From positions 2,852,001-2,916,000 of the forward strand of contig NZ_CP013650.1 of NCBI RefSeq assembly GCF_001466725.1: 64,000 nt of DNA, given 5' to 3'. Made by a program: the position numbers and the translations under genes. Shown one piece after another: positions 1-64,000 of this stretch. A model generated the notes under the pieces. It ran no database searches. It saw nothing but the letters and a program-made list of their open reading frames with translations, and had not been told where the DNA came from. The first letter of the stretch is position 1. Every line of letters begins with the position of its first letter. The DNA comes from Lacimicrobium alkaliphilum. Lineage in GTDB: Bacteria > Pseudomonadota > Gammaproteobacteria > Enterobacterales > Alteromonadaceae.

Positions 1-526
1 ATATCAACGTCGGCTTGCCTCATTTCAACTCATTACTGAGTTGCCTCATAATTGGAATCCGGCTACAAGCCAAAATCCAAAACTTAAATTACCCCTCGAC
101 TAACGGTATCGACCACAGATTAAGTCTCTTTAGGTTTTTTTTAATATATTTCTAAAAAAATATTTAAGGCGTTGTTTATTATGCTTTTTATTCCCTTCCA
201 CAAGGCAATGCCTAAGCCTGTCAGGAGCACGCCAGAGACTTAAACAGATAGTTTTTCGTCACAGAGGTATTACCACAAACAACTCTCATTCGAAGAGGCG
301 CCAGGACACAGAGGATTAAAAGAGGTTTAAAGACCAAATCTCTGCGGCCTCCGCGTCTTTGCGGTGAAGCGTCTTTTCATGAGGATTTAGTACGATTATT
401 GACCACTGATAGCTGAGGACGGATAACTTATCTGATGTAACTTTGAGAAGGTTCTGGCAATGATGGTTTTTTGGCACGCCCTTTGCTTTTTATTTGCCAT
501 ATTGACATGGGCAGTGCTATCAATAT
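1..526. other. Left-edge intergenic region
   Basis: No convincing gene is seen. The stretch at 340-367 (CTCTGCGGCCTCCGCGTC then TTTGCGGTGA) closely matches 5567-5590 and belongs to a dispersed intergenic repeat family rich in CTCTGCG and CGTCTCTGCGGTGA words. The rest is AT-rich with no ribosome binding site in front of a usable ORF. Confidence 0.5.
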
Positions 527-553
527 AAAAAGGCCGGGTCAAATGACCCGGCC
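527..553 (-). terminator. Rho-independent terminator of flagellin gene 1
   Basis: A perfect 10-bp inverted repeat, GGCCGGGTCA (532-541) and TGACCCGGCC (544-553), has a 2-nt loop. The A-run at 527-531 becomes a U-tract in the minus-strand RNA. It lies about 280 nt downstream of the flagellin stop codon at 830. Confidence 0.85.
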
Positions 554-829
554 AACTTGCTCACGTTAGGAGAACGAGCAAATAAGGTTTCTGTCCGGCT
601 TGCAGGTTTTGAGAATGAAACTGGCCTCTCAACCACTTCTACACTCTCAGTCCTGCCGGTCGGCGTTTTATCCCTTAGCCACCCGGAACATTTCCGGGTG
701 GCTTATACCACACTCAACCTTGCCGAGTGCAGTATTTCCCTGATGCCATGGTGTCAACATGGCAGGCGGCCTCTCACTTCCACCCTCTCTGATTTACTGA
801 CTGTTTAAGCAGCAATTTACCGCTTATTA

Positions 830-1660
830 TTAACCTCCAAGCAACTGCAGCGCTGCCTGCGGTCTCTGATTCGCCTGGCCCAGCACGGTTACGCTGGCCT
901 GCTGGATGATCTGCCAGCGGGTCAGTTCTGCCGTTTCCACGGCAAAGTCTGTATCCCGAATGCGGGATCTTGCCGCCGAGACATTCTCTGAAATATTGCT
1001 CAGGTTACGAATGGTAGACTGGAACCTGTTCTGAATCGCACCCAGGTCCGCTCTGGCCCCACCAATAATGGAAATGGCCGTATCCACCGCTGCCATAGCG
1101 GCTGACGCATTGGCTGCCGTGGCTACCGATAAATCAGCACCGTTGAACAGACCCGACGAGCCAAAGCCTCCCAGGCGGGAAATATTCACACTGATGGTCT
1201 GGCCCGCATTAGCTCCCACCAGAAAAGTAGCTGAATAGGTGCCGTCCAATATATTTACTCCGCCAAACTGAGAAGTAGATGCAATACGGCTCATCTCCAG
1301 TTTCAATGCTGAGACTTCTTTTTGCAGCGCCAGCCTGTCCGCAGAGCTGTTAATGCCGTTTTGTGATTGTACCGCCAGCACCCGGATGCGCTGTAATGCG
1401 GTCGTTATTTCCTGCATCGCGCCTTCGGCGGTCTGCGCCAGGGAAATACCGTCGTTTGCATTGCGCACAGCCATATTCAGGCCCTGGATCTGCGAGGTCA
1501 TACGATCAGATATCTGCAGACCCGCTGCATCATCGCTGGCACCATTGATCCGAAATCCAGAAGAAAGTCGCTCAAAAGCGGTACTCAGGTTGGTATTTGA
1601 AGTAAATAACTGTCTTGTGGCATTTAACGATGACACATTAGTATTGACAAACAAGCTCAT
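830..1660 (-). CDS. fliC: Flagellin 1
   Basis: Structural subunit of the flagellar filament, 276 aa, exported by the flagellar type III system. The N-terminal D0/D1 helices ([18 protein letters not shown] onward, about residues 1-140) and C-terminal helices (about 195-276, with [17 protein letters not shown]) are fully conserved. The variable middle is very short (about 140-195), so the protein is near the minimum flagellin size. A strong Shine-Dalgarno (TTAGGAGAGAATC on the minus strand) precedes the ATG. It is the most distal of three tandem paralogues; its closest relative in the window is flagellin 2, the two sharing almost all of their D1 sequence. I could not find a convincing sigma-28 or sigma-54 promoter upstream. 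Confidence 0.97.
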
Positions 1661-2133
1661 GATTCTCTCCTAACCCAATGATGACATTATTATTTTTATG
1701 GCGTCATCACCTTTTCGGGTAACGTTAAATTAAATGTTGGCACATTAAGTGCTTTGCTTTGTTTGCCTGTCAGTTTTCTGATGGGCGCTTTACCGGTTAC
1801 CTAGCCTGTAAAGATAAATGCAAAAAAGTGAGCGAAAGCTCTGGTCGCACTGACGGGTTTGATGGCCAAACCTCAAACCTCTACTACCTCCTGGCGTCAT
1901 TCCTGTCAGTCGGCCGCTTACAACAAAGGCCCTGCCTTTAACTGTGAGTCGGCATGTTATTTTTTATGGCTGTAATCTGGTAAAGTTTCTCTGTCTTCAG
2001 GTCGGTTGCAGCTTGCCCCACAATTTGCATACCGGCCTTTTTCTTATCGTTTTAGCCTGTTCAGACCAAAAAGCCTATCTGTCTTCAGTTATTGCAGCTT
2101 GCCCCCGCATTGCAATATCACTGTTGAACATTA
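1661..2133. repeat. Gap between flagellins 1 and 2 with duplicated segments
   Basis: This 473-nt gap has no credible gene. It carries two copies of a direct repeat starting CTGTCTTCAG and ending in TTGCAGCTTGCCCC, at about 1991-2029 and 2079-2114. The segment around 1872-1898 (CTCAAACCTCTACTACCTCC...) recurs nearly unchanged at about 3295-3322, downstream of flagellin 3, and a weaker form is at about 628-665 downstream of flagellin 1. These look like relics of duplication of whole flagellin units including their 3' flanks. Confidence 0.6.
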
Positions 2134-2967
2134 TTACTTACCCTGTAACAGTGATAATGCCGCCTGTGGACGCTGATTAGCCTGTCCCAAAACAGTAACA
2201 CTGGCTTGCTGGATAATCTGCCAGCGGGTCAGCTCTGCCGTTTCCACGGCAAAGTCTGTGTCCTTGATGCGCGATCTTGCCGCTGAGACGTTTTCCGATA
2301 TATTACTGAGGTTACGGATGGTGGACTGAAAACGGTTTTGAATCGCACCGAGATCGGCCCTGGCACCGCCAATGATGGAAATTGCTGTATCCACCAATGT
2401 CATTGCCGCAGAAGCGTTTTGTGCAGTCGCTACAGACACATCAACACCGTTAAACAGCCCTGATGCTCCGAAACCTCCCTGGCGGGAGATATTCACACTA
2501 ATAGTCTGACCGGCGTTTGCACCTACCAAAAAGACCGCAGAGTACTTACCATCAAGAATGTTCACCCCACCAAACTGTGAGGTAGAGGCGATACGGCTCA
2601 TTTCGGATTTCAGCGCAGAGACCTCTTTTTGCAGTGCCAGACGATCAGCAGAGCTGTTAATACCGTTTTGCGACTGCACAGCCAGTACCCGGATACGTTG
2701 CAGGGCATTGGTAATCTCCTGCATCGCTCCTTCTGCGGTCTGTGCCAGAGAAATCCCATCATTGGCATTGCGCACAGCCATATTCAGACCCTGGATTTGA
2801 GCCGTCATACGATCTGATATTTGTAACCCTGCAGCGTCGTCTTTGGCGCCATTGATTCTGAAGCCAGAAGACAGACGCTCGAAAGACGTACTTAACTGGT
2901 TATTCGAGGTAAATAATTGACGTGTCGCGTTTAACGAAGACACATTTGTGCTGACGTATAAACTCAT
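2134..2967 (-). CDS. fliC: Flagellin 2
   Basis: Flagellar filament subunit, 277 aa, the middle one of three tandem copies. N- and C-terminal D0/D1 domains match flagellin 1 almost residue for residue ([18 protein letters not shown] at the start, [18 protein letters not shown] at the end). The central stretch of about 55 residues is where the two differ. A good ribosome binding site (AGGAGAAAATC) precedes the ATG. The gene ends LLQGK, a slightly longer C-terminus than its neighbours. High similarity with flagellin 1 makes gene conversion between the two likely. Confidence 0.97.
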   Translation of the reverse strand: MSLYVSTNVSSLNATRQLFTSNNQLSTSFERLSSGFRINGAKDDAAGLQISDRMTAQIQGLNMAVRNANDGISLAQTAEGAMQEITNALQRIRVLAVQSQNGINSSADRLALQKEVSALKSEMSRIASTSQFGGVNILDGKYSAVFLVGANAGQTISVNISRQGGFGASGLFNGVDVSVATAQNASAAMTLVDTAISIIGGARADLGAIQNRFQSTIRNLSNISENVSAARSRIKDTDFAVETAELTRWQIIQQASVTVLGQANQRPQAALSLLQGK

Positions 2968-3217
2968 GATTTTCTCCTAACTTAAACAAATATGACGCCA
3001 AACTTGTTATTTTTATAGGTTTGTCTGACGGTAACAGGCCCATATTGTTATTATTAGCGGGCTCTGCCTGGCATGAGTTTATTGATTTTTTTATTACTCG
3101 CTGCCTTTGAAACAGTTATCGAACAAAATCTGAGAAAGCTTTAGAGAAATTTTAAGCAAACACGAAAACCCAAGAAGATTCAATATCTTACTCGGGTTAT
3201 AAAATTCTGGTTTTGTG
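2968..3217. other. Flagellin 2 upstream region
   Basis: Spacer between the flagellin 2 start and the flagellin 3 terminator. It should contain the flagellin 2 promoter. The minus strand shares GTTACC and TATAAA-like words with the region upstream of flagellin 1, but their spacing does not fit the sigma-28 consensus (TAAA, 15 nt, GCCGATAA), so no promoter is called. Confidence 0.35.
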
Positions 3218-3245
3218 TAAAAATGACCGGGGTTGCCCCCGGTCA
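3218..3245 (-). terminator. Rho-independent terminator of flagellin gene 3
   Basis: Stem TGACCGGGG (3224-3232) pairs with CCCCGGTCA (3237-3245). The A-run at 3219-3223 gives the U-tract on the minus strand. Placed about 100 nt after the flagellin 3 stop, it makes flagellin 3 its own transcription unit. Confidence 0.85.
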
Positions 3246-3342
3246 ATCGCTCTTCGTTAGGAGAGAGTGAGCGAAACTCCTGCCGTCTGGTTTCTCAAAC
3301 CTCTACCACCTCCTGGCGTCAGTTCCCAAACGGATTCTCAGA

Positions 3343-4167
3343 TTATCCCAGTAACTGCAGTGCCGCCTGTGGACGCTGGTTTGCCTGGCTCAGCACTGTG
3401 GTACTGGCCTGCTGGATGATCTGATTACGGGTCAGTTCGGCCGTTTCAGTGGCAAAATCCGTATCGCGAATACGTGACCGGGCACCCGATACGTTCTCGA
3501 CAATATTGCTCAGGTTACGGATAGTAGACTGGAAACGGTTTTGCAGTGCACCCAAATCGGCACGGGCACCACCAATGGTGGAAATGGCGTTATCAATGGC
3601 TGTAAGCGCTGCTGATGCTTCCGCTGCCGTAGCCACTGTGGTATCAGCCAGACTTAAGCCCGACGCTCCATAGCCGCCTGTATTTTTCAGGGTCACATCG
3701 ATGTTCTGACCACCGTTAGCGCCAACCAGGAAAGAGGCCGAATAGTCTCCTTTCAGCAAGTCCACACCAGCAAACTGAGTAGTCTGTCCAATCCGGCTGA
3801 TTTCTGCTTTAAGAGCCGAAACTTCTTTTTGCAGTGCTGCACGGTCAGTCGAGCTGTTGATACCGTTTTGTGACTGTACAGCTAACTGACGGATACGTTG
3901 TAAAGAGTTAGTGATCTCTCCCATCGCACCTTCAGCAGTCTGCGTCAGTGATATAGCATCATTAGCATTACGTACGGCCTGATTCAGACCCTGTATTTGT
4001 GAAGTCATGCGGTCAGTGATCTGCAAGCCTGCAGCATCATCGGCAGCACGGTTAATGCGGAAGCCGGAAGACAGTCTTTCGAACGAAGTCGATAGCGCGT
4101 TCGAAGAATTGAACAACTGACGTTGCGCATTAAGTGACGAAACGTTGGTATTTACATATAAAGACAT
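3343..4167 (-). CDS. fliC: Flagellin 3
   Basis: Flagellar filament subunit, 274 aa. It has the full D0/D1 N-terminus ([18 protein letters not shown]) and C-terminus ([18 protein letters not shown], ending [11 protein letters not shown]). It is the most divergent of the three copies, with differences spread through D1 (for example [19 protein letters not shown]) as well as the short centre. That suggests an older duplication and perhaps a distinct role, such as a hook-proximal filament segment, as known for multi-flagellin polar flagella. An AGGAGAGA ribosome site precedes the ATG. It has its own terminator downstream and is shielded upstream by the hairpin at 4343-4366. Confidence 0.97.
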
Positions 4168-4342
4168 AAGTCTCTCCTACACTCTCAGTCCAGCGATCTG
4201 CTGGCATCCGGCTTTCACCGAAGGTTTAAAAACACTTTAGAAACAATAACTTTTTAAAAAAAGTTAATGTTACTGGCTCTCTCGATTAAGTTTATCGACG
4301 TAGCGGATAAGTCCTTTAGCAAAAATTGCCGCACGGCACAAA

Positions 4343-4366
4343 AAAGCGGCAAGCCTTTGCCGCTTT
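4343..4366 (-). terminator. Minus-strand terminator upstream of flagellin 3
   Basis: Stem AAAGCGGCAA (4343-4352) pairs with TTGCCGCTTT (4357-4366). Further A residues at 4341-4342 extend the U-tract in minus-strand RNA. No minus-strand gene ends here, so it would stop read-through from flgL, or antisense transcription across the 4410 gene, before it enters the flagellin genes. Confidence 0.7.
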
Positions 4367-4409
4367 GCATTCTCTAAACTTTTGAGATTCAATGGTTTAA
4401 TCACGCAAA

Positions 4410-5387
4410 ATGAGTTTGAAAAAAATGTTGGCAGAGTGGCAAAAATGTATCGCCGCATCGGCGGCTCACAGTGCCTTTACGGATCTCTGTGAGTTTAATC
4501 AGCAGCTCTATTGCTGTTTCAGAGAGGCTACAGATCATGTCAGTGCTGATGGTCAGATTGGTATTGTGCAGCTTAACGGCCAGGGAGAAGTCACGGCTAA
4601 GAATCGTATCCGTATCCCCGATACCGACCTCAGAGATCCCAAACTCAGCATCACACCGGATAATAAGCTGTTACTGCTCGCCTATGGCCGCTTTAAAGGC
4701 CCCAAAGGGCGATATTCTCAGCCACTGAGCTGGTTTTCCTGCGATGGACAGAGCTGGTCGTCCGCCAAACCACTGGCAGATAAAAACTGGTGGCTTTGGC
4801 GGCTTAGCTGGCACCAGGGAACGGCCTACGGTGTGGCCTATAACAGAGCGGCGCAACAAACCAGACTCTACGCGGGGAATCCGCGGCGCACTTTCGAGTG
4901 TATTAATCAGGATTTATTCAGTTTGTCGAAAAATGGCAAGGGCTATCCCAATGAAACGGATATGTTTTTCGATGATAACGGCAACATGGTTATTTTACTC
5001 AGGCGGGATGCCGACACCTGCACGGCACAGTTGGGTGTGGCCAAACCGCCTTACCGAAGATGGCAATGGACAGATCTGGGGGTGTATATTGGTGGCCCGG
5101 CCATGTTAGCCATGGATAACAACCAGGCTTTGGTGAGCGGCAGAGTATGGACTGAGCGAGGTCCGAAAACAGCGTTGTTGGCCCTGAATCTGTCCTCTAA
5201 AAAACTGCGTTTACTAACCCTATTACCCTCCGCCGGTGATACCAGCTACCCCGGGATGGTTTTGAATCAGGAAGGATTGTATATCAGCTATTATTCCACG
5301 CACGAACATAAGACCATGGTGTATCTGACCAGATTTAAGAATGATGAATTAAGAGCACTGAATAGTGAATCTGCCTCGTTATCCTGA
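4410..5387 (+). CDS. Sialidase-like / BNR-repeat hypothetical protein
   Basis: A 325-aa protein of uncertain function. Its alternating short hydrophobic strands with repeated LSxTPDNKLLLLAYG-like and WFSCDGQSWS segments look like a beta-propeller; SCDGQSW (about residues 109-115) resembles the Asp-box of sialidases. No signal peptide is visible, so a cytoplasmic location is likely. It is the only plus-strand gene between the flagellins and flgL. No good ribosome binding site precedes the ATG at 4410; ATG 4425 is an alternative. The family assignment rests on fold-like features and one motif, and the arginine triad of true sialidases was not identified with confidence. A role on flagellin glycans is only a guess from position. 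Confidence 0.6.
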   Translation: MSLKKMLAEWQKCIAASAAHSAFTDLCEFNQQLYCCFREATDHVSADGQIGIVQLNGQGEVTAKNRIRIPDTDLRDPKLSITPDNKLLLLAYGRFKGPKGRYSQPLSWFSCDGQSWSSAKPLADKNWWLWRLSWHQGTAYGVAYNRAAQQTRLYAGNPRRTFECINQDLFSLSKNGKGYPNETDMFFDDNGNMVILLRRDADTCTAQLGVAKPPYRRWQWTDLGVYIGGPAMLAMDNNQALVSGRVWTERGPKTALLALNLSSKKLRLLTLLPSAGDTSYPGMVLNQEGLYISYYSTHEHKTMVYLTRFKNDELRALNSESASLS

Positions 5388-5681
5388 TGCAAATCAGGAT
5401 CCCTTACCGACAGCTGAGTCGTTAAAGGTAAGCATCTTAGCCCTGTATTAAAGATTCCGGCTAACAACGCGCCGGAATGACCTTCAGGCTCTAAGATTGA
5501 AATTTATTCGACAAATATTGTGAGGCAGTCCAATAAATTGGCCTCTACATAAGATTACTCTTCTTAGCGCTCTCCGCGTCTCTGCGGTGAGAACAGCGTT
5601 TTTGTGGTAGCTGATAAAAATTATTTATCATCAGGTCTGCAGGCAAAGTTTCCAACCGTTATGGCAACCATTCAAATCTTT
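5388..5681. repeat. Intergenic region with dispersed repeat
   Basis: No gene seen. An 8-bp inverted repeat ATCCTGAT/ATCAGGAT overlaps the stop codon of the 4410 gene (about 5382-5401). At 5567-5590, TCTCCGCGTCTCTGCGGTGA matches the repeat at 340-367. Confidence 0.5.
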
Positions 5682-5699
5682 GTCGGAATAAATTCCGAC
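5682..5699 (-). terminator. Hairpin after flgL
   Basis: Perfect 18-nt palindrome GTCGGAATAAATTCCGAC lies 5 nt beyond the flgL stop. It lacks a clean U-tract, so it is either a weak terminator or an mRNA 3'-end stabiliser. Confidence 0.5.
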
Positions 5700-5703
5700 C
5701 TAC

Positions 5704-6927
5704 TTAAATAAAGTCAAACAGGGATAACCCGGTGACTCTGGAGAAAGTCGACTGAGCAGCCTGTAATGCCGTTTCCTGGCGGCTGAGGTCGGACACCGCC
5801 TGGGCATAGTCCACATCTTCAATACCAGAGCGGGTGGATTTGTGGGCGATTTCCAGATCCAGATTCGACTCATAGATAGATTCGGCTACGTTTAATCGCC
5901 CGCCGACACCGGCGGTGGCTGCGCCTACTCGCTCCAGGCCGTTATCCATGCCGATCAGCGCGTCATTCAGCCCTTCCTGGAACTGTTGCTGAGAAATATT
6001 CGGGTCATTCAGCGCGACAAAAAAATCATCCAGTGTCTGGGCCAGATTTTTCTTTTCTGGCGGATCCAGTTCAAAATCGACCGTATCGCCCGGACCACCA
6101 TCAATAGTGAATTGCATACCATTAAAGGTAAAAGGCTGGCCTGAGGTAAAGTTAAACGTACCCAAATTGGCGCCGGTACCGGTATTAGTAACAGTGACCT
6201 GATCGCCGGCACCATTAACCGCAATTTCAAATTCATTATTGGCCGGTGTTACCGCATCGTAATTTTGCTTGTGAAAAGCATCGAAATCTTTCTGCAGGGT
6301 AATCTTAAGCGAAGAATCTGCAGCCGTACCCCCGGTGATACTGGATTTAAAGCGGGCAAACACATCTTCAAATACTGTCTTGCCTGAGTCTGCAGCCTGT
6401 AATCTCACGGCCGGTGAAACCTGCAACTCGTTGGTGCCCTCATCGCCCTGGAACTGATATTTATTACCTGCTGCAGCAGGATCAAAAATAAAGGCCGGTG
6501 ATTTGGACTGGTACCCGGCAAAAATATAGTCCCCTGAAGCATCACGGGAGTTCATCAGATCGAACACTTCATCTCTGATGGCTCCAATTTCCACTGCCAG
6601 CGCCGCCTTATCTTCCGCGGACATCACTCCGTTACCGGATTGCACCGCCAGTTGTCTGGCCCGCTGCACGGAACTGGTGATATTACGCATCACCGCTTCC
6701 TGCTCCTCCAGAGAACTGGTCAGTACATCGTTATTGCGCTGAAACTGTTTGATCTGCTCAAGCTCTTCGGTCAGGCGTATGACCTTTGATGCCCCCACGG
6801 GATCATCTGATGGTCGCAGTAACTTCTTGCCCGAGGCCAGTTGCTGCTGCAAATCAGACAGATTTCCCTGATTATTGAGAATACTCTGAATGCTGCGATC
6901 AAAAAGCTGATTGGTGGAAATACGCAT
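5704..6927 (-). CDS. flgL: Flagellar hook-filament junction protein FlgL
   Basis: Hook-associated protein 3, joining the FlgK ring to the flagellin filament; 407 aa. The N-terminus (MRISTNQLFDRSIQSILN) and C-terminal helix (SRQETALQAAQSTFSRVTG) are the conserved flagellin-like D0/D1 parts. The central region (about 150-290) is the variable domain and is longer than in the 317-aa E. coli protein. It is the last gene of the flgFGHIJKL operon, 11 nt after flgK. Confidence 0.96.
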   Translation of the reverse strand: MRISTNQLFDRSIQSILNNQGNLSDLQQQLASGKKLLRPSDDPVGASKVIRLTEELEQIKQFQRNNDVLTSSLEEQEAVMRNITSSVQRARQLAVQSGNGVMSAEDKAALAVEIGAIRDEVFDLMNSRDASGDYIFAGYQSKSPAFIFDPAAAGNKYQFQGDEGTNELQVSPAVRLQAADSGKTVFEDVFARFKSSITGGTAADSSLKITLQKDFDAFHKQNYDAVTPANNEFEIAVNGAGDQVTVTNTGTGANLGTFNFTSGQPFTFNGMQFTIDGGPGDTVDFELDPPEKKNLAQTLDDFFVALNDPNISQQQFQEGLNDALIGMDNGLERVGAATAGVGGRLNVAESIYESNLDLEIAHKSTRSGIEDVDYAQAVSDLSRQETALQAAQSTFSRVTGLSLFDFI

Positions 6928-6938
6928 AAAGCTACCTG

Positions 6939-9083
6939 TTATCTTACTGCACCAAGTATAGTATCAAACAATGTCTGGGCCGTGCTCAACACTCTTGCCG
7001 ATGCGGCATAAGCCTGTTGGAAGCGAATCAGATTTGATGCCTCTTCGTCCAGACTCACACCTGAAACGGACTGAAACCAGTCACTGGATTGCTGCTCCAT
7101 CGCCTGGGCGGCCTTAAGCTCTATATCGGCAGTCGCCGTTTTCTCACCAACACTACTTACGGTATTGGCGTAGGCCCCGTGAAAGGTGGTTCCGTTCTGT
7201 TCGCTGAAACCTGTACTGACATTGCGCCTGATGGTGTTGACATCCTGTAATCCGGCCAGTTCCAGCCCGTTACGGTTATCATCCACTCCATTGGTATTAA
7301 AGCTGATGCTGAAGCTGTCTCCGGCCTTGGGAACCCCCTCCAGGCTGACATCATAACCGGGGTAGTTATCCAATGCAGAGAAGGCCGCCGGCCATGCCGG
7401 GCCAGCACCTATGGCTTCCCCCTGCGCCAGCAGGTTTTTCAGATCCGGGGCATTGGTCACTTCGGTGATCACCGTACCGGCGCTGTCAAGGATCTGATAG
7501 GAATCCGCTGCCGTAAACACAATTTCAGCCGGCGCGCCCACACCACCGCCGGGCGCTGCACCAGGGCCATGTATGCCGCCCGCGCCATCGAAAGCCGATG
7601 CACCGTTGTCGGCAAAGGTATTATCTACTGTAGTGTTGGTTACCGAAGTAGACGCCACCTGAGCACCACCCAGATTATCAATATCTCCCTGGGCCTTAAT
7701 CGGAGAAGCAAAAGCCAGATCTTCGCCGCGCACAATATCCAGATTCACTTCGGCGGCAGTATATCGGGTTGGCTGCAATAAGAATTCATCCCCGGCTGCA
7801 TAGGTGGCACCATCGGGGAATTCCAGTTCCAGGCCATCCAGAATCGGCGCCCAGGTGCCATTTGCCGCTTCCAGGCCAGTATATGCCTGGGTAATAGGGT
7901 TGCCGTCTGTATCCAGAGAAGGTGTACCATCAGCATTTAACAATTCAACCGTAATATCCACCGTATCCGGCGGGCCCGCTGTCACCGCATCGATAGTAAT
8001 CTTATAATCTGAGGTACTTAAGTTTTCTGCCTGCCCGGCCTGAATACGACCATTTATTGCCAGATTAGCCGCCGAGTTGTCGGCATAGTTTAATGCCTGC
8101 ACACTGGGCAAACTGAATATATCTCCTCCAAGCTGACCGTCATAATCCATACCCAGACGGTTCTGTTCATTCATGGCATCGGCAAACCCCAGCGCCAGTT
8201 GTCCTAATTCACGCTGAGAAGGGGCCAGCACTTCATCACGAAAAGAAAACAGCCCGCCCATTTTTCCACCCAGTTGAGTCTCCGCAATATTTATCCTTGC
8301 CGGGCTGTCTGAGCTTTGTAATTGCAGGGTTTTGCGGGTGATATCGGGATCGCCGCTGATTTGAAACACGTTAAACACCCCGGCTTCGAGCACAAGGGAT
8401 TGCCCCGCGGTAAGATTGACCAGGGTTGTGCCATCGTCTTTCTGACGGGTTTCAATGGAAACAATCTCCGCCAGTTCCCGGATAGCCATGTCCCGCTCAT
8501 TTTTAAGGACTCCGGGTTCTTCGAAACGGTTTCCGGACTGAATTTCTCTGATCTTAGTGTTCAGTTCGGAAATACTCTTAATCAGATCATTGGCCTCGGT
8601 AGTAATGTTGCCAAGTTCATCATTGAGTTCACTTTCGGTCTGATTCATAAAATCTGACAAGCTGCTCATTCGCTCCAGAGTTGAACCCGCCTGACCCAGT
8701 ACCAGTCCCCTTGCGGCCACATTACCCGGCTCATCGATAGCCGTCTGCAAAGAGGAAAAATACCTGCTCAGACTACCTGCGATACTATTGGCTTCACTGG
8801 CAAGGATATTATCCAGCTGGGATATACGCTGATAAAACGCTTCAGCTTCCCCCAACCTTGTTGTGTCTCTGCGCAGCTGGTTCTGCGCAAACTGATTGAT
8901 TACGCGCTCAGTAGTGCCCTGCCCCACACCGCCGGTAAGTTGTGACACAAAGTTTGTCCGTTCCCGCACAAAGCCTTCGGTATTCACATTAGAAATATTA
9001 TGACCGGTAGTACGCAGCAACGTATTACTGGAGCGTATGCCGCTGTTGGCGATAGAGAAAAGGTCGGCGGTGCGAATGGTCAT
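6939..9083 (-). CDS. flgK: Flagellar hook-associated protein FlgK
   Basis: Hook-associated protein 1, the first ring at the hook-filament junction; 714 aa. The N-terminal part (TADLFSIANSGIRSSNTLLR, NISNVNTEGFVRERTNF) and C-terminal helix (LDEEASNLIRFQQAYAASAR) are typical. It is much longer than the roughly 550-aa enterobacterial protein. The extra length lies in the central domains (about 340-620) and includes a Gly/Pro/Ala-rich linker around residues 505-530 (GAGGIHGPGAAPGGGVGAPA). It sits between flgJ and flgL in one transcription unit. Confidence 0.96.
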   Translation of the reverse strand: MTIRTADLFSIANSGIRSSNTLLRTTGHNISNVNTEGFVRERTNFVSQLTGGVGQGTTERVINQFAQNQLRRDTTRLGEAEAFYQRISQLDNILASEANSIAGSLSRYFSSLQTAIDEPGNVAARGLVLGQAGSTLERMSSLSDFMNQTESELNDELGNITTEANDLIKSISELNTKIREIQSGNRFEEPGVLKNERDMAIRELAEIVSIETRQKDDGTTLVNLTAGQSLVLEAGVFNVFQISGDPDITRKTLQLQSSDSPARINIAETQLGGKMGGLFSFRDEVLAPSQRELGQLALGFADAMNEQNRLGMDYDGQLGGDIFSLPSVQALNYADNSAANLAINGRIQAGQAENLSTSDYKITIDAVTAGPPDTVDITVELLNADGTPSLDTDGNPITQAYTGLEAANGTWAPILDGLELEFPDGATYAAGDEFLLQPTRYTAAEVNLDIVRGEDLAFASPIKAQGDIDNLGGAQVASTSVTNTTVDNTFADNGASAFDGAGGIHGPGAAPGGGVGAPAEIVFTAADSYQILDSAGTVITEVTNAPDLKNLLAQGEAIGAGPAWPAAFSALDNYPGYDVSLEGVPKAGDSFSISFNTNGVDDNRNGLELAGLQDVNTIRRNVSTGFSEQNGTTFHGAYANTVSSVGEKTATADIELKAAQAMEQQSSDWFQSVSGVSLDEEASNLIRFQQAYAASARVLSTAQTLFDTILGAVR

Positions 9084-9123
9084 ATTGCTATCCTGATATC
9101 AATGATGACAGGCTTTGTGCCCA

Positions 9124-10152
9124 TCACTCAGTCCCGACTCGCAAAGGAGCACTCTGCTGCCCGGTAGTAGGCTGAATGGCTGCCTGTACATCTTCTGAAT
9201 GCAACTTCTGCGCCGATGGTGACTGACTGAGTATATCGCTGTTCAGTAGTCTCAACACCTTATCGGCATATTGAGGATCCGTAGCATAACCTGCCTGTTG
9301 CAGATTTCTGAAATAGCTCTCCGGATCTTCGGTCTTTTGCATGGCTTGTGAATATCTGGGGTTATCCCGGATAAAATCCACGTAGTCCTGCAGGGAGTCA
9401 GCAAAGGACTCATAGGCCCTGAATGGCGCTTTCTCGGCCCTGGGTAGCCCGTCCCGGTACTCCAACGTATTGATCAACGCCTTGTCACCCTGCCAGCCTT
9501 TGCCTGCTTTAATACCAAACAGATTGTGACTGTTCTGACCTGACGGCAGGTGTATCATCTGTTGCCCCCAGCCGGTTTCAAGTGCCGCCTGGGCTACCAG
9601 CGCTCTGCCATCCAGACCAATCTGTGCGCCAATTCTCTCGGCCTCAGGCAACAAACTGTCAATAAAGGTTCTGGCGTCACTGAAGCCCGGCAATTTATTG
9701 CCCGTTACCGGCTCAGTGCCTAATACCTGTTGCCGGGCCTGTTCCGTACTTTGCAGACGCTGACGATTGATAGAGGATAAGTTACCATCACTGCGCAGCA
9801 GCTCGGCTGGTGTATAACCCTCGATATTCTGACCCAGCTGTTTGACGATCAGATCGGCCAAACCCATAGAGCCTGAAGCACTCATATCAGTGGCCATTTG
9901 CTGATCATGCATATCGCGGTAGAACTTGACCTGCTCTGAGTTGAAAGGATTGTCTTCGTCAGACAATACATCCTGAGCATCACGCATGGATTTGAGCATC
10001 ATGCGTACAAAAATCGCTTCGAACTGTTTGGCGGCTTCTTCCAGTGCATTTTTATCACCGGATACGGCCGCTTTTCTCAGCGTGTCCAGACCTTTAAGAT
10101 CGTGCACATTCCGGGATTGCTCAAGCTGCTCAAGGGAATAGCGCTGTTCCAT
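9124..10152 (-). CDS. flgJ: Flagellar rod-cap protein and peptidoglycan hydrolase FlgJ
   Basis: Caps the growing rod and cuts peptidoglycan so the rod can cross the wall; 342 aa. The N-terminal rod-scaffold domain (about 20-105, with AAKQFEAIFVRMMLKSMRDA) is followed by a linker and a C-terminal glucosaminidase-type domain (about 155-310). The likely catalytic glutamate is Glu192 in LVAQAALETGWGQ. The two-domain form is usual in gamma- and betaproteobacteria. It follows flgI by 15 nt in the operon. Confidence 0.96.
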   Translation of the reverse strand: MEQRYSLEQLEQSRNVHDLKGLDTLRKAAVSGDKNALEEAAKQFEAIFVRMMLKSMRDAQDVLSDEDNPFNSEQVKFYRDMHDQQMATDMSASGSMGLADLIVKQLGQNIEGYTPAELLRSDGNLSSINRQRLQSTEQARQQVLGTEPVTGNKLPGFSDARTFIDSLLPEAERIGAQIGLDGRALVAQAALETGWGQQMIHLPSGQNSHNLFGIKAGKGWQGDKALINTLEYRDGLPRAEKAPFRAYESFADSLQDYVDFIRDNPRYSQAMQKTEDPESYFRNLQQAGYATDPQYADKVLRLLNSDILSQSPSAQKLHSEDVQAAIQPTTGQQSAPLRVGTE

Positions 10153-10167
10153 AACCCTCTCTCTGAC

Positions 10168-11280
10168 CTAAATCACAATCAACTGACCCTGCAAGGCGCC
10201 GGCTTTGCGCAGAGCCTCGAGTATGGCCATCAGATCGCCGGGGGCGGCTCCTACTTCATTAACGGCCCGCACCAGTTGATCCAGGGTGACACCAGGTTCA
10301 AATTTAAACATGCGGCTGTCTTCCATATCCACATCCACAATCGAACGTGGCGTTACCACAGTATCGCCATCGGCGAACGCATTAGGCTGGTCCACCTGAA
10401 AATTCTCAGAGATGGTTACTGTCAATCCGCCGTGAGTTATGGCTGCAGGCCTGAGCCTGACATTTTCGCCGATAACAATAGTGCCGGTACGGCTGTTAAC
10501 AATGACTCTGGCCGAGGCCTCTGCCGGTTCAAATTCAAAGTTTTCCAGCGTCGCCAGAAAGCCCACACGCTGGCCCACATCACGCGGCGCCGACACCCTG
10601 ACTGAAGCCGCATCTATAGGTGTGGCAACAGCCGGACCTTTGTCAGGATCAGAGCCAAGTTGCTGATTAATGGCATCGGCAAGGGCCTGGGCCGTGGAAA
10701 AATCGGGATAATTCAGATTCAGAGTCAGATAATCGTTCTGCATCAGACCGCTTGGCACGGCCCGCTCTACCATTCCGCCGTTAACGATACTGCCCACAGT
10801 GGGTGTATTGGAGACGATCCTGGAGCCATCGGCACCCTCGGCCCCGAAACCACTGACCACCAGGCTGCCCTGTGCCACCGCATACACGTTACCGTCCAGG
10901 CCTTTAAGAAAGGTCTGCAACAGAGTACCACCGCGTAAGCTGTCAGCTTCACCGATAGAAGAAACGGTCACATCTATGGTCTGGCCGGGTTTAATAAAAG
11001 GTGGTAATTCCGCATGTACTGCAACGGCCGCCACATTCTTAATTTTGGGTTTGAGATTACTCGGCATCATAATGCCAAAGTTTGACAACATGGTCCGGAA
11101 ACTTTGTTCTGTAAACGGGCTTTGCTCACCGGTACCCGGCAAGCCTACCACCAGGCCATAGCCCACAAGCTGGTTACTGCGCACCCCCTGAATGGTTGCC
11201 AGGTCTTTGATCCGCTGCGCCGCCTCTGCCAACGGAGATAATGCGAACATCACACTTAGTAACAACACTGAAATACGCAT
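10168..11280 (-). CDS. flgI: Flagellar P-ring protein FlgI
   Basis: Periplasmic P-ring subunit, a bushing for the rod in the peptidoglycan layer. The ATG at 11280 is chosen because CTAGGAGTGAAT sits right before it and the protein then starts with a normal signal peptide ([20 protein letters not shown]), giving 370 aa; an upstream in-frame start at 11304 adds 8 residues and overlaps flgH. Family signatures seen: [20 protein letters not shown] near the mature N-terminus and [10 protein letters not shown] at the end. Confidence 0.96.
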
Positions 11281-11288
11281 ATTCACTC

Positions 11289-11981
11289 CTAGAAAGGCCA
11301 CCACTCGGATGAAAAGAATCGGGTCAGCCAGCCTTTTTCCTGGGCCCGGGCAAAACTACCGGTGCCACTGTACTGAATACGGGCATTGGCAATTTTAGAA
11401 GACTGAACCTGGTTTTCCGGACTGATATCAGCGGCCCGCACAATGCCGGTCAGCCGCACATACTCATCGCCATTGTTCAGGGTCAGCCACTTCTCACCGC
11501 GCACTGCAAGATTCTGATTAGGTAGTACCTGAGTCACTGTCACTGAGATATTACCGGTCAGGCTGTTGCTCTGATTGGCGGTAGCACTGCCGGAAAATTC
11601 ATTGGATGAGTCCAGACCAAACTGTACCGACTGACCACCGATATTGATATTATTGCCGCCTAAGCCCGTAATCGGCAGTACATCCACTTCAGACTCTTTA
11701 CTGGTGTTGGTACCTGCCGATTTAGAGGCATTAGTATTTTCTCTGAGCACCACAGTAATAATGTCGCCCACGCGCCGGGCCTTAACATCAGAATACAGGC
11801 TGTTGGCAAAATTCTGTCTGTAAATGGAACCGTTTTCTTCAAGGCGCTCTTCCGGCATGTCCGGCATCACCGGCGCAAAGAACGGATCGCCCGGCGCCGG
11901 CCCCATTGGCGGTGAACTGGCACAACCACCGAGTGCCAATAAGGTGAGAAATACAACAAGCGCTTTCATGATATTACCCAT
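11289..11981 (-). CDS. flgH: Flagellar L-ring lipoprotein FlgH
   Basis: Outer-membrane L-ring subunit, 230 aa. A lipoprotein signal with lipobox LGGC (Cys20) is visible, followed by a Pro-rich stretch and the conserved core ([30 protein letters not shown] [20 protein letters not shown]). ATG 11969 (MKALVV) is an equally good start and gives a more usual signal length. Next to flgG (3-nt gap) and flgI. Confidence 0.95.
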
Positions 11982-11984
11982 TGA

Positions 11985-12773
11985 TTAAAGTTGCTGGATA
12001 ACCTGACCCAGCATCTGATCCACAGACGAAATCACTTTTGAGTTCATCTCATACAGCCGCTGGCTTTCAATCAGATTGACCAGCTCTTCGGTCACATTGA
12101 CATTAGAGGTTTCCAGCGAACCCTGGTTCAAAGACCCCAGCCCTTCAAGCCCCGGAACGCCCTGTAATGGCGCTCCACTGACTGCCGTTTCAACAAACAG
12201 GTTCTGACCGATGGGCTGTAAGCCGGTAGGATTGATAAAATCGGTCAGGTTTAACTGACCCAACACCACCGGCTCTGCCTGTCCGCGAATGGTCGCGGAG
12301 ACTTCACCATCCTGAGAGATAGTAATTTGCTGAGCATCCTCGGGCACTGCAATCACGGGCTGCAACTGGAAACCGGCACCGGGTGTGACCATTTCACCAT
12401 CTTCGTTGAGGGTAAACTGGCCGTTTCGGGTATAGGCCAACGTACCATCGGGCTGCAGGATTTCAAAAAAGCCGCGCCCCTGAATGGAGATATCCAGCGC
12501 ATTCTCTGTCGTCAGCAGGTTACCCTGGGTAAAGGCCTTTTGCGTCGCCACGACCTTTGAGCCCGCGCCAAGCATCAGCCCGGAAGGCAGTTCGGTATCA
12601 GCCGAAGAGCGACCTCCTGGCTGGTTAATATTCTGATACAGCAAGTCTTCGAAAACGGCGCGGCTTTTCTTAAAGCCAACGGTACTGGCGTTGGCCAGAT
12701 TGTTGGAAACCACCGATACGTCGGTTTGGGCCGCATCCAGGCCGGTTTTACTGATCCACAATGCCGGGTGCAT
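11985..12773 (-). CDS. flgG: Flagellar distal rod protein FlgG
   Basis: Main subunit of the distal rod (driveshaft), 262 aa, the usual length. N-terminal rod motif (KTGLDAAQTDVSVVSNNLAN), the central sequence DISIQGRGFFEI, and the C-terminal helix (SNVNVTEELVNLIESQRLYE) are all present. Lies between flgF and flgH. Confidence 0.97.
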   Translation of the reverse strand: MHPALWISKTGLDAAQTDVSVVSNNLANASTVGFKKSRAVFEDLLYQNINQPGGRSSADTELPSGLMLGAGSKVVATQKAFTQGNLLTTENALDISIQGRGFFEILQPDGTLAYTRNGQFTLNEDGEMVTPGAGFQLQPVIAVPEDAQQITISQDGEVSATIRGQAEPVVLGQLNLTDFINPTGLQPIGQNLFVETAVSGAPLQGVPGLEGLGSLNQGSLETSNVNVTEELVNLIESQRLYEMNSKVISSVDQMLGQVIQQL

Positions 12774-12807
12774 AGTCTGTCTCCACTAATTGTTTCAATA
12801 ATTTCAA

Positions 12808-13551
12808 TCAGATAATGCGTAACAGCATATTGCCGCGCATATCCAGCTCGTCAGCTTTTTTCATCATCTTGACCTGCAATTCGTAGTGACGCTGCAGTTC
12901 GATCATGCTGACCATTTCTTGAATTGGGTTAACGTTGCTGCCTTCGAGCACGCCGCTCATCAATCTGACATCAATGTCCTGGGCCGCCTGATTGCCGTCT
13001 TTAAGCCGGAACAAACCATCATTGCCTCTTTGCATCTGATCAAGCTGCGGGTTCACCAGCTTTAACTGCCCCACTTCCGCCAGGACTTCAGCAGGCGCGC
13101 CCTGTGGGCGAATGGACAAAGTACCATCGGCAGCGATATCAATTTTTGACAGTGGCAACGGCAAAGCAATAGGGCCAGCGTCGCCGATAACCAGATTGCC
13201 ATGACCATCTTCAAGCAGGCCATCGGCGCCCACCTGCAGGTTACCGGCACGGGTATAAGCCTCGTTACCCTGGGCATCCTGAACACTGAGCCAGCCGCGG
13301 CCCTGAATGGCCACATCCAGCTCTCTTCCGGTCTGGATCATGGCGCCACTTTCGTATTTATTGCTTGGGCTTTCTGTCATGGCAAAAACACGGGTCGGCA
13401 GACCCTCACCGAAGGCCGGCATAGCCCTGGCCTGCTGAAGCTGAGCCTTAAAGCCGGTAGTCTGGGCATTCGCCAGATTATTGGCACGTACGCCGGTGGC
13501 CAGAAGATCCTGCTTGGCGCCGCTGGCGGCGATATAGAGCATTTTGTCCAT
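12808..13551 (-). CDS. flgF: Flagellar proximal rod protein FlgF
   Basis: Proximal rod subunit, 247 aa. The conserved N-terminus (MDKMLYIAASGAKQDL, RANNLANAQTTGFK), DVAIQGRGWLSVQ, and the C-terminal SNVNPIQEMVSMIELQRHYE are seen. It is the first gene of the flgFGHIJKL operon, with a sigma-54 promoter 37 nt upstream. Confidence 0.97.
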   Translation of the reverse strand: MDKMLYIAASGAKQDLLATGVRANNLANAQTTGFKAQLQQARAMPAFGEGLPTRVFAMTESPSNKYESGAMIQTGRELDVAIQGRGWLSVQDAQGNEAYTRAGNLQVGADGLLEDGHGNLVIGDAGPIALPLPLSKIDIAADGTLSIRPQGAPAEVLAEVGQLKLVNPQLDQMQRGNDGLFRLKDGNQAAQDIDVRLMSGVLEGSNVNPIQEMVSMIELQRHYELQVKMMKKADELDMRGNMLLRII

Positions 13552-13587
13552 GACACTTTATTGACTGTTAAACCTTGCTATTAATGC

Positions 13588-13603
13588 TGCAAGTTGGGTG
13601 CCA
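13588..13603 (-). promoter_or_regulatory. Sigma-54 promoter of flgFGHIJKL
   Basis: On the minus strand TGGCAC (13603-13598), 5 nt, TTGCA (13592-13588). This is a perfect -24/-12 element. It lies 37 nt before the flgF start and just downstream of the flgBCDE terminator. Confidence 0.9.
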
Positions 13604-13890
13604 GTTTTTTGTGCGGGGTGTCAGGAGTGAAGAGTGAGGAGGAATAGCTTTTCTCTCGCAGCGGCGCTGAGATCGCAGAGGTTTGGACTTTTAACTCTTT
13701 TAATCCTCAGCGTCTTGGCGTCTCTGTGTGATCATTAGTCCTTTCTCTTTGATCATGCAAAGATGCGGAAACCGCGAAGACGCTGGGTTCCCTCCAACAA
13801 CATGAGGGAACGACGCGCGGTCATGCCCGAGTGCTGTTGTCGGGCATCCAGTGACCTTTTAAAAGAGCAATATTTACCACAAACAGAGCA
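13604..13890. repeat. flgE-flgF gap with dispersed repeats
   Basis: No gene seen. It contains a GGAGTGAAGAGTGAGGAGG stretch (about 13624-13642, resembling the tandem repeat at 49449), CTCTGCG/CGTCTCTGTG-type sequence (13670-13725), and a copy of TCATGCCCGAGTGCTGTTG TCGGGCATCCAG (13821-13851) repeated at 47203-47233. Confidence 0.6.
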
Positions 13891-13924
13891 CAAAAAAAGG
13901 GTGAGATGGTTTCCCACCTCACCC
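13891..13924 (-). terminator. Terminator of the flgBCDE operon
   Basis: GGGTGAG (13899-13905) pairs with CTCACCC (13918-13924), with additional pairing inside. The seven-A run at 13892-13898 is a U-tract in minus-strand RNA. It is about 150 nt downstream of flgE. Confidence 0.8.
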
Positions 13925-14071
13925 CTCACATCTCCTAACGTATTTGTTTAAAAACATCCTTGTTGCCCGGTGCCAGCCACGCCATCCTTGGCGCGTCGTT
14001 CAGTCTTCTCGGCGTGATGTTAAATCACCCCTCATTCGCTTCGCTCACCAGACTTCACCCTAACGATAATC

Positions 14072-15493
14072 TTATCTGATATTCAGCACCGTCTGGTTCA
14101 GCTGATTATTCACTTCCAGGGCTCTGGAGTTAGCCTGGAAGTTACGCTGGGCGATAATCATATCGATCAGCTCTGTGGTCAGGTTAACATTGGCCTGTTC
14201 CAGGGCAGATGAGTTAATCTCACCAAAAGTCCCTGTGGTCGCTTCACCGGCTAAGGCTTCACCGGAAAGGATACTTTCCTGCCACTGGGTATTACCCATC
14301 TGAGTCAGGCCCTGTTCATTAGCAAAACGCACCAGGGCCACCCGGCTCAGAGGCTCAGAGGTACCGTTAGAATAGGTGGCCCGCACCAGACCGTCAGGGC
14401 CAATATCCACACCGGTTAAACGGCCTACCGGTAAACCATCCTGCTCCAGCGCTGTGACTTCAAAGCCTGAGGCAAACTGGGTGGGCTCGTTAGGCGTCGC
14501 AGTAGCAGTGTTAAGGTTAAAGTCGATAGTCAGATCCTGAGCCGGATCTGAGCCATTGGTAAGGATGCCGACACCGAGCGCCTCGGTAGTCAGCTTATTA
14601 TTCGCCTGGTTGGTACCATCTGCCGACTCAATACTGATAAAATCACCGCCTGAGGAAAACACCAGCCTGGAACCTGTAACTGCATTGCCGGTATTTGTAC
14701 CTGCAAAGTTAACAGCATCACCCGGAGCAGGCACACCAGGTGCCGGTGGTGGAGTTGATGGAACTGTAGCACCATCACTTTCGGTCAGATTCACCAGTTG
14801 ATCATCGACAGAAGTCACCATTACCCATTCATTGGCGCCGACACCAGCAGTAGAATCTTTAATAAAGTAAAAGGTCTGCACATGACTATCACCCAGTGAA
14901 TCATAGATGGTTACTGAGGTCGCAGCATTGTAGGTCAGCGGATCCGTAGGATCGAAATCAGCCGGATCAAAGGCGCCGTCGTTAGCAGGCAGATTCATTT
15001 TTAAGTCTACCTCAGAGGTGGGTTGTGGGGTACCGGAAGAGTCAGGTACCCGCACCGGCTGAGTGGTGCTTAAGGCCACCGATGCCGACGAACCATCAGG
15101 ATTTACCGGAAAGCCCATCAGATGATCGCCATTGGAGTTAACCATAAAGTTTTCTGAGTTAAGCTTAAACATGCCCGCCCGGGTATAGCTGTAATCCTGC
15201 GAGCCCTGCTCGGGGATGGTGGCGAAAAAACCATTGCCGGTAATCGCCAGATCCAGTGCATTATTGGTAAACTGCAGGCTGCCCTGACTGAACTGCTGCG
15301 CCACTTCAGCGGTCAGTACGCCGTCACCGACCTTGGTTTTACCCCCGGCCAGTAAAGATGCGGCATACACATCCACAAATTCGGCACGGGATTCTTTAAA
15401 ACCCACAGTATTCACATTGGCGATATTGTTCGCCGTGGTATCGAGGTCTTTTTGTGCGGCGTTAACGCCACTTAAAGCAATATTAAAAGACAT
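14072..15493 (-). CDS. flgE: Flagellar hook protein FlgE
   Basis: Hook subunit, the universal joint of the flagellum. ATG 15493 is chosen because AGGAGAGAGTGACC precedes it; a GTG 6 nt upstream is in frame. This gives 473 aa, larger than the roughly 400-aa E. coli protein. Seen are the N-terminal motif (MSFNIALSGVNAAQKDL, ANNIANVNTVGFKESRAEF), LDLAITGNGFF, and the C-terminal SALEQANVNLTTELIDMI. Last gene of flgBCDE. Confidence 0.97.
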   Translation of the reverse strand: MSFNIALSGVNAAQKDLDTTANNIANVNTVGFKESRAEFVDVYAASLLAGGKTKVGDGVLTAEVAQQFSQGSLQFTNNALDLAITGNGFFATIPEQGSQDYSYTRAGMFKLNSENFMVNSNGDHLMGFPVNPDGSSASVALSTTQPVRVPDSSGTPQPTSEVDLKMNLPANDGAFDPADFDPTDPLTYNAATSVTIYDSLGDSHVQTFYFIKDSTAGVGANEWVMVTSVDDQLVNLTESDGATVPSTPPPAPGVPAPGDAVNFAGTNTGNAVTGSRLVFSSGGDFISIESADGTNQANNKLTTEALGVGILTNGSDPAQDLTIDFNLNTATATPNEPTQFASGFEVTALEQDGLPVGRLTGVDIGPDGLVRATYSNGTSEPLSRVALVRFANEQGLTQMGNTQWQESILSGEALAGEATTGTFGEINSSALEQANVNLTTELIDMIIAQRNFQANSRALEVNNQLNQTVLNIR

Positions 15494-15550
15494 GGTCACT
15501 CTCTCCTGTACGGCTTTCTGTCGAAAACCAACTGTGCTTCAGGCACTTAA

Positions 15551-16234
15551 TTAACTTTTACCAATCTGCAGTACATCGCCGATTTTGACACTTTCATCAC
15601 CGGCCAGATTCAGGATCACACCCTGACTACTTGAAGCCAGGCTGACACTGTTGACATGGCGGTTGATGGCGGTGGGCAGATCTTTGGTTTCATCGCCCAC
15701 TTTGCCACTGGCGGATATTTTATAGTTGCCGGGGGGCAACAAATTGCCGTTACCGTCGGTACCATCCCAGCCAAACTGGATATTGCCGGCTTCGTTAGTA
15801 CCAATATTCATGGTCCTCACGGTCTGGCCAAACTGATCCTCGACCGTGATCTTCATATCCTGTACCGATTGTTCATTAATGATCACGCCGCTCACCGCAC
15901 CTTCTGCACCTAACGCGGCCTTATTGCCCATTACCAGCACGTCCTGCCCTATGAGGCTGGAGGCCTGCAGTGCCTGACTGGAGTTCATATTGGCAGCAAA
16001 GTCTTCGAAGTTAACATTAAGCTTGTTAAGGCTGTCTGCCATAGTGAAGTTAGTCATCTGCGCAATCATCTGATCGTTGTCCACCGGCTTGGTGGGGTCC
16101 TGCATGGCCAGTTGTTCTGTCAGCAGGGAAAAGAAGTCTTCCTGCGTCAGTTTGCCATCATCAGGCTCCGGCACCTTACTTTCATCCTTCCAGTACAGGT
16201 CGCGGATATCTTTGTTATTACTGACGTTTTCCAT
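15551..16234 (-). CDS. flgD: Flagellar hook-capping protein FlgD
   Basis: Hook cap needed for FlgE polymerisation, about 227 aa. The motif DFFSLLTEQLAMQDPTKPVDN (split here: residues about 30-50) is the FlgD signature, and a FlgD immunoglobulin-like domain (FGWDGTDGNGNLLPPGNYK) follows. AGGAGTCT precedes a double ATG; the second (16234) has better spacing, the first is 16237. Confidence 0.96.
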   Translation of the reverse strand: MENVSNNKDIRDLYWKDESKVPEPDDGKLTQEDFFSLLTEQLAMQDPTKPVDNDQMIAQMTNFTMADSLNKLNVNFEDFAANMNSSQALQASSLIGQDVLVMGNKAALGAEGAVSGVIINEQSVQDMKITVEDQFGQTVRTMNIGTNEAGNIQFGWDGTDGNGNLLPPGNYKISASGKVGDETKDLPTAINRHVNSVSLASSSQGVILNLAGDESVKIGDVLQIGKS

Positions 16235-16246
16235 CATAGACTCCTG

Positions 16247-16669
16247 TTACTGACCCTGACCAAGCATCAGTACCCGACGGAAAATCCGTTTAGTGGTATC
16301 AGCCAGTTGGATATTGGTTTCATAGGCCTTGGACGCCGAGAGCATATCAGCCATTTCTTCCACCACATTCACATTGGGTTTGTAGATATAGCCGTTTTCA
16401 TCAGCCATGGGATGATCCGGGTTATGCTCGATTTGCAGCGGTTTGTTGCTTTCAACTATACCTTCTACCCTCACACCAGGAGTGGCATTCTGACTGTTCA
16501 TCGCCTGCTCCATGGCCGCCGCAAACACCGGTTTGCGGGCGCGGTAAGTATCTTCATAGCTACTGCTGACACTATTGGCGTTGGCGATATTACTGGCCGT
16601 AGTGTTCAGACGAACGCCCTCGGCAGTAATACCTGTGGTGGCAATATTCATTACATTAAACAGACTCAT
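16247..16669 (-). CDS. flgC: Flagellar basal-body rod protein FlgC
   Basis: Proximal rod subunit, 140 aa. Motifs seen: FNVMNIATTGITAEGVRLN, TASNIANANSV, and PNVNVVEEMADMLSASKAYE at the C-terminus. The start overlaps the flgB stop by one base (TGATG), implying translational coupling. Confidence 0.97.
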   Translation of the reverse strand: MSLFNVMNIATTGITAEGVRLNTTASNIANANSVSSSYEDTYRARKPVFAAAMEQAMNSQNATPGVRVEGIVESNKPLQIEHNPDHPMADENGYIYKPNVNVVEEMADMLSASKAYETNIQLADTTKRIFRRVLMLGQGQ

Positions 16670-17070
16670 CAGGCTTGCCCTCCTTTCAGGGCGTTCTTCA
16701 TGCCCTTAAATTTACCTTTAAGGAATTCCAGCCCGGCCTGATAACGCATGCCGGTATCGAGGAATTCATTTCTTTCCTTTTGCACTTCAACCGTATTGCC
16801 GTCACCAGTGTCGGGCTGCATCGGTACCCGATACAACAAGTCCTGGGTATTGCGTATTTGCACGTCAAAATGCTTCTCATGGGTGCGGCTCAGGCTGTAT
16901 TTCTGTTCAGACTGCGCCGCCTGCATGGCGGCTTTGAAATCAATATCGCGGGCCTTGTAACCGGGGGTATTAGCATTGGCAATATTGCCAGCAATGGTTT
17001 CCATACGCTGATCACGCAGGGTCAGCGCCTTGTGATGAAAACCAACCAATTTGTCTACACTGATTGCCAT
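16669..17070 (-). CDS. flgB: Flagellar basal-body rod protein FlgB
   Basis: Proximal rod subunit, 133 aa. Motifs seen: LTLRDQRMETIAGNIANANT, PGYKARDIDFKAAMQ, and the C-terminal helix NEFLDTGMRYQAGLEFLKG. First gene of flgBCDE, with a sigma-54 promoter about 40 nt upstream. Confidence 0.97.
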   Translation of the reverse strand: MAISVDKLVGFHHKALTLRDQRMETIAGNIANANTPGYKARDIDFKAAMQAAQSEQKYSLSRTHEKHFDVQIRNTQDLLYRVPMQPDTGDGNTVEVQKERNEFLDTGMRYQAGLEFLKGKFKGMKNALKGGQA

Positions 17071-17108
17071 GCTTTACTCCTGCAAGGAAAGTTCGTTGCA
17101 GAAAGTAA

Positions 17109-17124
17109 AGCAAGGCTTGTGCCA
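17109..17124 (-). promoter_or_regulatory. Sigma-54 promoter of flgBCDE
   Basis: On the minus strand TGGCAC (17124-17119), 5 nt, TTGCT (17113-17109). The match to the -24/-12 consensus is complete. The FlgB start is 39 nt downstream. The site lies between flgB and the end of cheR. Confidence 0.9.
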
Positions 17125-17171
17125 GATATAGGAGTAAATTGGAAGGAAACAGGAAGTTGGTCAGAAAACCG

Positions 17172-18002
17172 TTATTTTTTAACGTAATACAGGCCTGGAC
17201 TGCACCGAACCATATTAAAGGCATCAGACAATCCGGACATGGATTCCGAGGCCCCGAGGAATAAAACTCCCTCATTTTGCAGGCTGGCGGCAATCTGTTG
17301 CAGTATTTTGGTTTTACTTTTCGGCGAAAAGTAAATCAGCACATTGCGACAGAATACCAGATCAAATTTACCCATTGAGGCATAGGAATCCAGCAGATTG
17401 ATGGGTCTGAAAGAGACCATACTGGTAACCTGAGGCTTGAGTTTAAGGCTGCCACCATCGGACGGCTGAAAAAACTGCCGCTTACGTTCTTCAGACAAAC
17501 CTCTTGATAAAGACAAGTTATCGTACTCTGCCGCCTTACAGCGGTTAAGCATGTCTACTGAGATATCAGTACCTACAATCTGCACCCCACCAGGGAATGC
17601 CCCGGGGTTACGCTGCAGATACTCCAGTATGCTCATGGCAATAGAATAAGGCTCCTGTCCTGAAGAACAGGCAGCAGACCATATCCGCAGCGGCGAGTTT
17701 TTGCCCCTGAACTTTGCAAGCAACTGGGATTTAAGTAATTCAAAAGGATAGCTATCACGAAACCAGAGGGTTTCATTGGTGGTCATGGCGTCAATGACGG
17801 CCTCACGCAAACCCCGATCATGGCTGTTGACCACCTTTGCCACCAGCTGTGCCAGGCTGTCGATACTAAACTTGCGTAATAATGGCGAGAGCCTACTGCG
17901 CACCAGGTACTGCTTGTTGTCACCTAATACGATGCCACATTGTTTTTCCAGATAATCACGGAATAACTGATAATCCTGGCTACCAATTTCTCTATCAGAC
18001 AC
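17172..18002 (-). CDS. cheR: Chemotaxis protein methyltransferase CheR
   Basis: Transfers methyl groups from S-adenosylmethionine to glutamates of chemoreceptors; 276 aa. The N-terminal helical domain (about 1-80, with YLVRSRLSPLLRKF) is followed by the SAM-binding fold with IWSAACSSGQEPYSIAM (about 107-123) and DLVFCRNVLIYF (about 222-233). It appears to use a GTG start. It is 14 nt downstream of cheV, an order common next to polar flg clusters. Confidence 0.96.
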   Translation of the reverse strand: MSDREIGSQDYQLFRDYLEKQCGIVLGDNKQYLVRSRLSPLLRKFSIDSLAQLVAKVVNSHDRGLREAVIDAMTTNETLWFRDSYPFELLKSQLLAKFRGKNSPLRIWSAACSSGQEPYSIAMSILEYLQRNPGAFPGGVQIVGTDISVDMLNRCKAAEYDNLSLSRGLSEERKRQFFQPSDGGSLKLKPQVTSMVSFRPINLLDSYASMGKFDLVFCRNVLIYFSPKSKTKILQQIAASLQNEGVLFLGASESMSGLSDAFNMVRCSPGLYYVKK

Positions 18003-18016
18003 AGACTACACTCTGA

Positions 18017-18943
18017 TTATGTTTCAAGACCTAACCACTTCTTCACTGAGTTCGCCAGTTCATCGGGGTGAAACTTGGCAATAAAATCATCAGCGCCCAC
18101 TTTTTTTACCATCGCCTGATTGAAGACACCACTCAGTGATGTGTGCAGGATAACATGGAGATTCTTTAATTTAGGATTATTCTTTATTTCTGCAGTAAGG
18201 GTATAGCCATCCATCTCCGGCATTTCAATATCCGAAACCAGCACGCCGACCTTGTCGGTGACATCACCGGTTTCCTCTGCAAGCGCGAGCAATCCCCGCA
18301 GGGCCTCAGCGCCGTTCTTGGCAGCCTCGATTTTAAGCCCCAGACTGGTCAGCGCCTTGATCACCTGCTTTCTGGCTACGGACGAGTCATCGGCAATGTA
18401 GATGATCTTGTCTTTGACCGAAGAAATATCCAGCCCTTCGGTCACTGAGGCGCTGACATCGGTTCCCAGAGGCGTGATCTCATTGAGGATCTTTTCTACA
18501 TCGAGTATCTCGACCAGCTCGTTATCAATCTCGGTAACAGCCGTCAGATAACTTGCTCTGCCCGTACCTTTTGGTGGGGGCAAAATGGAATCCCAGTTGA
18601 TATTGATAATACGTTCCACGGAGCCGACCAGAAAACCCTGCACCGACCTGTTGTATTCGGCAATGATAATAAAGCGCTTGGTAACGTCATCAATTTTTCT
18701 GCCACCTGTGGCCATGCTGAGGTCAATGACTGATATGGTCTGGCCTCTGATGTGTGCCACACCGCGCACAAAAGGGTTGAGCCTTGGCATGGACGTCAGG
18801 GGGGGGCATTGCAATACTTCGCGCACTTTAAAAACATTAATGCCGAAGCGCTGATTACCCTGCAATTTGAATAACAGCAGTTCAAGCCGGTTCTGTCCGA
18901 CCAACTGTGTACGTTGATTAACTGAATCCAGGATTCCAGCCAT
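18017..18943 (-). CDS. cheV: Chemotaxis coupling protein CheV
   Basis: CheW-like adaptor joined to a response-regulator receiver domain; 308 aa. The CheW domain (about 20-160, with VRGVAHIRGQTISVIDL) couples receptors to CheA. The receiver (about 180-305) has the phosphorylatable aspartate in VLVSDIEMPEMDGYT and a conserved Lys late in the domain (DDFIAKFHPDEL). It is divergent from flgA. Confidence 0.96.
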   Translation of the reverse strand: MAGILDSVNQRTQLVGQNRLELLLFKLQGNQRFGINVFKVREVLQCPPLTSMPRLNPFVRGVAHIRGQTISVIDLSMATGGRKIDDVTKRFIIIAEYNRSVQGFLVGSVERIININWDSILPPPKGTGRASYLTAVTEIDNELVEILDVEKILNEITPLGTDVSASVTEGLDISSVKDKIIYIADDSSVARKQVIKALTSLGLKIEAAKNGAEALRGLLALAEETGDVTDKVGVLVSDIEMPEMDGYTLTAEIKNNPKLKNLHVILHTSLSGVFNQAMVKKVGADDFIAKFHPDELANSVKKWLGLET

Positions 18944-18969
18944 ATATCACCCCAAAGCTGTATCAGTTT

Positions 18970-18985
18970 AGGCACAGAAATTGCC
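18970..18985 (+). promoter_or_regulatory. Probable sigma-54 promoter of flgA
   Basis: AGGCAC (18970-18975), 5 nt, TTGCC (18981-18985). The invariant GG-N10-GC spacing is kept with two mismatches to the consensus. The flgA ATG is about 225 nt downstream, so the leader would be long. Confidence 0.6.
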
Positions 18986-19209
18986 CTAACTAACAATATT
19001 AGCTTGCATCGACGGTAAATTGACACCCGATACAAGTCAGATTAAACCGGTTGCAGTGCTGAGCACTGATCCCGGCATATATAAACCTATTCGTTGTTAT
19101 CGTGAAAACCAGCGCTAACATGAATCTTGTATATATCAGATAAGGCTTATGTCTTTACCATGTTACAAGATTTTGTCCTTAAGCATAGACAAACTGACAC
19201 AAAGTGAAT

Positions 19210-19917
19210 ATGAAAAGTTTTGCTAGCACTCTGAGAATACTGACATTTTTTACCCTCGCTGCAGGTTCGTCGTGTTTAGCACAAGAGCAGAGCACGGTGC
19301 ACGAACGCATCCGGATGGTCGCTGAAGACTTTGTCAAGACAAGGATCTCGGCAGGTGATGACCAGAATATCAGCACAGAGGTCAAGGCAGTTGCGGTAGA
19401 TCAACGCATTCGGATAGCACCTTGCGAAACACCTTTCGAGGCCAGCGCCAGTGATAATAGCCTGACTCAGCGCAATGTAACGGTGCGGGTTTCCTGTCCC
19501 AGTTCGAACTGGTTTTTATATGTAATGGTGAACGTACAGCAAATGCAAAAAGTCGTCGTTGCGAAGCAGGCTGTGTCACCGGGTGAACTCTTATCTGAGA
19601 ATCAACTGGAAGTGGTGAACCTGGACGTCAATCAACTGCGGGGCAGTACCTATTCGACTATCGGCAGCCTGGCCGGAGCACGCAGCAAACGCCGCTTAAG
19701 AGCCGGACAGCCGATCGAACCGTCATTGCTCTGTTATGTCTGCAAAGGCGACAGTGTGGTTATTACAGCCAATGTGAGCGGGCTGCAGATTAAAGCCTCA
19801 GGAGTGGCCGAGGAAGACGGCAATATCGGTGACACCATACGCATAGAAAATACCGCCAGCCGCCGTCAGATTGACGCCACTGTTATCAGTGCTTCGGAAG
19901 TGGCTGTAGGTATTTAA
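19210..19917 (+). CDS. flgA: Flagellar P-ring assembly chaperone FlgA
   Basis: Periplasmic chaperone for FlgI assembly, about 235 aa from the ATG at 19210 (a GTG at 19204 is also in frame). A signal peptide (MKSFASTLRILTFFTLAAGSSCLA) is followed by the FlgA N-terminal part and a C-terminal SAF-like domain (VVVAKQAVSPGELLSENQLE, RAGQPIEPSLLC, GDSVVITANVSG). Its stop codon overlaps the -35 element of the flgM promoter. Confidence 0.95.
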   Translation: MKSFASTLRILTFFTLAAGSSCLAQEQSTVHERIRMVAEDFVKTRISAGDDQNISTEVKAVAVDQRIRIAPCETPFEASASDNSLTQRNVTVRVSCPSSNWFLYVMVNVQQMQKVVVAKQAVSPGELLSENQLEVVNLDVNQLRGSTYSTIGSLAGARSKRRLRAGQPIEPSLLCYVCKGDSVVITANVSGLQIKASGVAEEDGNIGDTIRIENTASRRQIDATVISASEVAVGI

Positions 19918-19941
19918 AGACCTGATACGACTGGCCGATAC
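19915..19941 (+). promoter_or_regulatory. Sigma-28 (FliA) promoter of flgMN
   Basis: TAAA (19915-19918), exactly 15 nt, GCCGATAC (19934-19941). This matches the FliA consensus TAAA-N15-GCCGATAA at all but the last position. The TAAA includes the flgA stop codon. FlgM is the anti-FliA factor, so this gives late-class feedback. Confidence 0.9.
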
Positions 19942-20090
19942 ACTATGACAAGACATCGGATTCAGGCAAAGAGTGAGTATTGGTAAAATATTTGCTAGCA
20001 TAACTGCAAATATTGATGAAAGATTGCTAAAGATATCTCAGAGCCTGCCGATAATTAAAGCAGAGGTAAATTAGGTAGTGGAATTTGACC

Positions 20091-20426
20091 ATGTCAGTTA
20101 ACAACATTAACAGCAATAACGGCAACCTGAGTAAGACTCAGGTAGACAGCCAAAAGCTGAATCAACAGGCGCAGAATCAGACGTCGACTCAGGCAGATAG
20201 TGCCCGTAGTCAGGCTGCGGCTCCGAGACAGGATTCGGTATCGCTAACCCAATCTGCTCAGCAGTTAGCGCAGATGCAGAAGAAAAGCAGTGATGCTCCT
20301 GTTAACCAGGAGAAAGTTGAGCGCCTGAAAAAAGCCATTCAATCTGGCGAGTATCAGGTCAATCCTGAAGTGCTGGCAGGCAAAATTGCCAAACTTGAGG
20401 CTGAACTGTTCGGGGTAAAGTCCTGA
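20091..20426 (+). CDS. flgM: Anti-sigma-28 factor FlgM
   Basis: Binds FliA until the hook is finished and FlgM is exported; 111 aa from ATG 20091. The first 60 residues are Gln/Asn/Ser-rich and disordered. The C-terminal FliA-binding region is clear (DSVSLTQSAQQLAQMQ, then KVERLKKAIQSGEYQVNPE). It is followed 4 nt later by flgN. Confidence 0.95.
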   Translation: MSVNNINSNNGNLSKTQVDSQKLNQQAQNQTSTQADSARSQAAAPRQDSVSLTQSAQQLAQMQKKSSDAPVNQEKVERLKKAIQSGEYQVNPEVLAGKIAKLEAELFGVKS

Positions 20427-20430
20427 GTAT

Positions 20431-20850
20431 ATGAGCCAAATTATCGAGGCAATGACGCATCAGCAGGAACTGCTCGGCAAGCTGCAGTTGTTACTGGATA
20501 GCGAATTACAGCTTATCAGTTCCAGAGATGCGGAAGCCCTGATTAATCTGGTCAACGAAAAACAAACCCTGCTGGATGAAATTCAGCAGCAGGATCAGAA
20601 AATCGCCAGCCTCTATTCCACTGTCTCCCCCGAAGATGCTGCGTTCGTTGCAGCTAAAGAAAAAATTCAGCACCAGGTAGAAGACTGCCAGTATCGTACC
20701 CAAATTAACGCCACCGCGGTCGAGCAAGGACAGCTGAGGCTTGAGCATTTGCGCAGTCTGATTATGGAAGTGCGGGCCAAAGAAAGCCTGACCTATGACA
20801 AAGCGGGCAAGAAAAAAGCCGGTCCCAAAGGCGGCGGCGTTAAAGCCTAG
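20431..20850 (+). CDS. flgN: Flagellar export chaperone FlgN
   Basis: Cytoplasmic chaperone for FlgK and FlgL; 139 aa, predicted all helical. The pattern LLDSELQLISSRDAEALINL and the long coiled region LDEIQQQDQKIASL fit FlgN. The Lys/Gly-rich tail (KAGKKKAGPKGGGVKA) is likely disordered. Cotranscribed with flgM. Confidence 0.9.
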   Translation: MSQIIEAMTHQQELLGKLQLLLDSELQLISSRDAEALINLVNEKQTLLDEIQQQDQKIASLYSTVSPEDAAFVAAKEKIQHQVEDCQYRTQINATAVEQGQLRLEHLRSLIMEVRAKESLTYDKAGKKKAGPKGGGVKA

Positions 20851-20953
20851 TTTCCAGTTTTAAAAAAATCATCCCACTTCCCTGCCAGAAAAGTCTTGTT
20901 TAAGCTGGTTTGTCTTTTTATCTGAAAACTGCAAACTGATGGCTGACGGCTTG

Positions 20954-21412
20954 TCAGTAATATTTAACATCCTTGATCCGTCTTGGCTTAGCCACTGACA
21001 GATAAATGTCGTAAACCTTCTGCATATCCAGTTCAAGTTCAGTGGCATAGGTGTTCTCACCTACCGCATAGGTTCTGACCACTTTGGCTCCCCTGATCAC
21101 GCCCTGTACCGACGATTGCAACTGTTCGTTTTCCAGCAGCATATTAGACAGTGACTGATCCGCATTAACCTTGTGGCCATACACCTGTTCGGCCAGCTCA
21201 CGATAAGCATCCAGTTTTGACGCCTTGACCGCCTGCAACATTTTCAGAGATGCTGAACTGCCAGACTGCTCATCAATAGGGGCATAACCTACAGCCGTCA
21301 GAACCGGATAGTTTTCGGGCTCAACATATTCCCATTCAACATGCTTGTCATACAACAAAGAACAACCGCTGAGCGTAAATGCCGCCACAATCAACGAATA
21401 GAATATTTTCAT
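20954..21412 (-). CDS. flgP: Flagellar outer-membrane lipoprotein FlgP (LPP20 family)
   Basis: Outer-membrane lipoprotein of 152 aa; the family forms a basal disk around polar flagella. The signal has a lipobox LSGC (Cys17). The body matches LPP20/FlgP (SSASLKMLQAVKASKLDAYR, LAEQVYGHKVNADQSL, VIRGAKVVRTYAVGENTYA). It is divergent from flgT, whereas vibrios carry flgT, flgO and flgP together. No flgO is seen in this window. Confidence 0.9.
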   Translation of the reverse strand: MKIFYSLIVAAFTLSGCSLLYDKHVEWEYVEPENYPVLTAVGYAPIDEQSGSSASLKMLQAVKASKLDAYRELAEQVYGHKVNADQSLSNMLLENEQLQSSVQGVIRGAKVVRTYAVGENTYATELELDMQKVYDIYLSVAKPRRIKDVKYY

Positions 21413-21625
21413 CTGTCACCTCAGAAATAAGAACGGCTACAGGTCAACAAACCAACTGAACAAAAAGCCACCAACACTCTGGTCAGACTCTGGCGTTGGT
21501 TCTCTGCCATCAGACTGAATTAAGCAAGTTATATACCTTTTTTGTGCCATCTGAGCCCATCGTCAATAAACCCGCTAAAAAACGGTATATTTTGTGCAAG
21601 ACCATGACAGGGAAAATCTGAGGTT

Positions 21626-22771
21626 ATGCCAGTGAACAAATTGCTTCTATTATTATCCGTTGCTTTATGCAGCTTGCAGGCCAAGGCCATCTGGTTTGAA
21701 GCCAGTGGTCAGGCCGTGGTTCATAACGGTGATAAACACCACGCCAGAAAAATGGCGACCCAGGAAGCCATTAAGCAGGCGCTGATGTTTGCCGGGGCCA
21801 GAGTCAACAGTGTGCAATACCTTGCCGACGGATTATTGCAGAATGACCGGCTGGAAGTCAGAGCCGGCGGCGAAGTCAATAAAGTGGAATTAATCCACGA
21901 GGACTATCAGGGCGATATCGTCACCGTCTCCATCCGTGCCGACATCTTCCCCCAGGACACGCAATGCCAGGCGTCTGATTATCAGAAGAGCGTGGTGACC
22001 ACCTGGTTTCCTTTGAGACATAAGCAACAGGCCAGTCTGGGACAGCTGTATAATATTGGCAAAGACCTTCCACGCCAGCTGCATAAGTCGTTTTCTGCCG
22101 CCAGCCAACATGCCAACATCCATTCTGTTGAAGGTTTCTACGTAACACCGGGAAATGATCTGAGCCGGCAGGCCACTGCTCTTGCCCGTAAAGCAGGTGG
22201 GCAGTTTGTACTGCTGGCTGAAATTACTGATCTCAGTGACGAGCAGACCTCGCCCTCGAGACTGGCATTCTGGAAAGACAGACAGATTAACCGTAACTTT
22301 GCTCTGGATGTGCATCTGATAAACGGCATGACCGGAGAAGTGCTGATTTCCCAACCCTTTCGCACCAGCGCAAGCTGGCCTTTTGATCCGCACAAAAGTG
22401 TCGACACCGCCAGCAACACCTTCTGGCAATCCAGTTATGGCATGGCCATCAGACAGCAATTAGACGACCTGGCACAACGTATCGATGATGAGATTGCCTG
22501 TTTGCCAGCTCATGGCCGGGTGCTGCAAAGCAGCCATCAGCAATTGTCTGTTGATATAGGTAAAGAGCACGGTGTCAATATGGGAGACAGACTGAAAGTG
22601 TTCAAACTGAATCAGTTTTACGATCCCATGGGCAATAGTCACTATCAATACCAGGTACACCCTGTGGAGGTTCAGGTAACCCGTCTCTCGCTGAGCTCTT
22701 CAGTGGTCGAGTCAGTCAACGGCGTGCCGTTGGCAAACATTCAGCCTAACGATTTTGTATCACGGCGCTGA
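21626..22771 (+). CDS. flgT: Flagellar H-ring/assembly protein FlgT
   Basis: Periplasmic H-ring protein of sodium-type and polar flagella; 381 aa with a signal peptide (MPVNKLLLLLSVALCSLQAKA). The N-terminal domain (IWFEASGQAVVHNGDKHHAR, ATQEAIKQALMFAGARV) and the middle domain (GGQFVLLAEITDLS) are typical. The C-terminal domain (LSVDIGKEHGVNMGDRLKVF) is SH3-like. Confidence 0.93.
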   Translation: MPVNKLLLLLSVALCSLQAKAIWFEASGQAVVHNGDKHHARKMATQEAIKQALMFAGARVNSVQYLADGLLQNDRLEVRAGGEVNKVELIHEDYQGDIVTVSIRADIFPQDTQCQASDYQKSVVTTWFPLRHKQQASLGQLYNIGKDLPRQLHKSFSAASQHANIHSVEGFYVTPGNDLSRQATALARKAGGQFVLLAEITDLSDEQTSPSRLAFWKDRQINRNFALDVHLINGMTGEVLISQPFRTSASWPFDPHKSVDTASNTFWQSSYGMAIRQQLDDLAQRIDDEIACLPAHGRVLQSSHQQLSVDIGKEHGVNMGDRLKVFKLNQFYDPMGNSHYQYQVHPVEVQVTRLSLSSSVVESVNGVPLANIQPNDFVSRR

Positions 22772-22900
22772 AGCACTTTGTTCAGCAGAGGTATGCAGGC
22801 GATTATTTATCCAGTCGTGTGCTGCAGGACTTTAAATTATGGGGGCCTTGGGTAATAATGCCCGCCCGTCGGCAGATTGCCGTCACTGAGCTACAGTAAA

Positions 22901-22975
22901 GTCCCCGTAGTTTAATGGATAAAACAAGGCCCTCCTAAGGCTTAGATCCAGGTTCGATTCCTGGTGGGGACGCCA
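22901..22975 (+). tRNA. tRNA-Arg (anticodon CCU)
   Basis: A 75-nt cloverleaf. Acceptor GTCCCCG (22901-22907) pairs with TGGGGAC (22965-22971), then G and an encoded CCA. The anticodon loop CTCCTAA carries CCT between stems AGGCC and GGCTT. The T-arm is CCAGG-TTCGATT-CCTGG. It resembles E. coli argW. Confidence 0.97.
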
Positions 22976-23330
22976 GAAATTCTCCTTATAAATCATATAG
23001 TAAAATGCAGTTTGCATTTAAGCATCTTTGTGGCTCTGTCGGCAATACTATTGGTACTACATAGTCGGCTTTTTATTCGAACGCATAAAATCCACAAGAC
23101 ATACCGCTCTGTCCAACTGAATTAATGCAAGCGCAGCAATCTGTCGCTTAACGCCGTAGTGTTGAAGATCGTTGAATTCTCAATGGCAATACCTTTTCCA
23201 CGCATTGGCATTCAGTCACTAAAAACTGACCTTATATCACCCGGTTAACAGGGTTTACCCCTCTGCACTTTATCTTGTTGGTTTATTGGCAATATCATAG
23301 CCACTGATTTCATCACCCTAAGTGTTCACT
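22976..23330. other. Region downstream of tRNA-Arg
   Basis: No gene, integrase or repeat of the tRNA 3' end is seen here, so there is no sign that this tRNA is occupied by an integrated element. The sequence just before 23331 should hold the promoter of the next gene. Confidence 0.4.
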
Positions 23331-23771
23331 ATGAAAAACCTCCCCCTGATGATGCTGCCATTACTGGTAAGTCTCGCTTTGCCGGTTTCAGCATCCAATG
23401 ATGAGCTGGAAAAACTGCTGCTGGAACGTGAACAAGCCTTTGCCGATTCCATGGCGAAGCGGGATTTTAGTGCGTTTAAATCCTTTCTTGCCGACGAGGC
23501 AATATTCTTCACCTCAGATGGCGTACTGAAAGGCAAACAAGCGGTTGCCGAAGGCTGGAAGGTTTATTATCAGGATGAACAGGCACCGTTCTCCTGGCAG
23601 CCCCGACAGGTTGAAGTGCTGGCATCAGGCGATCTCGCTCACAGCAGCGGGCCGGTGTTTAATGCAAAAGGGGAATGCTTCGCCACATTCAACTCGATCT
23701 GGCGCAAGCACCCCTCCGGTGAGTGGCTGGTAGTGTTTGACAAAGGTACTCCCGGATGTAAGGAACAGTAA
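23331..23771 (+). CDS. Secreted DUF4440/SnoaL-like protein
   Basis: A 146-aa protein with a signal peptide (MKNLPLMMLPLLVSLALPVSA) and a NTF2/SnoaL-like fold: EREQAFADSMAKRDFSAFKSFLADEAIFF is spread over about residues 29-57, then SDGVLKGKQAVAEGWKVYY and a C-terminal WLVVFDKGT strand. Such domains bind small molecules or act as enzymes; no specific role can be given. A GTG at 23322 is in frame, but ATG 23331 gives the standard signal start. It converges on the S9 peptidase. Confidence 0.85.
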   Translation: MKNLPLMMLPLLVSLALPVSASNDELEKLLLEREQAFADSMAKRDFSAFKSFLADEAIFFTSDGVLKGKQAVAEGWKVYYQDEQAPFSWQPRQVEVLASGDLAHSSGPVFNAKGECFATFNSIWRKHPSGEWLVVFDKGTPGCKEQ

Positions 23772-23790
23772 CGGGCCTTAAGCCCGTTTT
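23771..23790. terminator. Terminator between convergent genes
   Basis: ACGGGC (23771-23776) pairs with GCCCGT (23782-23787), followed by TTTT. The hairpin begins at the last base of the DUF4440 stop codon and ends before the S9 peptidase stop. Confidence 0.75.
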
Positions 23791-23793
23791 CTG

Positions 23794-25839
23794 TCAGTCT
23801 TTTCTGTAGCGCTTAAACCAGGCAAGGGTATGCTCAATCTTGGCGATCATCCTCGAGGGTTTACCGGCGATGCCATGAGGGGCGCCAGGCACTCTGACCA
23901 GCGCCGCATCCACTTTTCTCAGTTTCAGCGCCTGATAGAACTGCTCGGATTCTGACATCGGCGTACGTCTGTCCGCCTCCCCTGTCATAATCAGTGACGG
24001 CGTGGTCACATTGCCCACCAAAGACAGCGGTGAACGCTGCCAGTAATGCTCAAGATTGTCCCAGGGCATACCGGGGAACTGATTACGGATTTGGCCCAGG
24101 TAACTGTCTGCAGTCAGCACTTTACTGACCCAGTTAATTACCGGCTTGGTAATGGCTGCAGCGTTAAATCTGTCGGTCAGCCCAATAGCATAGGCACTGG
24201 CAATGCCGCCCGCCGAGCCACCGGCAATAAACAGGTTTCTATCATCTATAAAGCCCTTGGCAATCATGGCATCGACGCCGGAGTTATGATCGGCGAAGTC
24301 TTCTCTGGAGCTGTATTTGCCATCTAATAACATCGCAAAACGTTCACCATAAGAGGAGCTGCCCCGGTGGTTGGCATAAAACACCACGTAGCCTTCAGCC
24401 GCATAGCGCTGAAGCTCTGCACTGAAATGGGGACCATAGGCCAGGTGCGGCCCGCCGTGGATCTCAAGCAACAGCGGGTACGTTTTCTCGGGATCAAAAT
24501 CAGGCGGCGTGATATACCAGCCCTGAATTTTCTCACCGTCAAAGGAAGAGGCATATTCAATCTCATGCACCTGCCCCAGTTGTTTGTGGCCAAGCAAATC
24601 CTGATTCAGGTCGGTCAACTGGCGAGCTTTACCTTTAAACCAGTAACCCAAATCTGCCGGACGCTGACTGCTGCCATGGGTATAGGCGATGGCGCCATTG
24701 TCTGCGACGGAAAAGCTGCCACTGATATAGGGCCGGCCCAGGGTGGCACCAGAAAGATTATCGGTCAGTACCTGTAGCTTGCCATCGAGATTCATTTTTG
24801 CCAGCTTGCGCTTACCGCGATCATCGTACTGAATCACTATGTTGTTACTATTCTGCCAGCCATAATCACTCACGGAACGATCCAGTTTTTCACTGATCTG
24901 GCGTGTTTTCCGATTACTGGTGTTCATCAGTGCCACTTCAGTGTTCTGATAAGGTACTCTGGCATCGGTGCGGGTTAAGTAAGCCAGTTGTTTGCCATCG
25001 GGAGAAAACTGAGGATTATACTCAGTGCCTGGCGCATCGGTCAGCTCAGTCATCTCGGCGGAGTGCAGCGATATCTGGTACAAGTTCGCCTCACTGCCCT
25101 GATACTCCCAGTCTTTGTTGCGATTGGCTGAAAACACCAACGCACTGCTGTCAGGAACCCAGGCCAGCGGCCCCCTGTGCTGATAATCACCTTCGGTCAA
25201 TTGTCTCGCGCTGCCTCCGGTAGTCGGCACCACAAACACATGACGATAGGCCGGTTCCAGTATGCCTTTGCCGTCAGCCTGATAACGGGCTTTCTCGATA
25301 ATTTTTGTCGACTCCGCCCACTTGGCTCCTTTTGGCTTTTTCGGTGTATATACAGACTTTGCATATTCAGAAGGTCCTGCGGGCACCTCCATGGTGAACG
25401 CCAGCCAGTTGCCGTCCGGCGACCAGCGGATATCACTGATGCCCTTCTCTACCTGAGTAATAACGGCGTTTTTGTCCTGTTCAAGCCAATGTACATAAAG
25501 CTGATTACGACCGTCACGGTTGGATACAAAAGCTAGTTTTTTGCCATTGGCGGACCAAACCGGCTTAGTATAATTGTACTGGTCAGCATGCAGAGGGTAG
25601 TGTTTGTCTGAAGACAGCTCATGCATCCACAGGCTGTGTCGGTTGCCATCAGACATCACATCATGGCTGCTGCGTACATATACAATGTGCGAGCCGTCCG
25701 CAGAGATCTGCACATCACTGGCATACTCAAGCTCAAAAATATCCTCTGATACAAAGCGCGCATCGGCCGCGACAAGGTGACTCATTAGCAGCCCGGCGCT
25801 GAATATTGCGCCGCTCATTAGTCGCAAAGCAAAAGCCAT
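23794..25839 (-). CDS. S9 family serine peptidase (acylaminoacyl-/dipeptidyl-peptidase like)
   Basis: Secreted oligopeptidase of 681 aa. After a signal peptide, the N-terminal half is a TolB/PD40-like beta-propeller (DVQISADGSHIVYVRS, IRWSPDGNWLAF, NPQFSPDGKQLAYLTR). The C-terminal half is an alpha/beta hydrolase with the nucleophile in GGSAGG, the acid in GEADRRTP and the histidine in APHGI. ATG 25839 is chosen because TGGAGAA lies 9 nt upstream; the upstream ATG at 25854 has no such site. Likely function is degradation of peptides in the periplasm. Confidence 0.92.
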   Translation of the reverse strand: MAFALRLMSGAIFSAGLLMSHLVAADARFVSEDIFELEYASDVQISADGSHIVYVRSSHDVMSDGNRHSLWMHELSSDKHYPLHADQYNYTKPVWSANGKKLAFVSNRDGRNQLYVHWLEQDKNAVITQVEKGISDIRWSPDGNWLAFTMEVPAGPSEYAKSVYTPKKPKGAKWAESTKIIEKARYQADGKGILEPAYRHVFVVPTTGGSARQLTEGDYQHRGPLAWVPDSSALVFSANRNKDWEYQGSEANLYQISLHSAEMTELTDAPGTEYNPQFSPDGKQLAYLTRTDARVPYQNTEVALMNTSNRKTRQISEKLDRSVSDYGWQNSNNIVIQYDDRGKRKLAKMNLDGKLQVLTDNLSGATLGRPYISGSFSVADNGAIAYTHGSSQRPADLGYWFKGKARQLTDLNQDLLGHKQLGQVHEIEYASSFDGEKIQGWYITPPDFDPEKTYPLLLEIHGGPHLAYGPHFSAELQRYAAEGYVVFYANHRGSSSYGERFAMLLDGKYSSREDFADHNSGVDAMIAKGFIDDRNLFIAGGSAGGIASAYAIGLTDRFNAAAITKPVINWVSKVLTADSYLGQIRNQFPGMPWDNLEHYWQRSPLSLVGNVTTPSLIMTGEADRRTPMSESEQFYQALKLRKVDAALVRVPGAPHGIAGKPSRMIAKIEHTLAWFKRYRKD

Positions 25840-26019
25840 ATTGGTGTTCTCCATAGTAATTTTAACGCTCTGACCTTATGAAGTTTTAACCTAAGACACA
25901 ACTCTAATGCGTTGTTCTGCATAAAATATCCGGCACTTGCATAGCAATTATTCAGTTCAGTTGGTATTGATCCCGGACCTTAGTTAAACTGATTTTCTGG
26001 CAGTCACCAAGGCACGCGT

Positions 26020-27195
26020 ATGAATGACGACACAGCTGAAAGTCCTGATTTAATCCGGACCAGATGCCCTGAATGTCATCTGGTGGTGTCGGTGATGGAG
26101 CTGACTCACAGACAGAGAGCCCTGTGCCCGCGCTGCGGCTATCAGTTGACGTTAAAGCGCTATCACGCCAACGACAAGATATTGGCTTTCAGCCTGGCGG
26201 CCTTGTGTTTTCTGCTCGCCTCTGTGCCCTTTGAATTTATGATCTTCAGTGTTCAGGGCCAGTTCCAGCGCATGAATATTCCGTTGAGTATCAGCACCCT
26301 GGTCGAACAGGAGTATCCGATTCTGGCAGTCATTCAACTGCTGGCGATTTATGTTATTCCTGCCTGTATTTTGCTGTGTATGATTTACCTCTGTTATTTT
26401 TTGCGGGTAAACAAATATCCTCCCCATGGTGGCTGGGTAAAGCGCATCCTTTTTATCCTGCTACCCTGGAGCATGGCTGAGATCTTTCTGGTAGGTGCAT
26501 TGATAAGCCTGATCAAAATACGGGATCTTGCCGATATTGAATTAGGTCTGTCGTTTTACGCCTACCTGCTGTTTACTCTGTGTCTGCTCTCTTGTCTGGT
26601 GTATCTGGACGACTTTCAGCTCTCCACAAAATTGCGTCAGTTGGGTGAGAAACGCTGGCGATTGGCAAAAACCTCCCCACCTTCGGTGCACAAAGTCACA
26701 CAACGTACCTGGGCATTTCTGCTCGCAGCGTTGATCCTGTACATTCCTGCCAATACCCTGCCCATCATGCAAACCCGGGTAATGGGGCAGGAACAGCCCA
26801 GCACAATACTTGGCGGCGTGGTCAGTCTTTGGCAAGATGGTTCTTACCCTGTGGCACTGGTGATCTTTGTGGCCAGTCTGGCAGTGCCGGTGGGTAAACT
26901 GCTTGTTCTGTGCTGGCTGAATTACAGTATTCAGAAACAGGCAACTGGCGGTCAACACTGGCGAACCAGGCTATACAGAATAACGGACTTTATTGGTCGC
27001 TGGTCGATGATCGATGTATTTGTTGTAGCGATACTGGTCAGTCTGATCCAGTTGGGTAATACCCTGAGCGTTTATCCGGGGCCGGCCGCACTGGCATTTT
27101 CTGCAGTGGTGATCCTCACCATGCTGGCCGCAAACAGTTTTGACACCAGATTAATATGGATACGAAGGCCTGATGACAACAACACAGAAGAGTAA
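26020..27195 (+). CDS. pqiA: Intermembrane transport protein PqiA
   Basis: Integral inner-membrane partner of the MCE protein PqiB in lipid transport; 391 aa with two four-helix PqiA domains. The N-terminal zinc ribbon is intact (CPEC and CPRC, about residues 16-42). The middle of the protein, where E. coli PqiA has a second Cys4 ribbon, has no Cys pairs (RQLGEKRWRLAKTSPPSVHK). The second domain is otherwise normal (RTWAFLLAALILYIPANTLP). It overlaps pqiB by 23 nt. Confidence 0.93.
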   Translation: MNDDTAESPDLIRTRCPECHLVVSVMELTHRQRALCPRCGYQLTLKRYHANDKILAFSLAALCFLLASVPFEFMIFSVQGQFQRMNIPLSISTLVEQEYPILAVIQLLAIYVIPACILLCMIYLCYFLRVNKYPPHGGWVKRILFILLPWSMAEIFLVGALISLIKIRDLADIELGLSFYAYLLFTLCLLSCLVYLDDFQLSTKLRQLGEKRWRLAKTSPPSVHKVTQRTWAFLLAALILYIPANTLPIMQTRVMGQEQPSTILGGVVSLWQDGSYPVALVIFVASLAVPVGKLLVLCWLNYSIQKQATGGQHWRTRLYRITDFIGRWSMIDVFVVAILVSLIQLGNTLSVYPGPAALAFSAVVILTMLAANSFDTRLIWIRRPDDNNTEE

Positions 27196-28828
27196 CACCG
27201 CCAGACTCGAGCCTGCATCTTCGTGGTCTAAGGTGTGGCTGGTGCCGCTGGTTGCCCTGGGTATCGGCATCTGGATGGTGTATACGGAACTTAGCCAGCA
27301 AGGCCCAATGATCACTATAGAGTTCAGTTCTGCCGAAGGCCTTGAAACAGGAAAAACCCGTATCAAGACCCGGGATGTCGACATTGGCCTGGTCAAGGAG
27401 ATAAAACTCGCACCGGGTAGCAGAGGAGTGCTGGTAAAAGCCAGAATGACTCAGGAGTCTGCATCGCTACTAACCGAAGACGCCAGTTTCTGGGTGGTTT
27501 CTCCCAAAGTCAGCTTATCCGGTGTATCGGGCCTGTCCACACTCTTGTCCGGCGCCTATATAGAGTTGGCGCCAGGCACCAGCGACCAGACTGCCAATAA
27601 TTTCCGTGGTCTGGATGACCCACCACTCACTCCCACTGGCTCGCCCGGTATGCATCTGACCCTTAGCAGTGGTGAGGAATTTGCTTTTACCGAAGGGGAT
27701 CCGATTATTTATAAAGGCATGAGCGTAGGCAAAATTGAGAACGTTTACTTTAACTACGCCGAGCGAACAGTCTATTACAACGCCTTTGTCCATGCCCCCT
27801 ACCACCAGTTGATCACCGAAAACACCCGTTTCTGGAATATCAGTGGCATTCAGGTCGGCCTGAATACCGAAGGACTGACAGTGCATACCGGCAACCTGCA
27901 AACCTTGCTGACCAATGGCATTACCTTCGGTATACCTCAAGGCATGGAAGCCGGTGATACCATACGTCAGCGCACCTTTTTTCAGATCTATTCCGATTAC
28001 GATCAGGCCTCCCGGCCAGAGCTGAAAGAAAAGGTTGAATATATTATCCTGATGCAGGATTCAGTCAAAGGACTGGATGCCGGTGCACCGGTTGAATATC
28101 AGGGCCTCACGGTGGGCAGCGTGGACCGTGTTAATGTTGCCATTGAGTCTGATGAGCAAGCCTACCTGGCTAAAGGTTATCGCATCCCGGTTATTCTCTC
28201 ACTCTATCCTGCTCAGTTAGGCTTAACAGACGATGAGAATGGCAGAGAAACATTGCGCAAAAACATGCATCAATGGATTTCTCAGGGGCTAAAGGCCTCG
28301 CTGGCCACCGGCAATCTGCTCACAGGCAAACAGTATATCGAACTTAAATATATGCCAGCTGATGAGCAAGCTGTCACAGAAGAAGTTGCCAATCTTACTC
28401 TGATCCCGAGCATTTCCGGAGAGTTTTCCCTGCTCACACAAAAGCTCGATGCTATTCTGGACAAACTCAATAATCTGCCTCTGGAGCGCCTGGGTGATGA
28501 TTTATCCACTACCATGCGCAGCACCACTAAAACCATGCAGAGGATGCAGCATAGCCTGGCCGGGATAGATACCTTGCTTGCCGATGTGGAACAAAAGCAA
28601 CTGATACAACAGCTCAATCAGACATTAAAAGCCTTTGAACAACTCAGTGGCGATTACGGTACGGGTTCCTCCAGCCATTCTCAGTTGAACCGGTCTTTAG
28701 AGCGTCTGGAAAAGAGTCTCATGCAGTTACAACCCTTGCTGCATAAACTCAACCGGCAGCCGAACAGCCTGATATTCAGCCATAGCAGCGATGAGCCTGA
28801 GCCCAAAGCTAAAGGAACAGATCAATGA
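27173..28828 (+). CDS. pqiB: MCE-family intermembrane transport protein PqiB
   Basis: Periplasm-spanning lipid conduit, 551 aa. One N-terminal membrane helix (about 21-37) is followed by three MCE domains (about 45-135, 160-250 and 285-390; note GLETGKTRIKTRDVDIG and GLDAGAPVEYQGLTVGSVDR) and a C-terminal helical needle rich in Gln/Leu (about 410-530). Length agrees with E. coli PqiB (546 aa). It overlaps both pqiA and pqiC. Confidence 0.95.
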   Translation: MTTTQKSNTARLEPASSWSKVWLVPLVALGIGIWMVYTELSQQGPMITIEFSSAEGLETGKTRIKTRDVDIGLVKEIKLAPGSRGVLVKARMTQESASLLTEDASFWVVSPKVSLSGVSGLSTLLSGAYIELAPGTSDQTANNFRGLDDPPLTPTGSPGMHLTLSSGEEFAFTEGDPIIYKGMSVGKIENVYFNYAERTVYYNAFVHAPYHQLITENTRFWNISGIQVGLNTEGLTVHTGNLQTLLTNGITFGIPQGMEAGDTIRQRTFFQIYSDYDQASRPELKEKVEYIILMQDSVKGLDAGAPVEYQGLTVGSVDRVNVAIESDEQAYLAKGYRIPVILSLYPAQLGLTDDENGRETLRKNMHQWISQGLKASLATGNLLTGKQYIELKYMPADEQAVTEEVANLTLIPSISGEFSLLTQKLDAILDKLNNLPLERLGDDLSTTMRSTTKTMQRMQHSLAGIDTLLADVEQKQLIQQLNQTLKAFEQLSGDYGTGSSSHSQLNRSLERLEKSLMQLQPLLHKLNRQPNSLIFSHSSDEPEPKAKGTDQ

Positions 28829-29421
28829 AAACGCCTTTTATTCTGCTGTTAACACTATTGCTGTACGCATGCAGCAGTGCCCCGCCAGGCATTAGCTATT
28901 ATGTGCTTGATGGACCTGGGCAGCCAATGTCTGCAATCAACAGCAATGCCGCAACTGTTACACTTGCAAGCCTTACACTACCGGATTATTTGCGTCAGGA
29001 TGGTCTGGTCATGCAACTGGGCCCAAATCAGTTGCATATGTCTGATCGGCATTACTGGGCTCAGAGTATGAGTGCGGGAATTGAATCGGTGCTTCTAAAA
29101 CAGTTAAATGGCGACAACGCCTCGTTCCAGTTGTTGTCAGTGACAGATCCGGGGGTCCTGCAAAGCCAATACCAGTTACATATTCAGTTCTTTCATTTAC
29201 TGATTGAACAGCAAAATGCCGTCAGATTGCAGGCCAGCTACTGGCTGACAGGTAATGACAATCCTTCTCCCGTATTACATGGCCATAGCGATATCAGCCT
29301 GGAGCTGACAGATGATGGTTATCCCCATGCTGTAGCGAAAATGCATCAGACACTGATAAGATTCAGCCAACAGATCAGTGAAGACCTGGGCACTTTAATC
29401 ACAGAAAACAAAACCCATTAG
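28825..29421 (+). CDS. pqiC: Outer-membrane lipoprotein PqiC
   Basis: Lipoprotein partner of PqiAB, 198 aa, of the ABC-type transport auxiliary lipoprotein family. The signal ends with lipobox LYAC (Cys16), followed by SSAPPGISYYVLDGP. Its start overlaps the pqiB stop by 4 nt (ATGA). Confidence 0.9.
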   Translation: MKTPFILLLTLLLYACSSAPPGISYYVLDGPGQPMSAINSNAATVTLASLTLPDYLRQDGLVMQLGPNQLHMSDRHYWAQSMSAGIESVLLKQLNGDNASFQLLSVTDPGVLQSQYQLHIQFFHLLIEQQNAVRLQASYWLTGNDNPSPVLHGHSDISLELTDDGYPHAVAKMHQTLIRFSQQISEDLGTLITENKTH

Positions 29422-29468
29422 GCGGCCACGACGTAATCATTAACAGTCAACGTTTTTGAGGAGGAACA

Positions 29469-30056
29469 ATGGGCATAGCACAGCAAGATCAATAAGCCTT
29501 TCTCGACGCCATGCAGGATGTCAGACCCATGGCCGCGAATGACAAAGTTATCAGTCACGGCCCGGCCTCTCAGACTCTGGCCCAGCAGCTTAAACGTCAG
29601 GCACTGGAAAAAGCAGCCACCCGGGACCCTAACATCCTCAGTACGGAAAAAGTTGAACCGCTGGATCCCCTCGATTTTCTCGAATTCAAAAAAGATGGCG
29701 TGCAGCAAGGGGTGTATAAAAAATTACGTCTGGGAAAATATCAGATAGATGAAGTGCTGAATATTAAAATGATGAAATTTGAACAGGCCCGCCAGCAGGT
29801 CTTTGACACGCTGACCCAAGCTCACCATCGGGGCCTCAGAACGCTATTGATACAACATGGTCTGGGCCTGAACAGCAAACCTTTTCCTGCCTTTTTGAAA
29901 AGCTATCTGAATCAGTGGTTGCGCCAGTTGCCCCATGTGCTGGCCTTTCATACGGCGCAGAAAAGCCATGGCGGACTCGCAGCCACCTATGTATTGCTAC
30001 AAAAAAATCAGCGACAAAAACAAACTAATCGCGAGCGGCACCAGAAAGCGAAATAG
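29469..30056 (+). pseudogene. smrA: smrA (Smr-domain endonuclease) with in-frame stop at codon 9
   Basis: A strong Shine-Dalgarno (GAGGAGG, 29458-29464) leads into ATG 29469, which reads MGIAQQDQ, then TAA (29493-29495), and continues in the same frame with AFLDAMQDVRPM. Family members typically begin with a short leader ending in a sequence like AFLDAMQDV, so 29469 is most likely the original start and the TAA a nonsense change (for example CAA to TAA). The rest is intact: 181 aa from ATG 29511, with a C-terminal Smr domain (LLIQHGLGLNSKPFPAFLKS, LPHVLAFHTAQKSHGGLAAT). Restart at 29511 may rescue a slightly shortened protein. Smr domains nick DNA or RNA; SmrA function is poorly known. Confidence 0.8.
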
Positions 30057-30186
30057 CTGTATTGCCTGCGCCATGCTGATGCATTGGCGCAGACTCAGCC
30101 CTGGCCCCGAAGAATGCTGTGACTACCATGATTATCACGGCAAATAGCACTCCGGCTAAACCAAAACCTCGTGATGAGCGATTCAT
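30025..30186 (-). CDS. Possible small secreted protein (53 aa)
   Basis: ATG 30186 opens a 53-aa reading frame on the minus strand. It starts MNRSSRGFGLAGVLFAVIIM, then a hydrophobic run ending in FFGARAESA, like a signal peptide, and has a short polar tail (PMHQHGAGNTAIS). GAGATGG lies 5 nt before the ATG. It overlaps the smrA 3' end by 32 nt, antisense. No homologue is recognised, so chance is possible. Confidence 0.25.
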   Translation of the reverse strand: MNRSSRGFGLAGVLFAVIIMVVTAFFGARAESAPMHQHGAGNTAISLSGAARD

Positions 30187-30440
30187 AAACCATCTCTTTT
30201 ATTGTTTTATTGTCTACAAATCCCTGCTCGGGCCAACTCACCAGGTTATTACCTCCCTGCTGCTATAACCAAACCACTGTGAATCAGCGTCTGCAGAACA
30301 TCGAACAGATCAGACCATTTCTGCAGATCAGTATAGATACTAAACAGGCTTTTGTTATTTAACAACAGCTTAGCTAAAAAAATGTCATTTTTTTGGCGTT
30401 TTGGCCGAAGAACAGCTGTTTCAGGTTAAAAACAGGGATA
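30187..30440. other. Gap before purL terminator
   Basis: AT-rich spacer without a credible gene. It may hold the promoter of the 53-aa frame at 30025-30186. Confidence 0.3.
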
Positions 30441-30472
30441 AAAAAGGCACCTGCAGAAAATCTGAGGTGCCT
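30441..30472 (-). terminator. Terminator of purL
   Basis: AGGCACCT (30445-30452) pairs with AGGTGCCT (30465-30472), and inner CAGA pairs with TCTG. The A-run (30440-30445) is a U-tract on the minus strand. It is about 70 nt after the purL stop. Confidence 0.85.
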
Positions 30473-30539
30473 AAGTTACTCATCACTCCACGCTAAGGAG
30501 TATTAATACAGACAGAGACAGGAGGTAAAAAATTCCCTC

Positions 30540-33500
30540 TTATCCGACAAAAACTCTGGCATTCCTGAATAATCTCATCCAGGGGCTGTCTTCCTGCCAG
30601 TCATCAGGATGCCAGGAGTTGGCCACAGTGCGGAACACCCGCTCGGGATGTGGCATCATAATAGTCACGCGGCCGTCTGTGGTGGTCAGCCCGGTGATCC
30701 CCTGGGGCGAACCATTGGGGTTGGCAGGATACTGCTCTGTAACCTTGCCATAGTTATCCACATAGCGCAGCGCCACTTTACCGCTTTGCAGCGAATGAGT
30801 CAGCGCGCCGGCATCGGCAAACTCAGCCCTGCCCTCACCGTGAGATACCGCCACCGGCATCCGTGAACCGGCCATACCCTGCAGCAACACAGAGTCAGAC
30901 TGCATCACTTCGACCATGGAGAATCGGGCTTCGAAACGCTCACTGCGGTTAGTAACAAAATGAGGCCAGTGCTGTGCTCCGGGGATCAGCTCTTTAAGGT
31001 TAGACAGCATCTGACAGCCATTACAAACCCCCAAAGAGAAGGTTTCATTGCGGCTAAAGAAAGCGGCAAACTGATCTCTGGCACGGTTATTAAACAGAAT
31101 TGACTTGGCCCAGCCTTCACCGGCGCCCAGCACATCACCATAGGAAAAGCCGCCACAGGCCACCAGCCCCTGAAACTGACTTAGGTTTACCCGGCCACTG
31201 AGGATATCACTCATATGCACATCAATGGCACTGAATCCGGCACGACTGAAGGCTGCCGCCATTTCCACATGGGAGTTCACACCCTGCTCCCGCAAGATAG
31301 CCACTTTAGGCCGCGCGCCCGTTGACAGATTCGCGGCAATCATTGGCGCGGCAACATCTTCATTCAAATCGAAGCTCAGACTGGCATGCAGGCCCGGATC
31401 CCCTGCATCGTTCTTCTGTTGTAGCTCCTGTGCAGCACAATCAGGATTATCCCGCAAAGACTGCATATGATGGGTAGTCTGCGCCCACAGGTTACGATAA
31501 TGGCTGCGGCTGTTTTGCAGTACAATCTGACCATTGTGCGTAAAGCGAATATCTTCATCAGCCACAGGCTGGCCAATATCATGCAGATGATTTTGCAGGC
31601 CCTGAGCCGCAAAGACGTTTTTAACCTCGTCAATATGTGTATCAGCAACCTGAATCACCACACCCAGCTCTTCACTGAACAGTGCCGGCAAGGCTTCCCC
31701 AAGATCATCAAGGCTGATATCCAGACCACAATGACCGGCAAAGGCCATTTCGGTTAATGTAGTAAATAAACCACCATCCGATCTGTCGTGATAGGCCAGC
31801 AATTTACCCTGGGCATTGAGTTGCTGAATGGCATTAAACAGGCCGCTGAGCAATTCCGGTTTATCCAGATCCGGTACCTTGTCACCCAACTGGCCATAGA
31901 CCTGGGCCAGACAAGAGCCGCCGAGACGGTTCTGAGCCGCACCCAGATCCACCAGCAACAGACGGGAATCGCCTTTATCCAGGCGCAGTTGCGGCGTCAG
32001 TGTACGACGCACATCCTCAACCCGGGCAAAGGCCGTGATCACCAGTGACAATGGCGAGGTTACGGTTTTATCTTCATTTTGCTGCTGCCAGCGGGTTTTC
32101 ATCGACATGGAATCTTTACCCACCGGGATGGTGAGTCCCAGAGCCGGACAAAGCTCCTCACCCACGGCTTTTACCGCAGCATACAGCCCGGCATCTTCAC
32201 CAGGGTGGCCCGCGGCCGCCATCCAGTTAGCAGAAAGTTTAATCCGTTTTAAATCACCGATATCCGCCGCAGCAATATTGGTAATGGCTTCGGCCACCGC
32301 CATTCTCGCCGATGCAGCGTGATCCAGCAGGGCCAGCGGAGTGCGCTCGCCCATGGCCATGGCTTCACCATGGTAGGTATCGTAGCCTGCGGCGGTGACC
32401 GCCACATCGGCTACGGGGATTTGCCATGGCCCGACCATCTGGTCACGACTCACTAAGCCTGTTACGGTGCGATCGCCAATGGTGATCAAAAAGGTTTTTT
32501 CCGCCACGGTGGGCAGTTGTAATACCCGCTCGGCCGCCTGCTTAAGTTCAATCTGACTAAGCGTAAGGGCATCACCTTCAACGCTGGCCGTTTTCACATC
32601 GCGGTGCATTTTGGGCGGTTTGCCCAACAGCACATCCAGTGGCATATCCACCGGATTGTTATCAAAATGACTGTCATGCAGACGCAGATGCGCCTCTTCA
32701 GTGGCTTCACCGACTATGGCAAACGGCGCGCGTTCACGCTCACAAATTGTGGTGAACAGCTCCAGCTTTTCGGGGGCCACGGCCAGTACGTAACGCTCCT
32801 GTGATTCGTTACACCATAATTGCAAGGGCGACATACCAGGTTCATCGTTGGGAATATTGCGCAGCTCAAAACGCCCGCCACGCCCGGCATCGTTAACCAG
32901 CTCGGGGAACGCATTAGACAGACCACCAGCGCCCACATCATGAATAAACTGAATGGGATTATCTTCACCCATGCCCCAGCAACGATCGATGACTTCCTGA
33001 CAGCGGCGCTCAATTTCCGGGTTATCGCGCTGCACCGAAGCAAAATCCAGCGCTTCACTGGACTGCCCTGATGTCATGGAAGAGGCAGCACCGCCACCCA
33101 GACCGATATTCATTGCCGGGCCACCTAAGGCGATCAGTTTGGCACCAACGGTGATCTCACCTTTTTGTGTATGTTGTGGGCGGATATTTCCCAGCCCACC
33201 GGCGAGCATAATAGGTTTGTGGTAGCCACGCACCTCCACACCATTAAAACTCTTTACCTGCTGCTCATAGGTACGGAAGTAACCGAGGATATTCGGCCGG
33301 CCAAATTCATTATTAAAGGCAGCGCCACCAAGGGGGCCTTCGAGCATAATATCCAGGGCACTGACAATATGCCCGGGTTTACCATACTCCTGCTCCCATG
33401 GCAGTTGATATCCGGGAATGCGCAGATTAGATACGCTGAAGCCCACCAGCCCGGCTTTGGGCTTGGAGCCACGCCCGGTGGCCCCTTCATCGCGGATTTC

Positions 33501-34433
33501 GCCACCAGAGCCTGTCGCCGCTCCCGGAAAAGGTGAAATGGCAGTGGGGTGGTTATGGGTTTCCACTTTCATCAGAATATCGATACGCTCCTGATGAAAC
33601 TGATACTCTTTGTCCTCACCTTCAGCGAAGAAACGGCCGGCAAAGGAGCCTTCCATTACCGCTGCGTTATCTTTGTACGCAGAGTGCACATAATCAGGGC
33701 ACTGCTCAAAGGTATTCTTGATCATTTTAAACAGCGATTTGGGCTGTTTCAGGCCATCAATACTCCAGTCAGCATTAAAAATCTTGTGGCGGCAGTGCTC
33801 TGAGTTGGCCTGAGCGAACATATACAGCTCAACATCATTGGGATTGCGGCCAAGACGCTCGAAACTGCTGACAAGGTAGTCAATTTCATCTTCCGCCAGC
33901 GCCAGCCCCATTTCCTCATTTGCCTGCACCAGCGCCTGTCTGCCCTGACTGAGAATATCCACTGAGCGCATTGGCGCAGGTTGTTGCTGCACAAACAGCG
34001 CCCGGGCCTGAGACATCTCTGTCAGCACCGACTCGGTCATGCGATCATATAAAAGCGCCTGACATTGCTCAAAATCTTCATCACTGACACCTTCAAGGTA
34101 CCAGGCGATCCCCCGCTCCAGTCTTTTTACCTTGTTCAGACCACAGTTATGGGCGATATCGGTGGCTTTTGAGGACCAGGGTGAAATCGTACCTGGCCTG
34201 GGTACCACCAGCACCAGCTTGCCTTTGGCCTGATACTGCTCTGCCTTAGGGCCGTATACCAACAAACTGGAAAGAACACTGTGCTCCTCAGCGCTGAGCT
34301 CGCCTTCTGTCTGAGCGAAATGTACATATTCTGCAAACACAGAAGATACGCCAAGTTGCTTTTCAGCGAATTGTGCGAGGTATTTATTGATTCGGAACTC
34401 AGAAAGGGCTGGCGCCCCGCGAAGAACTAGCAT
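30540..34433 (-). CDS. purL: Phosphoribosylformylglycinamidine synthase PurL
   Basis: Fourth step of purine synthesis: FGAR plus glutamine and ATP to FGAM. This is the large single-chain form, 1297 aa from ATG 34433 ([19 protein letters not shown]), which matches the 1295-aa E. coli length; the frame is open for another 40 codons upstream but those residues do not belong to the family. Seen are the linker and synthetase domains ([29 protein letters not shown]-like [16 protein letters not shown]) and the C-terminal glutaminase with Cys in [14 protein letters not shown] and an HGEGR motif. Single gene, divergent from mltF. Confidence 0.98.
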
Positions 34434-34612
34434 GCTATCTGTCACCAAAGTTGCTGGAAATGTCAGGCCGCGGATTATATACCTAAATGGCCACTGAGGG
34501 ATAGTTTCAGCGGCTGCTGACAGTTTCACGGCAAGCCACCACGACGCACTCACTACTGCATCCTGAATCGCATTTTCGACAACACTGGCACCGATGCAGA
34601 ATTTTGGTCACA

Positions 34613-36049
34613 ATGGCCACTAATCCGTTGATTCAGTACAGGATAACCGTGCGCCCGCTGAACCCTTTGAGACAAGCCATATTGCTGATTACGCTGAGCC
34701 TCTGCCTGACTTCATGTCAGCCACAGCGCAAACCTAATGTACTACAGCAGGTTACCGATTCAGGCGTGTTGAAGGTCGGTACTCAGTATGGCCTGACCAC
34801 CTACTACACCGGGCCAAACGGACCAGAGGGCTTTGAATATGAGCTGGTAAAGGGCTTTGCCGACTATCTCGGTGTGCGCCTCGAAGTGTACCCCTATTTC
34901 AGTCTCAGCCAGGCGTTCTCTCAGGTACAAAAGCAACAGATACAGTTATTGGCCGCAGGCTTGTCGGTAACGCCACAACGCTCCGCAGATTTCAAGTTTG
35001 GCCCCCCCTATCAGTATGTGAGTCAGAAGCTGATCTTTAAACAGGGTGAAGTGCGGCCAAGGGGGCCGGAGGATCTCACTGGCGAGATGATCGTCGTTGC
35101 AGGCAGCAATCACACTGACACACTGAAAGGTCTGCAACAGAAATTACCTGCTCTGGACTGGCAGGAAACCAACGAAATGGATAACGAAGAACTGATGGAG
35201 GCAGTGTTAAGAGAAGAGTATGACTACACCGTTGCAGACTCTAATATTCTTGCCATTATGCGCCGCCGCCATCCTGAGTTGTCTATCGGCTTTACCTTGC
35301 AGGAGCCCCAGCGCGTAGCCTGGGCGATGAGCAAGGAGCAGGATGACTCCCTGCTGGCTGCAATGCTGGATTATTTTGGCTCGCTTTATGAGGATGGTCG
35401 CTTAGCCGCTCTGGAGGATAAGTACTTTGGCCACATCCGGCAGTTTAATTACGTAGATACCCGTTTATTTATCAAAGCGGCTGAACAGACACTGCCAAAG
35501 TATCAGCCATTGTTTGAACAATATGCAGATAAAATTGACTGGCGACTTGTTGCGGCCATGAGCTATCAGGAAAGCCACTGGAATCCCAGAGCTCGCTCTC
35601 CTACAGGCGTGCGGGGAATGATGATGCTGACCTTACCGACCGCCAAGGATCTCGGCGTGACGTCCAGACTGGATCCGAGACAAAGTATTCAGGGTGGCGC
35701 AACCTACCTGCAAGGGCTGGTAGAACGCATCCCTGAGCGCATTGAGTATCCCGACAGATTATGGTTTGCACTGGCGGCCTATAATGTAGGGATGGGACAT
35801 CTTGAGGATGCCCGGATCCTGACTGAGCGTCAGGGAGGCAACCCGGATATCTGGGTCGATGTAAAATCACGGCTACCGCTTTTGCGACAGAAACGCTTCT
35901 ATAAAACAACCCGATATGGCTATGCCCGTGGTGATGAAGCGGTCACTTATGTGGCTAATATTCGCCGTTACTATGATACGCTGGTGTGGCTGGATGAACA
36001 GCAGAGGCTGAATGCGGACAACGACAAGGACGAAACTATAGGCGAATAG
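34613..36049 (+). CDS. mltF: Membrane-bound lytic transglycosylase MltF
   Basis: Cleaves the MurNAc-GlcNAc bond of peptidoglycan with 1,6-anhydro ring formation. From ATG 34613 it has 478 aa with a hydrophobic leader ending in CLTSC (Cys35), a probable lipobox. An amino-acid-binding-like domain (about 45-265, GTQYGLTTYYTGPNGPEGFEYE) is followed by an SLT domain with the catalytic Glu in AMSYQESHWNPRARSPTGVRG (about 310-330) and AAYNVGMGHLEDAR. A TTG at 34604 is in frame. Gamma-proteobacterial neighbours purL and tadA are usual. Confidence 0.95.
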   Translation: MATNPLIQYRITVRPLNPLRQAILLITLSLCLTSCQPQRKPNVLQQVTDSGVLKVGTQYGLTTYYTGPNGPEGFEYELVKGFADYLGVRLEVYPYFSLSQAFSQVQKQQIQLLAAGLSVTPQRSADFKFGPPYQYVSQKLIFKQGEVRPRGPEDLTGEMIVVAGSNHTDTLKGLQQKLPALDWQETNEMDNEELMEAVLREEYDYTVADSNILAIMRRRHPELSIGFTLQEPQRVAWAMSKEQDDSLLAAMLDYFGSLYEDGRLAALEDKYFGHIRQFNYVDTRLFIKAAEQTLPKYQPLFEQYADKIDWRLVAAMSYQESHWNPRARSPTGVRGMMMLTLPTAKDLGVTSRLDPRQSIQGGATYLQGLVERIPERIEYPDRLWFALAAYNVGMGHLEDARILTERQGGNPDIWVDVKSRLPLLRQKRFYKTTRYGYARGDEAVTYVANIRRYYDTLVWLDEQQRLNADNDKDETIGE

Positions 36050-36098
36050 TTTTGTCCCAACCGTTACAATTCAAAGAACAAAACCAAAGGAGAAAATA

Positions 36099-36254
36099 TT
36101 GCGTAAAAGACATCAACTCAGAGCCAATCCCCCTCTTCGCTCTCATCACAGGCGCCGGCTGGTAATGAAAAAATTGCAACGTAAAATACAACTTCGACGC
36201 CAGCAATATCAGGCAACCGATCTTCAGACTTCAGAAATAACGCAGGTCGGTTGA
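36099..36254 (+). CDS. Small highly basic protein (51 aa)
   Basis: A TTG start 6 nt after AAGGAGA opens a 51-aa frame: MRKRHQLRANPPLRSHHRRR, then LVMKKLQRKIQLRRQQYQ and a short acidic-neutral tail (ATDLQTSEITQVG). About a third of residues are Arg, Lys or His, suggesting nucleic-acid or ribosome binding. It lies 49 nt after mltF and its stop abuts the tadA stop, so it fills the gap exactly. No family is recognised. Confidence 0.5.
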   Translation: MRKRHQLRANPPLRSHHRRRLVMKKLQRKIQLRRQQYQATDLQTSEITQVG

Positions 36255-36842
<588 letters not shown>

Positions 36843-36923
36843 TCATTCGTTTAATTCACCAACAAAGCAAAACTACCATCAGGCATAAATTTGTAACACA
36901 ATGAAAATTATAACTTTTTTCAT

Positions 36924-36939
36924 TGGCCTGCCACTTGCA
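36924..36939 (+). promoter_or_regulatory. Sigma-54 promoter of the pspB-like gene
   Basis: TGGCCTG (36924-36930), 4 nt, TTGCA (36935-36939). Of the consensus TGGCACG-N4-TTGCA only two bases differ, and GG-N10-GC is exact. The ATG is 43 nt downstream, with TTAGGATAAAG nearby. Confidence 0.75.
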
Positions 36940-36982
36940 AGACGAGTTAGGATAAAGAAATCATAAAAAGGGAAACATCGCT

Positions 36983-37195
36983 ATGAATATTACTGCCGTT
37001 GCTATCGTCGCCATTGTTTGCTGGGCCATCGTAGAGCTGGTCAACTCACGTAATAAAAAAGCCCCTAAGGCGCAGGATCTTAATGCTCTGCAACAGGAAC
37101 TGGCGGGACTGAAAGACAGAGTACAGACTCTGGAAAAAATCGTTATCGACGAGAACTATGATCTTAAAAAGCAGTTCGATAATCTTAAAGATTGA
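36983..37195 (+). CDS. PspB-like small membrane protein
   Basis: A 70-aa protein with one N-terminal membrane helix (ITAVAIVAIVCWAIVELV) followed by a charged heptad region (LQQELAGLKDRVQTLEKIVIDE). This layout and the RVQTLEKI-x-DE motif match phage shock protein B, which with PspC senses envelope stress and recruits PspA. No pspA or pspC is next to it. The sigma-54 promoter upstream fits psp control. The family call rests on architecture and a short motif. Confidence 0.6.
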   Translation: MNITAVAIVAIVCWAIVELVNSRNKKAPKAQDLNALQQELAGLKDRVQTLEKIVIDENYDLKKQFDNLKD

Positions 37196-37240
37196 GTGAT
37201 ACCAATTATTGTATCGGGTCACCCAATCACGGCGAAAAAA

Positions 37241-37270
37241 AAGCCACTATTTAAGCTTAAATAGTGGCTT
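37241..37270. terminator. Palindromic terminator after the pspB-like gene
   Basis: A perfect 30-nt inverted repeat, AAGCCACTATTTAAG then its complement, lies 45 nt after the stop. An A-run precedes it (36-nt gap side), so termination may also work for minus-strand transcripts. Confidence 0.7.
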
Positions 37271-37556
37271 TGCTCGCAAATTCTAAGAACAATGGGGTAT
37301 CAGTTTCCCGGACACGCCATAAATACTTCCCTGCAATCCGTTAAATCCTGTCATCCGTTAAATATAGTGCCGTCCCTGTCTTCCTAACCATCCCTGCAGA
37401 CTCGTTACTGATCATCCCGACACAGACGGCCCGGGAAACTGATAACCCATCGCTTCTCAATGCAACTGACTGAGGAGTTTAGCCTCTCTGCAGGGCAAGA
37501 TCTGTACGTTATCGAACACAATTGGAATGGCTGGTATCTTTACCTCAGAATAGTCC
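37271..37556. other. Gap without a gene
   Basis: No supported gene or repeat. CCCTGCA and CGTTAAAT words recur at 37331-37365, but no clear structure is seen. Confidence 0.3.
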
Positions 37557-38078
37557 TTACAAGGTCTCAGCAGAGGTATTGACAAAGGTTTTTGCTTTTT
37601 CCTTTTCTTCTTCATTTTTACAATGGACAATCACCACCCATTTCCCCTCCTTCGCGGCGCCCCTGGTCTTATTAATCAGAACGTCGTGGTCAGGGCGAAT
37701 TGAAATCAGACCTGCCAGCAAGAGCCCGGCAAACAAACCCATAATTCCAAAAGCAATAAATGTCATGAGTGGGCTGGAACTCATAAGCGGGGGCCCATAA
37801 GCACTCAGATAAGCAGCAATGAGGATACCCAGAATGAAAAAACCGCCCCCCAGAATCAGGTGGGACTTCAGCAACGTTCGTTTTATACCCCCTCGCTCGG
37901 GTTCCAGTTTCTGGCTCAGCTCACTATCATCAGGATGCACCACTTCTATCTGGTCAGGCACAAAACCTGCCTCGTTAACCAGGTTCTCTGCTGTGGTTTC
38001 AGCGGCTTGCTGGTTTTCGTAGATAGCACTTACCTTGGTGGGATATGCCTCATCAATAATTTGTCTTTTTAATGTCAT
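37557..38078 (-). CDS. Membrane stress-like protein (DUF/general stress type)
   Basis: A 173-aa protein from ATG 38078 (a TTG at 38099 is in frame). The N-terminal domain (VSAIYENQQAAETTAENLVN, AGFVPDQIEVVHP) resembles the 'heat-induced stress protein' beta-alpha fold that pairs with two membrane helices (LILGGGFFILGILIAAYLSAYG and FIAFGIMGLFAGLLLAGLI, about 80-135). A C-terminal segment GKWVVIVHCKNEEEKEKAK repeats the alpha/beta pattern. Function unknown. Confidence 0.7.
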   Translation of the reverse strand: MTLKRQIIDEAYPTKVSAIYENQQAAETTAENLVNEAGFVPDQIEVVHPDDSELSQKLEPERGGIKRTLLKSHLILGGGFFILGILIAAYLSAYGPPLMSSSPLMTFIAFGIMGLFAGLLLAGLISIRPDHDVLINKTRGAAKEGKWVVIVHCKNEEEKEKAKTFVNTSAETL

Positions 38079-38346
38079 ATGTTCGCCTGTTCTCTCCAAT
38101 CAAATGTTTCCCCGAAGAAAGTTCTGGCTTCTGAGATCTTACTCGCTTGCTGAGTAAAGCTGGGTCAACACTCTCCGGCTCTTGTTATAACCAAAGGTAG
38201 CCACATTCAGAGGGTTTTCAAGGATAAGCGGTTTAGTTAAAAGAGCACCGTTGACAGAGGGACTATCTAAAGTTTTGAGTAGGTTCTGATAGCAAAAAAC
38301 AAGCTTACAAAGTAGCACGAGGGTGGCAGGATATGCTGTTAACAAG

Positions 38347-38371
38347 AAAAACCCAGCCGTTACGCTGGGTT
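38347..38371 (-). terminator. Terminator of guaA
   Basis: ACCCAGC (38351-38357) pairs with GCTGGGT (38364-38370). The A-run 38347-38350 is the U-tract on the minus strand. It is about 60 nt after the guaA stop. Confidence 0.85.
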
Positions 38372-38432
38372 ATTTACTTCCACTCATCTGTTGCCACTCA
38401 CTTGAGGGCATCAATCATTGTCAAACTGACGT

Positions 38433-40010
38433 TCACTCCCACTCAATGGTGGCCGGAGGCTTACCGGAGATATCGTAAACCACGCGGGATATGCCATTGA
38501 TCTCGTTAATGATGCGGTTAGACACTTTACCCAGAAACTCATAGGGCAGATGGGCCCAACGGGCCGTCATAAAGTCGATGGTTTCCACTGCTCTTAAGCT
38601 CACCACCCAATCGTATTTACGGGCATCGCCCATCACGCCGACTGAACGCACCGGCAGGAATACTGCGAAGGCCTGACTGACCTTGTGATAGAGATCGGCC
38701 TTATGCAATTCTTCAATAAAAATCGCATCGGCGCGGCGCAGCAGGTCACAGTATTCTTTTTTCACTTCACCCAGCACCCGCACACCCAGCCCCGGGCCGG
38801 GGAAAGGATGACGATAAAGCATGTCATAAGGCAAACCGAGTTCCAGGCCTATCTTGCGCACTTCGTCTTTAAATAATTCCCTTAAGGGCTCCACCAGCTT
38901 CATCTGCATATTGTCCGGCAGGCCTCCCACATTGTGGTGTGATTTGATCACATGAGCCTTACCGGTAGCAGAGCCAGCGGATTCAATCACGTCGGGATAA
39001 ATAGTGCCCTGAGCCAGCCATTTGGCATTGGTCAGCTTACCGGCTTCTTCGTCAAACACCTCGATAAAACTATTACCGATGGCCTTGCGCTTGAGTTCCG
39101 GATCGTCAACACCGGCCAGAGCATCCAGAAAGCGCCCTTCGGCATCAATTTTAATGATATTCAGGCCGAAGTGATCACCAAACATATCCATCACCTGCTT
39201 ACCTTCATTCAGGCGCAGCAGGCCGTTGTCCACAAACACACAGGTCAGTTGGTTTCCGATCGCCTGATGCAGCAACATGGCGGTAACAGAGGAGTCAACT
39301 CCGCCAGAAAGGCCGAGAATGACTTCATCTGAACCTACCTGTTCACGAATACGCGCTACCGCATCTTCAATAATCGAGGCCGGTGTCCAAAGCTTTTCAC
39401 ATTGACAGACATCACTGACAAAATGCTCCAGCATACGCAGGCCCTGACGGGTATGGGTGACCTCGGGGTGGAATTGCACGCCATAGAATTGCTTTTCCTG
39501 ATTGACCATAGCAGCAAAAGAGCAACTGTCGGTGCGGGCCAGGGTTTCAAAACCTGGTGGGACAGTGCTGACCTTATCGCCATGGCTCATCCACACATCC
39601 AGCAGCGCATTACCGTTGTCGCCGATATGATCTTCAATATTGCTCAGAAAAGGAGACTGCTTAATCACTTCCACCTGCGCATAACCGAATTCACGGATAT
39701 CCGAGCCCTGCACGGCACCACCAAGCTGCGCTGCCATGGTCTGCATGCCGTAACAAATCCCTAATACCGGCACTCCGGCTTCGAAAACATAATCCGGTGC
39801 CCGGGGAGAGTCAGGCAAAGTCACAGATTCCGGGCCGCCGGAGAGAATAATCCCCTGAGGATTAAATTCACGAATCTGCTTTTCACTGACATCCCAGGCC
39901 CAGAGCTCACAATATACGCCAATCTCACGGATCCGGCGGGCAATAAGTTGGGTGTACTGGGATCCAAAGTCCAGAATCAATATGCGATGGTCATGGATAT
40001 TTGTGGTCAT
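38433..40010 (-). CDS. guaA: GMP synthase (glutamine-hydrolysing) GuaA
   Basis: Makes GMP from XMP, ATP and glutamine; 525 aa, identical in length to E. coli GuaA. The class I amidotransferase domain has Cys in [10 protein letters not shown] and His/Glu in [10 protein letters not shown]. The ATP-pyrophosphatase loop is [11 protein letters not shown]. The C-terminal dimerisation domain ends KPPATIEWE. Second gene of guaBA. Confidence 0.98.
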
Positions 40011-40097
40011 GGCGTTTCCTGGGCCTGTTTAATTTAATAGCTATAAAAGAGGTACGCAGTGGCACCGTGCCGGCACCACTGTTTAACATTGAGATGA

Positions 40098-41567
40098 TCA
40101 GCCCAGACGATAATTCGGAGCTTCTTTGGTGATTGAAACATCGTGCACATGGGACTCACCCATCCCGGCTGCACTGACTCTGACAAAACGGGACTTTGTA
40201 CCCAGCTCGTCAATGGTGGCACAACCTGTCAGGCCCATGGCACTGCGCAAACCGCCCATCTGCTGATGGATAATATTGGCAATCGGCCCTTTGTAGGCGA
40301 CACGCCCTTCAATACCCTCAGGCACCAGCTTTTCAGCATTGTTGCTGTCCTGGAAGTAGCGATCCGAAGAGCCATGATTTTGATTCATCGCCCCCAGCGA
40401 GCCCATACCACGGTAGGATTTAAAATAACGCCCCTGATACAGCTCCACTTCACCAGGTGCCTCTTCGGTTCCGGCCAGCATACTGCCCACCATCACACAG
40501 CTGGCGCCAGCCGCCAGGGCTTTGGCAATATCTCCGGAAAAACGAATGCCGCCATCGGCGATCACCGGAATCCCTGTACCCTTGAGGCCTTCAACTGCAT
40601 CGGCCACGGCGGTAATCTGCGGTACACCACAGCCTGTAACAATACGGGTAGTGCAAATAGAGCCTGGGCCAATGCCCACCTTGACCGCATCCACACCAGC
40701 ATCGGCCAGCGCTTTGGCACCCTCTGCTGTTGCCACATTACCGGCTATCAGCTGCAGTTCAGGATAATCTTCACGCACTCTGGTGACCCGGTCGATAACC
40801 CCCTGAGAATGGCCGTGGGAGGTATCAATCAGCAAAATATCCACCCCGGCTTCCACCAGCAGTTTGATGCGCTCATCGGTGCCTGCACCCACGCCTACTG
40901 CAGCACCTACCCGTAAACGCCCGAGCTTGTCTTTACAGGCATTGGGTTTACTTTCGGCCTTCTGAAAATCTTTTACCGTAATCAGGCCCTTAAGCTTAAA
41001 GGCATCATCCACCACCAGTATTTTTTCAATCCGATGCTCGTGCATCAGCGCCAGTACTTCATCAGAGCTGGCGCCTTCTTTCACCGTTACCAGACGCTCT
41101 TTGGGGGTCATCACATTACTGATAGCCATATCGTGGTTATTTTCAAAACGCAGATCGCGACCGGTAACAATACCGACCAGATTATTTTCGGCATCCACTA
41201 CCGGAAAACCTGAGTAACCATGCTGCAGGCTGAGGGCGTTGATTTCACGGATGGTGGCATCGGGGTTGACAGTGATGGGATCGGAAACCACCCCACTTTC
41301 ATATTTTTTGACCTGGCGTACGTGGCTGGCCTGCTGCTCAGCAGTCATATTCTTATGAATAAAGCCGATTCCCCCTTCCTGCGCCAGAGCGATAGCCAGA
41401 CGGGCTTCACTGACGGTATCCATGGCCGCTGAAATAAGGGGGATATTCAACTCCACCTCGCGGGTCACACGGGTTTTCAGACTGGCAGTATGGGGAAGAA
41501 CTGTGGAATGTCCGGGGACTAACAATACGTCATCGAAAGTCAGTGCTTCTTTTTCGATTCTGAGCAT
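40098..41567 (-). CDS. guaB: IMP dehydrogenase GuaB
   Basis: NAD-dependent oxidation of IMP to XMP; 489 aa. The barrel is interrupted by two CBS domains (about 95-205, with [15 protein letters not shown] and [14 protein letters not shown]). The catalytic Cys is in [15 protein letters not shown] and the Arg/Tyr flap in [10 protein letters not shown]. Lies 87 nt upstream of guaA in the usual guaBA pair. Confidence 0.98.
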
Positions 41568-41782
41568 GGCAACAACACCTTTAGAATGGGGCTTTAGTTG
41601 CGGCGCAATTGTAGCCGTTTTGCCCTTTTGGGTAAACCAAATTCCACCCTAATAACACAAGTTTTTGGCTAATTACCGGATCCGGCTCAGGCAACTGGTG
41701 ATTTTGTAGATCCAGGTCAAAGGTTCTGTTAACAGCTTCGTTACAATGACCACTTATAGGTAATCCCGGAGTTGCTGGAAAA

Positions 41783-42694
41783 TTGGATATCTCATTACCC
41801 TCTGAGACTTTTAATACCCTGCTACAGGCTCTGCCCGATGCCGTCCTGATTGCAGATAATGACGGCATTATCCGCATGTGCAATGACCAGCTTGCCGGAT
41901 TATTTGGCTACCCGAAACAGGAGTTAATCGGCCAGTCGGTGCATATACTGGTACCAGAAGCTCAGAGAAACCTGCATCAGGAGAAAGTAGCCCGTTATAT
42001 GACCACGCCCAATCGTCGCAACATGGGCAAGCTCATGTCTCTGGCAGGGCAACGCAAAGATGGGAGACTGGTGCCAGTAGATATCATGCTCAGTCCAGTA
42101 ACATTGGAGGGAAGAAACTGGGTTATCTGCTCTGTAAGGGACATCAGTGAAATAAAACGTCTGCAATCAGAACTGGAACTTGCGCTGGAAAAAGAGCAAC
42201 AGCTGGCCCGCCTGGACTCGCTGACCCATATCGCCAACCGCCGCGCCTTTTACGAATTCGCAGAGAAGGAAAAGGACCGCAGTCTTCGCCATCACCTGGC
42301 GTTCACCCTGGCCTATATCGACCTGGACAACTTCAAACTGGTGAATGATCGTTTCGGCCATGATACCGGAGACAGGTTGCTAAAAATGGTGGCATCAAAT
42401 ATTAAATGCTCTGTACGCAGCTCGGATATGATTGCCCGCCTTGGCGGCGATGAGTTTGGCGTTATATTGCCAGAAACCGACCAACCTCTGGCCAGAAAAA
42501 TGATCACCCGGCTGATTAGCCGACTGGGGGAGACGATGACTGAACATCAATGGCCGGTTACCTTCAGTGTCGGTGTATTAACCTGTTATAACGGTCATAT
42601 TGCTCTAGAGGAGCTGATGAAAAAGGTCGATAGTCTGATGTATCAGATTAAGCATCAGGGCAAAAACGCAGTTAAATATTGTATTGAGCAATAG
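41783..42694 (+). CDS. PAS-GGDEF diguanylate cyclase
   Basis: Makes cyclic di-GMP; 303 aa, soluble. The PAS domain (about 10-125, ALPDAVLIADNDGIIRMCND) is followed by a coiled link and GGDEF (about 145-300). The active site RLGGDEFGVILP is intact and RSSD lies 5 residues before GGDEF, so the product-inhibition I-site is also kept. The start is TTG, with GGAG about 13 nt and GGAAAA right upstream; no better ATG exists before the PAS domain. Its TAG stop abuts the stop of the next gene. Confidence 0.94.
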   Translation: MDISLPSETFNTLLQALPDAVLIADNDGIIRMCNDQLAGLFGYPKQELIGQSVHILVPEAQRNLHQEKVARYMTTPNRRNMGKLMSLAGQRKDGRLVPVDIMLSPVTLEGRNWVICSVRDISEIKRLQSELELALEKEQQLARLDSLTHIANRRAFYEFAEKEKDRSLRHHLAFTLAYIDLDNFKLVNDRFGHDTGDRLLKMVASNIKCSVRSSDMIARLGGDEFGVILPETDQPLARKMITRLISRLGETMTEHQWPVTFSVGVLTCYNGHIALEELMKKVDSLMYQIKHQGKNAVKYCIEQ

Positions 42695-43510
42695 CTAATC
42701 AATTGAGACGGGCAACACATTCCTGGCCGGATTCTGAGTGAATTTTTGGTACAGCTGCGTAAACAGGTCAGTGTCACTCAGAGTATCAAGAGATGTGAGC
42801 ACCTGTTTGAGAGTATTGTCCTGTAACCGGCAACAATGCTGATAGTTGGCAATCAGGGTGGTTAAACGGATGCCTTTTTGTTTCACAAGCTGCTCATCTG
42901 CCATCACAAAAAACCAGGCGCTGCCCCAATAAGCTGCCGGATACTTACCCTGTGTCAGCAGCCTGTTCGCCACCTCTGTAACGCTGTAGTCACTTTTGTA
43001 CCAGCGACGGTGGGGGCCCAGTTTATCCATATACCATTGTGCAGGCGACTGTTGCAGCAAACCGGCCCGGTGCATAATCTGGTACTGCATAAAACTGGCG
43101 AACCCTTCCGCAAACCAGGCATGCCGATCTCCCAGATAGGGCAATGCCAGGTGGCTTAATTCATGATACAAGGTCCAGTCATTAATAAAGTGCTGCAGAG
43201 AAAAACGGCTGTCTACATACAAATGTATCGACTGAACTCCGGCCCGCCAGGTGTTGGCCCATGGAACAGGCTGACGGCTCTGGCGGGGATTCAGGTGCAA
43301 TTCCATGGTAAAGGGATAATCACCGAATACCCTGGCCGTTTGCGTGACGCCAAAATCCAGCCATTGTGTCAGCTTTTGTTGCTGTTCAGGGGAAAATCGC
43401 TCAGCCCCTTTTACCAAATAAGTCCGCGGCAGATCTGCCCCAAACAACAAAGTGGGTAACAAAAACAAAAATCCACAGCAAAGCGATAATCTCATTCGTA
43501 TTCTCTTCAA
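42695..43510 (-). CDS. Secreted gluzincin-type metalloprotease (peptidase MA-like)
   Basis: A 271-aa protein with a signal peptide (MRLSLCCGFLFLLPTLLFGA). The HELSH motif in TLYHELSHLALPYLG with a second glutamate in WFAEGFASFM fits the HExxH plus E gluzincin layout of peptidase MA-like proteins. Substrate unknown. It converges with the GGDEF gene with no gap (TAGCTA encodes both stops). Confidence 0.8.
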   Translation of the reverse strand: MKRIRMRLSLCCGFLFLLPTLLFGADLPRTYLVKGAERFSPEQQQKLTQWLDFGVTQTARVFGDYPFTMELHLNPRQSRQPVPWANTWRAGVQSIHLYVDSRFSLQHFINDWTLYHELSHLALPYLGDRHAWFAEGFASFMQYQIMHRAGLLQQSPAQWYMDKLGPHRRWYKSDYSVTEVANRLLTQGKYPAAYWGSAWFFVMADEQLVKQKGIRLTTLIANYQHCCRLQDNTLKQVLTSLDTLSDTDLFTQLYQKFTQNPARNVLPVSID

Positions 43511-43640
43511 GCTGGCAGACGTCCATCATCGTTACGACGAAATCCCGGGTTCAGTTTAGTTGCAATTCAGCCAGGGTTAAGTCCTGCCCGTCTATAACTT
43601 ACACATAAATTAAGCATAAACTGCGAAACCGGAGGCAATT

Positions 43641-45017
43641 ATGCCCGTATTACCCTACTGGAAAGCCCATCTGCGTGCGCTGATTATTTTGCTGCTGACA
43701 ATGGTGCTGGTGTCTGTCACACAAGCATCGGAGCCCGATGAACAGCTGGATAAGGCTGAACTTGACAGTCTGCTCGCTCCCATCGCCCTTTATCCTGATA
43801 CCTTGCTGTCACATATACTGATTGCCGCCAGCTATCCGCTGGAAGTGGTGCAGGCTTCGCGCTGGCGTGAGCAGCATCAACGCCTGGACGAAAGCGATAT
43901 CATCAATGCGGCCGAAGATCAGGACTGGGATCCCAGCGTCAAAGCTTTACTGCCATTCGAAGATGTGCTCACCAGAATGAGCGAGGATCTTGAGTGGACT
44001 CAGGGCTTAGGCGAGGTGTTTCTGGCCGACGAAGAACTGGTACTGGCGCGGATTCAGGTACTCAGACGCAAGGCTTATGAAGCGGGTAACCTGTATTCCA
44101 ACGAACACGTAGAGGTAGAGCCCGAGCCGGAAGTGATTCGTATTGAAACGGTGCGCAAGGAAGTGGTTTATGTGCCGTATTACGACACCCGCGTGGTTTA
44201 TGGTGACTGGTGGTGGGCCCATCACGCGCCACATTACTGGCATCATCCTTATGCCACCGCCTCAGTAAATATATTCTGGGGCCCGCGGATCACAGTAAGA
44301 CCGTACTTTTACTTCAGTAATTTTCACTGGCGCAACCGCTATGTGGTGGTCAACAATCATCACTTCTATCAGCGCCCCAGATACTATCCCCGCCAGACGG
44401 TTATTATCCGTGACGGTAAACGTTGGCAGCATAATAATAAGCACCGTCGTGGTGTGCGCTATCAGAACCCTGTGGTACACAGAAAAATCGTCAACCAGCG
44501 CGTCAGCCTGAGCCGCGAAGCTCAGCAGCGGCCAGCCAGAGCCGTCAGCACAAAACATAGAGCAGTGAGCACAGTGCCCCGGGCTGTCAGCTCCAAAGAA
44601 TCTGTCCGCCACCGCCAGGCCGTACAGAACAAGCTGCAAAATCAGTCAAAAATGCAAAAGCGGATACACAAAACTACAAATCCGGTTAAACAGAACCACA
44701 ACAGTGCCAACAACGCCGTTAATTCTCATACCCGCAATGCCATCAGGCGGGCCGATGGCATGGGTCCTAAGCCTTTGCACAGGGAACACCGTGCTGCGGC
44801 ACCGACAAAACAAAAATCGGCTCCTCAGCACAAGGGCAACCGCACCGAGGTCATTAATAGATCCAGGATACACAGCAAACAGCGTGCTCAAAGTAGCCCA
44901 CGTCCACATAACAGCAGCCCCCGGGCTCGCCAACCCAAAGCAGTACAAAATGTGCAACAGACTAAACCAGCAGGTCATGTTCGCAATACAGACAGGCCAA
45001 GAGTGCAAAAGCACTGA
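43641..45017 (+). CDS. DUF3300 domain-containing secreted protein
   Basis: A 458-aa protein with a signal peptide (about 1-33). The DUF3300 domain (about 40-250) has SLLAPIALYPDTLLSHIL, YPLEVVQASRW and VYVPYYDTRVVYGDWWW. The tail (from about 275) is very rich in Arg, Lys, His, Gln and Asn (for example HRRGVRYQNPVVHRK) and probably disordered. Function unknown. GGAGG is well placed before the ATG. Confidence 0.9.
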   Translation: MPVLPYWKAHLRALIILLLTMVLVSVTQASEPDEQLDKAELDSLLAPIALYPDTLLSHILIAASYPLEVVQASRWREQHQRLDESDIINAAEDQDWDPSVKALLPFEDVLTRMSEDLEWTQGLGEVFLADEELVLARIQVLRRKAYEAGNLYSNEHVEVEPEPEVIRIETVRKEVVYVPYYDTRVVYGDWWWAHHAPHYWHHPYATASVNIFWGPRITVRPYFYFSNFHWRNRYVVVNNHHFYQRPRYYPRQTVIIRDGKRWQHNNKHRRGVRYQNPVVHRKIVNQRVSLSREAQQRPARAVSTKHRAVSTVPRAVSSKESVRHRQAVQNKLQNQSKMQKRIHKTTNPVKQNHNSANNAVNSHTRNAIRRADGMGPKPLHREHRAAAPTKQKSAPQHKGNRTEVINRSRIHSKQRAQSSPRPHNSSPRARQPKAVQNVQQTKPAGHVRNTDRPRVQKH

Positions 45018-45127
45018 GCACAAGATCTGGAGGTCGGGTAAAAGCTCAGGCTTTTACGGCCAAAGCCATGCACTTTTGCCACAAAACAGCGTAAGTTAAG
45101 CAGACTTACTCACAAAGGACATTTCCT

Positions 45128-46999
45128 ATGTACTCAAAAAGTCTGCTCAGCTGCGTTGTTGCCATGGCGCTTACCGGTTGCCAGCCCGATTCCGGCACTC
45201 AAAAACCTGTTAATCAGGCCCAGGTCACTGACACACAACAGATACAACACCAGGATGTCAGGGCACGGATCGAGGATCAGACAACGGCGTTTCTGGCCCT
45301 TCAGCCAGCCCTTGCTACCATGCTGGATATTCCTGAACAACAAGCCGGGGGCCCCTATCATCACCGCTTACCGGATTATTCGGCAAAGGGTATGCAGGCC
45401 GTGCAGCAACAAATGCGCGATGCGCTCACATCACTGCAAAAAGTAGACCGTGAAAAGCTCGATGAAGCGACCCGTCAGCATATAGATATTGTCTCGGTGA
45501 TCATGGCCTATTTCGCTGGCGATAAAGATTTTAGTGCCGGATATATTGATACCTGGGCCGGCCATCTGCCTTATATTATCAATCAGATTTCCGGACCATT
45601 GATCGATATTCCCAAACTGATGCAGGTACAACAGCCTGTTACCAACGCTGAGCAGGCAGATGCCTACCTGCAGCGACTGGAAAACCTTGAGAAGATGACA
45701 TTACAGGTCATCAGCAAATTTAAAAAAGATCAGGAACAGGGCGTTTTTCTGCCCGCTAAGTTAATTCCCGGAACGCTGGACTATTTTGATCGTTTTCTGG
45801 CTCCAGAGCCTGCAGCGCATACCCTGGTAAGCAGTTTTGCAGAGCGCTTAAAAAAGGTTGATGCCTTAGCTGACCAACGCCAGGCACTTGAAGCCCGCGC
45901 CGCCGAGATACTAGCCCAAAAAATCTACCCGGCATACCGACAAGCCAGACAGGCCGTCGAAGAGTCTGCCAGCAACGCGCCACAAGGCGATGGTATCTGG
46001 GCACAGCCGGGCGGTTCAGACTTTTATCAGCATGCACTGACTTATCTGGGTGACACACAGATGAGCGCAGAGCAGGTGCATCAGACCGGACTGGATGAAG
46101 TAGACCGGATCAGTGACGAAATGGATACCATACTCACGGCCAACGGCTATGAAACAGGGACTGTGGGCGAGCGCATGGTGGCCCTTGCCAGAGAGTCTGA
46201 GTTTCTGTTCGAAGATTCAGATGAAGGGCGTCAGGCACTGTTGGATTCACTGAATGTGCAGATTGACGGCATAATGGAGATTGCCCCCTCGCTGTTCGCC
46301 ACTATGCCAAGTCAATCGGTTGAAGTCAGACGTATTCCCGAGGTCTCCGAAAAAGGTGAAGCGGGCGGTTTCTATACGCCACCATCTATGGATGGCAAAC
46401 GCCCCGGAATTTACTGGATTAATCTGCGCGATATGTCGGCAGTGCCAAGTTTTGGCCTTAAAACCCTGACCTATCATGAAGCAGTACCCGGACATCACTT
46501 TCAGATCGCTCTGAATATGGCCCAACAGGATATTGGGCTGATGCGTCAGAACGCCCCCTTTAATGCCTTTGTAGAAGGCTGGGCTTTATATTCGGAGTTA
46601 GTTGCCAAGGAAATGGGCATGTATAAAGACGATCCCTTTGGCGATCTGGGCAGGCTGCAAGCGGAGCTTTATAGAGCCGTGCGCCTGGTAGTGGATACCG
46701 GCCTGCATGCAAAAAAATGGACCCGCGATCAGGCCATTGATTATTTTCATACTGCTACCGGTACATCCATGACCGATGTGGTGGCAGAGGTTGAGCGCTA
46801 TATGGCCTGGCCGGGGCAAGCTCTTGGTTACAAGCTGGGTATGCTGAAACTGGTGGAATTGCGGGATCTGGCCAGACAGGAGTTAGGCGAAGATTTTGAT
46901 ATTAAAGCCTTCCATGATCTGATCCTGTTGGCAGGCGCCCGGCCGATGAGCATCGTCGAAAACGATGTGAAAAACTGGATCGCTGAGAAGCAAAAATAA
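45128..46999 (+). CDS. DUF885 lipoprotein (putative metallopeptidase)
   Basis: A 623-aa protein with lipobox ALTGC (Cys18). The DUF885 body carries TYHEAVPGHHFQIAL (about 448-462), an HExxxGH motif expected to bind zinc, and the later FVEGWALYSE, as in DUF885 and M32-like peptidases. It is likely a periplasmic or surface peptidase. AAAGGACATTTCCT lies before the ATG. Confidence 0.9.
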   Translation: MYSKSLLSCVVAMALTGCQPDSGTQKPVNQAQVTDTQQIQHQDVRARIEDQTTAFLALQPALATMLDIPEQQAGGPYHHRLPDYSAKGMQAVQQQMRDALTSLQKVDREKLDEATRQHIDIVSVIMAYFAGDKDFSAGYIDTWAGHLPYIINQISGPLIDIPKLMQVQQPVTNAEQADAYLQRLENLEKMTLQVISKFKKDQEQGVFLPAKLIPGTLDYFDRFLAPEPAAHTLVSSFAERLKKVDALADQRQALEARAAEILAQKIYPAYRQARQAVEESASNAPQGDGIWAQPGGSDFYQHALTYLGDTQMSAEQVHQTGLDEVDRISDEMDTILTANGYETGTVGERMVALARESEFLFEDSDEGRQALLDSLNVQIDGIMEIAPSLFATMPSQSVEVRRIPEVSEKGEAGGFYTPPSMDGKRPGIYWINLRDMSAVPSFGLKTLTYHEAVPGHHFQIALNMAQQDIGLMRQNAPFNAFVEGWALYSELVAKEMGMYKDDPFGDLGRLQAELYRAVRLVVDTGLHAKKWTRDQAIDYFHTATGTSMTDVVAEVERYMAWPGQALGYKLGMLKLVELRDLARQELGEDFDIKAFHDLILLAGARPMSIVENDVKNWIAEKQK

Positions 47000-47507
47000 C
47001 CACAGAGGCACGGACAACACAGAGACTTGAATGGTTGAAGCCGTTGCTCCCTTTCGTGTTTTTCGTGCCTTTTGTGGTCAAAAGCTTTTAAACCACTATC
47101 CACACTAAAAGCACGAAAGTTCGGATAGCCCGGATAAAGCGAAGCGGAATCCGGGGGCTCCTGCAATCCGCTTCGCTACTTGCAGGCTACAAGGGAATTG
47201 CCGTCATGCCCGAGTGCTGTTATCGGGCATCCAGCGTCCTTCTGAAAAATCAAAAAATAACCTCAGAGACCCTGAGGAAAAGGAGAACTGAACAACAGTC
47301 TGTTCTCTCTGCACCCCTGCGCCTCAGCGAGATGAAAGAGAAAAGGCTAATGATCACCCCAAGGCGCAAAGATCGCGGAAAAAACAGGGTTAAAGAGGCA
47401 ATATTCTCTGCGCCCTCGACGCCTCCGCGGGTAATAGAGTTTTCAGCTACCAGTCTTCAGCTTTCAGTGTGCCAAAAACTAACAACTGAAAGCTGATGGC
47501 TGCTCGC
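47000..47507. repeat. Repeat-rich intergenic region
   Basis: No gene seen. It contains CCACAGAGGCACGG-type sequence (47001-47030), an imperfect hairpin element with AGCGAAGCGGAATCC and AATCCGCTTCGCT (47124-47190, second copy at 59173-59244), the TCATGCCCGAGTGCTGTTA element (47203-47233, also 13821-13851), and CTCTGCGCC/CGCCTCCGCGG words (47406-47430). Confidence 0.65.
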
Positions 47508-48251
47508 TTAAAGCGCCGGCAGGCCCCAGGCGGACTGGTGCTTTTTGTATACCTCACCCGGCAGCAACACCATGGCGGGGTCTTCATCGGCATCCAGCCA
47601 GCGGATTAACTCATCCATCACCTCGCCCGGCATCGCAGTGCAGCCAGCGGTGGGTTTATCATCACCGCGCCAAAGATGTAAAAAGATACAGCTACCGGCT
47701 CCGGGCACATTCTGTGGATTATGAGCGACAAAAACGCCCTGACGATATAGCTCATCGCCATAATGCAGATCCCGGCGCATGCCCTCAGAGGATCCTTCTA
47801 CCGCCTCTTCGCCGACGATACTGGCATCCACGATCTGGTTGTAATAGGCAGATTCATTAACATCCATACAGTAATGGCTGCCCTGCATCTGCTGGTAAGG
47901 AATCTCCAGCCCGGAAATCGCCTCATAACCAAAACCACTGGTAAGGGCGAAAATACCAGCCGGAGCTTTGCCATCACCCTCTTTTTTCTGCAGCCCCGAC
48001 TGTGCAGGGTGCAAGCCGATACCCCAGGCCGAACCAGTACGACCAATGGTTACAGCGGAACTGAGTGACTGAGCCTGCCAGCCATTTTCAGTGCGCACAT
48101 AAGTACGCAACTGTCCCTGAATCCCATCCCAATCATCAGTGGTCACGACCACCAGTTGCTTAACATTCTCAGGCAGTTGCCAGTTTGCCTGCGCAGGTGC
48201 AACAGCAACTGCCAGTAACCCCAGCGACACTTTCAGTAATGCGTTCAACAT
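47508..48251 (-). CDS. L,D-transpeptidase (YkuD) family protein
   Basis: A 247-aa periplasmic protein with a signal peptide (about 1-22). The YkuD-type active site is seen as SCIFLHLWRGDDKPTAGCTA, with His192 and Cys204. Members cross-link or trim peptidoglycan stem peptides, including L,D-carboxypeptidase activity. An AAGGATTAAT ribosome site precedes the ATG. It shares a 120-nt divergent promoter with alr, within a cluster for peptidoglycan breakdown. Confidence 0.85.
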   Translation of the reverse strand: MLNALLKVSLGLLAVAVAPAQANWQLPENVKQLVVVTTDDWDGIQGQLRTYVRTENGWQAQSLSSAVTIGRTGSAWGIGLHPAQSGLQKKEGDGKAPAGIFALTSGFGYEAISGLEIPYQQMQGSHYCMDVNESAYYNQIVDASIVGEEAVEGSSEGMRRDLHYGDELYRQGVFVAHNPQNVPGAGSCIFLHLWRGDDKPTAGCTAMPGEVMDELIRWLDADEDPAMVLLPGEVYKKHQSAWGLPAL

Positions 48252-48277
48252 ATTAATCCTTATCAGATTAGTGAATA

Positions 48278-48341
48278 ATAGAATAAGCCAACAAAGAATA
48301 ATCTATTATAGAATAACAAAAATATAGTAAATTAATATTCC
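48278..48341. promoter_or_regulatory. AT-rich operator region between the YkuD gene and alr
   Basis: Two copies of ATAGAATA at 48278-48285 and 48308-48315, and ATATTCC at 48335-48341. The second copy lies in TATTATAGAATA, which is 10/12 palindromic. The same 8-mer recurs at 50374, 56419 and 61662. Proposed regulator is the RpiR protein at 49538; this is inference. Confidence 0.45.
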
Positions 48342-48371
48342 AAGCAAGTTTTACCGGAGTTCCTCTCATAT

Positions 48372-49457
48372 ATGATGTACAGGCCAAGCTACGCCGAAAT
48401 TAACCTTGGCGTTATTCGCGATAATTACCGTCTGAGTAGTCAGTTGGCTCCGGGTTCCCGGCACCTGGCTGTAATTAAGGCCAACGCCTATGGCCATGGT
48501 GCCGAACAGGTTGCAAAGACGCTGGAAGATATTGCACCGGCCTTTGCCGTAGCCTTTACTGACGAGGCCCTGTCATTACGCAAAGCCGGTATCCGCGCCC
48601 CTATATTGATTCTGGAGGGATGTTTTGGTTCACAGGAGCTGACCATTGCCGCAAAGAATAACTTCTGGGTAATGCTGCATAGCACTGAGCAGGTTGGGAT
48701 GCTGGAAAAGACACACTTGCCCTCTCCCGTTCATTGCTGGCTTAAAATAGACACCGGCATGCATCGTCTGGGAATTGATCCGCTGCAGGTCACCGCAATA
48801 CTGCAACGACTGCAAAGCTCCGGTAAGCTGAGCCATAAACCGGTGCTGGCCAGCCATATGGCTAACGCTGAAGAGATAAGCTGCCCCGTTAATCAAAAAC
48901 AGATTGAACAGTTAAAACTGCTTGGCCAGAGTACTGACCATCCCCTCAGTCTGGCGAATAGTGCTGCGCTGATGCAGCTCCCCGACAGCCATAGTGACTG
49001 GAACCGGCCCGGTATAATGCTCTATGGCTGCTCTCCGCTAACCGAAAAATCTGAACAAATTGGACTGAGACCAGCCATGGCAGTATATAGCCAAATCATG
49101 GCCATTCGCGAATTGCAAAAGGGAGATGCGGTTGGTTATGGCGGCCATTGGAGAGCTGACCAGCCAGGCCGTATCGCTACCCTGGCGATTGGCTATGGAG
49201 ATGGCTATCCACGCAGCACCGACAGCCAATGTGAGGTGTTTCTGCATGGCCAACGGGCCCGGGTAATCGGCAGTGTCTCTATGGATATGCTGGGGGTGGA
49301 TATCAGCCATCTGCCGCAGGCTAAAGTAGGCGACAAAGTGGAAATCTGGGGTAAAAATTTACCGATCACAGAACTGGCGAGCAGGGTAAACACCTTAAGT
49401 TATGAATTACTGACCCGGGTTAATCAGCGCCTGCCAAGACAGTTTATTGAGGAGTGA
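48372..49457 (+). CDS. alr: Alanine racemase
   Basis: PLP-dependent interconversion of L- and D-alanine; 361 aa. The PLP lysine is Lys36 in LAVIKANAYGHGAEQ and the second-base tyrosine region is AIGYGDGYPR. VSMDMLGVDISHL and ELLTRVNQR match the C-terminal barrel. Here it would turn D-Ala released from peptidoglycan into usable L-Ala. Its 3' end runs into a GAGGAGT tandem repeat that includes the TGA stop. Confidence 0.96.
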   Translation: MMYRPSYAEINLGVIRDNYRLSSQLAPGSRHLAVIKANAYGHGAEQVAKTLEDIAPAFAVAFTDEALSLRKAGIRAPILILEGCFGSQELTIAAKNNFWVMLHSTEQVGMLEKTHLPSPVHCWLKIDTGMHRLGIDPLQVTAILQRLQSSGKLSHKPVLASHMANAEEISCPVNQKQIEQLKLLGQSTDHPLSLANSAALMQLPDSHSDWNRPGIMLYGCSPLTEKSEQIGLRPAMAVYSQIMAIRELQKGDAVGYGGHWRADQPGRIATLAIGYGDGYPRSTDSQCEVFLHGQRARVIGSVSMDMLGVDISHLPQAKVGDKVEIWGKNLPITELASRVNTLSYELLTRVNQRLPRQFIEE

Positions 49458-49527
49458 GGAGTGAGGAGTGAGGAGTGAAATTTTAACTCAGACATTTGAT
49501 TTGTCGCCATTTTTCCTCACTCCTCAC
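49449..49527. repeat. GAGGAGT tandem repeat with inverted copy
   Basis: Four exact GAGGAGT units (49449-49476) and an inverted copy TCCTCACTCCTCAC (49514-49527) can form a long hairpin between convergent alr and the RpiR gene. Related GAGTGAGGAGG sequence is at about 13629-13642. Confidence 0.75.
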
Positions 49528-49537
49528 GCCTAACCCT

Positions 49538-50332
49538 TCACTCATTATCCTGCGCGCGCTGCAGGGCAATAATCAGCATATCCATCAGGTAAGAGAGGTT
49601 AATCGCCTGGGGGGGAAGCAATAACTGAGGTACCTGGGTGTCTACCAGCATCTGCAGGGTAATGTCGCCCATGCTCGGAAGTTTGGTATCACCGTACTTG
49701 CAGATACAGATAATCTTGTTACGGTGACTGCGATTCAGGCGAATCAGTTCCTGCAGATGTTCATCGCAGTCTTCCAGACTGATAATCACCAGCACTTTAT
49801 CTTCCACCACCTGATCCGCGAGCAACAAATCCAGCCGGTAATCCGCCACATGCTGAACCTGTTTACCCAACTGACACAGGCCCTGAGCCAGACGGGTTGC
49901 AGGATACAGCCCTTCGCCCAGGCCCTGCAGCTGAACCCATTTGGCTTCTGCCAATACACTGACGGCATGAACAAAGGCGTCTGAGGCTTCCACCTCGGCC
50001 AGATACTCTATTGTTTTAGCCGATTCCTCGCGGATAAAGTCGGTAATAGACTCTTTGTTCTGTTGTCTGGACAGAGGGCCATTACTGGTATTCAGCCCAA
50101 TCCCCCGCGCCAGACTTTCATTCACTGCCAGCTTTAAATCCGGATAGCCACGGTAACCCATTTTCTGACTGAATTTGACCACACTGGACTGACTGACTCC
50201 CACCGCACTGGCGAGCTGCTGGGAAGAATAGTCCCTGAGCAAATGGGTATTATCCAGAATAAAATCAGCCAGCTTCTTCTCACTGGAAGAAAGATTGTCA
50301 CGCATGGCTTTCATTTTCAGTAAACAGGTCAA
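49538..50332 (-). CDS. MurR/RpiR-family transcriptional regulator
   Basis: A 264-aa regulator. HTH_6 DNA-binding domain is at about 1-77 (SSSEKKLADFILDN, GVSQSSVVKFSQKMGYRGYP). The C-terminal SIS domain is at about 120-255. The usual phosphosugar-binding serines are not where expected: the GxGxS position reads GLGEG and the SxSGxT-like loop reads ISLEDCDEH. The start is a TTG with AGGGA 7 nt upstream; this keeps the CLLKMKAMRD segment that aligns with family N-termini (ATG 50314 is the alternative). In related loci RpiR proteins control MurNAc and amino-sugar use. Likely local regulator. Confidence 0.9.
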   Translation of the reverse strand: MTCLLKMKAMRDNLSSSEKKLADFILDNTHLLRDYSSQQLASAVGVSQSSVVKFSQKMGYRGYPDLKLAVNESLARGIGLNTSNGPLSRQQNKESITDFIREESAKTIEYLAEVEASDAFVHAVSVLAEAKWVQLQGLGEGLYPATRLAQGLCQLGKQVQHVADYRLDLLLADQVVEDKVLVIISLEDCDEHLQELIRLNRSHRNKIICICKYGDTKLPSMGDITLQMLVDTQVPQLLLPPQAINLSYLMDMLIIALQRAQDNE

Positions 50333-50373
50333 AGGCTTTCCCTACGTTTGCGTTCTTATTATTGTTAATCTGC

Positions 50374-50381
50374 ATAGAATA
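50374..50381. promoter_or_regulatory. ATAGAATA site upstream of the RpiR gene
   Basis: One copy of the shared 8-mer, 42 nt upstream of the regulator's start, consistent with autoregulation. Confidence 0.35.
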
Positions 50382-50434
50382 CCGCTTTTTATCTCTTAGT
50401 CATCCCTGCAAGACAAATTCGACCCGAAAAGCTG

Positions 50435-52912
50435 TCAACGAGAAAGTACCGCTTCATAAATCAGCGAAATAATGCTGCCATAACGGCCAAGCTCAAATTC
50501 ATCGCCTTTAAAACCATACAAGTCCTCTTCAAGGTCCACTACAGGCGTATGGCGGCGATTGGTCAAAAGCACAATGGCCAGATCATACTCCGGGTCCACC
50601 ACTGTCACCGTGCCCGTCCAGCCGGTATGGCCGATCGCCTGAGGGCTGGCATAGGGGCCGAAATGCCAGCGGCGTTCACCATTGCCCGCCCGGCGCCAGC
50701 CAAGTCCCAGTGTAATATCCATATCCGAGGCTTTGCTGAACTGATCCAGCACAGAGGGGGCAAAAACCTGCTGCTCACCGTAGCCACCGCGATTCAGCAG
50801 CACCTGAGTGAGCACGGCCATATCACTGGCATCAGAGAATAATCCTGCGTGACCGGCTACGCCTTGCATTGCGTAATAGGCCTTTTCATCATGCACTTCA
50901 CCCTGCAACACATAATCTCGGATGTTGTCAAAACTGACCCGACCGCCGCGGCTGTTGCCACGAATCTCGGTAGCCGCAAACTGACTTTTAACAAAGCCCT
51001 TTCTGAGCGGATTAAACTTGGTATTATGCAGCCCCAGTGGTTCATAAATCTGCGATTCCACATACTGATCCAGGCTCATATTGGTCAGCCGCTCTACTAA
51101 CACTCCCAGTAGTAAAAAGCCGGTATCGCTGTAAACGGGCTTAATGCCACGGCCGATTTCCAGTGGTACTTCGTGAAGCAATAATTCCACTGTTCTGGCT
51201 TTGTTCTGAGAGAAGAAGGCTTCTCCAAATTTGTTATCCCTTTCGAAAAAGCGCACTTCCGGCCCGTAACCTGCAGTATGGGTCAGCAAATCCTTAACCC
51301 GGATCGCAGCTCTGCCCTGGCCCTTAAATTCCGGGATATGCCTGGATACCTTGTCGTTAAAACTCAGCTTACCCTCTGTCATCAGCTTCATCAGCGCGAA
51401 GTTAGTGGCAAACATTTTGGTATTGGAGGCCATATCAAACAGGGTGTCTTTGCTCATCGCCTGCGGCTTTGGCAGCAATCCGCCGTTATCGTCATATAAC
51501 CGCTTATAGCCGTAGGCAGAATGTTTGATTACCTGCCCATCTTTGACTACCAGCAACACAGCCCCGGGGTAGCCCTGTTCGATCTCTGAATTAATCAGAC
51601 TATCCAGCGCAGAAAAATCATATTTTTCACCCTCAGATGGCTGCAGTACCGGGTAAGGGATCCTGACACGAACACTGGCACCCTCAGGCTGAACGTTTTC
51701 GACGCGCAAATGATTAGTTCCGTCCCGGGTGCGCCGCGCCAGGGAATAACGGTATTGCGCATCAGGCGCAAAAGGCTGCTGTATATTAAGCTGCTCACCG
51801 TTAACATAAATTTCTGCAAATTCGGCGTCCTGGCTGTCGATGATGATCTCGCCCTCGCCTGCATAAGCCTTAAACGCCTTTCGATCATTCACCAGCTTGC
51901 GCTCACTGGGTTCCGGCTCAGGGAACAGGCTGTCCACCTGCCCCAGTGGTTCTGCAAATTCAGCCTCCGGTTCGGCTATTTGTTCTTTGTTGTAGCGCTC
52001 CATTAATGACGTGAGTCGTTCAGGGAAATACTTATCAATCAGGGCAAACAAGGTAGCTGCGGTTTTATCCGAGGCCTCACCACTGACATGCCAGGGCAAA
52101 AAGTGCATCTGAAAGGCAGACAGAGTATCCAGTGTCTGTGCATCCATACGACCCGTTTCTTCAATACCATATCCGTAGGTTCTCAGTGCTGCCTGTACTA
52201 AACCTAATGAAGGTGGGGCCTTGGTAAATTGCTGCCAGTAATGGTTGACTGTTTCATTGTCATACCAGGCACCAATCCCCTCTTTATAGAGTTGATACCA
52301 GGGGAATCTGGGGCCAGGATCGTTTTTACGGCTGGGGGTAATATCCGAGTGGCCCACCACCTGGGTCGGGCCGATATCGGGATGACGCTCAAGAATCGCT
52401 TTTGACAGCTTCACCAACAATGCGATTTGCTCAGGGTCATAGTCAGGGAAAATACACAGCCTTCCGTCACCGTGCTCATTGCCATTAAAGGGATCGCTGA
52501 AATGGTGACCCATCTCGCGCTCACACTCAGGCACATTGACGATTTCGATGCCGATCGACTGATCGTTGAGGTCATTACGCCCCTGCCAGTAACTGCTGCC
52601 GGCATGCCAGGCCCGGTGCTGCTCATCGACCAGTTGCAATACTTTTAGTTCATCGTCGGGGTAACTGTCATCGAAGCGCTCAGGAATCAGATAATGGGAG
52701 CTGACATAAGGCCCTTTCACCAGGGCATTCACCGATCTCTGATAGTCAATGGCGGTAAAATGCATCACCAGAAACTGCACTCTGTGGTTGTAGGATTTTG
52801 AAGGCATCTGCTCGATAGGCAGACTGGTGCAGCCAACCAGTAGTGTCAGCAACAGAATATTTACTAAAACAAAAGGACGTAACAGGAAAAAAAACACAGG
52901 CTCTAATTTCAT
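50435..52912 (-). CDS. Amidase-PG-binding-serine hydrolase fusion lipoprotein (AmpD plus PBP4B/beta-lactamase-like)
   Basis: An 825-aa lipoprotein (lipobox LLVGC, Cys28). Domains in order: AmpD-like zinc amidase (about 40-215; zinc ligands His51 in VMHFTA and His188 in VGHSDITPSRKNDPG), a PG_binding_1-like helix bundle (about 235-300, RMDAQTLDTLSAFQM), a linker and small beta domain (about 345-420), then a class C beta-lactamase/PBP-type serine hydrolase (about 430-825) with SNTK (Ser496-Lys499), YSDTG and HTGWTG. It would remove the stem peptide from MurNAc and act on D-Ala ends. Related to proteins annotated as PBP4B/YfeW with an added amidase. ATG 52912 follows TGAGGTTG. Confidence 0.88.
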   Translation of the reverse strand: MKLEPVFFFLLRPFVLVNILLLTLLVGCTSLPIEQMPSKSYNHRVQFLVMHFTAIDYQRSVNALVKGPYVSSHYLIPERFDDSYPDDELKVLQLVDEQHRAWHAGSSYWQGRNDLNDQSIGIEIVNVPECEREMGHHFSDPFNGNEHGDGRLCIFPDYDPEQIALLVKLSKAILERHPDIGPTQVVGHSDITPSRKNDPGPRFPWYQLYKEGIGAWYDNETVNHYWQQFTKAPPSLGLVQAALRTYGYGIEETGRMDAQTLDTLSAFQMHFLPWHVSGEASDKTAATLFALIDKYFPERLTSLMERYNKEQIAEPEAEFAEPLGQVDSLFPEPEPSERKLVNDRKAFKAYAGEGEIIIDSQDAEFAEIYVNGEQLNIQQPFAPDAQYRYSLARRTRDGTNHLRVENVQPEGASVRVRIPYPVLQPSEGEKYDFSALDSLINSEIEQGYPGAVLLVVKDGQVIKHSAYGYKRLYDDNGGLLPKPQAMSKDTLFDMASNTKMFATNFALMKLMTEGKLSFNDKVSRHIPEFKGQGRAAIRVKDLLTHTAGYGPEVRFFERDNKFGEAFFSQNKARTVELLLHEVPLEIGRGIKPVYSDTGFLLLGVLVERLTNMSLDQYVESQIYEPLGLHNTKFNPLRKGFVKSQFAATEIRGNSRGGRVSFDNIRDYVLQGEVHDEKAYYAMQGVAGHAGLFSDASDMAVLTQVLLNRGGYGEQQVFAPSVLDQFSKASDMDITLGLGWRRAGNGERRWHFGPYASPQAIGHTGWTGTVTVVDPEYDLAIVLLTNRRHTPVVDLEEDLYGFKGDEFELGRYGSIISLIYEAVLSR

Positions 52913-52969
52913 CAACCTCAGTATCCGAATTATCTAATTATCTGGGAAAAGCACTCTTTAACCTAATAT

Positions 52970-52998
52970 AAAAAATCCCCGCACGAATGCAGGGATTA
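52970..52998 (-). terminator. Terminator of the TonB-dependent receptor gene
   Basis: AATCCC (52974-52979) pairs with GGGATT (52992-52997), with inner GCA/TGC. An A-run to the left gives a U-tract on the minus strand. It separates the receptor from the amidase-fusion gene downstream. Confidence 0.7.
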
Positions 52999-53071
52999 AA
53001 AAGGCAACTCCTCTATTGCGGAGTAAAACCTGATGGCAGTCCATTGCCTACACAACACCACATGTTGATGC

Positions 53072-56065
53072 TCAGAACTCAACCGCCACTGACAATTGCA
53101 GTCTGCGCGGATTGTAGAAATTACGTGATTCGCCAAAATTCTCCGAAGTCACAAAAGGATTCGGATTATAGCCGGTCTGGCGGTCAAACACGTTAAACAA
53201 ATCGGCCCGGAACTGCGCTGTGAACGTATCTGTCAGACGGACGTCCTGAGTATAGTTCAAGTCCAATTGCCAGTGGCTGGCCGTGCGACGACTACCCGCC
53301 GGTTCGCCATAGCGACTGGTAGACGACACTGTACTTGCATAACCATAATAGGTCGCATCCCAGGCTTCCCATGGATGACCGGACTGATACACCAGATAGG
53401 CACCAATATTGGCATTCCAGTCTGTGGTGTAGTAACCAAAGGCCTTAAACAGATGCGGTTTGTCGCCTCTGAGCTTACCGTAACGGTTATCCCAGGGCAG
53501 ACGACCCGGGCCGTCACCGTAGAAAGACGAGCCGATAAAGGTATTGGCATCATTAGTGGTAGTGGTATTGTCCTGGTCAAAGTTACCGTAGTAATGGCTC
53601 CAGACGTACGAGGCATTCAGGTAGGTACGATCACCCTGCCATTCCGCTTCCAAACTGAGTTCCCAGTATTTGGTTTCACCACCATCCACTTCGGCAATCA
53701 CATAACTTGAACCACTTATTTCATCGCGGATTGCATCCAGATTATCCACATACAAGCCTTTGGCTGCTATATGGTCGGGTACAGAACTGTTGCCGTAAGT
53801 ACCGTATAAACGGGCATTATTTGGCATATCTTCCCAGAAATTGGTGCCTTTACGATGACGGGCATGAGCCCGTAAGAAGAGATTATTCGATACTGCTTTG
53901 GTAGTACCTATAGTAATCTCATCGATACGCCGGGGCTCAAGATCATCGGCAAAGACCTTACCGGATGAACCGCCTCTTGGCTCGGAATCGATATAATTAC
54001 CGTCTTCATCGAAATAAACATCCAGTTGTGCCAGTGCCGATCTGTCCCAAGATGCGGCCCGGGCCAAGGAGCTGGCCTCGGGGTTATAGCTGGCAAAGTT
54101 AGCAAATACGGTGTTACCCGCTTCGTATTCCCAGCTTACGCCCAGTCTTGGCTGGATCATATCCTGCCAGTCCACCGTATACATCTTGTATTTATGACCC
54201 GGCGCCTGCTCGTAACCCGAAACTGTACCGGACTTGGGACGTAGGCCCTGACCGTAGAGTTCATCCTGACTGATCAGTACACCCACATTAAAGGTAAAGT
54301 CCTGATACTCAATGGTGTCATTAATCTCTAGGTTATAGGCCTTGGCCGAGGAGCTGATAGACGGTACCGCAACATCAACGCCACTACCAAAGCTGACCCG
54401 CTCGGTAATACTGCGATAATATATAGGTGTACCATCCGGCGCCTCTTCCAGCCCGCCGATATATTCAAAAGAGCCCCAACCATTGGAGAAACGACTCAGA
54501 TCTTCTTCAATTTCTGAGTACTTAAAGCCCACATGCAAGTTATGAAAGGCATTGCCGATCTCAAATTCATGATCCAGTGCCAGTTCAAAGGTATCTCTGT
54601 AGAAATCCTGATTATTGAACTGGAAGTAACCACCGACACCGCCGCCACCAGCAGGATTACCGTCATCACCGATATAACCATACTGGTTAATCAAAGCTTG
54701 CGCACCCGCATTAAAACCAGGCTCATCATCCCTTAGCGAAGGAACATTGAAGTAACCCATCTGGTCGAGATTGGCCAGATCCAGCGAACCACCTATGGTA
54801 GGTGTTACACTGAGCTGATTATCCGGCGCATCGCCTCCAACCAGCTCAAAAGTGTTATAGCTGAAACTCAGAGTCGTGAAATCGTCAATCAGCCAGGAAC
54901 CATCAATGGTGAAAATATCCTGTTCTGATGTTCCCCCAACTGAAACGCTGTCAGTTTCGAATTCGCCGATCGAATTTCCTTCAATAGTTCTGTCAGAAGT
55001 ACGCAGACTGGCATTAAACAGCAGGTCATCGGTGGGTGCCCAGGTCAATTTACCAAAATATTCATCGCGCACATTACGATAATCTTTGGCCGGCCCATAG
55101 CGGGTTTCCGTATTCGCGCCTTCTTCTTCCGGGCGGTAATAGGATACATAGAAGAACAGTTCATCTTCAATCAACGGGCCACCCAGGTTGGCGGTGATCC
55201 AGCTCTCGTCAGTTTCACGAATTACACCAACATCCGGCGTACTTCCGAAATTGGCGTTTTGTAACTTGTATTCCACCCGGCCCTTAAACTCGTTGGTACC
55301 GGACTTAGACGTGGTATTAATCGAAAAACCACCTGAGCGGTTAAAGCCCACAGCTTTGGCGCCACCGCGGTCCATCGATACATTCGCCACATCATGGGTG
55401 GATGGCTCAGAGGCCAGGTTACCAAACAGCGGCAGTGAAACATCCACACCATCAAAGCCATATTTATTGTCCTGACCGGAACCGCCAGCTGACGGACCAC
55501 GTGTAGAATTCTGAGAAAATTCCACACCAGGCACCAGTTTTAAAAGGTCACGATAATCCTGCCCTACTGGTACGCCAGTAACCACATCATCCCCTAATGA
55601 ATTGGTCAGGGACGAGTCCCCCTGACGCACAATCAGGCTGCCGGTGATGGTAATCACTTCGGTATCGGCCACGGAAGGATCACGAGCCTGCAGCGGAACG
55701 GTAATATTGGCGGTCTGATCCAATAATACCCGGACATTCATCGTACTCCGGGTGCCATCTTCCGCAGTAAAAGTCAGTTCATAATTACCCGGTAACAATG
55801 CCGGTAAATCAAAGCTACCGTCAGCCTTGGTAGTAGTAGAACGTGGTCTAGGCATCGCATCACCGCGAGCGGTGACGGTTACACCGGCAACGGCATCACC
55901 GGTTACCTTGCCCGTAATACCACTGGTTTGTTGGGCTACGGCAGGAGCCACGATCATCGAGCTCGCTAACACAGCAGCCGATACTGTTGTAACGGGCGCG
56001 CTGAGTGCGCCACGCATTGCCATTACAATGCGCTTTTTAGCAAAAGCTATATCTTTGAGTTTCAT
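53072..56065 (-). CDS. TonB-dependent receptor (CarboxypepD-regulatory/Oar-like)
   Basis: Outer-membrane active transporter of 997 aa. A long signal peptide ends near AVAQQ (about 45). A carboxypeptidase-regulatory-like beta-sandwich follows (about 48-125, SGITGKVTGDAVAGVTVTAR, LPALLPGNYELTF), then a plug (about 135-265, with DYRDLLKLVPGVEF) and a large barrel ending in RRLQLSVAVEF. Oar-type receptors import bulky substrates such as oligosaccharides or peptides. Its place in this gene cluster suggests muropeptides, but the sequence itself does not show the substrate. Confidence 0.94.
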   Translation of the reverse strand: MKLKDIAFAKKRIVMAMRGALSAPVTTVSAAVLASSMIVAPAVAQQTSGITGKVTGDAVAGVTVTARGDAMPRPRSTTTKADGSFDLPALLPGNYELTFTAEDGTRSTMNVRVLLDQTANITVPLQARDPSVADTEVITITGSLIVRQGDSSLTNSLGDDVVTGVPVGQDYRDLLKLVPGVEFSQNSTRGPSAGGSGQDNKYGFDGVDVSLPLFGNLASEPSTHDVANVSMDRGGAKAVGFNRSGGFSINTTSKSGTNEFKGRVEYKLQNANFGSTPDVGVIRETDESWITANLGGPLIEDELFFYVSYYRPEEEGANTETRYGPAKDYRNVRDEYFGKLTWAPTDDLLFNASLRTSDRTIEGNSIGEFETDSVSVGGTSEQDIFTIDGSWLIDDFTTLSFSYNTFELVGGDAPDNQLSVTPTIGGSLDLANLDQMGYFNVPSLRDDEPGFNAGAQALINQYGYIGDDGNPAGGGGVGGYFQFNNQDFYRDTFELALDHEFEIGNAFHNLHVGFKYSEIEEDLSRFSNGWGSFEYIGGLEEAPDGTPIYYRSITERVSFGSGVDVAVPSISSSAKAYNLEINDTIEYQDFTFNVGVLISQDELYGQGLRPKSGTVSGYEQAPGHKYKMYTVDWQDMIQPRLGVSWEYEAGNTVFANFASYNPEASSLARAASWDRSALAQLDVYFDEDGNYIDSEPRGGSSGKVFADDLEPRRIDEITIGTTKAVSNNLFLRAHARHRKGTNFWEDMPNNARLYGTYGNSSVPDHIAAKGLYVDNLDAIRDEISGSSYVIAEVDGGETKYWELSLEAEWQGDRTYLNASYVWSHYYGNFDQDNTTTTNDANTFIGSSFYGDGPGRLPWDNRYGKLRGDKPHLFKAFGYYTTDWNANIGAYLVYQSGHPWEAWDATYYGYASTVSSTSRYGEPAGSRRTASHWQLDLNYTQDVRLTDTFTAQFRADLFNVFDRQTGYNPNPFVTSENFGESRNFYNPRRLQLSVAVEF

Positions 56066-56682
56066 AGTTTTCGGTATCCCTGGATCAGTTTTGCTTACTT
56101 TTAGTTCAACACTTGTGAGTTTGTTTTGTTGCTGGCTTTTTAGCCAGTCATTACTAAACCTATCACTCTTTTAGCCAAAAGAAAATATTTTATTCCTTAA
56201 TCATAAAAGCAAAGGAATAAGCTCTTCATATTTCCCCTGTTGAACAGGTTCCAATCCATCGTCCTCTGCTATCAACCTGCCAACTGCTAACGCTCATAAC
56301 AACCGACACTTAATCCCTTATCCTGACTAGCCTTAGCATAGGTTTTCAGCACCCTCTTTCAGGCTATGTCTAACAGAAGTGTAGCAGTTATCCGCAATAT
56401 TGTATTAGCTAAAAATTCATAGAATAATAATTTATTATTGATTTAATGTTGATATGCAATAATATTCCTTCATACTTTTTAAACCCTGATGTCGTGAGCC
56501 GATGTCACTCAGAGCTGCCTGTACAACAAGGGCTGGATAAATGAGTTTACAGCCACAGGACTTTAACTAAGGTCGGGCGCGGATAAATAGCTGCCAGGAC
56601 TCACTGAGCCTGTTGGCAATTGATATACTGGTGTTTGCCCTACATGGTCAACAACCCGAAATTTCACTTAACAAGAGTCATA
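56066..56682. promoter_or_regulatory. Divergent control region of receptor and NlpC/P60 genes
   Basis: A 617-nt gap. ATAGAATA at 56419-56426 lies in ATTCATAGAAT (ATTC/GAAT half-sites) and runs into AATAATAATTTATTATT (inverted repeat AATAATAA/TTATTATT). ATATTCC is at about 56461-56467. Nearer the receptor, TTATTCCTT and AAGGAATAA (about 56190-56221) form another inverted repeat. These are operator candidates. Confidence 0.45.
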
Positions 56683-58062
56683 ATGAAATTATCGTCTTTA
56701 CTGCTTATCACCACGACATTGTTGTTATCAGGCTGGCCAAACGCCCTGTCAGCCATGATTACGGATGTACCGGAAATCTCTGCCCGGCATCTTGATGCCC
56801 AATACTGGATTGATAAAACAGACCACGCCGATACCCCTTTGCTGACACCAAAAGCAATAGAACATCTCAATCAGAATACCTTCAAACAGCAGAGTGAGCT
56901 GGTTCAATTAGCTGAGTTGCCGGCACAATACGCCAAATCGCAGTTGCTTGAGATGATCAACAAGGTCAGTTCAGTGCCGGCCTATGAGCGCTTTTTTGCA
57001 GATGGCCGCCAACTTAGCGAGAAAGACTATACCCGCTATCGGAATAATATGAATCTGGACGGATTAAAGCAGAGTAATACCCTTCGTTATGCTCTGGTCA
57101 CCAACCGCACCACCATGCGCCGATTCCCCTCACATGACAAAGCCTATAATGCTGAAATGGATCCGGACATCGACCGCTTTATCGAAACCGGTCTGTTTCC
57201 CGGCGATGCGTTGGCCGTTTTGCATCAGAGCAAAGACGGCAAGTGGTTATTGGCTCAGGCCTATCACTACCTGGCCTGGATTCCGGCTGAGGATGTCGCC
57301 ATTGGCAGCAAAGCGCAAGTGCTTGGCTTTCGCCAGACAGAATCGTTTGTGGTGGTAACAGGTGCTAAAGTGTTCACTAACTACAACCCCGAGCTGCCAC
57401 AACTTTCCGAAAAGCAACTGGATATGGGTGTGCGTTTACCCTTACTCGACAACCATCAGGTTGACCACAGTCTCTACGGCCAGAACCCCTATACCAGCTA
57501 TGTAGTCAGTCTGCCTTATCGTGAAGATGATGGCAGCCTGAGTATAAAACCGGCACTCATCAGCAAAAATCAGGATATCAGCACAGGTTATCTGCCCTTT
57601 ACCCGCGAGAATATTATTCGTCAGGGTTTTAAATTTCTCGGTGAACGTTATGGCTGGGGTCATGACTATAATGCCCGCGACTGTACCGGATTTGTTTCTG
57701 AGGTATACAGGACCTTTGGTATATTGATGCCAAGAAATTCGGGCCAGCAAGGCAAAGGCCAGTATGGAATTAATCAGCACTTTGATGCTAATGCCGCTGA
57801 ACAGGATAAGTTAGCCGCAATTACGAATATGGATGTTGGCGATCTTGCCTATATTCCCGGCCACGTGGTGATGTATTTAGGGAACGACAATGGAAAGCCC
57901 TATGTTATCCATGATGTGCATGGCATGTCTTATCTGGATAAAGATGAAAATTACTACAAGGGCATACTCAATGGCGTGTCCGTTACTCCGCTTTTACCCA
58001 TGCGCTTGTCGGAATCAAGCAGCTATGTGGATAAAATTTACACTATCAAGTCTATTCGCTAA
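56683..58062 (+). CDS. SH3-NlpC/P60 endopeptidase (YkfC-like)
   Basis: A 459-aa secreted protein from ATG 56683 (signal MKLSSLLLITTTLLLSG); the longer frame upstream lacks a signal. N-terminal helical part, two SH3b-like domains (about 125-270; TNRTTMRRFPS, YHYLAWIPAEDVAI) and a C-terminal NlpC/P60 domain (about 305-440) with Cys334 in NARDCTGFVSE, His394 in IPGHVVMYLG and His410 in VIHDVHG. The layout matches Bacillus YkfC, which cuts gamma-D-Glu-diamino acid bonds in peptides starting with L-Ala. The epimerase gene follows after 9 nt, as ykfB pairs with ykfC. Confidence 0.9.
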   Translation: MKLSSLLLITTTLLLSGWPNALSAMITDVPEISARHLDAQYWIDKTDHADTPLLTPKAIEHLNQNTFKQQSELVQLAELPAQYAKSQLLEMINKVSSVPAYERFFADGRQLSEKDYTRYRNNMNLDGLKQSNTLRYALVTNRTTMRRFPSHDKAYNAEMDPDIDRFIETGLFPGDALAVLHQSKDGKWLLAQAYHYLAWIPAEDVAIGSKAQVLGFRQTESFVVVTGAKVFTNYNPELPQLSEKQLDMGVRLPLLDNHQVDHSLYGQNPYTSYVVSLPYREDDGSLSIKPALISKNQDISTGYLPFTRENIIRQGFKFLGERYGWGHDYNARDCTGFVSEVYRTFGILMPRNSGQQGKGQYGINQHFDANAAEQDKLAAITNMDVGDLAYIPGHVVMYLGNDNGKPYVIHDVHGMSYLDKDENYYKGILNGVSVTPLLPMRLSESSSYVDKIYTIKSIR

Positions 58063-58071
58063 GGGAATCAG

Positions 58072-59166
58072 ATGAAAATCACCGATATAAAATTCGCCAT
58101 GCTCAGAGTGCCGCTTAATACGCCATTTAAGACGGCCCTGCGCACGGTAGACAGCATAGAAGACGTGGTGGTCATAATCGAAACAGACACCGGCCATATC
58201 GGCTATGGAGAGGCGCCGGCGACGGCTGTGATTACCGGTGATACCCATGGCTCCATTATTGAAGCCATTAAAACCATGATTAAACCCAAGCTGATTGGTG
58301 AGGAGATTGAAAACCTTAATCGCATCACGCATCTGATCCAGGGTTCGATTGTTAAAAATTACAGTGCCAAGGCAGCCGTAGAAATTGCCGTTTACGATCT
58401 CTTTGCACAGCTCTACAAGGCCCCCCTGTATAAAATACTCGGTGGCGGTGAGCCAACCCTCAGTACCGACATTACCATCAGTGTCGACTACATAGACAAA
58501 ATGGTGCAGGACAGCATAGAGGCAGTCAACAAGGGTTTCGAGACCCTGAAAATCAAAGTCGGTAAAGACATAGGCGTCGATATCGAACGGGTTAAAGCCA
58601 TTTATGCGGCAGTAGAAGGCAAAGCCCTGTTACGGCTGGATGCCAATCAGGGCTGGACGGCTAAAGAAGCCGTTTATGCCCTGACCCGTCTCGAAGACGC
58701 CGGTGTGCGTCTGGAACTGGTTGAACAACCGGTTAAAGGCCATGATCTCGAAGGCATGAAATACATTACCGAGCGGGTACATACCCCAGTGATGGCTGAT
58801 GAGAGCACCTTCGGCCCTAAAGAAGTTATTGAGCTTATTCGCATGCGGGCCGCCGACATTATCAATATCAAGCTGATGAAAACCGGCGGCATCAGTAACG
58901 CCATTCGTATCGCCGATATCGCCGAAACCTATGATATTCAGTGTATGATTGGCTGCATGCTGGAAACCAGCATCAGCGTCAGTGCGGCAGTGCATCTGGC
59001 CGTTGCCAAATCCCATGTGATCACCAAAGTGGATCTGGATGGCCCATCCTTATGTGCCTTTGACCCGGTAACAGGCAGCGTTAAATTTAAGGGTTCAGAT
59101 ATCATTATCGAAGATAAGCCAGGGATAGGTATCGAGAGCATCAAAGGGCTGGAGATGCTGGAGTAA
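58072..59166 (+). CDS. Dipeptide epimerase (L-Ala-D/L-Glu type, enolase superfamily)
   Basis: Turns L-Ala-D-Glu from cell-wall peptide into L-Ala-L-Glu; 364 aa. All family landmarks are visible: catalytic KIK (Lys160/Lys162), metal ligands Asp190 (LLRLDANQGW), Glu218 (ELVEQP) and Asp243 (VMADES), second catalytic Lys267 (NIKLMKTGG), and the DxD pair Asp321/Asp323 (VDLDGPS) that binds the dipeptide amino group. AAGGGAATCAG precedes the ATG. Same operon as the NlpC/P60 gene. Confidence 0.93.
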   Translation: MKITDIKFAMLRVPLNTPFKTALRTVDSIEDVVVIIETDTGHIGYGEAPATAVITGDTHGSIIEAIKTMIKPKLIGEEIENLNRITHLIQGSIVKNYSAKAAVEIAVYDLFAQLYKAPLYKILGGGEPTLSTDITISVDYIDKMVQDSIEAVNKGFETLKIKVGKDIGVDIERVKAIYAAVEGKALLRLDANQGWTAKEAVYALTRLEDAGVRLELVEQPVKGHDLEGMKYITERVHTPVMADESTFGPKEVIELIRMRAADIINIKLMKTGGISNAIRIADIAETYDIQCMIGCMLETSISVSAAVHLAVAKSHVITKVDLDGPSLCAFDPVTGSVKFKGSDIIIEDKPGIGIESIKGLEMLE

Positions 59167-59496
59167 GAAATTGGGTAGCCCGTCAAGTAGCGAAGCGGAT
59201 TGCGGGAGCAAAACCTGGATTCCGCTTCGCTGAATCCAGACTACACAGACTCATGCCGACACCTTGTTAACCAAACTCTTTGTCAGTTATTCCTTCTTTC
59301 CGGCCACCGAGCCGGAATCTTTATATCGCGGCCGAGGTGGAAAAGTTTAACTGACACTGCTGACTGAAAGAGATCCTGAGGCGAGCTCAGGATGACGGTA
59401 CCGTTTCTTCACGCAAATGCGCAGAGACGTAGAGGAATAAATGGAGTTCTCAACCAGAATCCTCTGCGACTTAAGGCCCTGCGAGAGCCCCTGCAT
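59167..59496. repeat. Intergenic region with dispersed repeats
   Basis: No gene seen. 59173-59244 is a second copy of the GTAGCCCG...AGCGAAGCGGA / TCCGCTTCGCT hairpin element seen at 47124-47190. GCGCAGAGACGTAGAGG and CCTCTGCGACTTA (59411-59475) belong to the CTCTGCG family. Confidence 0.6.
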
Positions 59497-60174
59497 TTAT
59501 TTCACCGGGAAATCAAAGTAGGTATCGGGGTAAGGCTGGGGCACTAAGGAGTAATGCCACCATTCCATTGCATAGTTGCTGAACCCTGCGCTTTCCATTA
59601 ACTCTTTCAATAGTTGCCGGTTAGCCGCCTGCTCAGCACTGATAGTCGGATTCGCCGTATTTGACAACGGATCAAACATATCGAAAGGCGAGGCCATATC
59701 CAGCTCCTGCCAGTTGCCTTCACTATCCTGTCTGGCCAGAGTCAGATCCACCGTGGCACCACGGCTGTGACCGGAGCGCTCGGCAATGTACTCCCCTACC
59801 AGTTTATCTTTAGGTAAATTAGGATAGTAATCGGCTTTGGTATGGATGTCGGATAAGTCCTGCGCCCAACGCATAAAATGAGCCACAGAACGCTGAGGCC
59901 GGTAGCAATCAAATATTTTCAGCTTCAGCCCCTGCTCGGAGGCTTTTGTCGCGACCTCCTGTAGTGCCTTAGCGGCCTGTTGCTGCAGAATACACTTTGG
60001 CTCAAGGTAGCCCTCTACCGGCTCACCGACAAAGTTGTTGTCGGTATAGTAGCGAATATCGTAGATGGCATCAGGCAGCGCCTGGTTCATTTCCACAAAA
60101 TCTTCAGGCATGGGCCCGGCAGCCAAAGGCATTACTGCGATCAGGGCCAAGCCGGTAACATACTTTTTCATCAT
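59497..60174 (-). CDS. Periplasmic D-Ala-D-Ala dipeptidase (VanX/DdpX family)
   Basis: Zinc dipeptidase of 225 aa with a signal peptide (about 1-19), so it acts in the periplasm. Zinc and catalytic residues are His136 and Asp143 (SGHSRGATVD), Glu204 and His207 (EWWHYS). The substrate-binding Arg region FDCYRPQRS is also present. A DdpX-like role in using cell-wall D-Ala-D-Ala as nutrient fits better than vancomycin resistance, since no vanHA genes are present. ATG overlaps the stop of the upstream transporter (ATGA). Confidence 0.93.
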   Translation of the reverse strand: MMKKYVTGLALIAVMPLAAGPMPEDFVEMNQALPDAIYDIRYYTDNNFVGEPVEGYLEPKCILQQQAAKALQEVATKASEQGLKLKIFDCYRPQRSVAHFMRWAQDLSDIHTKADYYPNLPKDKLVGEYIAERSGHSRGATVDLTLARQDSEGNWQELDMASPFDMFDPLSNTANPTISAEQAANRQLLKELMESAGFSNYAMEWWHYSLVPQPYPDTYFDFPVK

Positions 60175-61565
60175 ACACCTATCCAGAACATGCCCACCAG
60201 AATATAGGCCACCAAAGTCAGGCCGCCACTGAACAGGGCATAAGGTAACTGAGTTTTAACATGCTCGAGTAAGTCACAACCGGAGGCCAGACTACTCACC
60301 GCAGTGGTATCGGAAATGGGTGAACAGTGGTCGCCAAATACGCCACCGCCAAGAATCGCCGCCATCACCAGCGACGGGGGTAAACCGAGATTGAGCACCA
60401 TTGGCATACCAATCGGAATCAGGATGGCAAAGGTGCCCCAGGAGGTACCTGTGGTAAAAGAAATCAGGGCACCGGCCAGAAACAACAAAGCCGGAATAAT
60501 AAACAGTGGCAATGATTCGGCGACAATGCCGGAAATAAAGTCTCCGGTTCCTAACACCCGCAAGCTACCGCCAAGTGCCAGTGAAAATAACAGTATTGCC
60601 ACCAGCGGCAGCAGTTCACTCATGCCCTCAAAGCCGACTTTGACCAGCTCTTTATGCTCAAAGCGCTTTGAACCTATCATCATCACGTAAGCTAACATGC
60701 AGGCCAGTGTGGTGGCATAGAGTACTGATTTGGAGCCATCACCATCGGTCAGATTGCCATTACCAGTCCAGTACATAAAACCGAGCATACCGACAACCAT
60801 TGTCATCAATGGCAATACCATATAGCGGGCTTTGGACGCCTTATAGTCAATTTCGGTATGATTGGCAGATTTGCTCAATACCCGCTCAGACTCTTTCATC
60901 GGCCCGAATACCTTACCGGTAATAATAGTGAACAGCACGATGGCCAGAGTGATCAGCGCATAGAAATTCAGCGCAATGGTGCCGACCAGAATCGACACCG
61001 CGCTTTGTTCAGTCGGATAGGTTCCCAACAGGCCCAGCACATAGGCGCCCCAGCCATTGAGCAAAATCAGGATACAAATAGGTGCGCTGGTACTGTCAAT
61101 CACATAGGCCAGACGGGCGCGACTCATTTTAAACTTGTCATACAGACCACGGGACAAAATGCCTGCTGTCAGTACGCTCAGATTAGACTCGATGAAGACC
61201 ACCACGCCGGTGAAAAAAGACAGCAGTCCCACCTGGCGCTGATTTTTGGCGACACCTTTGTTGATCATTTTTTCTACCAGCGCCGTCACCCCGCCAGAGT
61301 GCCTCATATAGGCCAGCAATGCCCCTACCATCAGTGAAAATACCAGCAGACGACTGTTACCTGGCGAGCTCAGCACCGAAATAATGCGCTCTACCGTCTG
61401 AAACGGACTTTGTAACACGGAGGAGGCAAACCCGGTCTGCCCCTGCAACATCAGTAATAATTCAGAGCTGAACAGGGCCACGAGTAACGCGAGGATGACT
61501 TCTTTGCGCCAGAAGACAACGATAATGGCCAGAGCGGGGGGAAGGAGCGTTAACCAATCAGACAA
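60171..61565 (-). CDS. NhaC-family Na+/H+ antiporter-like transporter
   Basis: A 464-aa integral membrane protein with about 11-12 helices, of the NhaC/ion-transporter superfamily (signature-like LGGGVFGDHCSPISDTTAVS and SFTTGTSWGTFAILIPIGM). Members exchange Na+ for H+ or organic substrates. Its coupling to the D-Ala-D-Ala dipeptidase makes a sodium-linked amino-acid or dipeptide role possible, but this is inference. Confidence 0.9.
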   Translation of the reverse strand: MSDWLTLLPPALAIIVVFWRKEVILALLVALFSSELLLMLQGQTGFASSVLQSPFQTVERIISVLSSPGNSRLLVFSLMVGALLAYMRHSGGVTALVEKMINKGVAKNQRQVGLLSFFTGVVVFIESNLSVLTAGILSRGLYDKFKMSRARLAYVIDSTSAPICILILLNGWGAYVLGLLGTYPTEQSAVSILVGTIALNFYALITLAIVLFTIITGKVFGPMKESERVLSKSANHTEIDYKASKARYMVLPLMTMVVGMLGFMYWTGNGNLTDGDGSKSVLYATTLACMLAYVMMIGSKRFEHKELVKVGFEGMSELLPLVAILLFSLALGGSLRVLGTGDFISGIVAESLPLFIIPALLFLAGALISFTTGTSWGTFAILIPIGMPMVLNLGLPPSLVMAAILGGGVFGDHCSPISDTTAVSSLASGCDLLEHVKTQLPYALFSGGLTLVAYILVGMFWIGV

Positions 61566-61719
61566 AGGACACCTTTATTGTTATTAATCATTGGCGGAGC
61601 CCCTTCAGCAAGAGTTCCCCATGACAAAGATTTTATATTCCATTAATTTAACATTTTTTCAATAGAATATTCGAGTCAATCTCTGTCACTAAGGTAAAAA
61701 AACGCTCTGAATCCACGAC
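61566..61719. promoter_or_regulatory. Promoter region of the nhaC-type operon
   Basis: ATAGAATATTC at 61662-61672 and ATATTCC at 61635-61641. The 27-nt start-to-start spacing equals that between the same words upstream of alr (48308 and 48335), in opposite order. Confidence 0.4.
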
Positions 61720-63078
61720 TCAGCTTGCCGGCTTGATATCCTCGAGACGATATTTATCGATCAGTGAATACAATGTCGGCCTGGTGATCCCCAATAACTC
61801 AGCAGTGCGGGACATATTCTGCCCGGCCAGATACCACGCCTGACGTATGGCCTTACTCTCGGCTTCTTCACGTACCTCACGCAGATTCAGGGTTTGCATG
61901 CCTGACTCTTCACCATCGGAGAACAACCCCAAATCATCGGTCTGGATCACATTACCCTCGGCCATGATCACGGCTGATTTAAGTTTGTTTTGCAGTTCTC
62001 GGATATTACCCGGCCAGCGATGTTTGAGCATGGCGTCCACGGCGGCTTCACTGAACCCCTTAACCTTGGAGTTATACTCTTCCTTGTAGTCATTGAGAAA
62101 GGTTCTGGCGAGCAGAATAACGTCGCTGCCACGCTCCCTGAGCGGCGGTATATTAATGGTGATTTCACTGACGCGGTAGAATAAGTCTTCCCGGAAACTT
62201 TGTTCCTGCACCATAGCAGAGAGATCTCTGTGCGTGGCGCAGATCACCCGCACGTCCACGGCAATTTCATTGCGCCCGCCAACCCGCTCTATCACCCTTT
62301 CCTGCAGGAATCGCAGCATTTTTGCCTGCAAACCTATTGGCATGTCGCCAATCTCATCCAAGAACAGGGTACCGCCCTGAGCCGTTTCGATTTTACCCGG
62401 TGTGGTTTTGTTTGCCCCGGTAAAGGCGCCTTTCTCGTAACCAAAGAGTTCACTTTCGAGCAGATTTTCCGGAATAGAGGCACAGTTGATAGCGATAAAC
62501 GGCTTGTTGCGACGCCCACTGTGGTCGTGGATAGAGCGTGCAAATACTTCTTTACCTGTGCCACTCTCTCCGAGTAACAGTGCGCTGATATCAGTCTGGG
62601 CTATTTTCTCGGCGCGGCGGCTGGCCTGCTGAATACTGTCACTATTGCCAATGATTTTGCCCATAGCAGGTTGTGACTGGGCAAGCTGACGGTTTTCCAG
62701 TTCAAGGTTGTACAGATTCAGCGCCCGACTGACCAGAATCTTGATGGTATCCGAGTCAATGGGTTTCTGATAAAAGTCATAAGCCCCAAGTTCTACGGCT
62801 TTCAGAGCGTTATCTTTATCGTTGTTGCCGGTTACCACTATTACTTTGGTCTGTGGCGCAATGCTGAGAATTTCTGCCAGCGCCTGCAACCCTTCTGACG
62901 CATTGGCCGGATCCGGCGGTAATCCCAGATCCAGGGTCACCACTTTTGGCTCAAAACGTCTGAGTTGGGCTATGGCGGACTGGCGATCATCAGCAAAAAT
63001 CACTTCGTAGCCACTGAAGCTCCACTTCAGTTGCTTCTGAATTCCAATGTCATCGTCAACAACCAGTATTTTTTCCAT
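61720..63078 (-). CDS. prsR: PEP-CTERM-box response regulator PrsR
   Basis: Sigma-54-dependent activator of 452 aa. Receiver domain (about 1-125) with aspartate in KVVTLDLGLPP; AAA+ domain (about 145-375) with Walker A GESGTGKE, the sigma-54 contact loop GAFTGA and GTLFLDEIGDMP; Fis-type HTH at the end (SRTAELLGITRPTLYSL). Gene order with prsK and the DLGLPPDPANASEGLQAL segment match PrsR of exosortase/PEP-CTERM systems, where it controls polysaccharide and PEP-CTERM genes. Confidence 0.92.
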   Translation of the reverse strand: MEKILVVDDDIGIQKQLKWSFSGYEVIFADDRQSAIAQLRRFEPKVVTLDLGLPPDPANASEGLQALAEILSIAPQTKVIVVTGNNDKDNALKAVELGAYDFYQKPIDSDTIKILVSRALNLYNLELENRQLAQSQPAMGKIIGNSDSIQQASRRAEKIAQTDISALLLGESGTGKEVFARSIHDHSGRRNKPFIAINCASIPENLLESELFGYEKGAFTGANKTTPGKIETAQGGTLFLDEIGDMPIGLQAKMLRFLQERVIERVGGRNEIAVDVRVICATHRDLSAMVQEQSFREDLFYRVSEITINIPPLRERGSDVILLARTFLNDYKEEYNSKVKGFSEAAVDAMLKHRWPGNIRELQNKLKSAVIMAEGNVIQTDDLGLFSDGEESGMQTLNLREVREEAESKAIRQAWYLAGQNMSRTAELLGITRPTLYSLIDKYRLEDIKPAS

Positions 63079-63219
63079 AAATGCATATTCCTGTTGTTAT
63101 TCTTGAGCGGGCCTGTTGTTATTTTTCATAGAGGTTGTGCCCCTGATTAGATTATCATGTCGCCATATTGATGCGAGTATAATTGATCGCGCAAAGGCGC
63201 TGAGGAATAAAAACTCCAC

Positions 63220-64000
63220 CTAAGCGATGGGTAAAAACAAACTAAAAGTGGCCCCCTGCCCTTCGGTACTACTTACCTCGAGACGCCCACCGATCTTCTC
63301 GATATAATTTTTGGCATCATAAGCGCCGATACCCATCCCGGCATTCCCTTTTGTCGTATCAAAGGGCTTAAACAAACGATTGGCAATAAAATCCGCACTC
63401 ATGCCACAGCCGTTGTCTTCAATCTCAATCAGTGCAAAACCCGGTTCCTGAGCCATCCCCACTCTCACCGTTACCATACCGTCATCTGCAGTGGCTTGCT
63501 GGGCATTACTGATCAGGTGATACAGTACATTGCAGAGCTTTTCCTCATCCACGGGTAAACTGATATCGGCCAGTTTCTGCACCACCGGTGCAGGCTGATA
63601 CTGATGGCACCGCTGCTGTATAACTTTATCCGTAAGCTGCAGCAAGTCAGTGGTTTTTGTAGTGCTGGGCTGCGATTCCTTCTTCTCTGTCAGTTGCCTT
63701 AACATTCTGTCCATACGGGTTTTGGTATGCTGCAGTGTTTCAAAGGTATCCTCAATAAACTCCGGATTATCTTTATGTTGCTCAGCATTACATAAAATCA
63801 GATCGATCTGAGCCAACACATTTTTAAGGTCATGCAATACAAAAGCTGACATACGGTTAAACGCCGCAAACTGGGCATTCTCCGCTAGCTCCTGAGCCGC
63901 CTCATAATGAAACAGATAATTGGCCACCTGAGCGGTTACCGCACTCAGATAATCTCTCAGCTCCCAGTCAAGACGGATCCTGTCAGTCTGGCTGGTGTGC
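63220..64000 (-). CDS. prsK: PEP-CTERM system histidine kinase PrsK (partial, 5' end outside window)
   Basis: The frame is open to the right edge (260 codons), so only the C-terminal part is present. It has RLDWELRDYLSAV, the phosphoacceptor region AFVLHDLKNVLAQ, and an ATPase domain (HLISNAQQA, EDNGCGMS, GIGAYDAKNYIEKIGG). In full-length PrsK an N-terminal membrane part and GAF domain precede this. It is 141 nt upstream of prsR in the same direction. Confidence 0.92.
   Translation of the reverse strand, partial: HTSQTDRIRLDWELRDYLSAVTAQVANYLFHYEAAQELAENAQFAAFNRMSAFVLHDLKNVLAQIDLILCNAEQHKDNPEFIEDTFETLQHTKTRMDRMLRQLTEKKESQPSTTKTTDLLQLTDKVIQQRCHQYQPAPVVQKLADISLPVDEEKLCNVLYHLISNAQQATADDGMVTVRVGMAQEPGFALIEIEDNGCGMSADFIANRLFKPFDTTKGNAGMGIGAYDAKNYIEKIGGRLEVSSTEGQGATFSLFLPIA

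Follow-up and report, generated by a model that had tools for sequence, protein, structure and literature searches.

A candidate peptide arm of a peptidoglycan-fragment regulon, linked to a TonB-dependent receptor, in Lacimicrobium alkaliphilum

The window analysed here is a stretch of 64,000 nt from Lacimicrobium alkaliphilum (NZ_CP013650.1, positions 2,852,001-2,916,000), in which a sequence-only reading had proposed a muropeptide-utilisation locus at 47508..61565. All nine reading frames that it had placed within these 14 kb were found to be open, and profile searches matched each of them to the family it had named (Table 1). The ykuD and alr genes have a common intergenic region bearing a predicted operator, and the last bases of the NhaC gene overlap the start of the VanX-type gene. 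Judged from the letters around it, ATG 56683 is a more likely start of nlpC than the listed TTG 56620. MurQ, NagZ and AmpG are absent from the 64-kb window, as had been stated, and all three are present elsewhere in the genome.

Table 1 Genes and predicted operators of the locus (window positions).
Feature	Position	Strand	Evidence
YkuD-fold exported protein	47508..48251	-	PF03734 27.3 bits (cut-off 23.4)
Predicted RpiR-type operator, between ykuD and alr	48292..48312		Held-out score 13.1; 14/1000 shuffles reach the score
Alanine racemase Alr	48372..49457	+	TIGR00492 356.5 bits (cut-off 168)
RpiR-family regulator (MurR paralogue)	49538..50332	-	HTH_6 83.0 bits; SIS 22.9, below cut-off 25
Lipoprotein amidase-PBP4B fusion	50435..52915	-	Amidase_2 78.8; NF002968 503.8 bits
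Oar-like outer-membrane TonB-dependent receptor	53072..56065	-	CarboxypepD_reg 48.2, OMP_b-brl_4 45.3
Predicted RpiR-type operator, receptor/NlpC divergent promoter region	56179..56199		Held-out score 16.4; 0/1000 shuffles
Second predicted operator, receptor/NlpC intergenic region	56421..56441		Held-out score 15.7
Exported SH3b1-NlpC/P60, YkfC-like	56620..58062	+	PF12913 (SH3_6), PF00877 (NLPC_P60)
L-Ala-D/L-Glu (dipeptide) epimerase, YkfB-like	58072..59166	+	MR_MLE N + C; without export signal
Exported VanX-type D-Ala-D-Ala dipeptidase (M15)	59497..60174	-	PF01427 Peptidase_M15 147.4 bits
NhaC-family inner-membrane transporter	60171..61565	-	PF03553 Na_H_antiporter 143.5 bits

The catalytic residues that had been reported as visible were recovered in the fusion, the epimerase and the NlpC/P60 protein, and the dipeptidase aligned to VanX (1r44, 160 bits). 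The epimerase matched the B. subtilis epimerase (1jpm/1tkk) with 344.8 bits, and its KxK, DAN, EQP, ADES, IKLMK and DxD motifs were aligned; it scored below the curated NCBIfam equivalog cut-offs (263.1 vs 500), as did the dipeptidase (204.7 vs 320). The best PDB match of the NlpC/P60 protein was 3m1u, a putative gamma-D-glutamyl-L-diamino acid endopeptidase (74.6 bits), with which its Cys/His/His residues align, and the gene product is a putative YkfC-like gamma-D-Glu-mDAP endopeptidase. The SH3b-NlpC/P60 and epimerase genes, adjacent and on the same strand, thus form a ykfBC-type pair with catalytic residues present and predicted activity on L-Ala-D-Glu, and the earlier comparison with ykfC-ykfB holds. 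The cysteine of the YkuD-fold protein sits in AGCTAM; this protein, which gave no match up to E 1 in a PDB sequence search, is possibly an L,D-carboxypeptidase or transpeptidase. A PDB sequence search with the NhaC-family transporter also gave no match; this protein may import stem peptide or D-Ala.

The lipoprotein consists of an AmpDh/AmiD-type Zn amidase, a weakly matched PG_binding_1 domain and a serine hydrolase. Its description as an amidase-serine hydrolase fusion was borne out, with the amendment that the second half is PBP4B (YfeW), which exceeds the equivalog cut-off of 385 bits (Table 1) and contains the SxxK, YSD and HTG motifs. The amidase half matched AmpDh3 (4bxd) with 201.7 bits. 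H51, H188, D198, S496xxK499 and the lipobox C28 (each numbered one higher if the TTG start is counted) were invariant across 14 aligned relatives. A structure model built from 14 sequences had a mean pLDDT of 66, with most of the amidase half below 50, and only the serine-hydrolase half was usable. This half is predicted to have the class C beta-lactamase/esterase fold (best matches 6kjp, 6kjh and 7u1b), which does not discriminate between a carboxypeptidase and an amidase. The full-length fusion was found in only 6 of 148 genomes sampled from the order.

The neighbourhoods of fusion relatives were then compared across 80 named loci. RpiR regulators were found in 58 of these, NamZ in 45, NhaC in 43 (directly after the fusion or near it), MurQ in 42, the receptor in 36, a NagZ-like GH3 in 33, the symporter in 31, M14 in 24, the epimerase and the kinase in 21 each and NlpC in 18; Alr (15), YkuD (14) and VanX (4) were looser neighbours. 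Gene order varies between these loci, with the same set of families coming back. In 44 of the 80 loci, some of which end at a contig edge, the search near the fusion gave no Oar-like receptor homologue, and 12 of these 44 carry another receptor type. Among 24 genomes with the fusion, the epimerase (searched at E<=1e-30) was found in 18 and not found in 6; all 18 carry it on the same contig as the fusion, 17 of them within 20 kb, so that homologues are not scattered apart in all relatives, the outcome named beforehand as refuting the proposal. In 19 of the 24 genomes MurQ was no more than 20 kb from the fusion; AnmK, a recycling kinase used as the control, was so in none. These linkage counts indicate that the clustering is not due to chance. 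D-glutamate cyclase was considered as a substitute for the absent epimerase and rejected: of the 24 genomes, every one of the 11 with the cyclase has the epimerase as well, 7 carry only the epimerase and 6 carry neither.

A common operator was predicted with a palindromic matrix learned from other genera (trained without Lacimicrobium and Bowmanella; score threshold at least 10). There were three matches in the 64 kb, all within the locus, and three more at a distant arm of the genome, one of which precedes a D-glutamate cyclase/5-oxoprolinase operon. RRAATAWWTTATTYY occurs without mismatch at two places in the genome, one of which the operator at 56179..56199 overlaps. Because two matches lie between the receptor and the nlpC-epimerase pair, the TonB-dependent receptor and the substrate-cutting enzymes fall into one predicted regulon. 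After training on Pseudoalteromonas only, 99 of 180 target promoters were recovered, compared with 8 of 222 in the background. In a separate, in-sample scoring, the receptor promoters of relatives reached at least 10 in 35 of 36 cases. No operator match was found at NhaC-VanX or in the upstream region of the fusion.

The genome-wide search was a pattern scan allowing at most one mismatch, which fails to detect several of the sites discussed here; it gave 38 oriented matches, against 13 in the reversed control. The operator is not exclusive to these genes: 4 of 18 other scanned places (5 further listed places being left out) scored at least 12, namely ahead of a subtilase gene, next to C39/NlpC-like genes, ahead of a release-factor gene and within an aconitase gene, and the loci of relatives had 28 matches of at least 12 in 1.56 Mb outside the target promoters. 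The shorter ATAGAATA was rejected as the regulator's whole site, the motif from relatives being a longer palindrome. It has seven copies in the window, five of them in intergenic regions of the locus; those near RpiR (50374) and NhaC (61662) have no operator score, and it may contain a -10-like hexamer.

The distant arm, about 0.75 Mb from the locus, comprises genes for MurNAc: a symporter, a kinase, MurQ, NamZ and MurR. MurQ (TIGR00274, 413.8 bits; 3660535-3661407) is the third gene in the row symporter-kinase-MurQ-NamZ, which has a predicted operator in its promoter region. In this row, the place of the PTS transporter MurP, which was not found there, is taken by an SSS symporter and a BcrAD_BadFG kinase. 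The arm further holds a GH3 enzyme, which like NamZ has a lipoprotein-type export signal, an FAD/Fe-S dehydrogenase of the D-lactate family, and D-glutamate cyclase with 5-oxoprolinase. The muropeptide-utilisation reading is supported by this operator tie and by the NamZ, MurQ, GH3, symporter and kinase genes near the fusion in relatives. Its scope needs narrowing: stem-peptide genes are indeed gathered here, and the window holds the peptide arm only, with Alr, YkuD and VanX as looser members and NhaC-VanX lacking an operator match.

The two regulators differ in their sugar-binding part. The distant MurR is of the RpiR type with a sugar-phosphate SIS domain (78.1 bits). The window RpiR has an intact DNA-reading (recognition) helix and a degenerate SIS domain, scoring below the cut-off and with 0 of 7 sugar-phosphate motifs. 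Tree and motif counts rule it out as a MurR orthologue and make it a MurR paralogue, probably a second reader of MurR-type operator sites. Of the proposed resemblance to a polysaccharide-utilisation locus, the receptor and enzymes under a common predicted operator stand.

Taken together, the gene content, the conserved linkage, the catalytic residues and the common predicted operator make it quite probable that this locus forms the peptide arm of a regulon by which peptidoglycan fragments are catabolised. Fragments, presumably of external origin, would enter as MurNAc-peptides through the TonB-dependent receptor. The amidase half of the fusion would split MurNAc from the stem peptide, and the PBP4B half would trim D-Ala or act as a second, AmiE-like amidase. 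The YkfC-like NlpC/P60 protein would then separate L-Ala-D-Glu from diaminopimelate, and the VanX-type enzyme would cleave D-Ala-D-Ala. The products may be imported by the NhaC-type carrier or another permease, after which the epimerase would yield L-Ala-L-Glu and Alr would yield L-Ala, if each step runs in this direction. In the distant arm, GH3, NamZ, the symporter, the kinase, MurQ, the dehydrogenase and D-glutamate cyclase/5-oxoprolinase would consume MurNAc, D-lactate and free D-Glu, and a MurR-type repressor on the ttaagAATAAaTTATTcttaa palindrome would couple both arms.

We consider it rather unlikely that the genes instead recycle or remodel the cell's own wall, with no feeding on outside fragments and a receptor importing some other substrate. 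In other bacteria, AmpDh/AmiD-type amidases, PBP4B, YkuD and Alr take part in the turnover or synthesis of the wall, and since AmpG, AnmK, NagZ and LdcA are all present in the genome, some window genes could serve recycling. However, these four genes are located elsewhere, and the classical AmpG-AnmK recycling genes show neither linkage to the locus (AnmK control above) nor a sign of co-regulation with it: the AmpG and AnmK stretches examined have no operator match, although the LdcA stretch scores 9.3, just under the threshold of 10. Moreover, the regulon includes a receptor of the outer membrane, NamZ and GH3 proteins bearing export signals, the catabolic MurQ and a route for D-Glu disposal. 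Far less plausible is that the receptor heads a locus for a different amino-sugar polymer, such as oxidised chitin, and that peptidoglycan genes adjoin it by chance. The Pseudoalteromonas ong cluster likewise has a TonB-dependent receptor, an SSS symporter, a sugar kinase, a beta-hexosaminidase and a regulator of the MurR/RpiR type (PMC9537276). Sub-threshold matches to GlcNAc genes were also obtained for the kinase and NagX-like neighbours. Nevertheless, the set is kept through rearranged gene orders, MurQ and NamZ are specific for MurNAc, and the epimerase, NlpC/P60 and amidase belong to families that act on the stem peptide. A loose gathering of housekeeping genes, to which the low counts of Alr, YkuD and VanX near the fusion would correspond, is highly improbable, being contradicted by the epimerase linkage against the AnmK control and by the operator common to both arms.

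Within the peptidoglycan-fragment reading, a more specific and tentative proposal, somewhat doubtful as it stands, is that Alteromonadales possess a dedicated TonB-dependent system for using peptidoglycan fragments, which in Lacimicrobium and Bowmanella would be read by two paralogous repressors with one operator code. MurR would sense MurNAc-6-phosphate and the paralogue, having lost its sugar-phosphate pocket, a stem-peptide product or nothing, and both halves of the wall would then be measured separately. How RpiR regulators change their signal is a concrete puzzle posed by this MurR paralogue, whose sugar pocket is degenerate. The regulon also offers components open to direct testing, namely a receptor, a cutting enzyme of two domains, a route for D-glutamate and an operator, as well as a genomic marker for peptidoglycan feeding. 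According to a Mariana Trench metatranscriptome study, peptidoglycan is a likely nutrient of deep-sea microbes, with MurNAc and D-amino-acid genes active (PMC11044484). In the openly licensed literature, we found neither a description of such a locus in Alteromonadales nor a complete gene set for Alteromonas-type uptake and catabolism of peptidoglycan fragments, and the word MurR is absent from the main text of a 2016 regulon survey (PMC5343134).

Several known systems resemble parts of this regulon. The ykfABCD genes of B. subtilis encode LdcA, a YkfB-type epimerase, a YkfC-type NlpC/P60 protein and an ABC peptide transporter; the epimerase and the NlpC/P60 protein are adjacent on one strand there as here, but here neither LdcA nor the ABC transporter lies alongside, and a MurNAc-type regulator and a receptor are linked instead. 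The ybbC gene of B. subtilis we take to be NamZ. One paper gives its function as unknown (PMC5061867). The cluster murQ-murR-murP-amiE-nagZ-ybbC(namZ) shares with our set the GH3 NagZ, NamZ, MurQ, a regulator and the PF00144-family amidase AmiE (PMC5061867, PMC10653849); in contrast, the present system is Gram-negative and receptor-linked, uses a symporter and kinase, and joins two hydrolase types in one protein. In E. coli, murQ, murP and the PBP4B gene are described as a single operon that the divergently encoded MurR represses (PMC5061867). This murR-murQP-yfeW divergon likewise unites a MurR-type regulator, MurQ and PBP4B in a single regulon; here, one lipoprotein combines PBP4B with an amidase, a symporter and kinase hold the MurP position, a receptor, NamZ, GH3, NlpC/P60 and an epimerase are added, and the set is split over two loci. 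The ong cluster is comparable as one catabolic set with an RpiR repressor, but its enzymes and substrate differ, and OngR repression was tested there (PMC9537276), whereas repression is inferred here. Tannerella forsythia is also a Gram-negative user of external muropeptides, although through an AmpG permease controlled by GppX (PMC5388701). MurNAc use has been predicted from MurQ and GlcNAc genes in other organisms (PMC5507952), and Caulobacter recycling (PMC13046382) and a Rhodothermus GH3/beta-lactamase fusion with a suggested role in peptidoglycan turnover (PMC6987092) are parallels at different loci rather than descriptions of this one. Overall, the receptor-linked peptidoglycan-fragment regulon is best read as a variation on the known MurNAc and ykf systems.

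The nine ORFs that the sequence-only reading had assigned to muropeptide utilisation were all open and fell into the families it had named, as judged by an ORF check and family profiles. The lipoprotein fusion consists of an N-terminal Amidase_2 part (nearest structures AmpDh3, AmpDh2 and AmiD, at 201.7, 150.9 and 149.7 bits, respectively), a weak PG_binding_1 match in the middle (22.4 bits against a cut-off of 23) and a C-terminal PBP4B serine hydrolase (503.8 against a curated cut-off of 385). Across 14 aligned relatives its lipobox cysteine, its zinc ligands and both SxxK residues (Ser and Lys) never varied. Lacimicrobium alkaliphilum and Lacimicrobium sp. SS2-24 supply the fusion's nearest protein relatives, at 86% and 81% identity, respectively, which marks the window as coming from a relative of Lacimicrobium; the host genome is one contig of 4.38 Mb. 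The NlpC/P60 protein has an SH3b1 domain (PF12913); among solved structures it most resembles 3m1u, a putative gamma-D-glutamyl-L-diamino acid endopeptidase. The epimerase aligned with the B. subtilis L-Ala-D/L-Glu epimerase over nearly the full length and has that enzyme's catalytic residues as well as its DxD pair. By eye, export signals were seen in the YkuD, fusion, NlpC and VanX sequences and none in the epimerase. The receptor shares only 61% identity with its L. alkaliphilum counterpart (L032), compared with 96-99% for the epimerase, NhaC and RpiR; judging by these identities, its sequence changes far more quickly than theirs. The locus is followed by a DUF885 lipoprotein-like ORF that has a HEAVPGH motif and, among the compared loci, was present only in two other Lacimicrobium. 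The host genome also encodes a second PBP4B-like serine hydrolase without an amidase, showing 40% identity to the C-terminal half of the fusion.

The fusion domains were matched to some degree in 133 of 148 genomes sampled evenly from the order, and the full-length fusion was found in only six of them, including the host. A profile scan of named genomes yielded 108 relatives, and the best 80 of these were taken forward together with flanks of up to 10 kb per side; they belong to Lacimicrobium, Bowmanella, Paraglaciecola, Neptunicella, Pseudoalteromonas, Thalassotalea, Colwellia, Alteromonas, Pseudidiomarina, Glaciecola and their kin. All ORFs in these loci were clustered into families, each named via one representative. 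The following neighbours recurred near the fusion, the counts out of 80 being lower bounds as contig ends interrupt several loci: RpiR (58), NamZ (45), NhaC (43), MurQ (42), a receptor homologue (36), NagZ-type GH3 (33), SSS symporter (31), M14 peptidase (24), epimerase (21), BcrAD_BadFG sugar kinase (21), NagX-like (19), NlpC (18), Alr (15), FAD/Fe-S dehydrogenase (15), gamma-glutamyltranspeptidase (15), YkuD (14) and VanX (4). Because gene order and strand vary from genus to genus, it is the gene set that is conserved and not its arrangement. Glucose/sorbosone dehydrogenase (20/80) and, chiefly in Alteromonas, adenylosuccinate synthetase and aldehyde dehydrogenase recurred without an evident link. 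Another TonB-dependent receptor with a tryptophan-halogenase-like gene immediately precedes the fusion in 12 of the 80 loci (L068, L071, L073, L075, L078, L082, L084-L087, L101 and L109). The gamma-glutamyltranspeptidase gene, whose product might cleave gamma-D-Glu bonds, lies downstream of the fusion and NhaC in 14 loci (L065, L070, L072 and others) and elsewhere nearby in L038. A DUF819 membrane protein, a candidate dipeptide importer, occurs in seven (L035-L037, L041, L050, L051 and L067) and adjoins NlpC in five of these.

Linkage was then measured edge to edge in 24 genomes, namely the host and 23 picked from the 80 for genus spread. The epimerase (E<=1e-30) was present in 18 genomes, always on the contig of the fusion, within 20 kb in 17 and at 35 kb in the remaining one. 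All 24 encode MurQ, at a distance from the fusion of at most 20 kb in 19 and of 31 kb in one; the four genomes with the two separated are all Lacimicrobium or Bowmanella. As a control, the recycling kinase AnmK, a peptidoglycan gene outside the system, was present in 24/24 genomes but within 20 kb of the fusion in none (nearest 42 kb). On these counts the joined state is the commoner, and the split in Lacimicrobium and Bowmanella looks derived.

In the host, the MurNAc genes form a second locus at 3.65-3.67 Mb (stretches L139 and L140), in which symporter, kinase, MurQ and NamZ lie in a row on one strand, with a divergent GH3 at one end and a MurR-type regulator at the other. NamZ and GH3 start with lipoprotein-type export signals. 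The regulator is divergent from, and shares its operator region with, an FAD/Fe-S oxidase of the D-lactate/glycolate/2-hydroxyglutarate dehydrogenase family. Since the MurQ reaction yields D-lactate as a by-product (PMC5061867), D-lactate dehydrogenase is the natural guess for this enzyme, its sequence alone not fixing the substrate. After GH3 comes an operon for D-glutamate cyclase, 5-oxoprolinase PxpA, PxpB, PxpC and a second D-glutamate-cyclase-like protein. In 4 of the 80 relative loci (L059, L067, L083 and L107) this five-gene set comes immediately after the fusion. Of the 24 genomes, 11 have D-glutamate cyclase: in six its gene is no more than 25 kb from the fusion or MurQ, and in five it is on another contig. 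Genes for an adenylate-cyclase class I-like protein and, downstream of the D-glutamate operon, a GH18 protein also lie near this locus.

A predicted operator connects the two loci. In 241 promoter-containing intergenic regions of the system families, compared with 279 of other genes from the same loci, the word TGGAATAAT occurred in 51 versus 0 regions and ATAAATTAT in 82 versus 1. Expectation-maximisation gave the palindrome ttaagAATAAaTTATTcttaa, which scored at least 12, in-sample, in 141/241 target regions versus 3/279 others. With Lacimicrobium and Bowmanella left out of the training, the matrix gave exactly three matches (>=10) in the 64 kb window, three in 35 kb of the second locus and zero in a 16 kb control stretch. 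A Pseudoalteromonas-only matrix (>=10) recovered 99/180 target regions of other genera versus 8/222 background regions. The observed scores were further compared with 1000 dinucleotide shuffles per region (see table).

Features of the host genome (positions without prefix refer to the window, 2852001-2916000 of the host contig, G000:C1; L-numbers are genome stretches)
Feature	Position	Operator score	Shuffles of 1000 attaining score
Nine-ORF locus	47508-61565
DUF885 ORF	45128-46999
Receptor	53072-56065
Operators, receptor/NlpC	56179, 56421	>=10 (held-out)	0
Operator, YkuD/Alr	48292	>=10 (held-out)	14
Operator, symporter/GH3	second locus	17.4 (held-out)	0
Operator upstream of MurR	second locus	12.9 (held-out)	3
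Operator upstream of D-glutamate cyclase operon	second locus	11.3 (held-out)	2
ATAGAATA copies, locus intergenic regions	48278, 48308, 50374, 56419, 61662
Adenylate-cyclase-like, FAD/Fe-S dehydrogenase and GH18 genes	L139:7302-9266, 10097-12985; L140:6005-7195
Second PBP4B-like gene	G000:C1:4365465-4366589 (L145:5369-6712)
Operator-like site, subtilase	G000:C1:630499 (L182)	17.4
Operator-like site, C39-like	G000:C1:3699859 (L201)	16.6

Scores reached at most 3.3 in the AmpG and AnmK stretches and 9.3, under the threshold, in the LdcA stretch; the NhaC region scored 4.8 (attained in 125/1000 shuffles), and the 16 kb around the second PBP4B-like gene held no match. There was no scoring operator upstream of the fusion or the RpiR gene; both have the orientation of the receptor gene, and the three could form one operon driven from the receptor promoter. 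A genome pattern scan returned two zero-mismatch places, one being that at 56179. The motif is not exclusive to the system, since 4 of 18 other fetched places scored at least 12. Two strong operator-like sites may point to further regulon members: one lies just upstream of an S8 subtilase ORF, the other between C39-like and LysR/NlpC-P60-like genes. ATAGAATA occurs seven times in the window, five of them in intergenic regions of the locus, a distribution noticed post hoc and given no probability; those at 50374 and 61662 do not belong to any operator that scores and could represent half-sites or -10 boxes.

The two loci have distinct RpiR proteins. When 63 RpiR sequences were placed in a tree, the distant MurR of Lacimicrobium and Bowmanella clustered with the regulators of joined loci, and the window RpiR formed a separate clade with six Lacimicrobium/Bowmanella counterparts. 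A Thalassotalea protein attached to this clade by a very long, unreliable branch and matched none of the three patterns used here (recognition helix, GxGGS and SxSGxT). The recognition-helix pattern was present in 53/55 canonical proteins and 7/7 of the window clade. In contrast, the SIS motifs GxGGS (50/55 canonical) and SxSGxT (53/55) were found in 0/7; two of the five canonical proteins without GxGGS, the distant MurR of two other Lacimicrobium, read GVGSS with the serine kept. Because the helix pattern is kept and the SIS motifs are missing, the window paralogue probably reads the same operator without the usual sugar-phosphate binding.

The gene content, linkage and predicted operator most likely reflect one system acting on cell-wall fragments, presumably of outside origin. 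These would enter through the receptor; the fusion, GH3, NamZ, NlpC/P60 and VanX-type enzymes would cleave them before they reach the cytoplasm. The symporter would then import MurNAc, and NhaC or another carrier, such as the DUF819 permease of some relative loci, the peptide products; kinase, MurQ, epimerase, Alr and the D-Glu route would complete the cytoplasmic steps.

Among known systems, the closest are the E. coli MurNAc divergon, in which PBP4B is described as the last gene of the murQ operon; the B. subtilis murQRP-amiE-nagZ-ybbC cluster, with an AmiE of PF00144, which is also the family of the PBP4B half of the fusion (PMC5061867, PMC10653849); and the ykfC-ykfB pair. The Pseudoalteromonas ong cluster, a tested system for oxidised chitin, is likewise built from a receptor, a symporter, a kinase and an RpiR repressor (PMC9537276). 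The present system unites these parts, to which it adds the fusion, a D-glutamate route and a pair of regulators.
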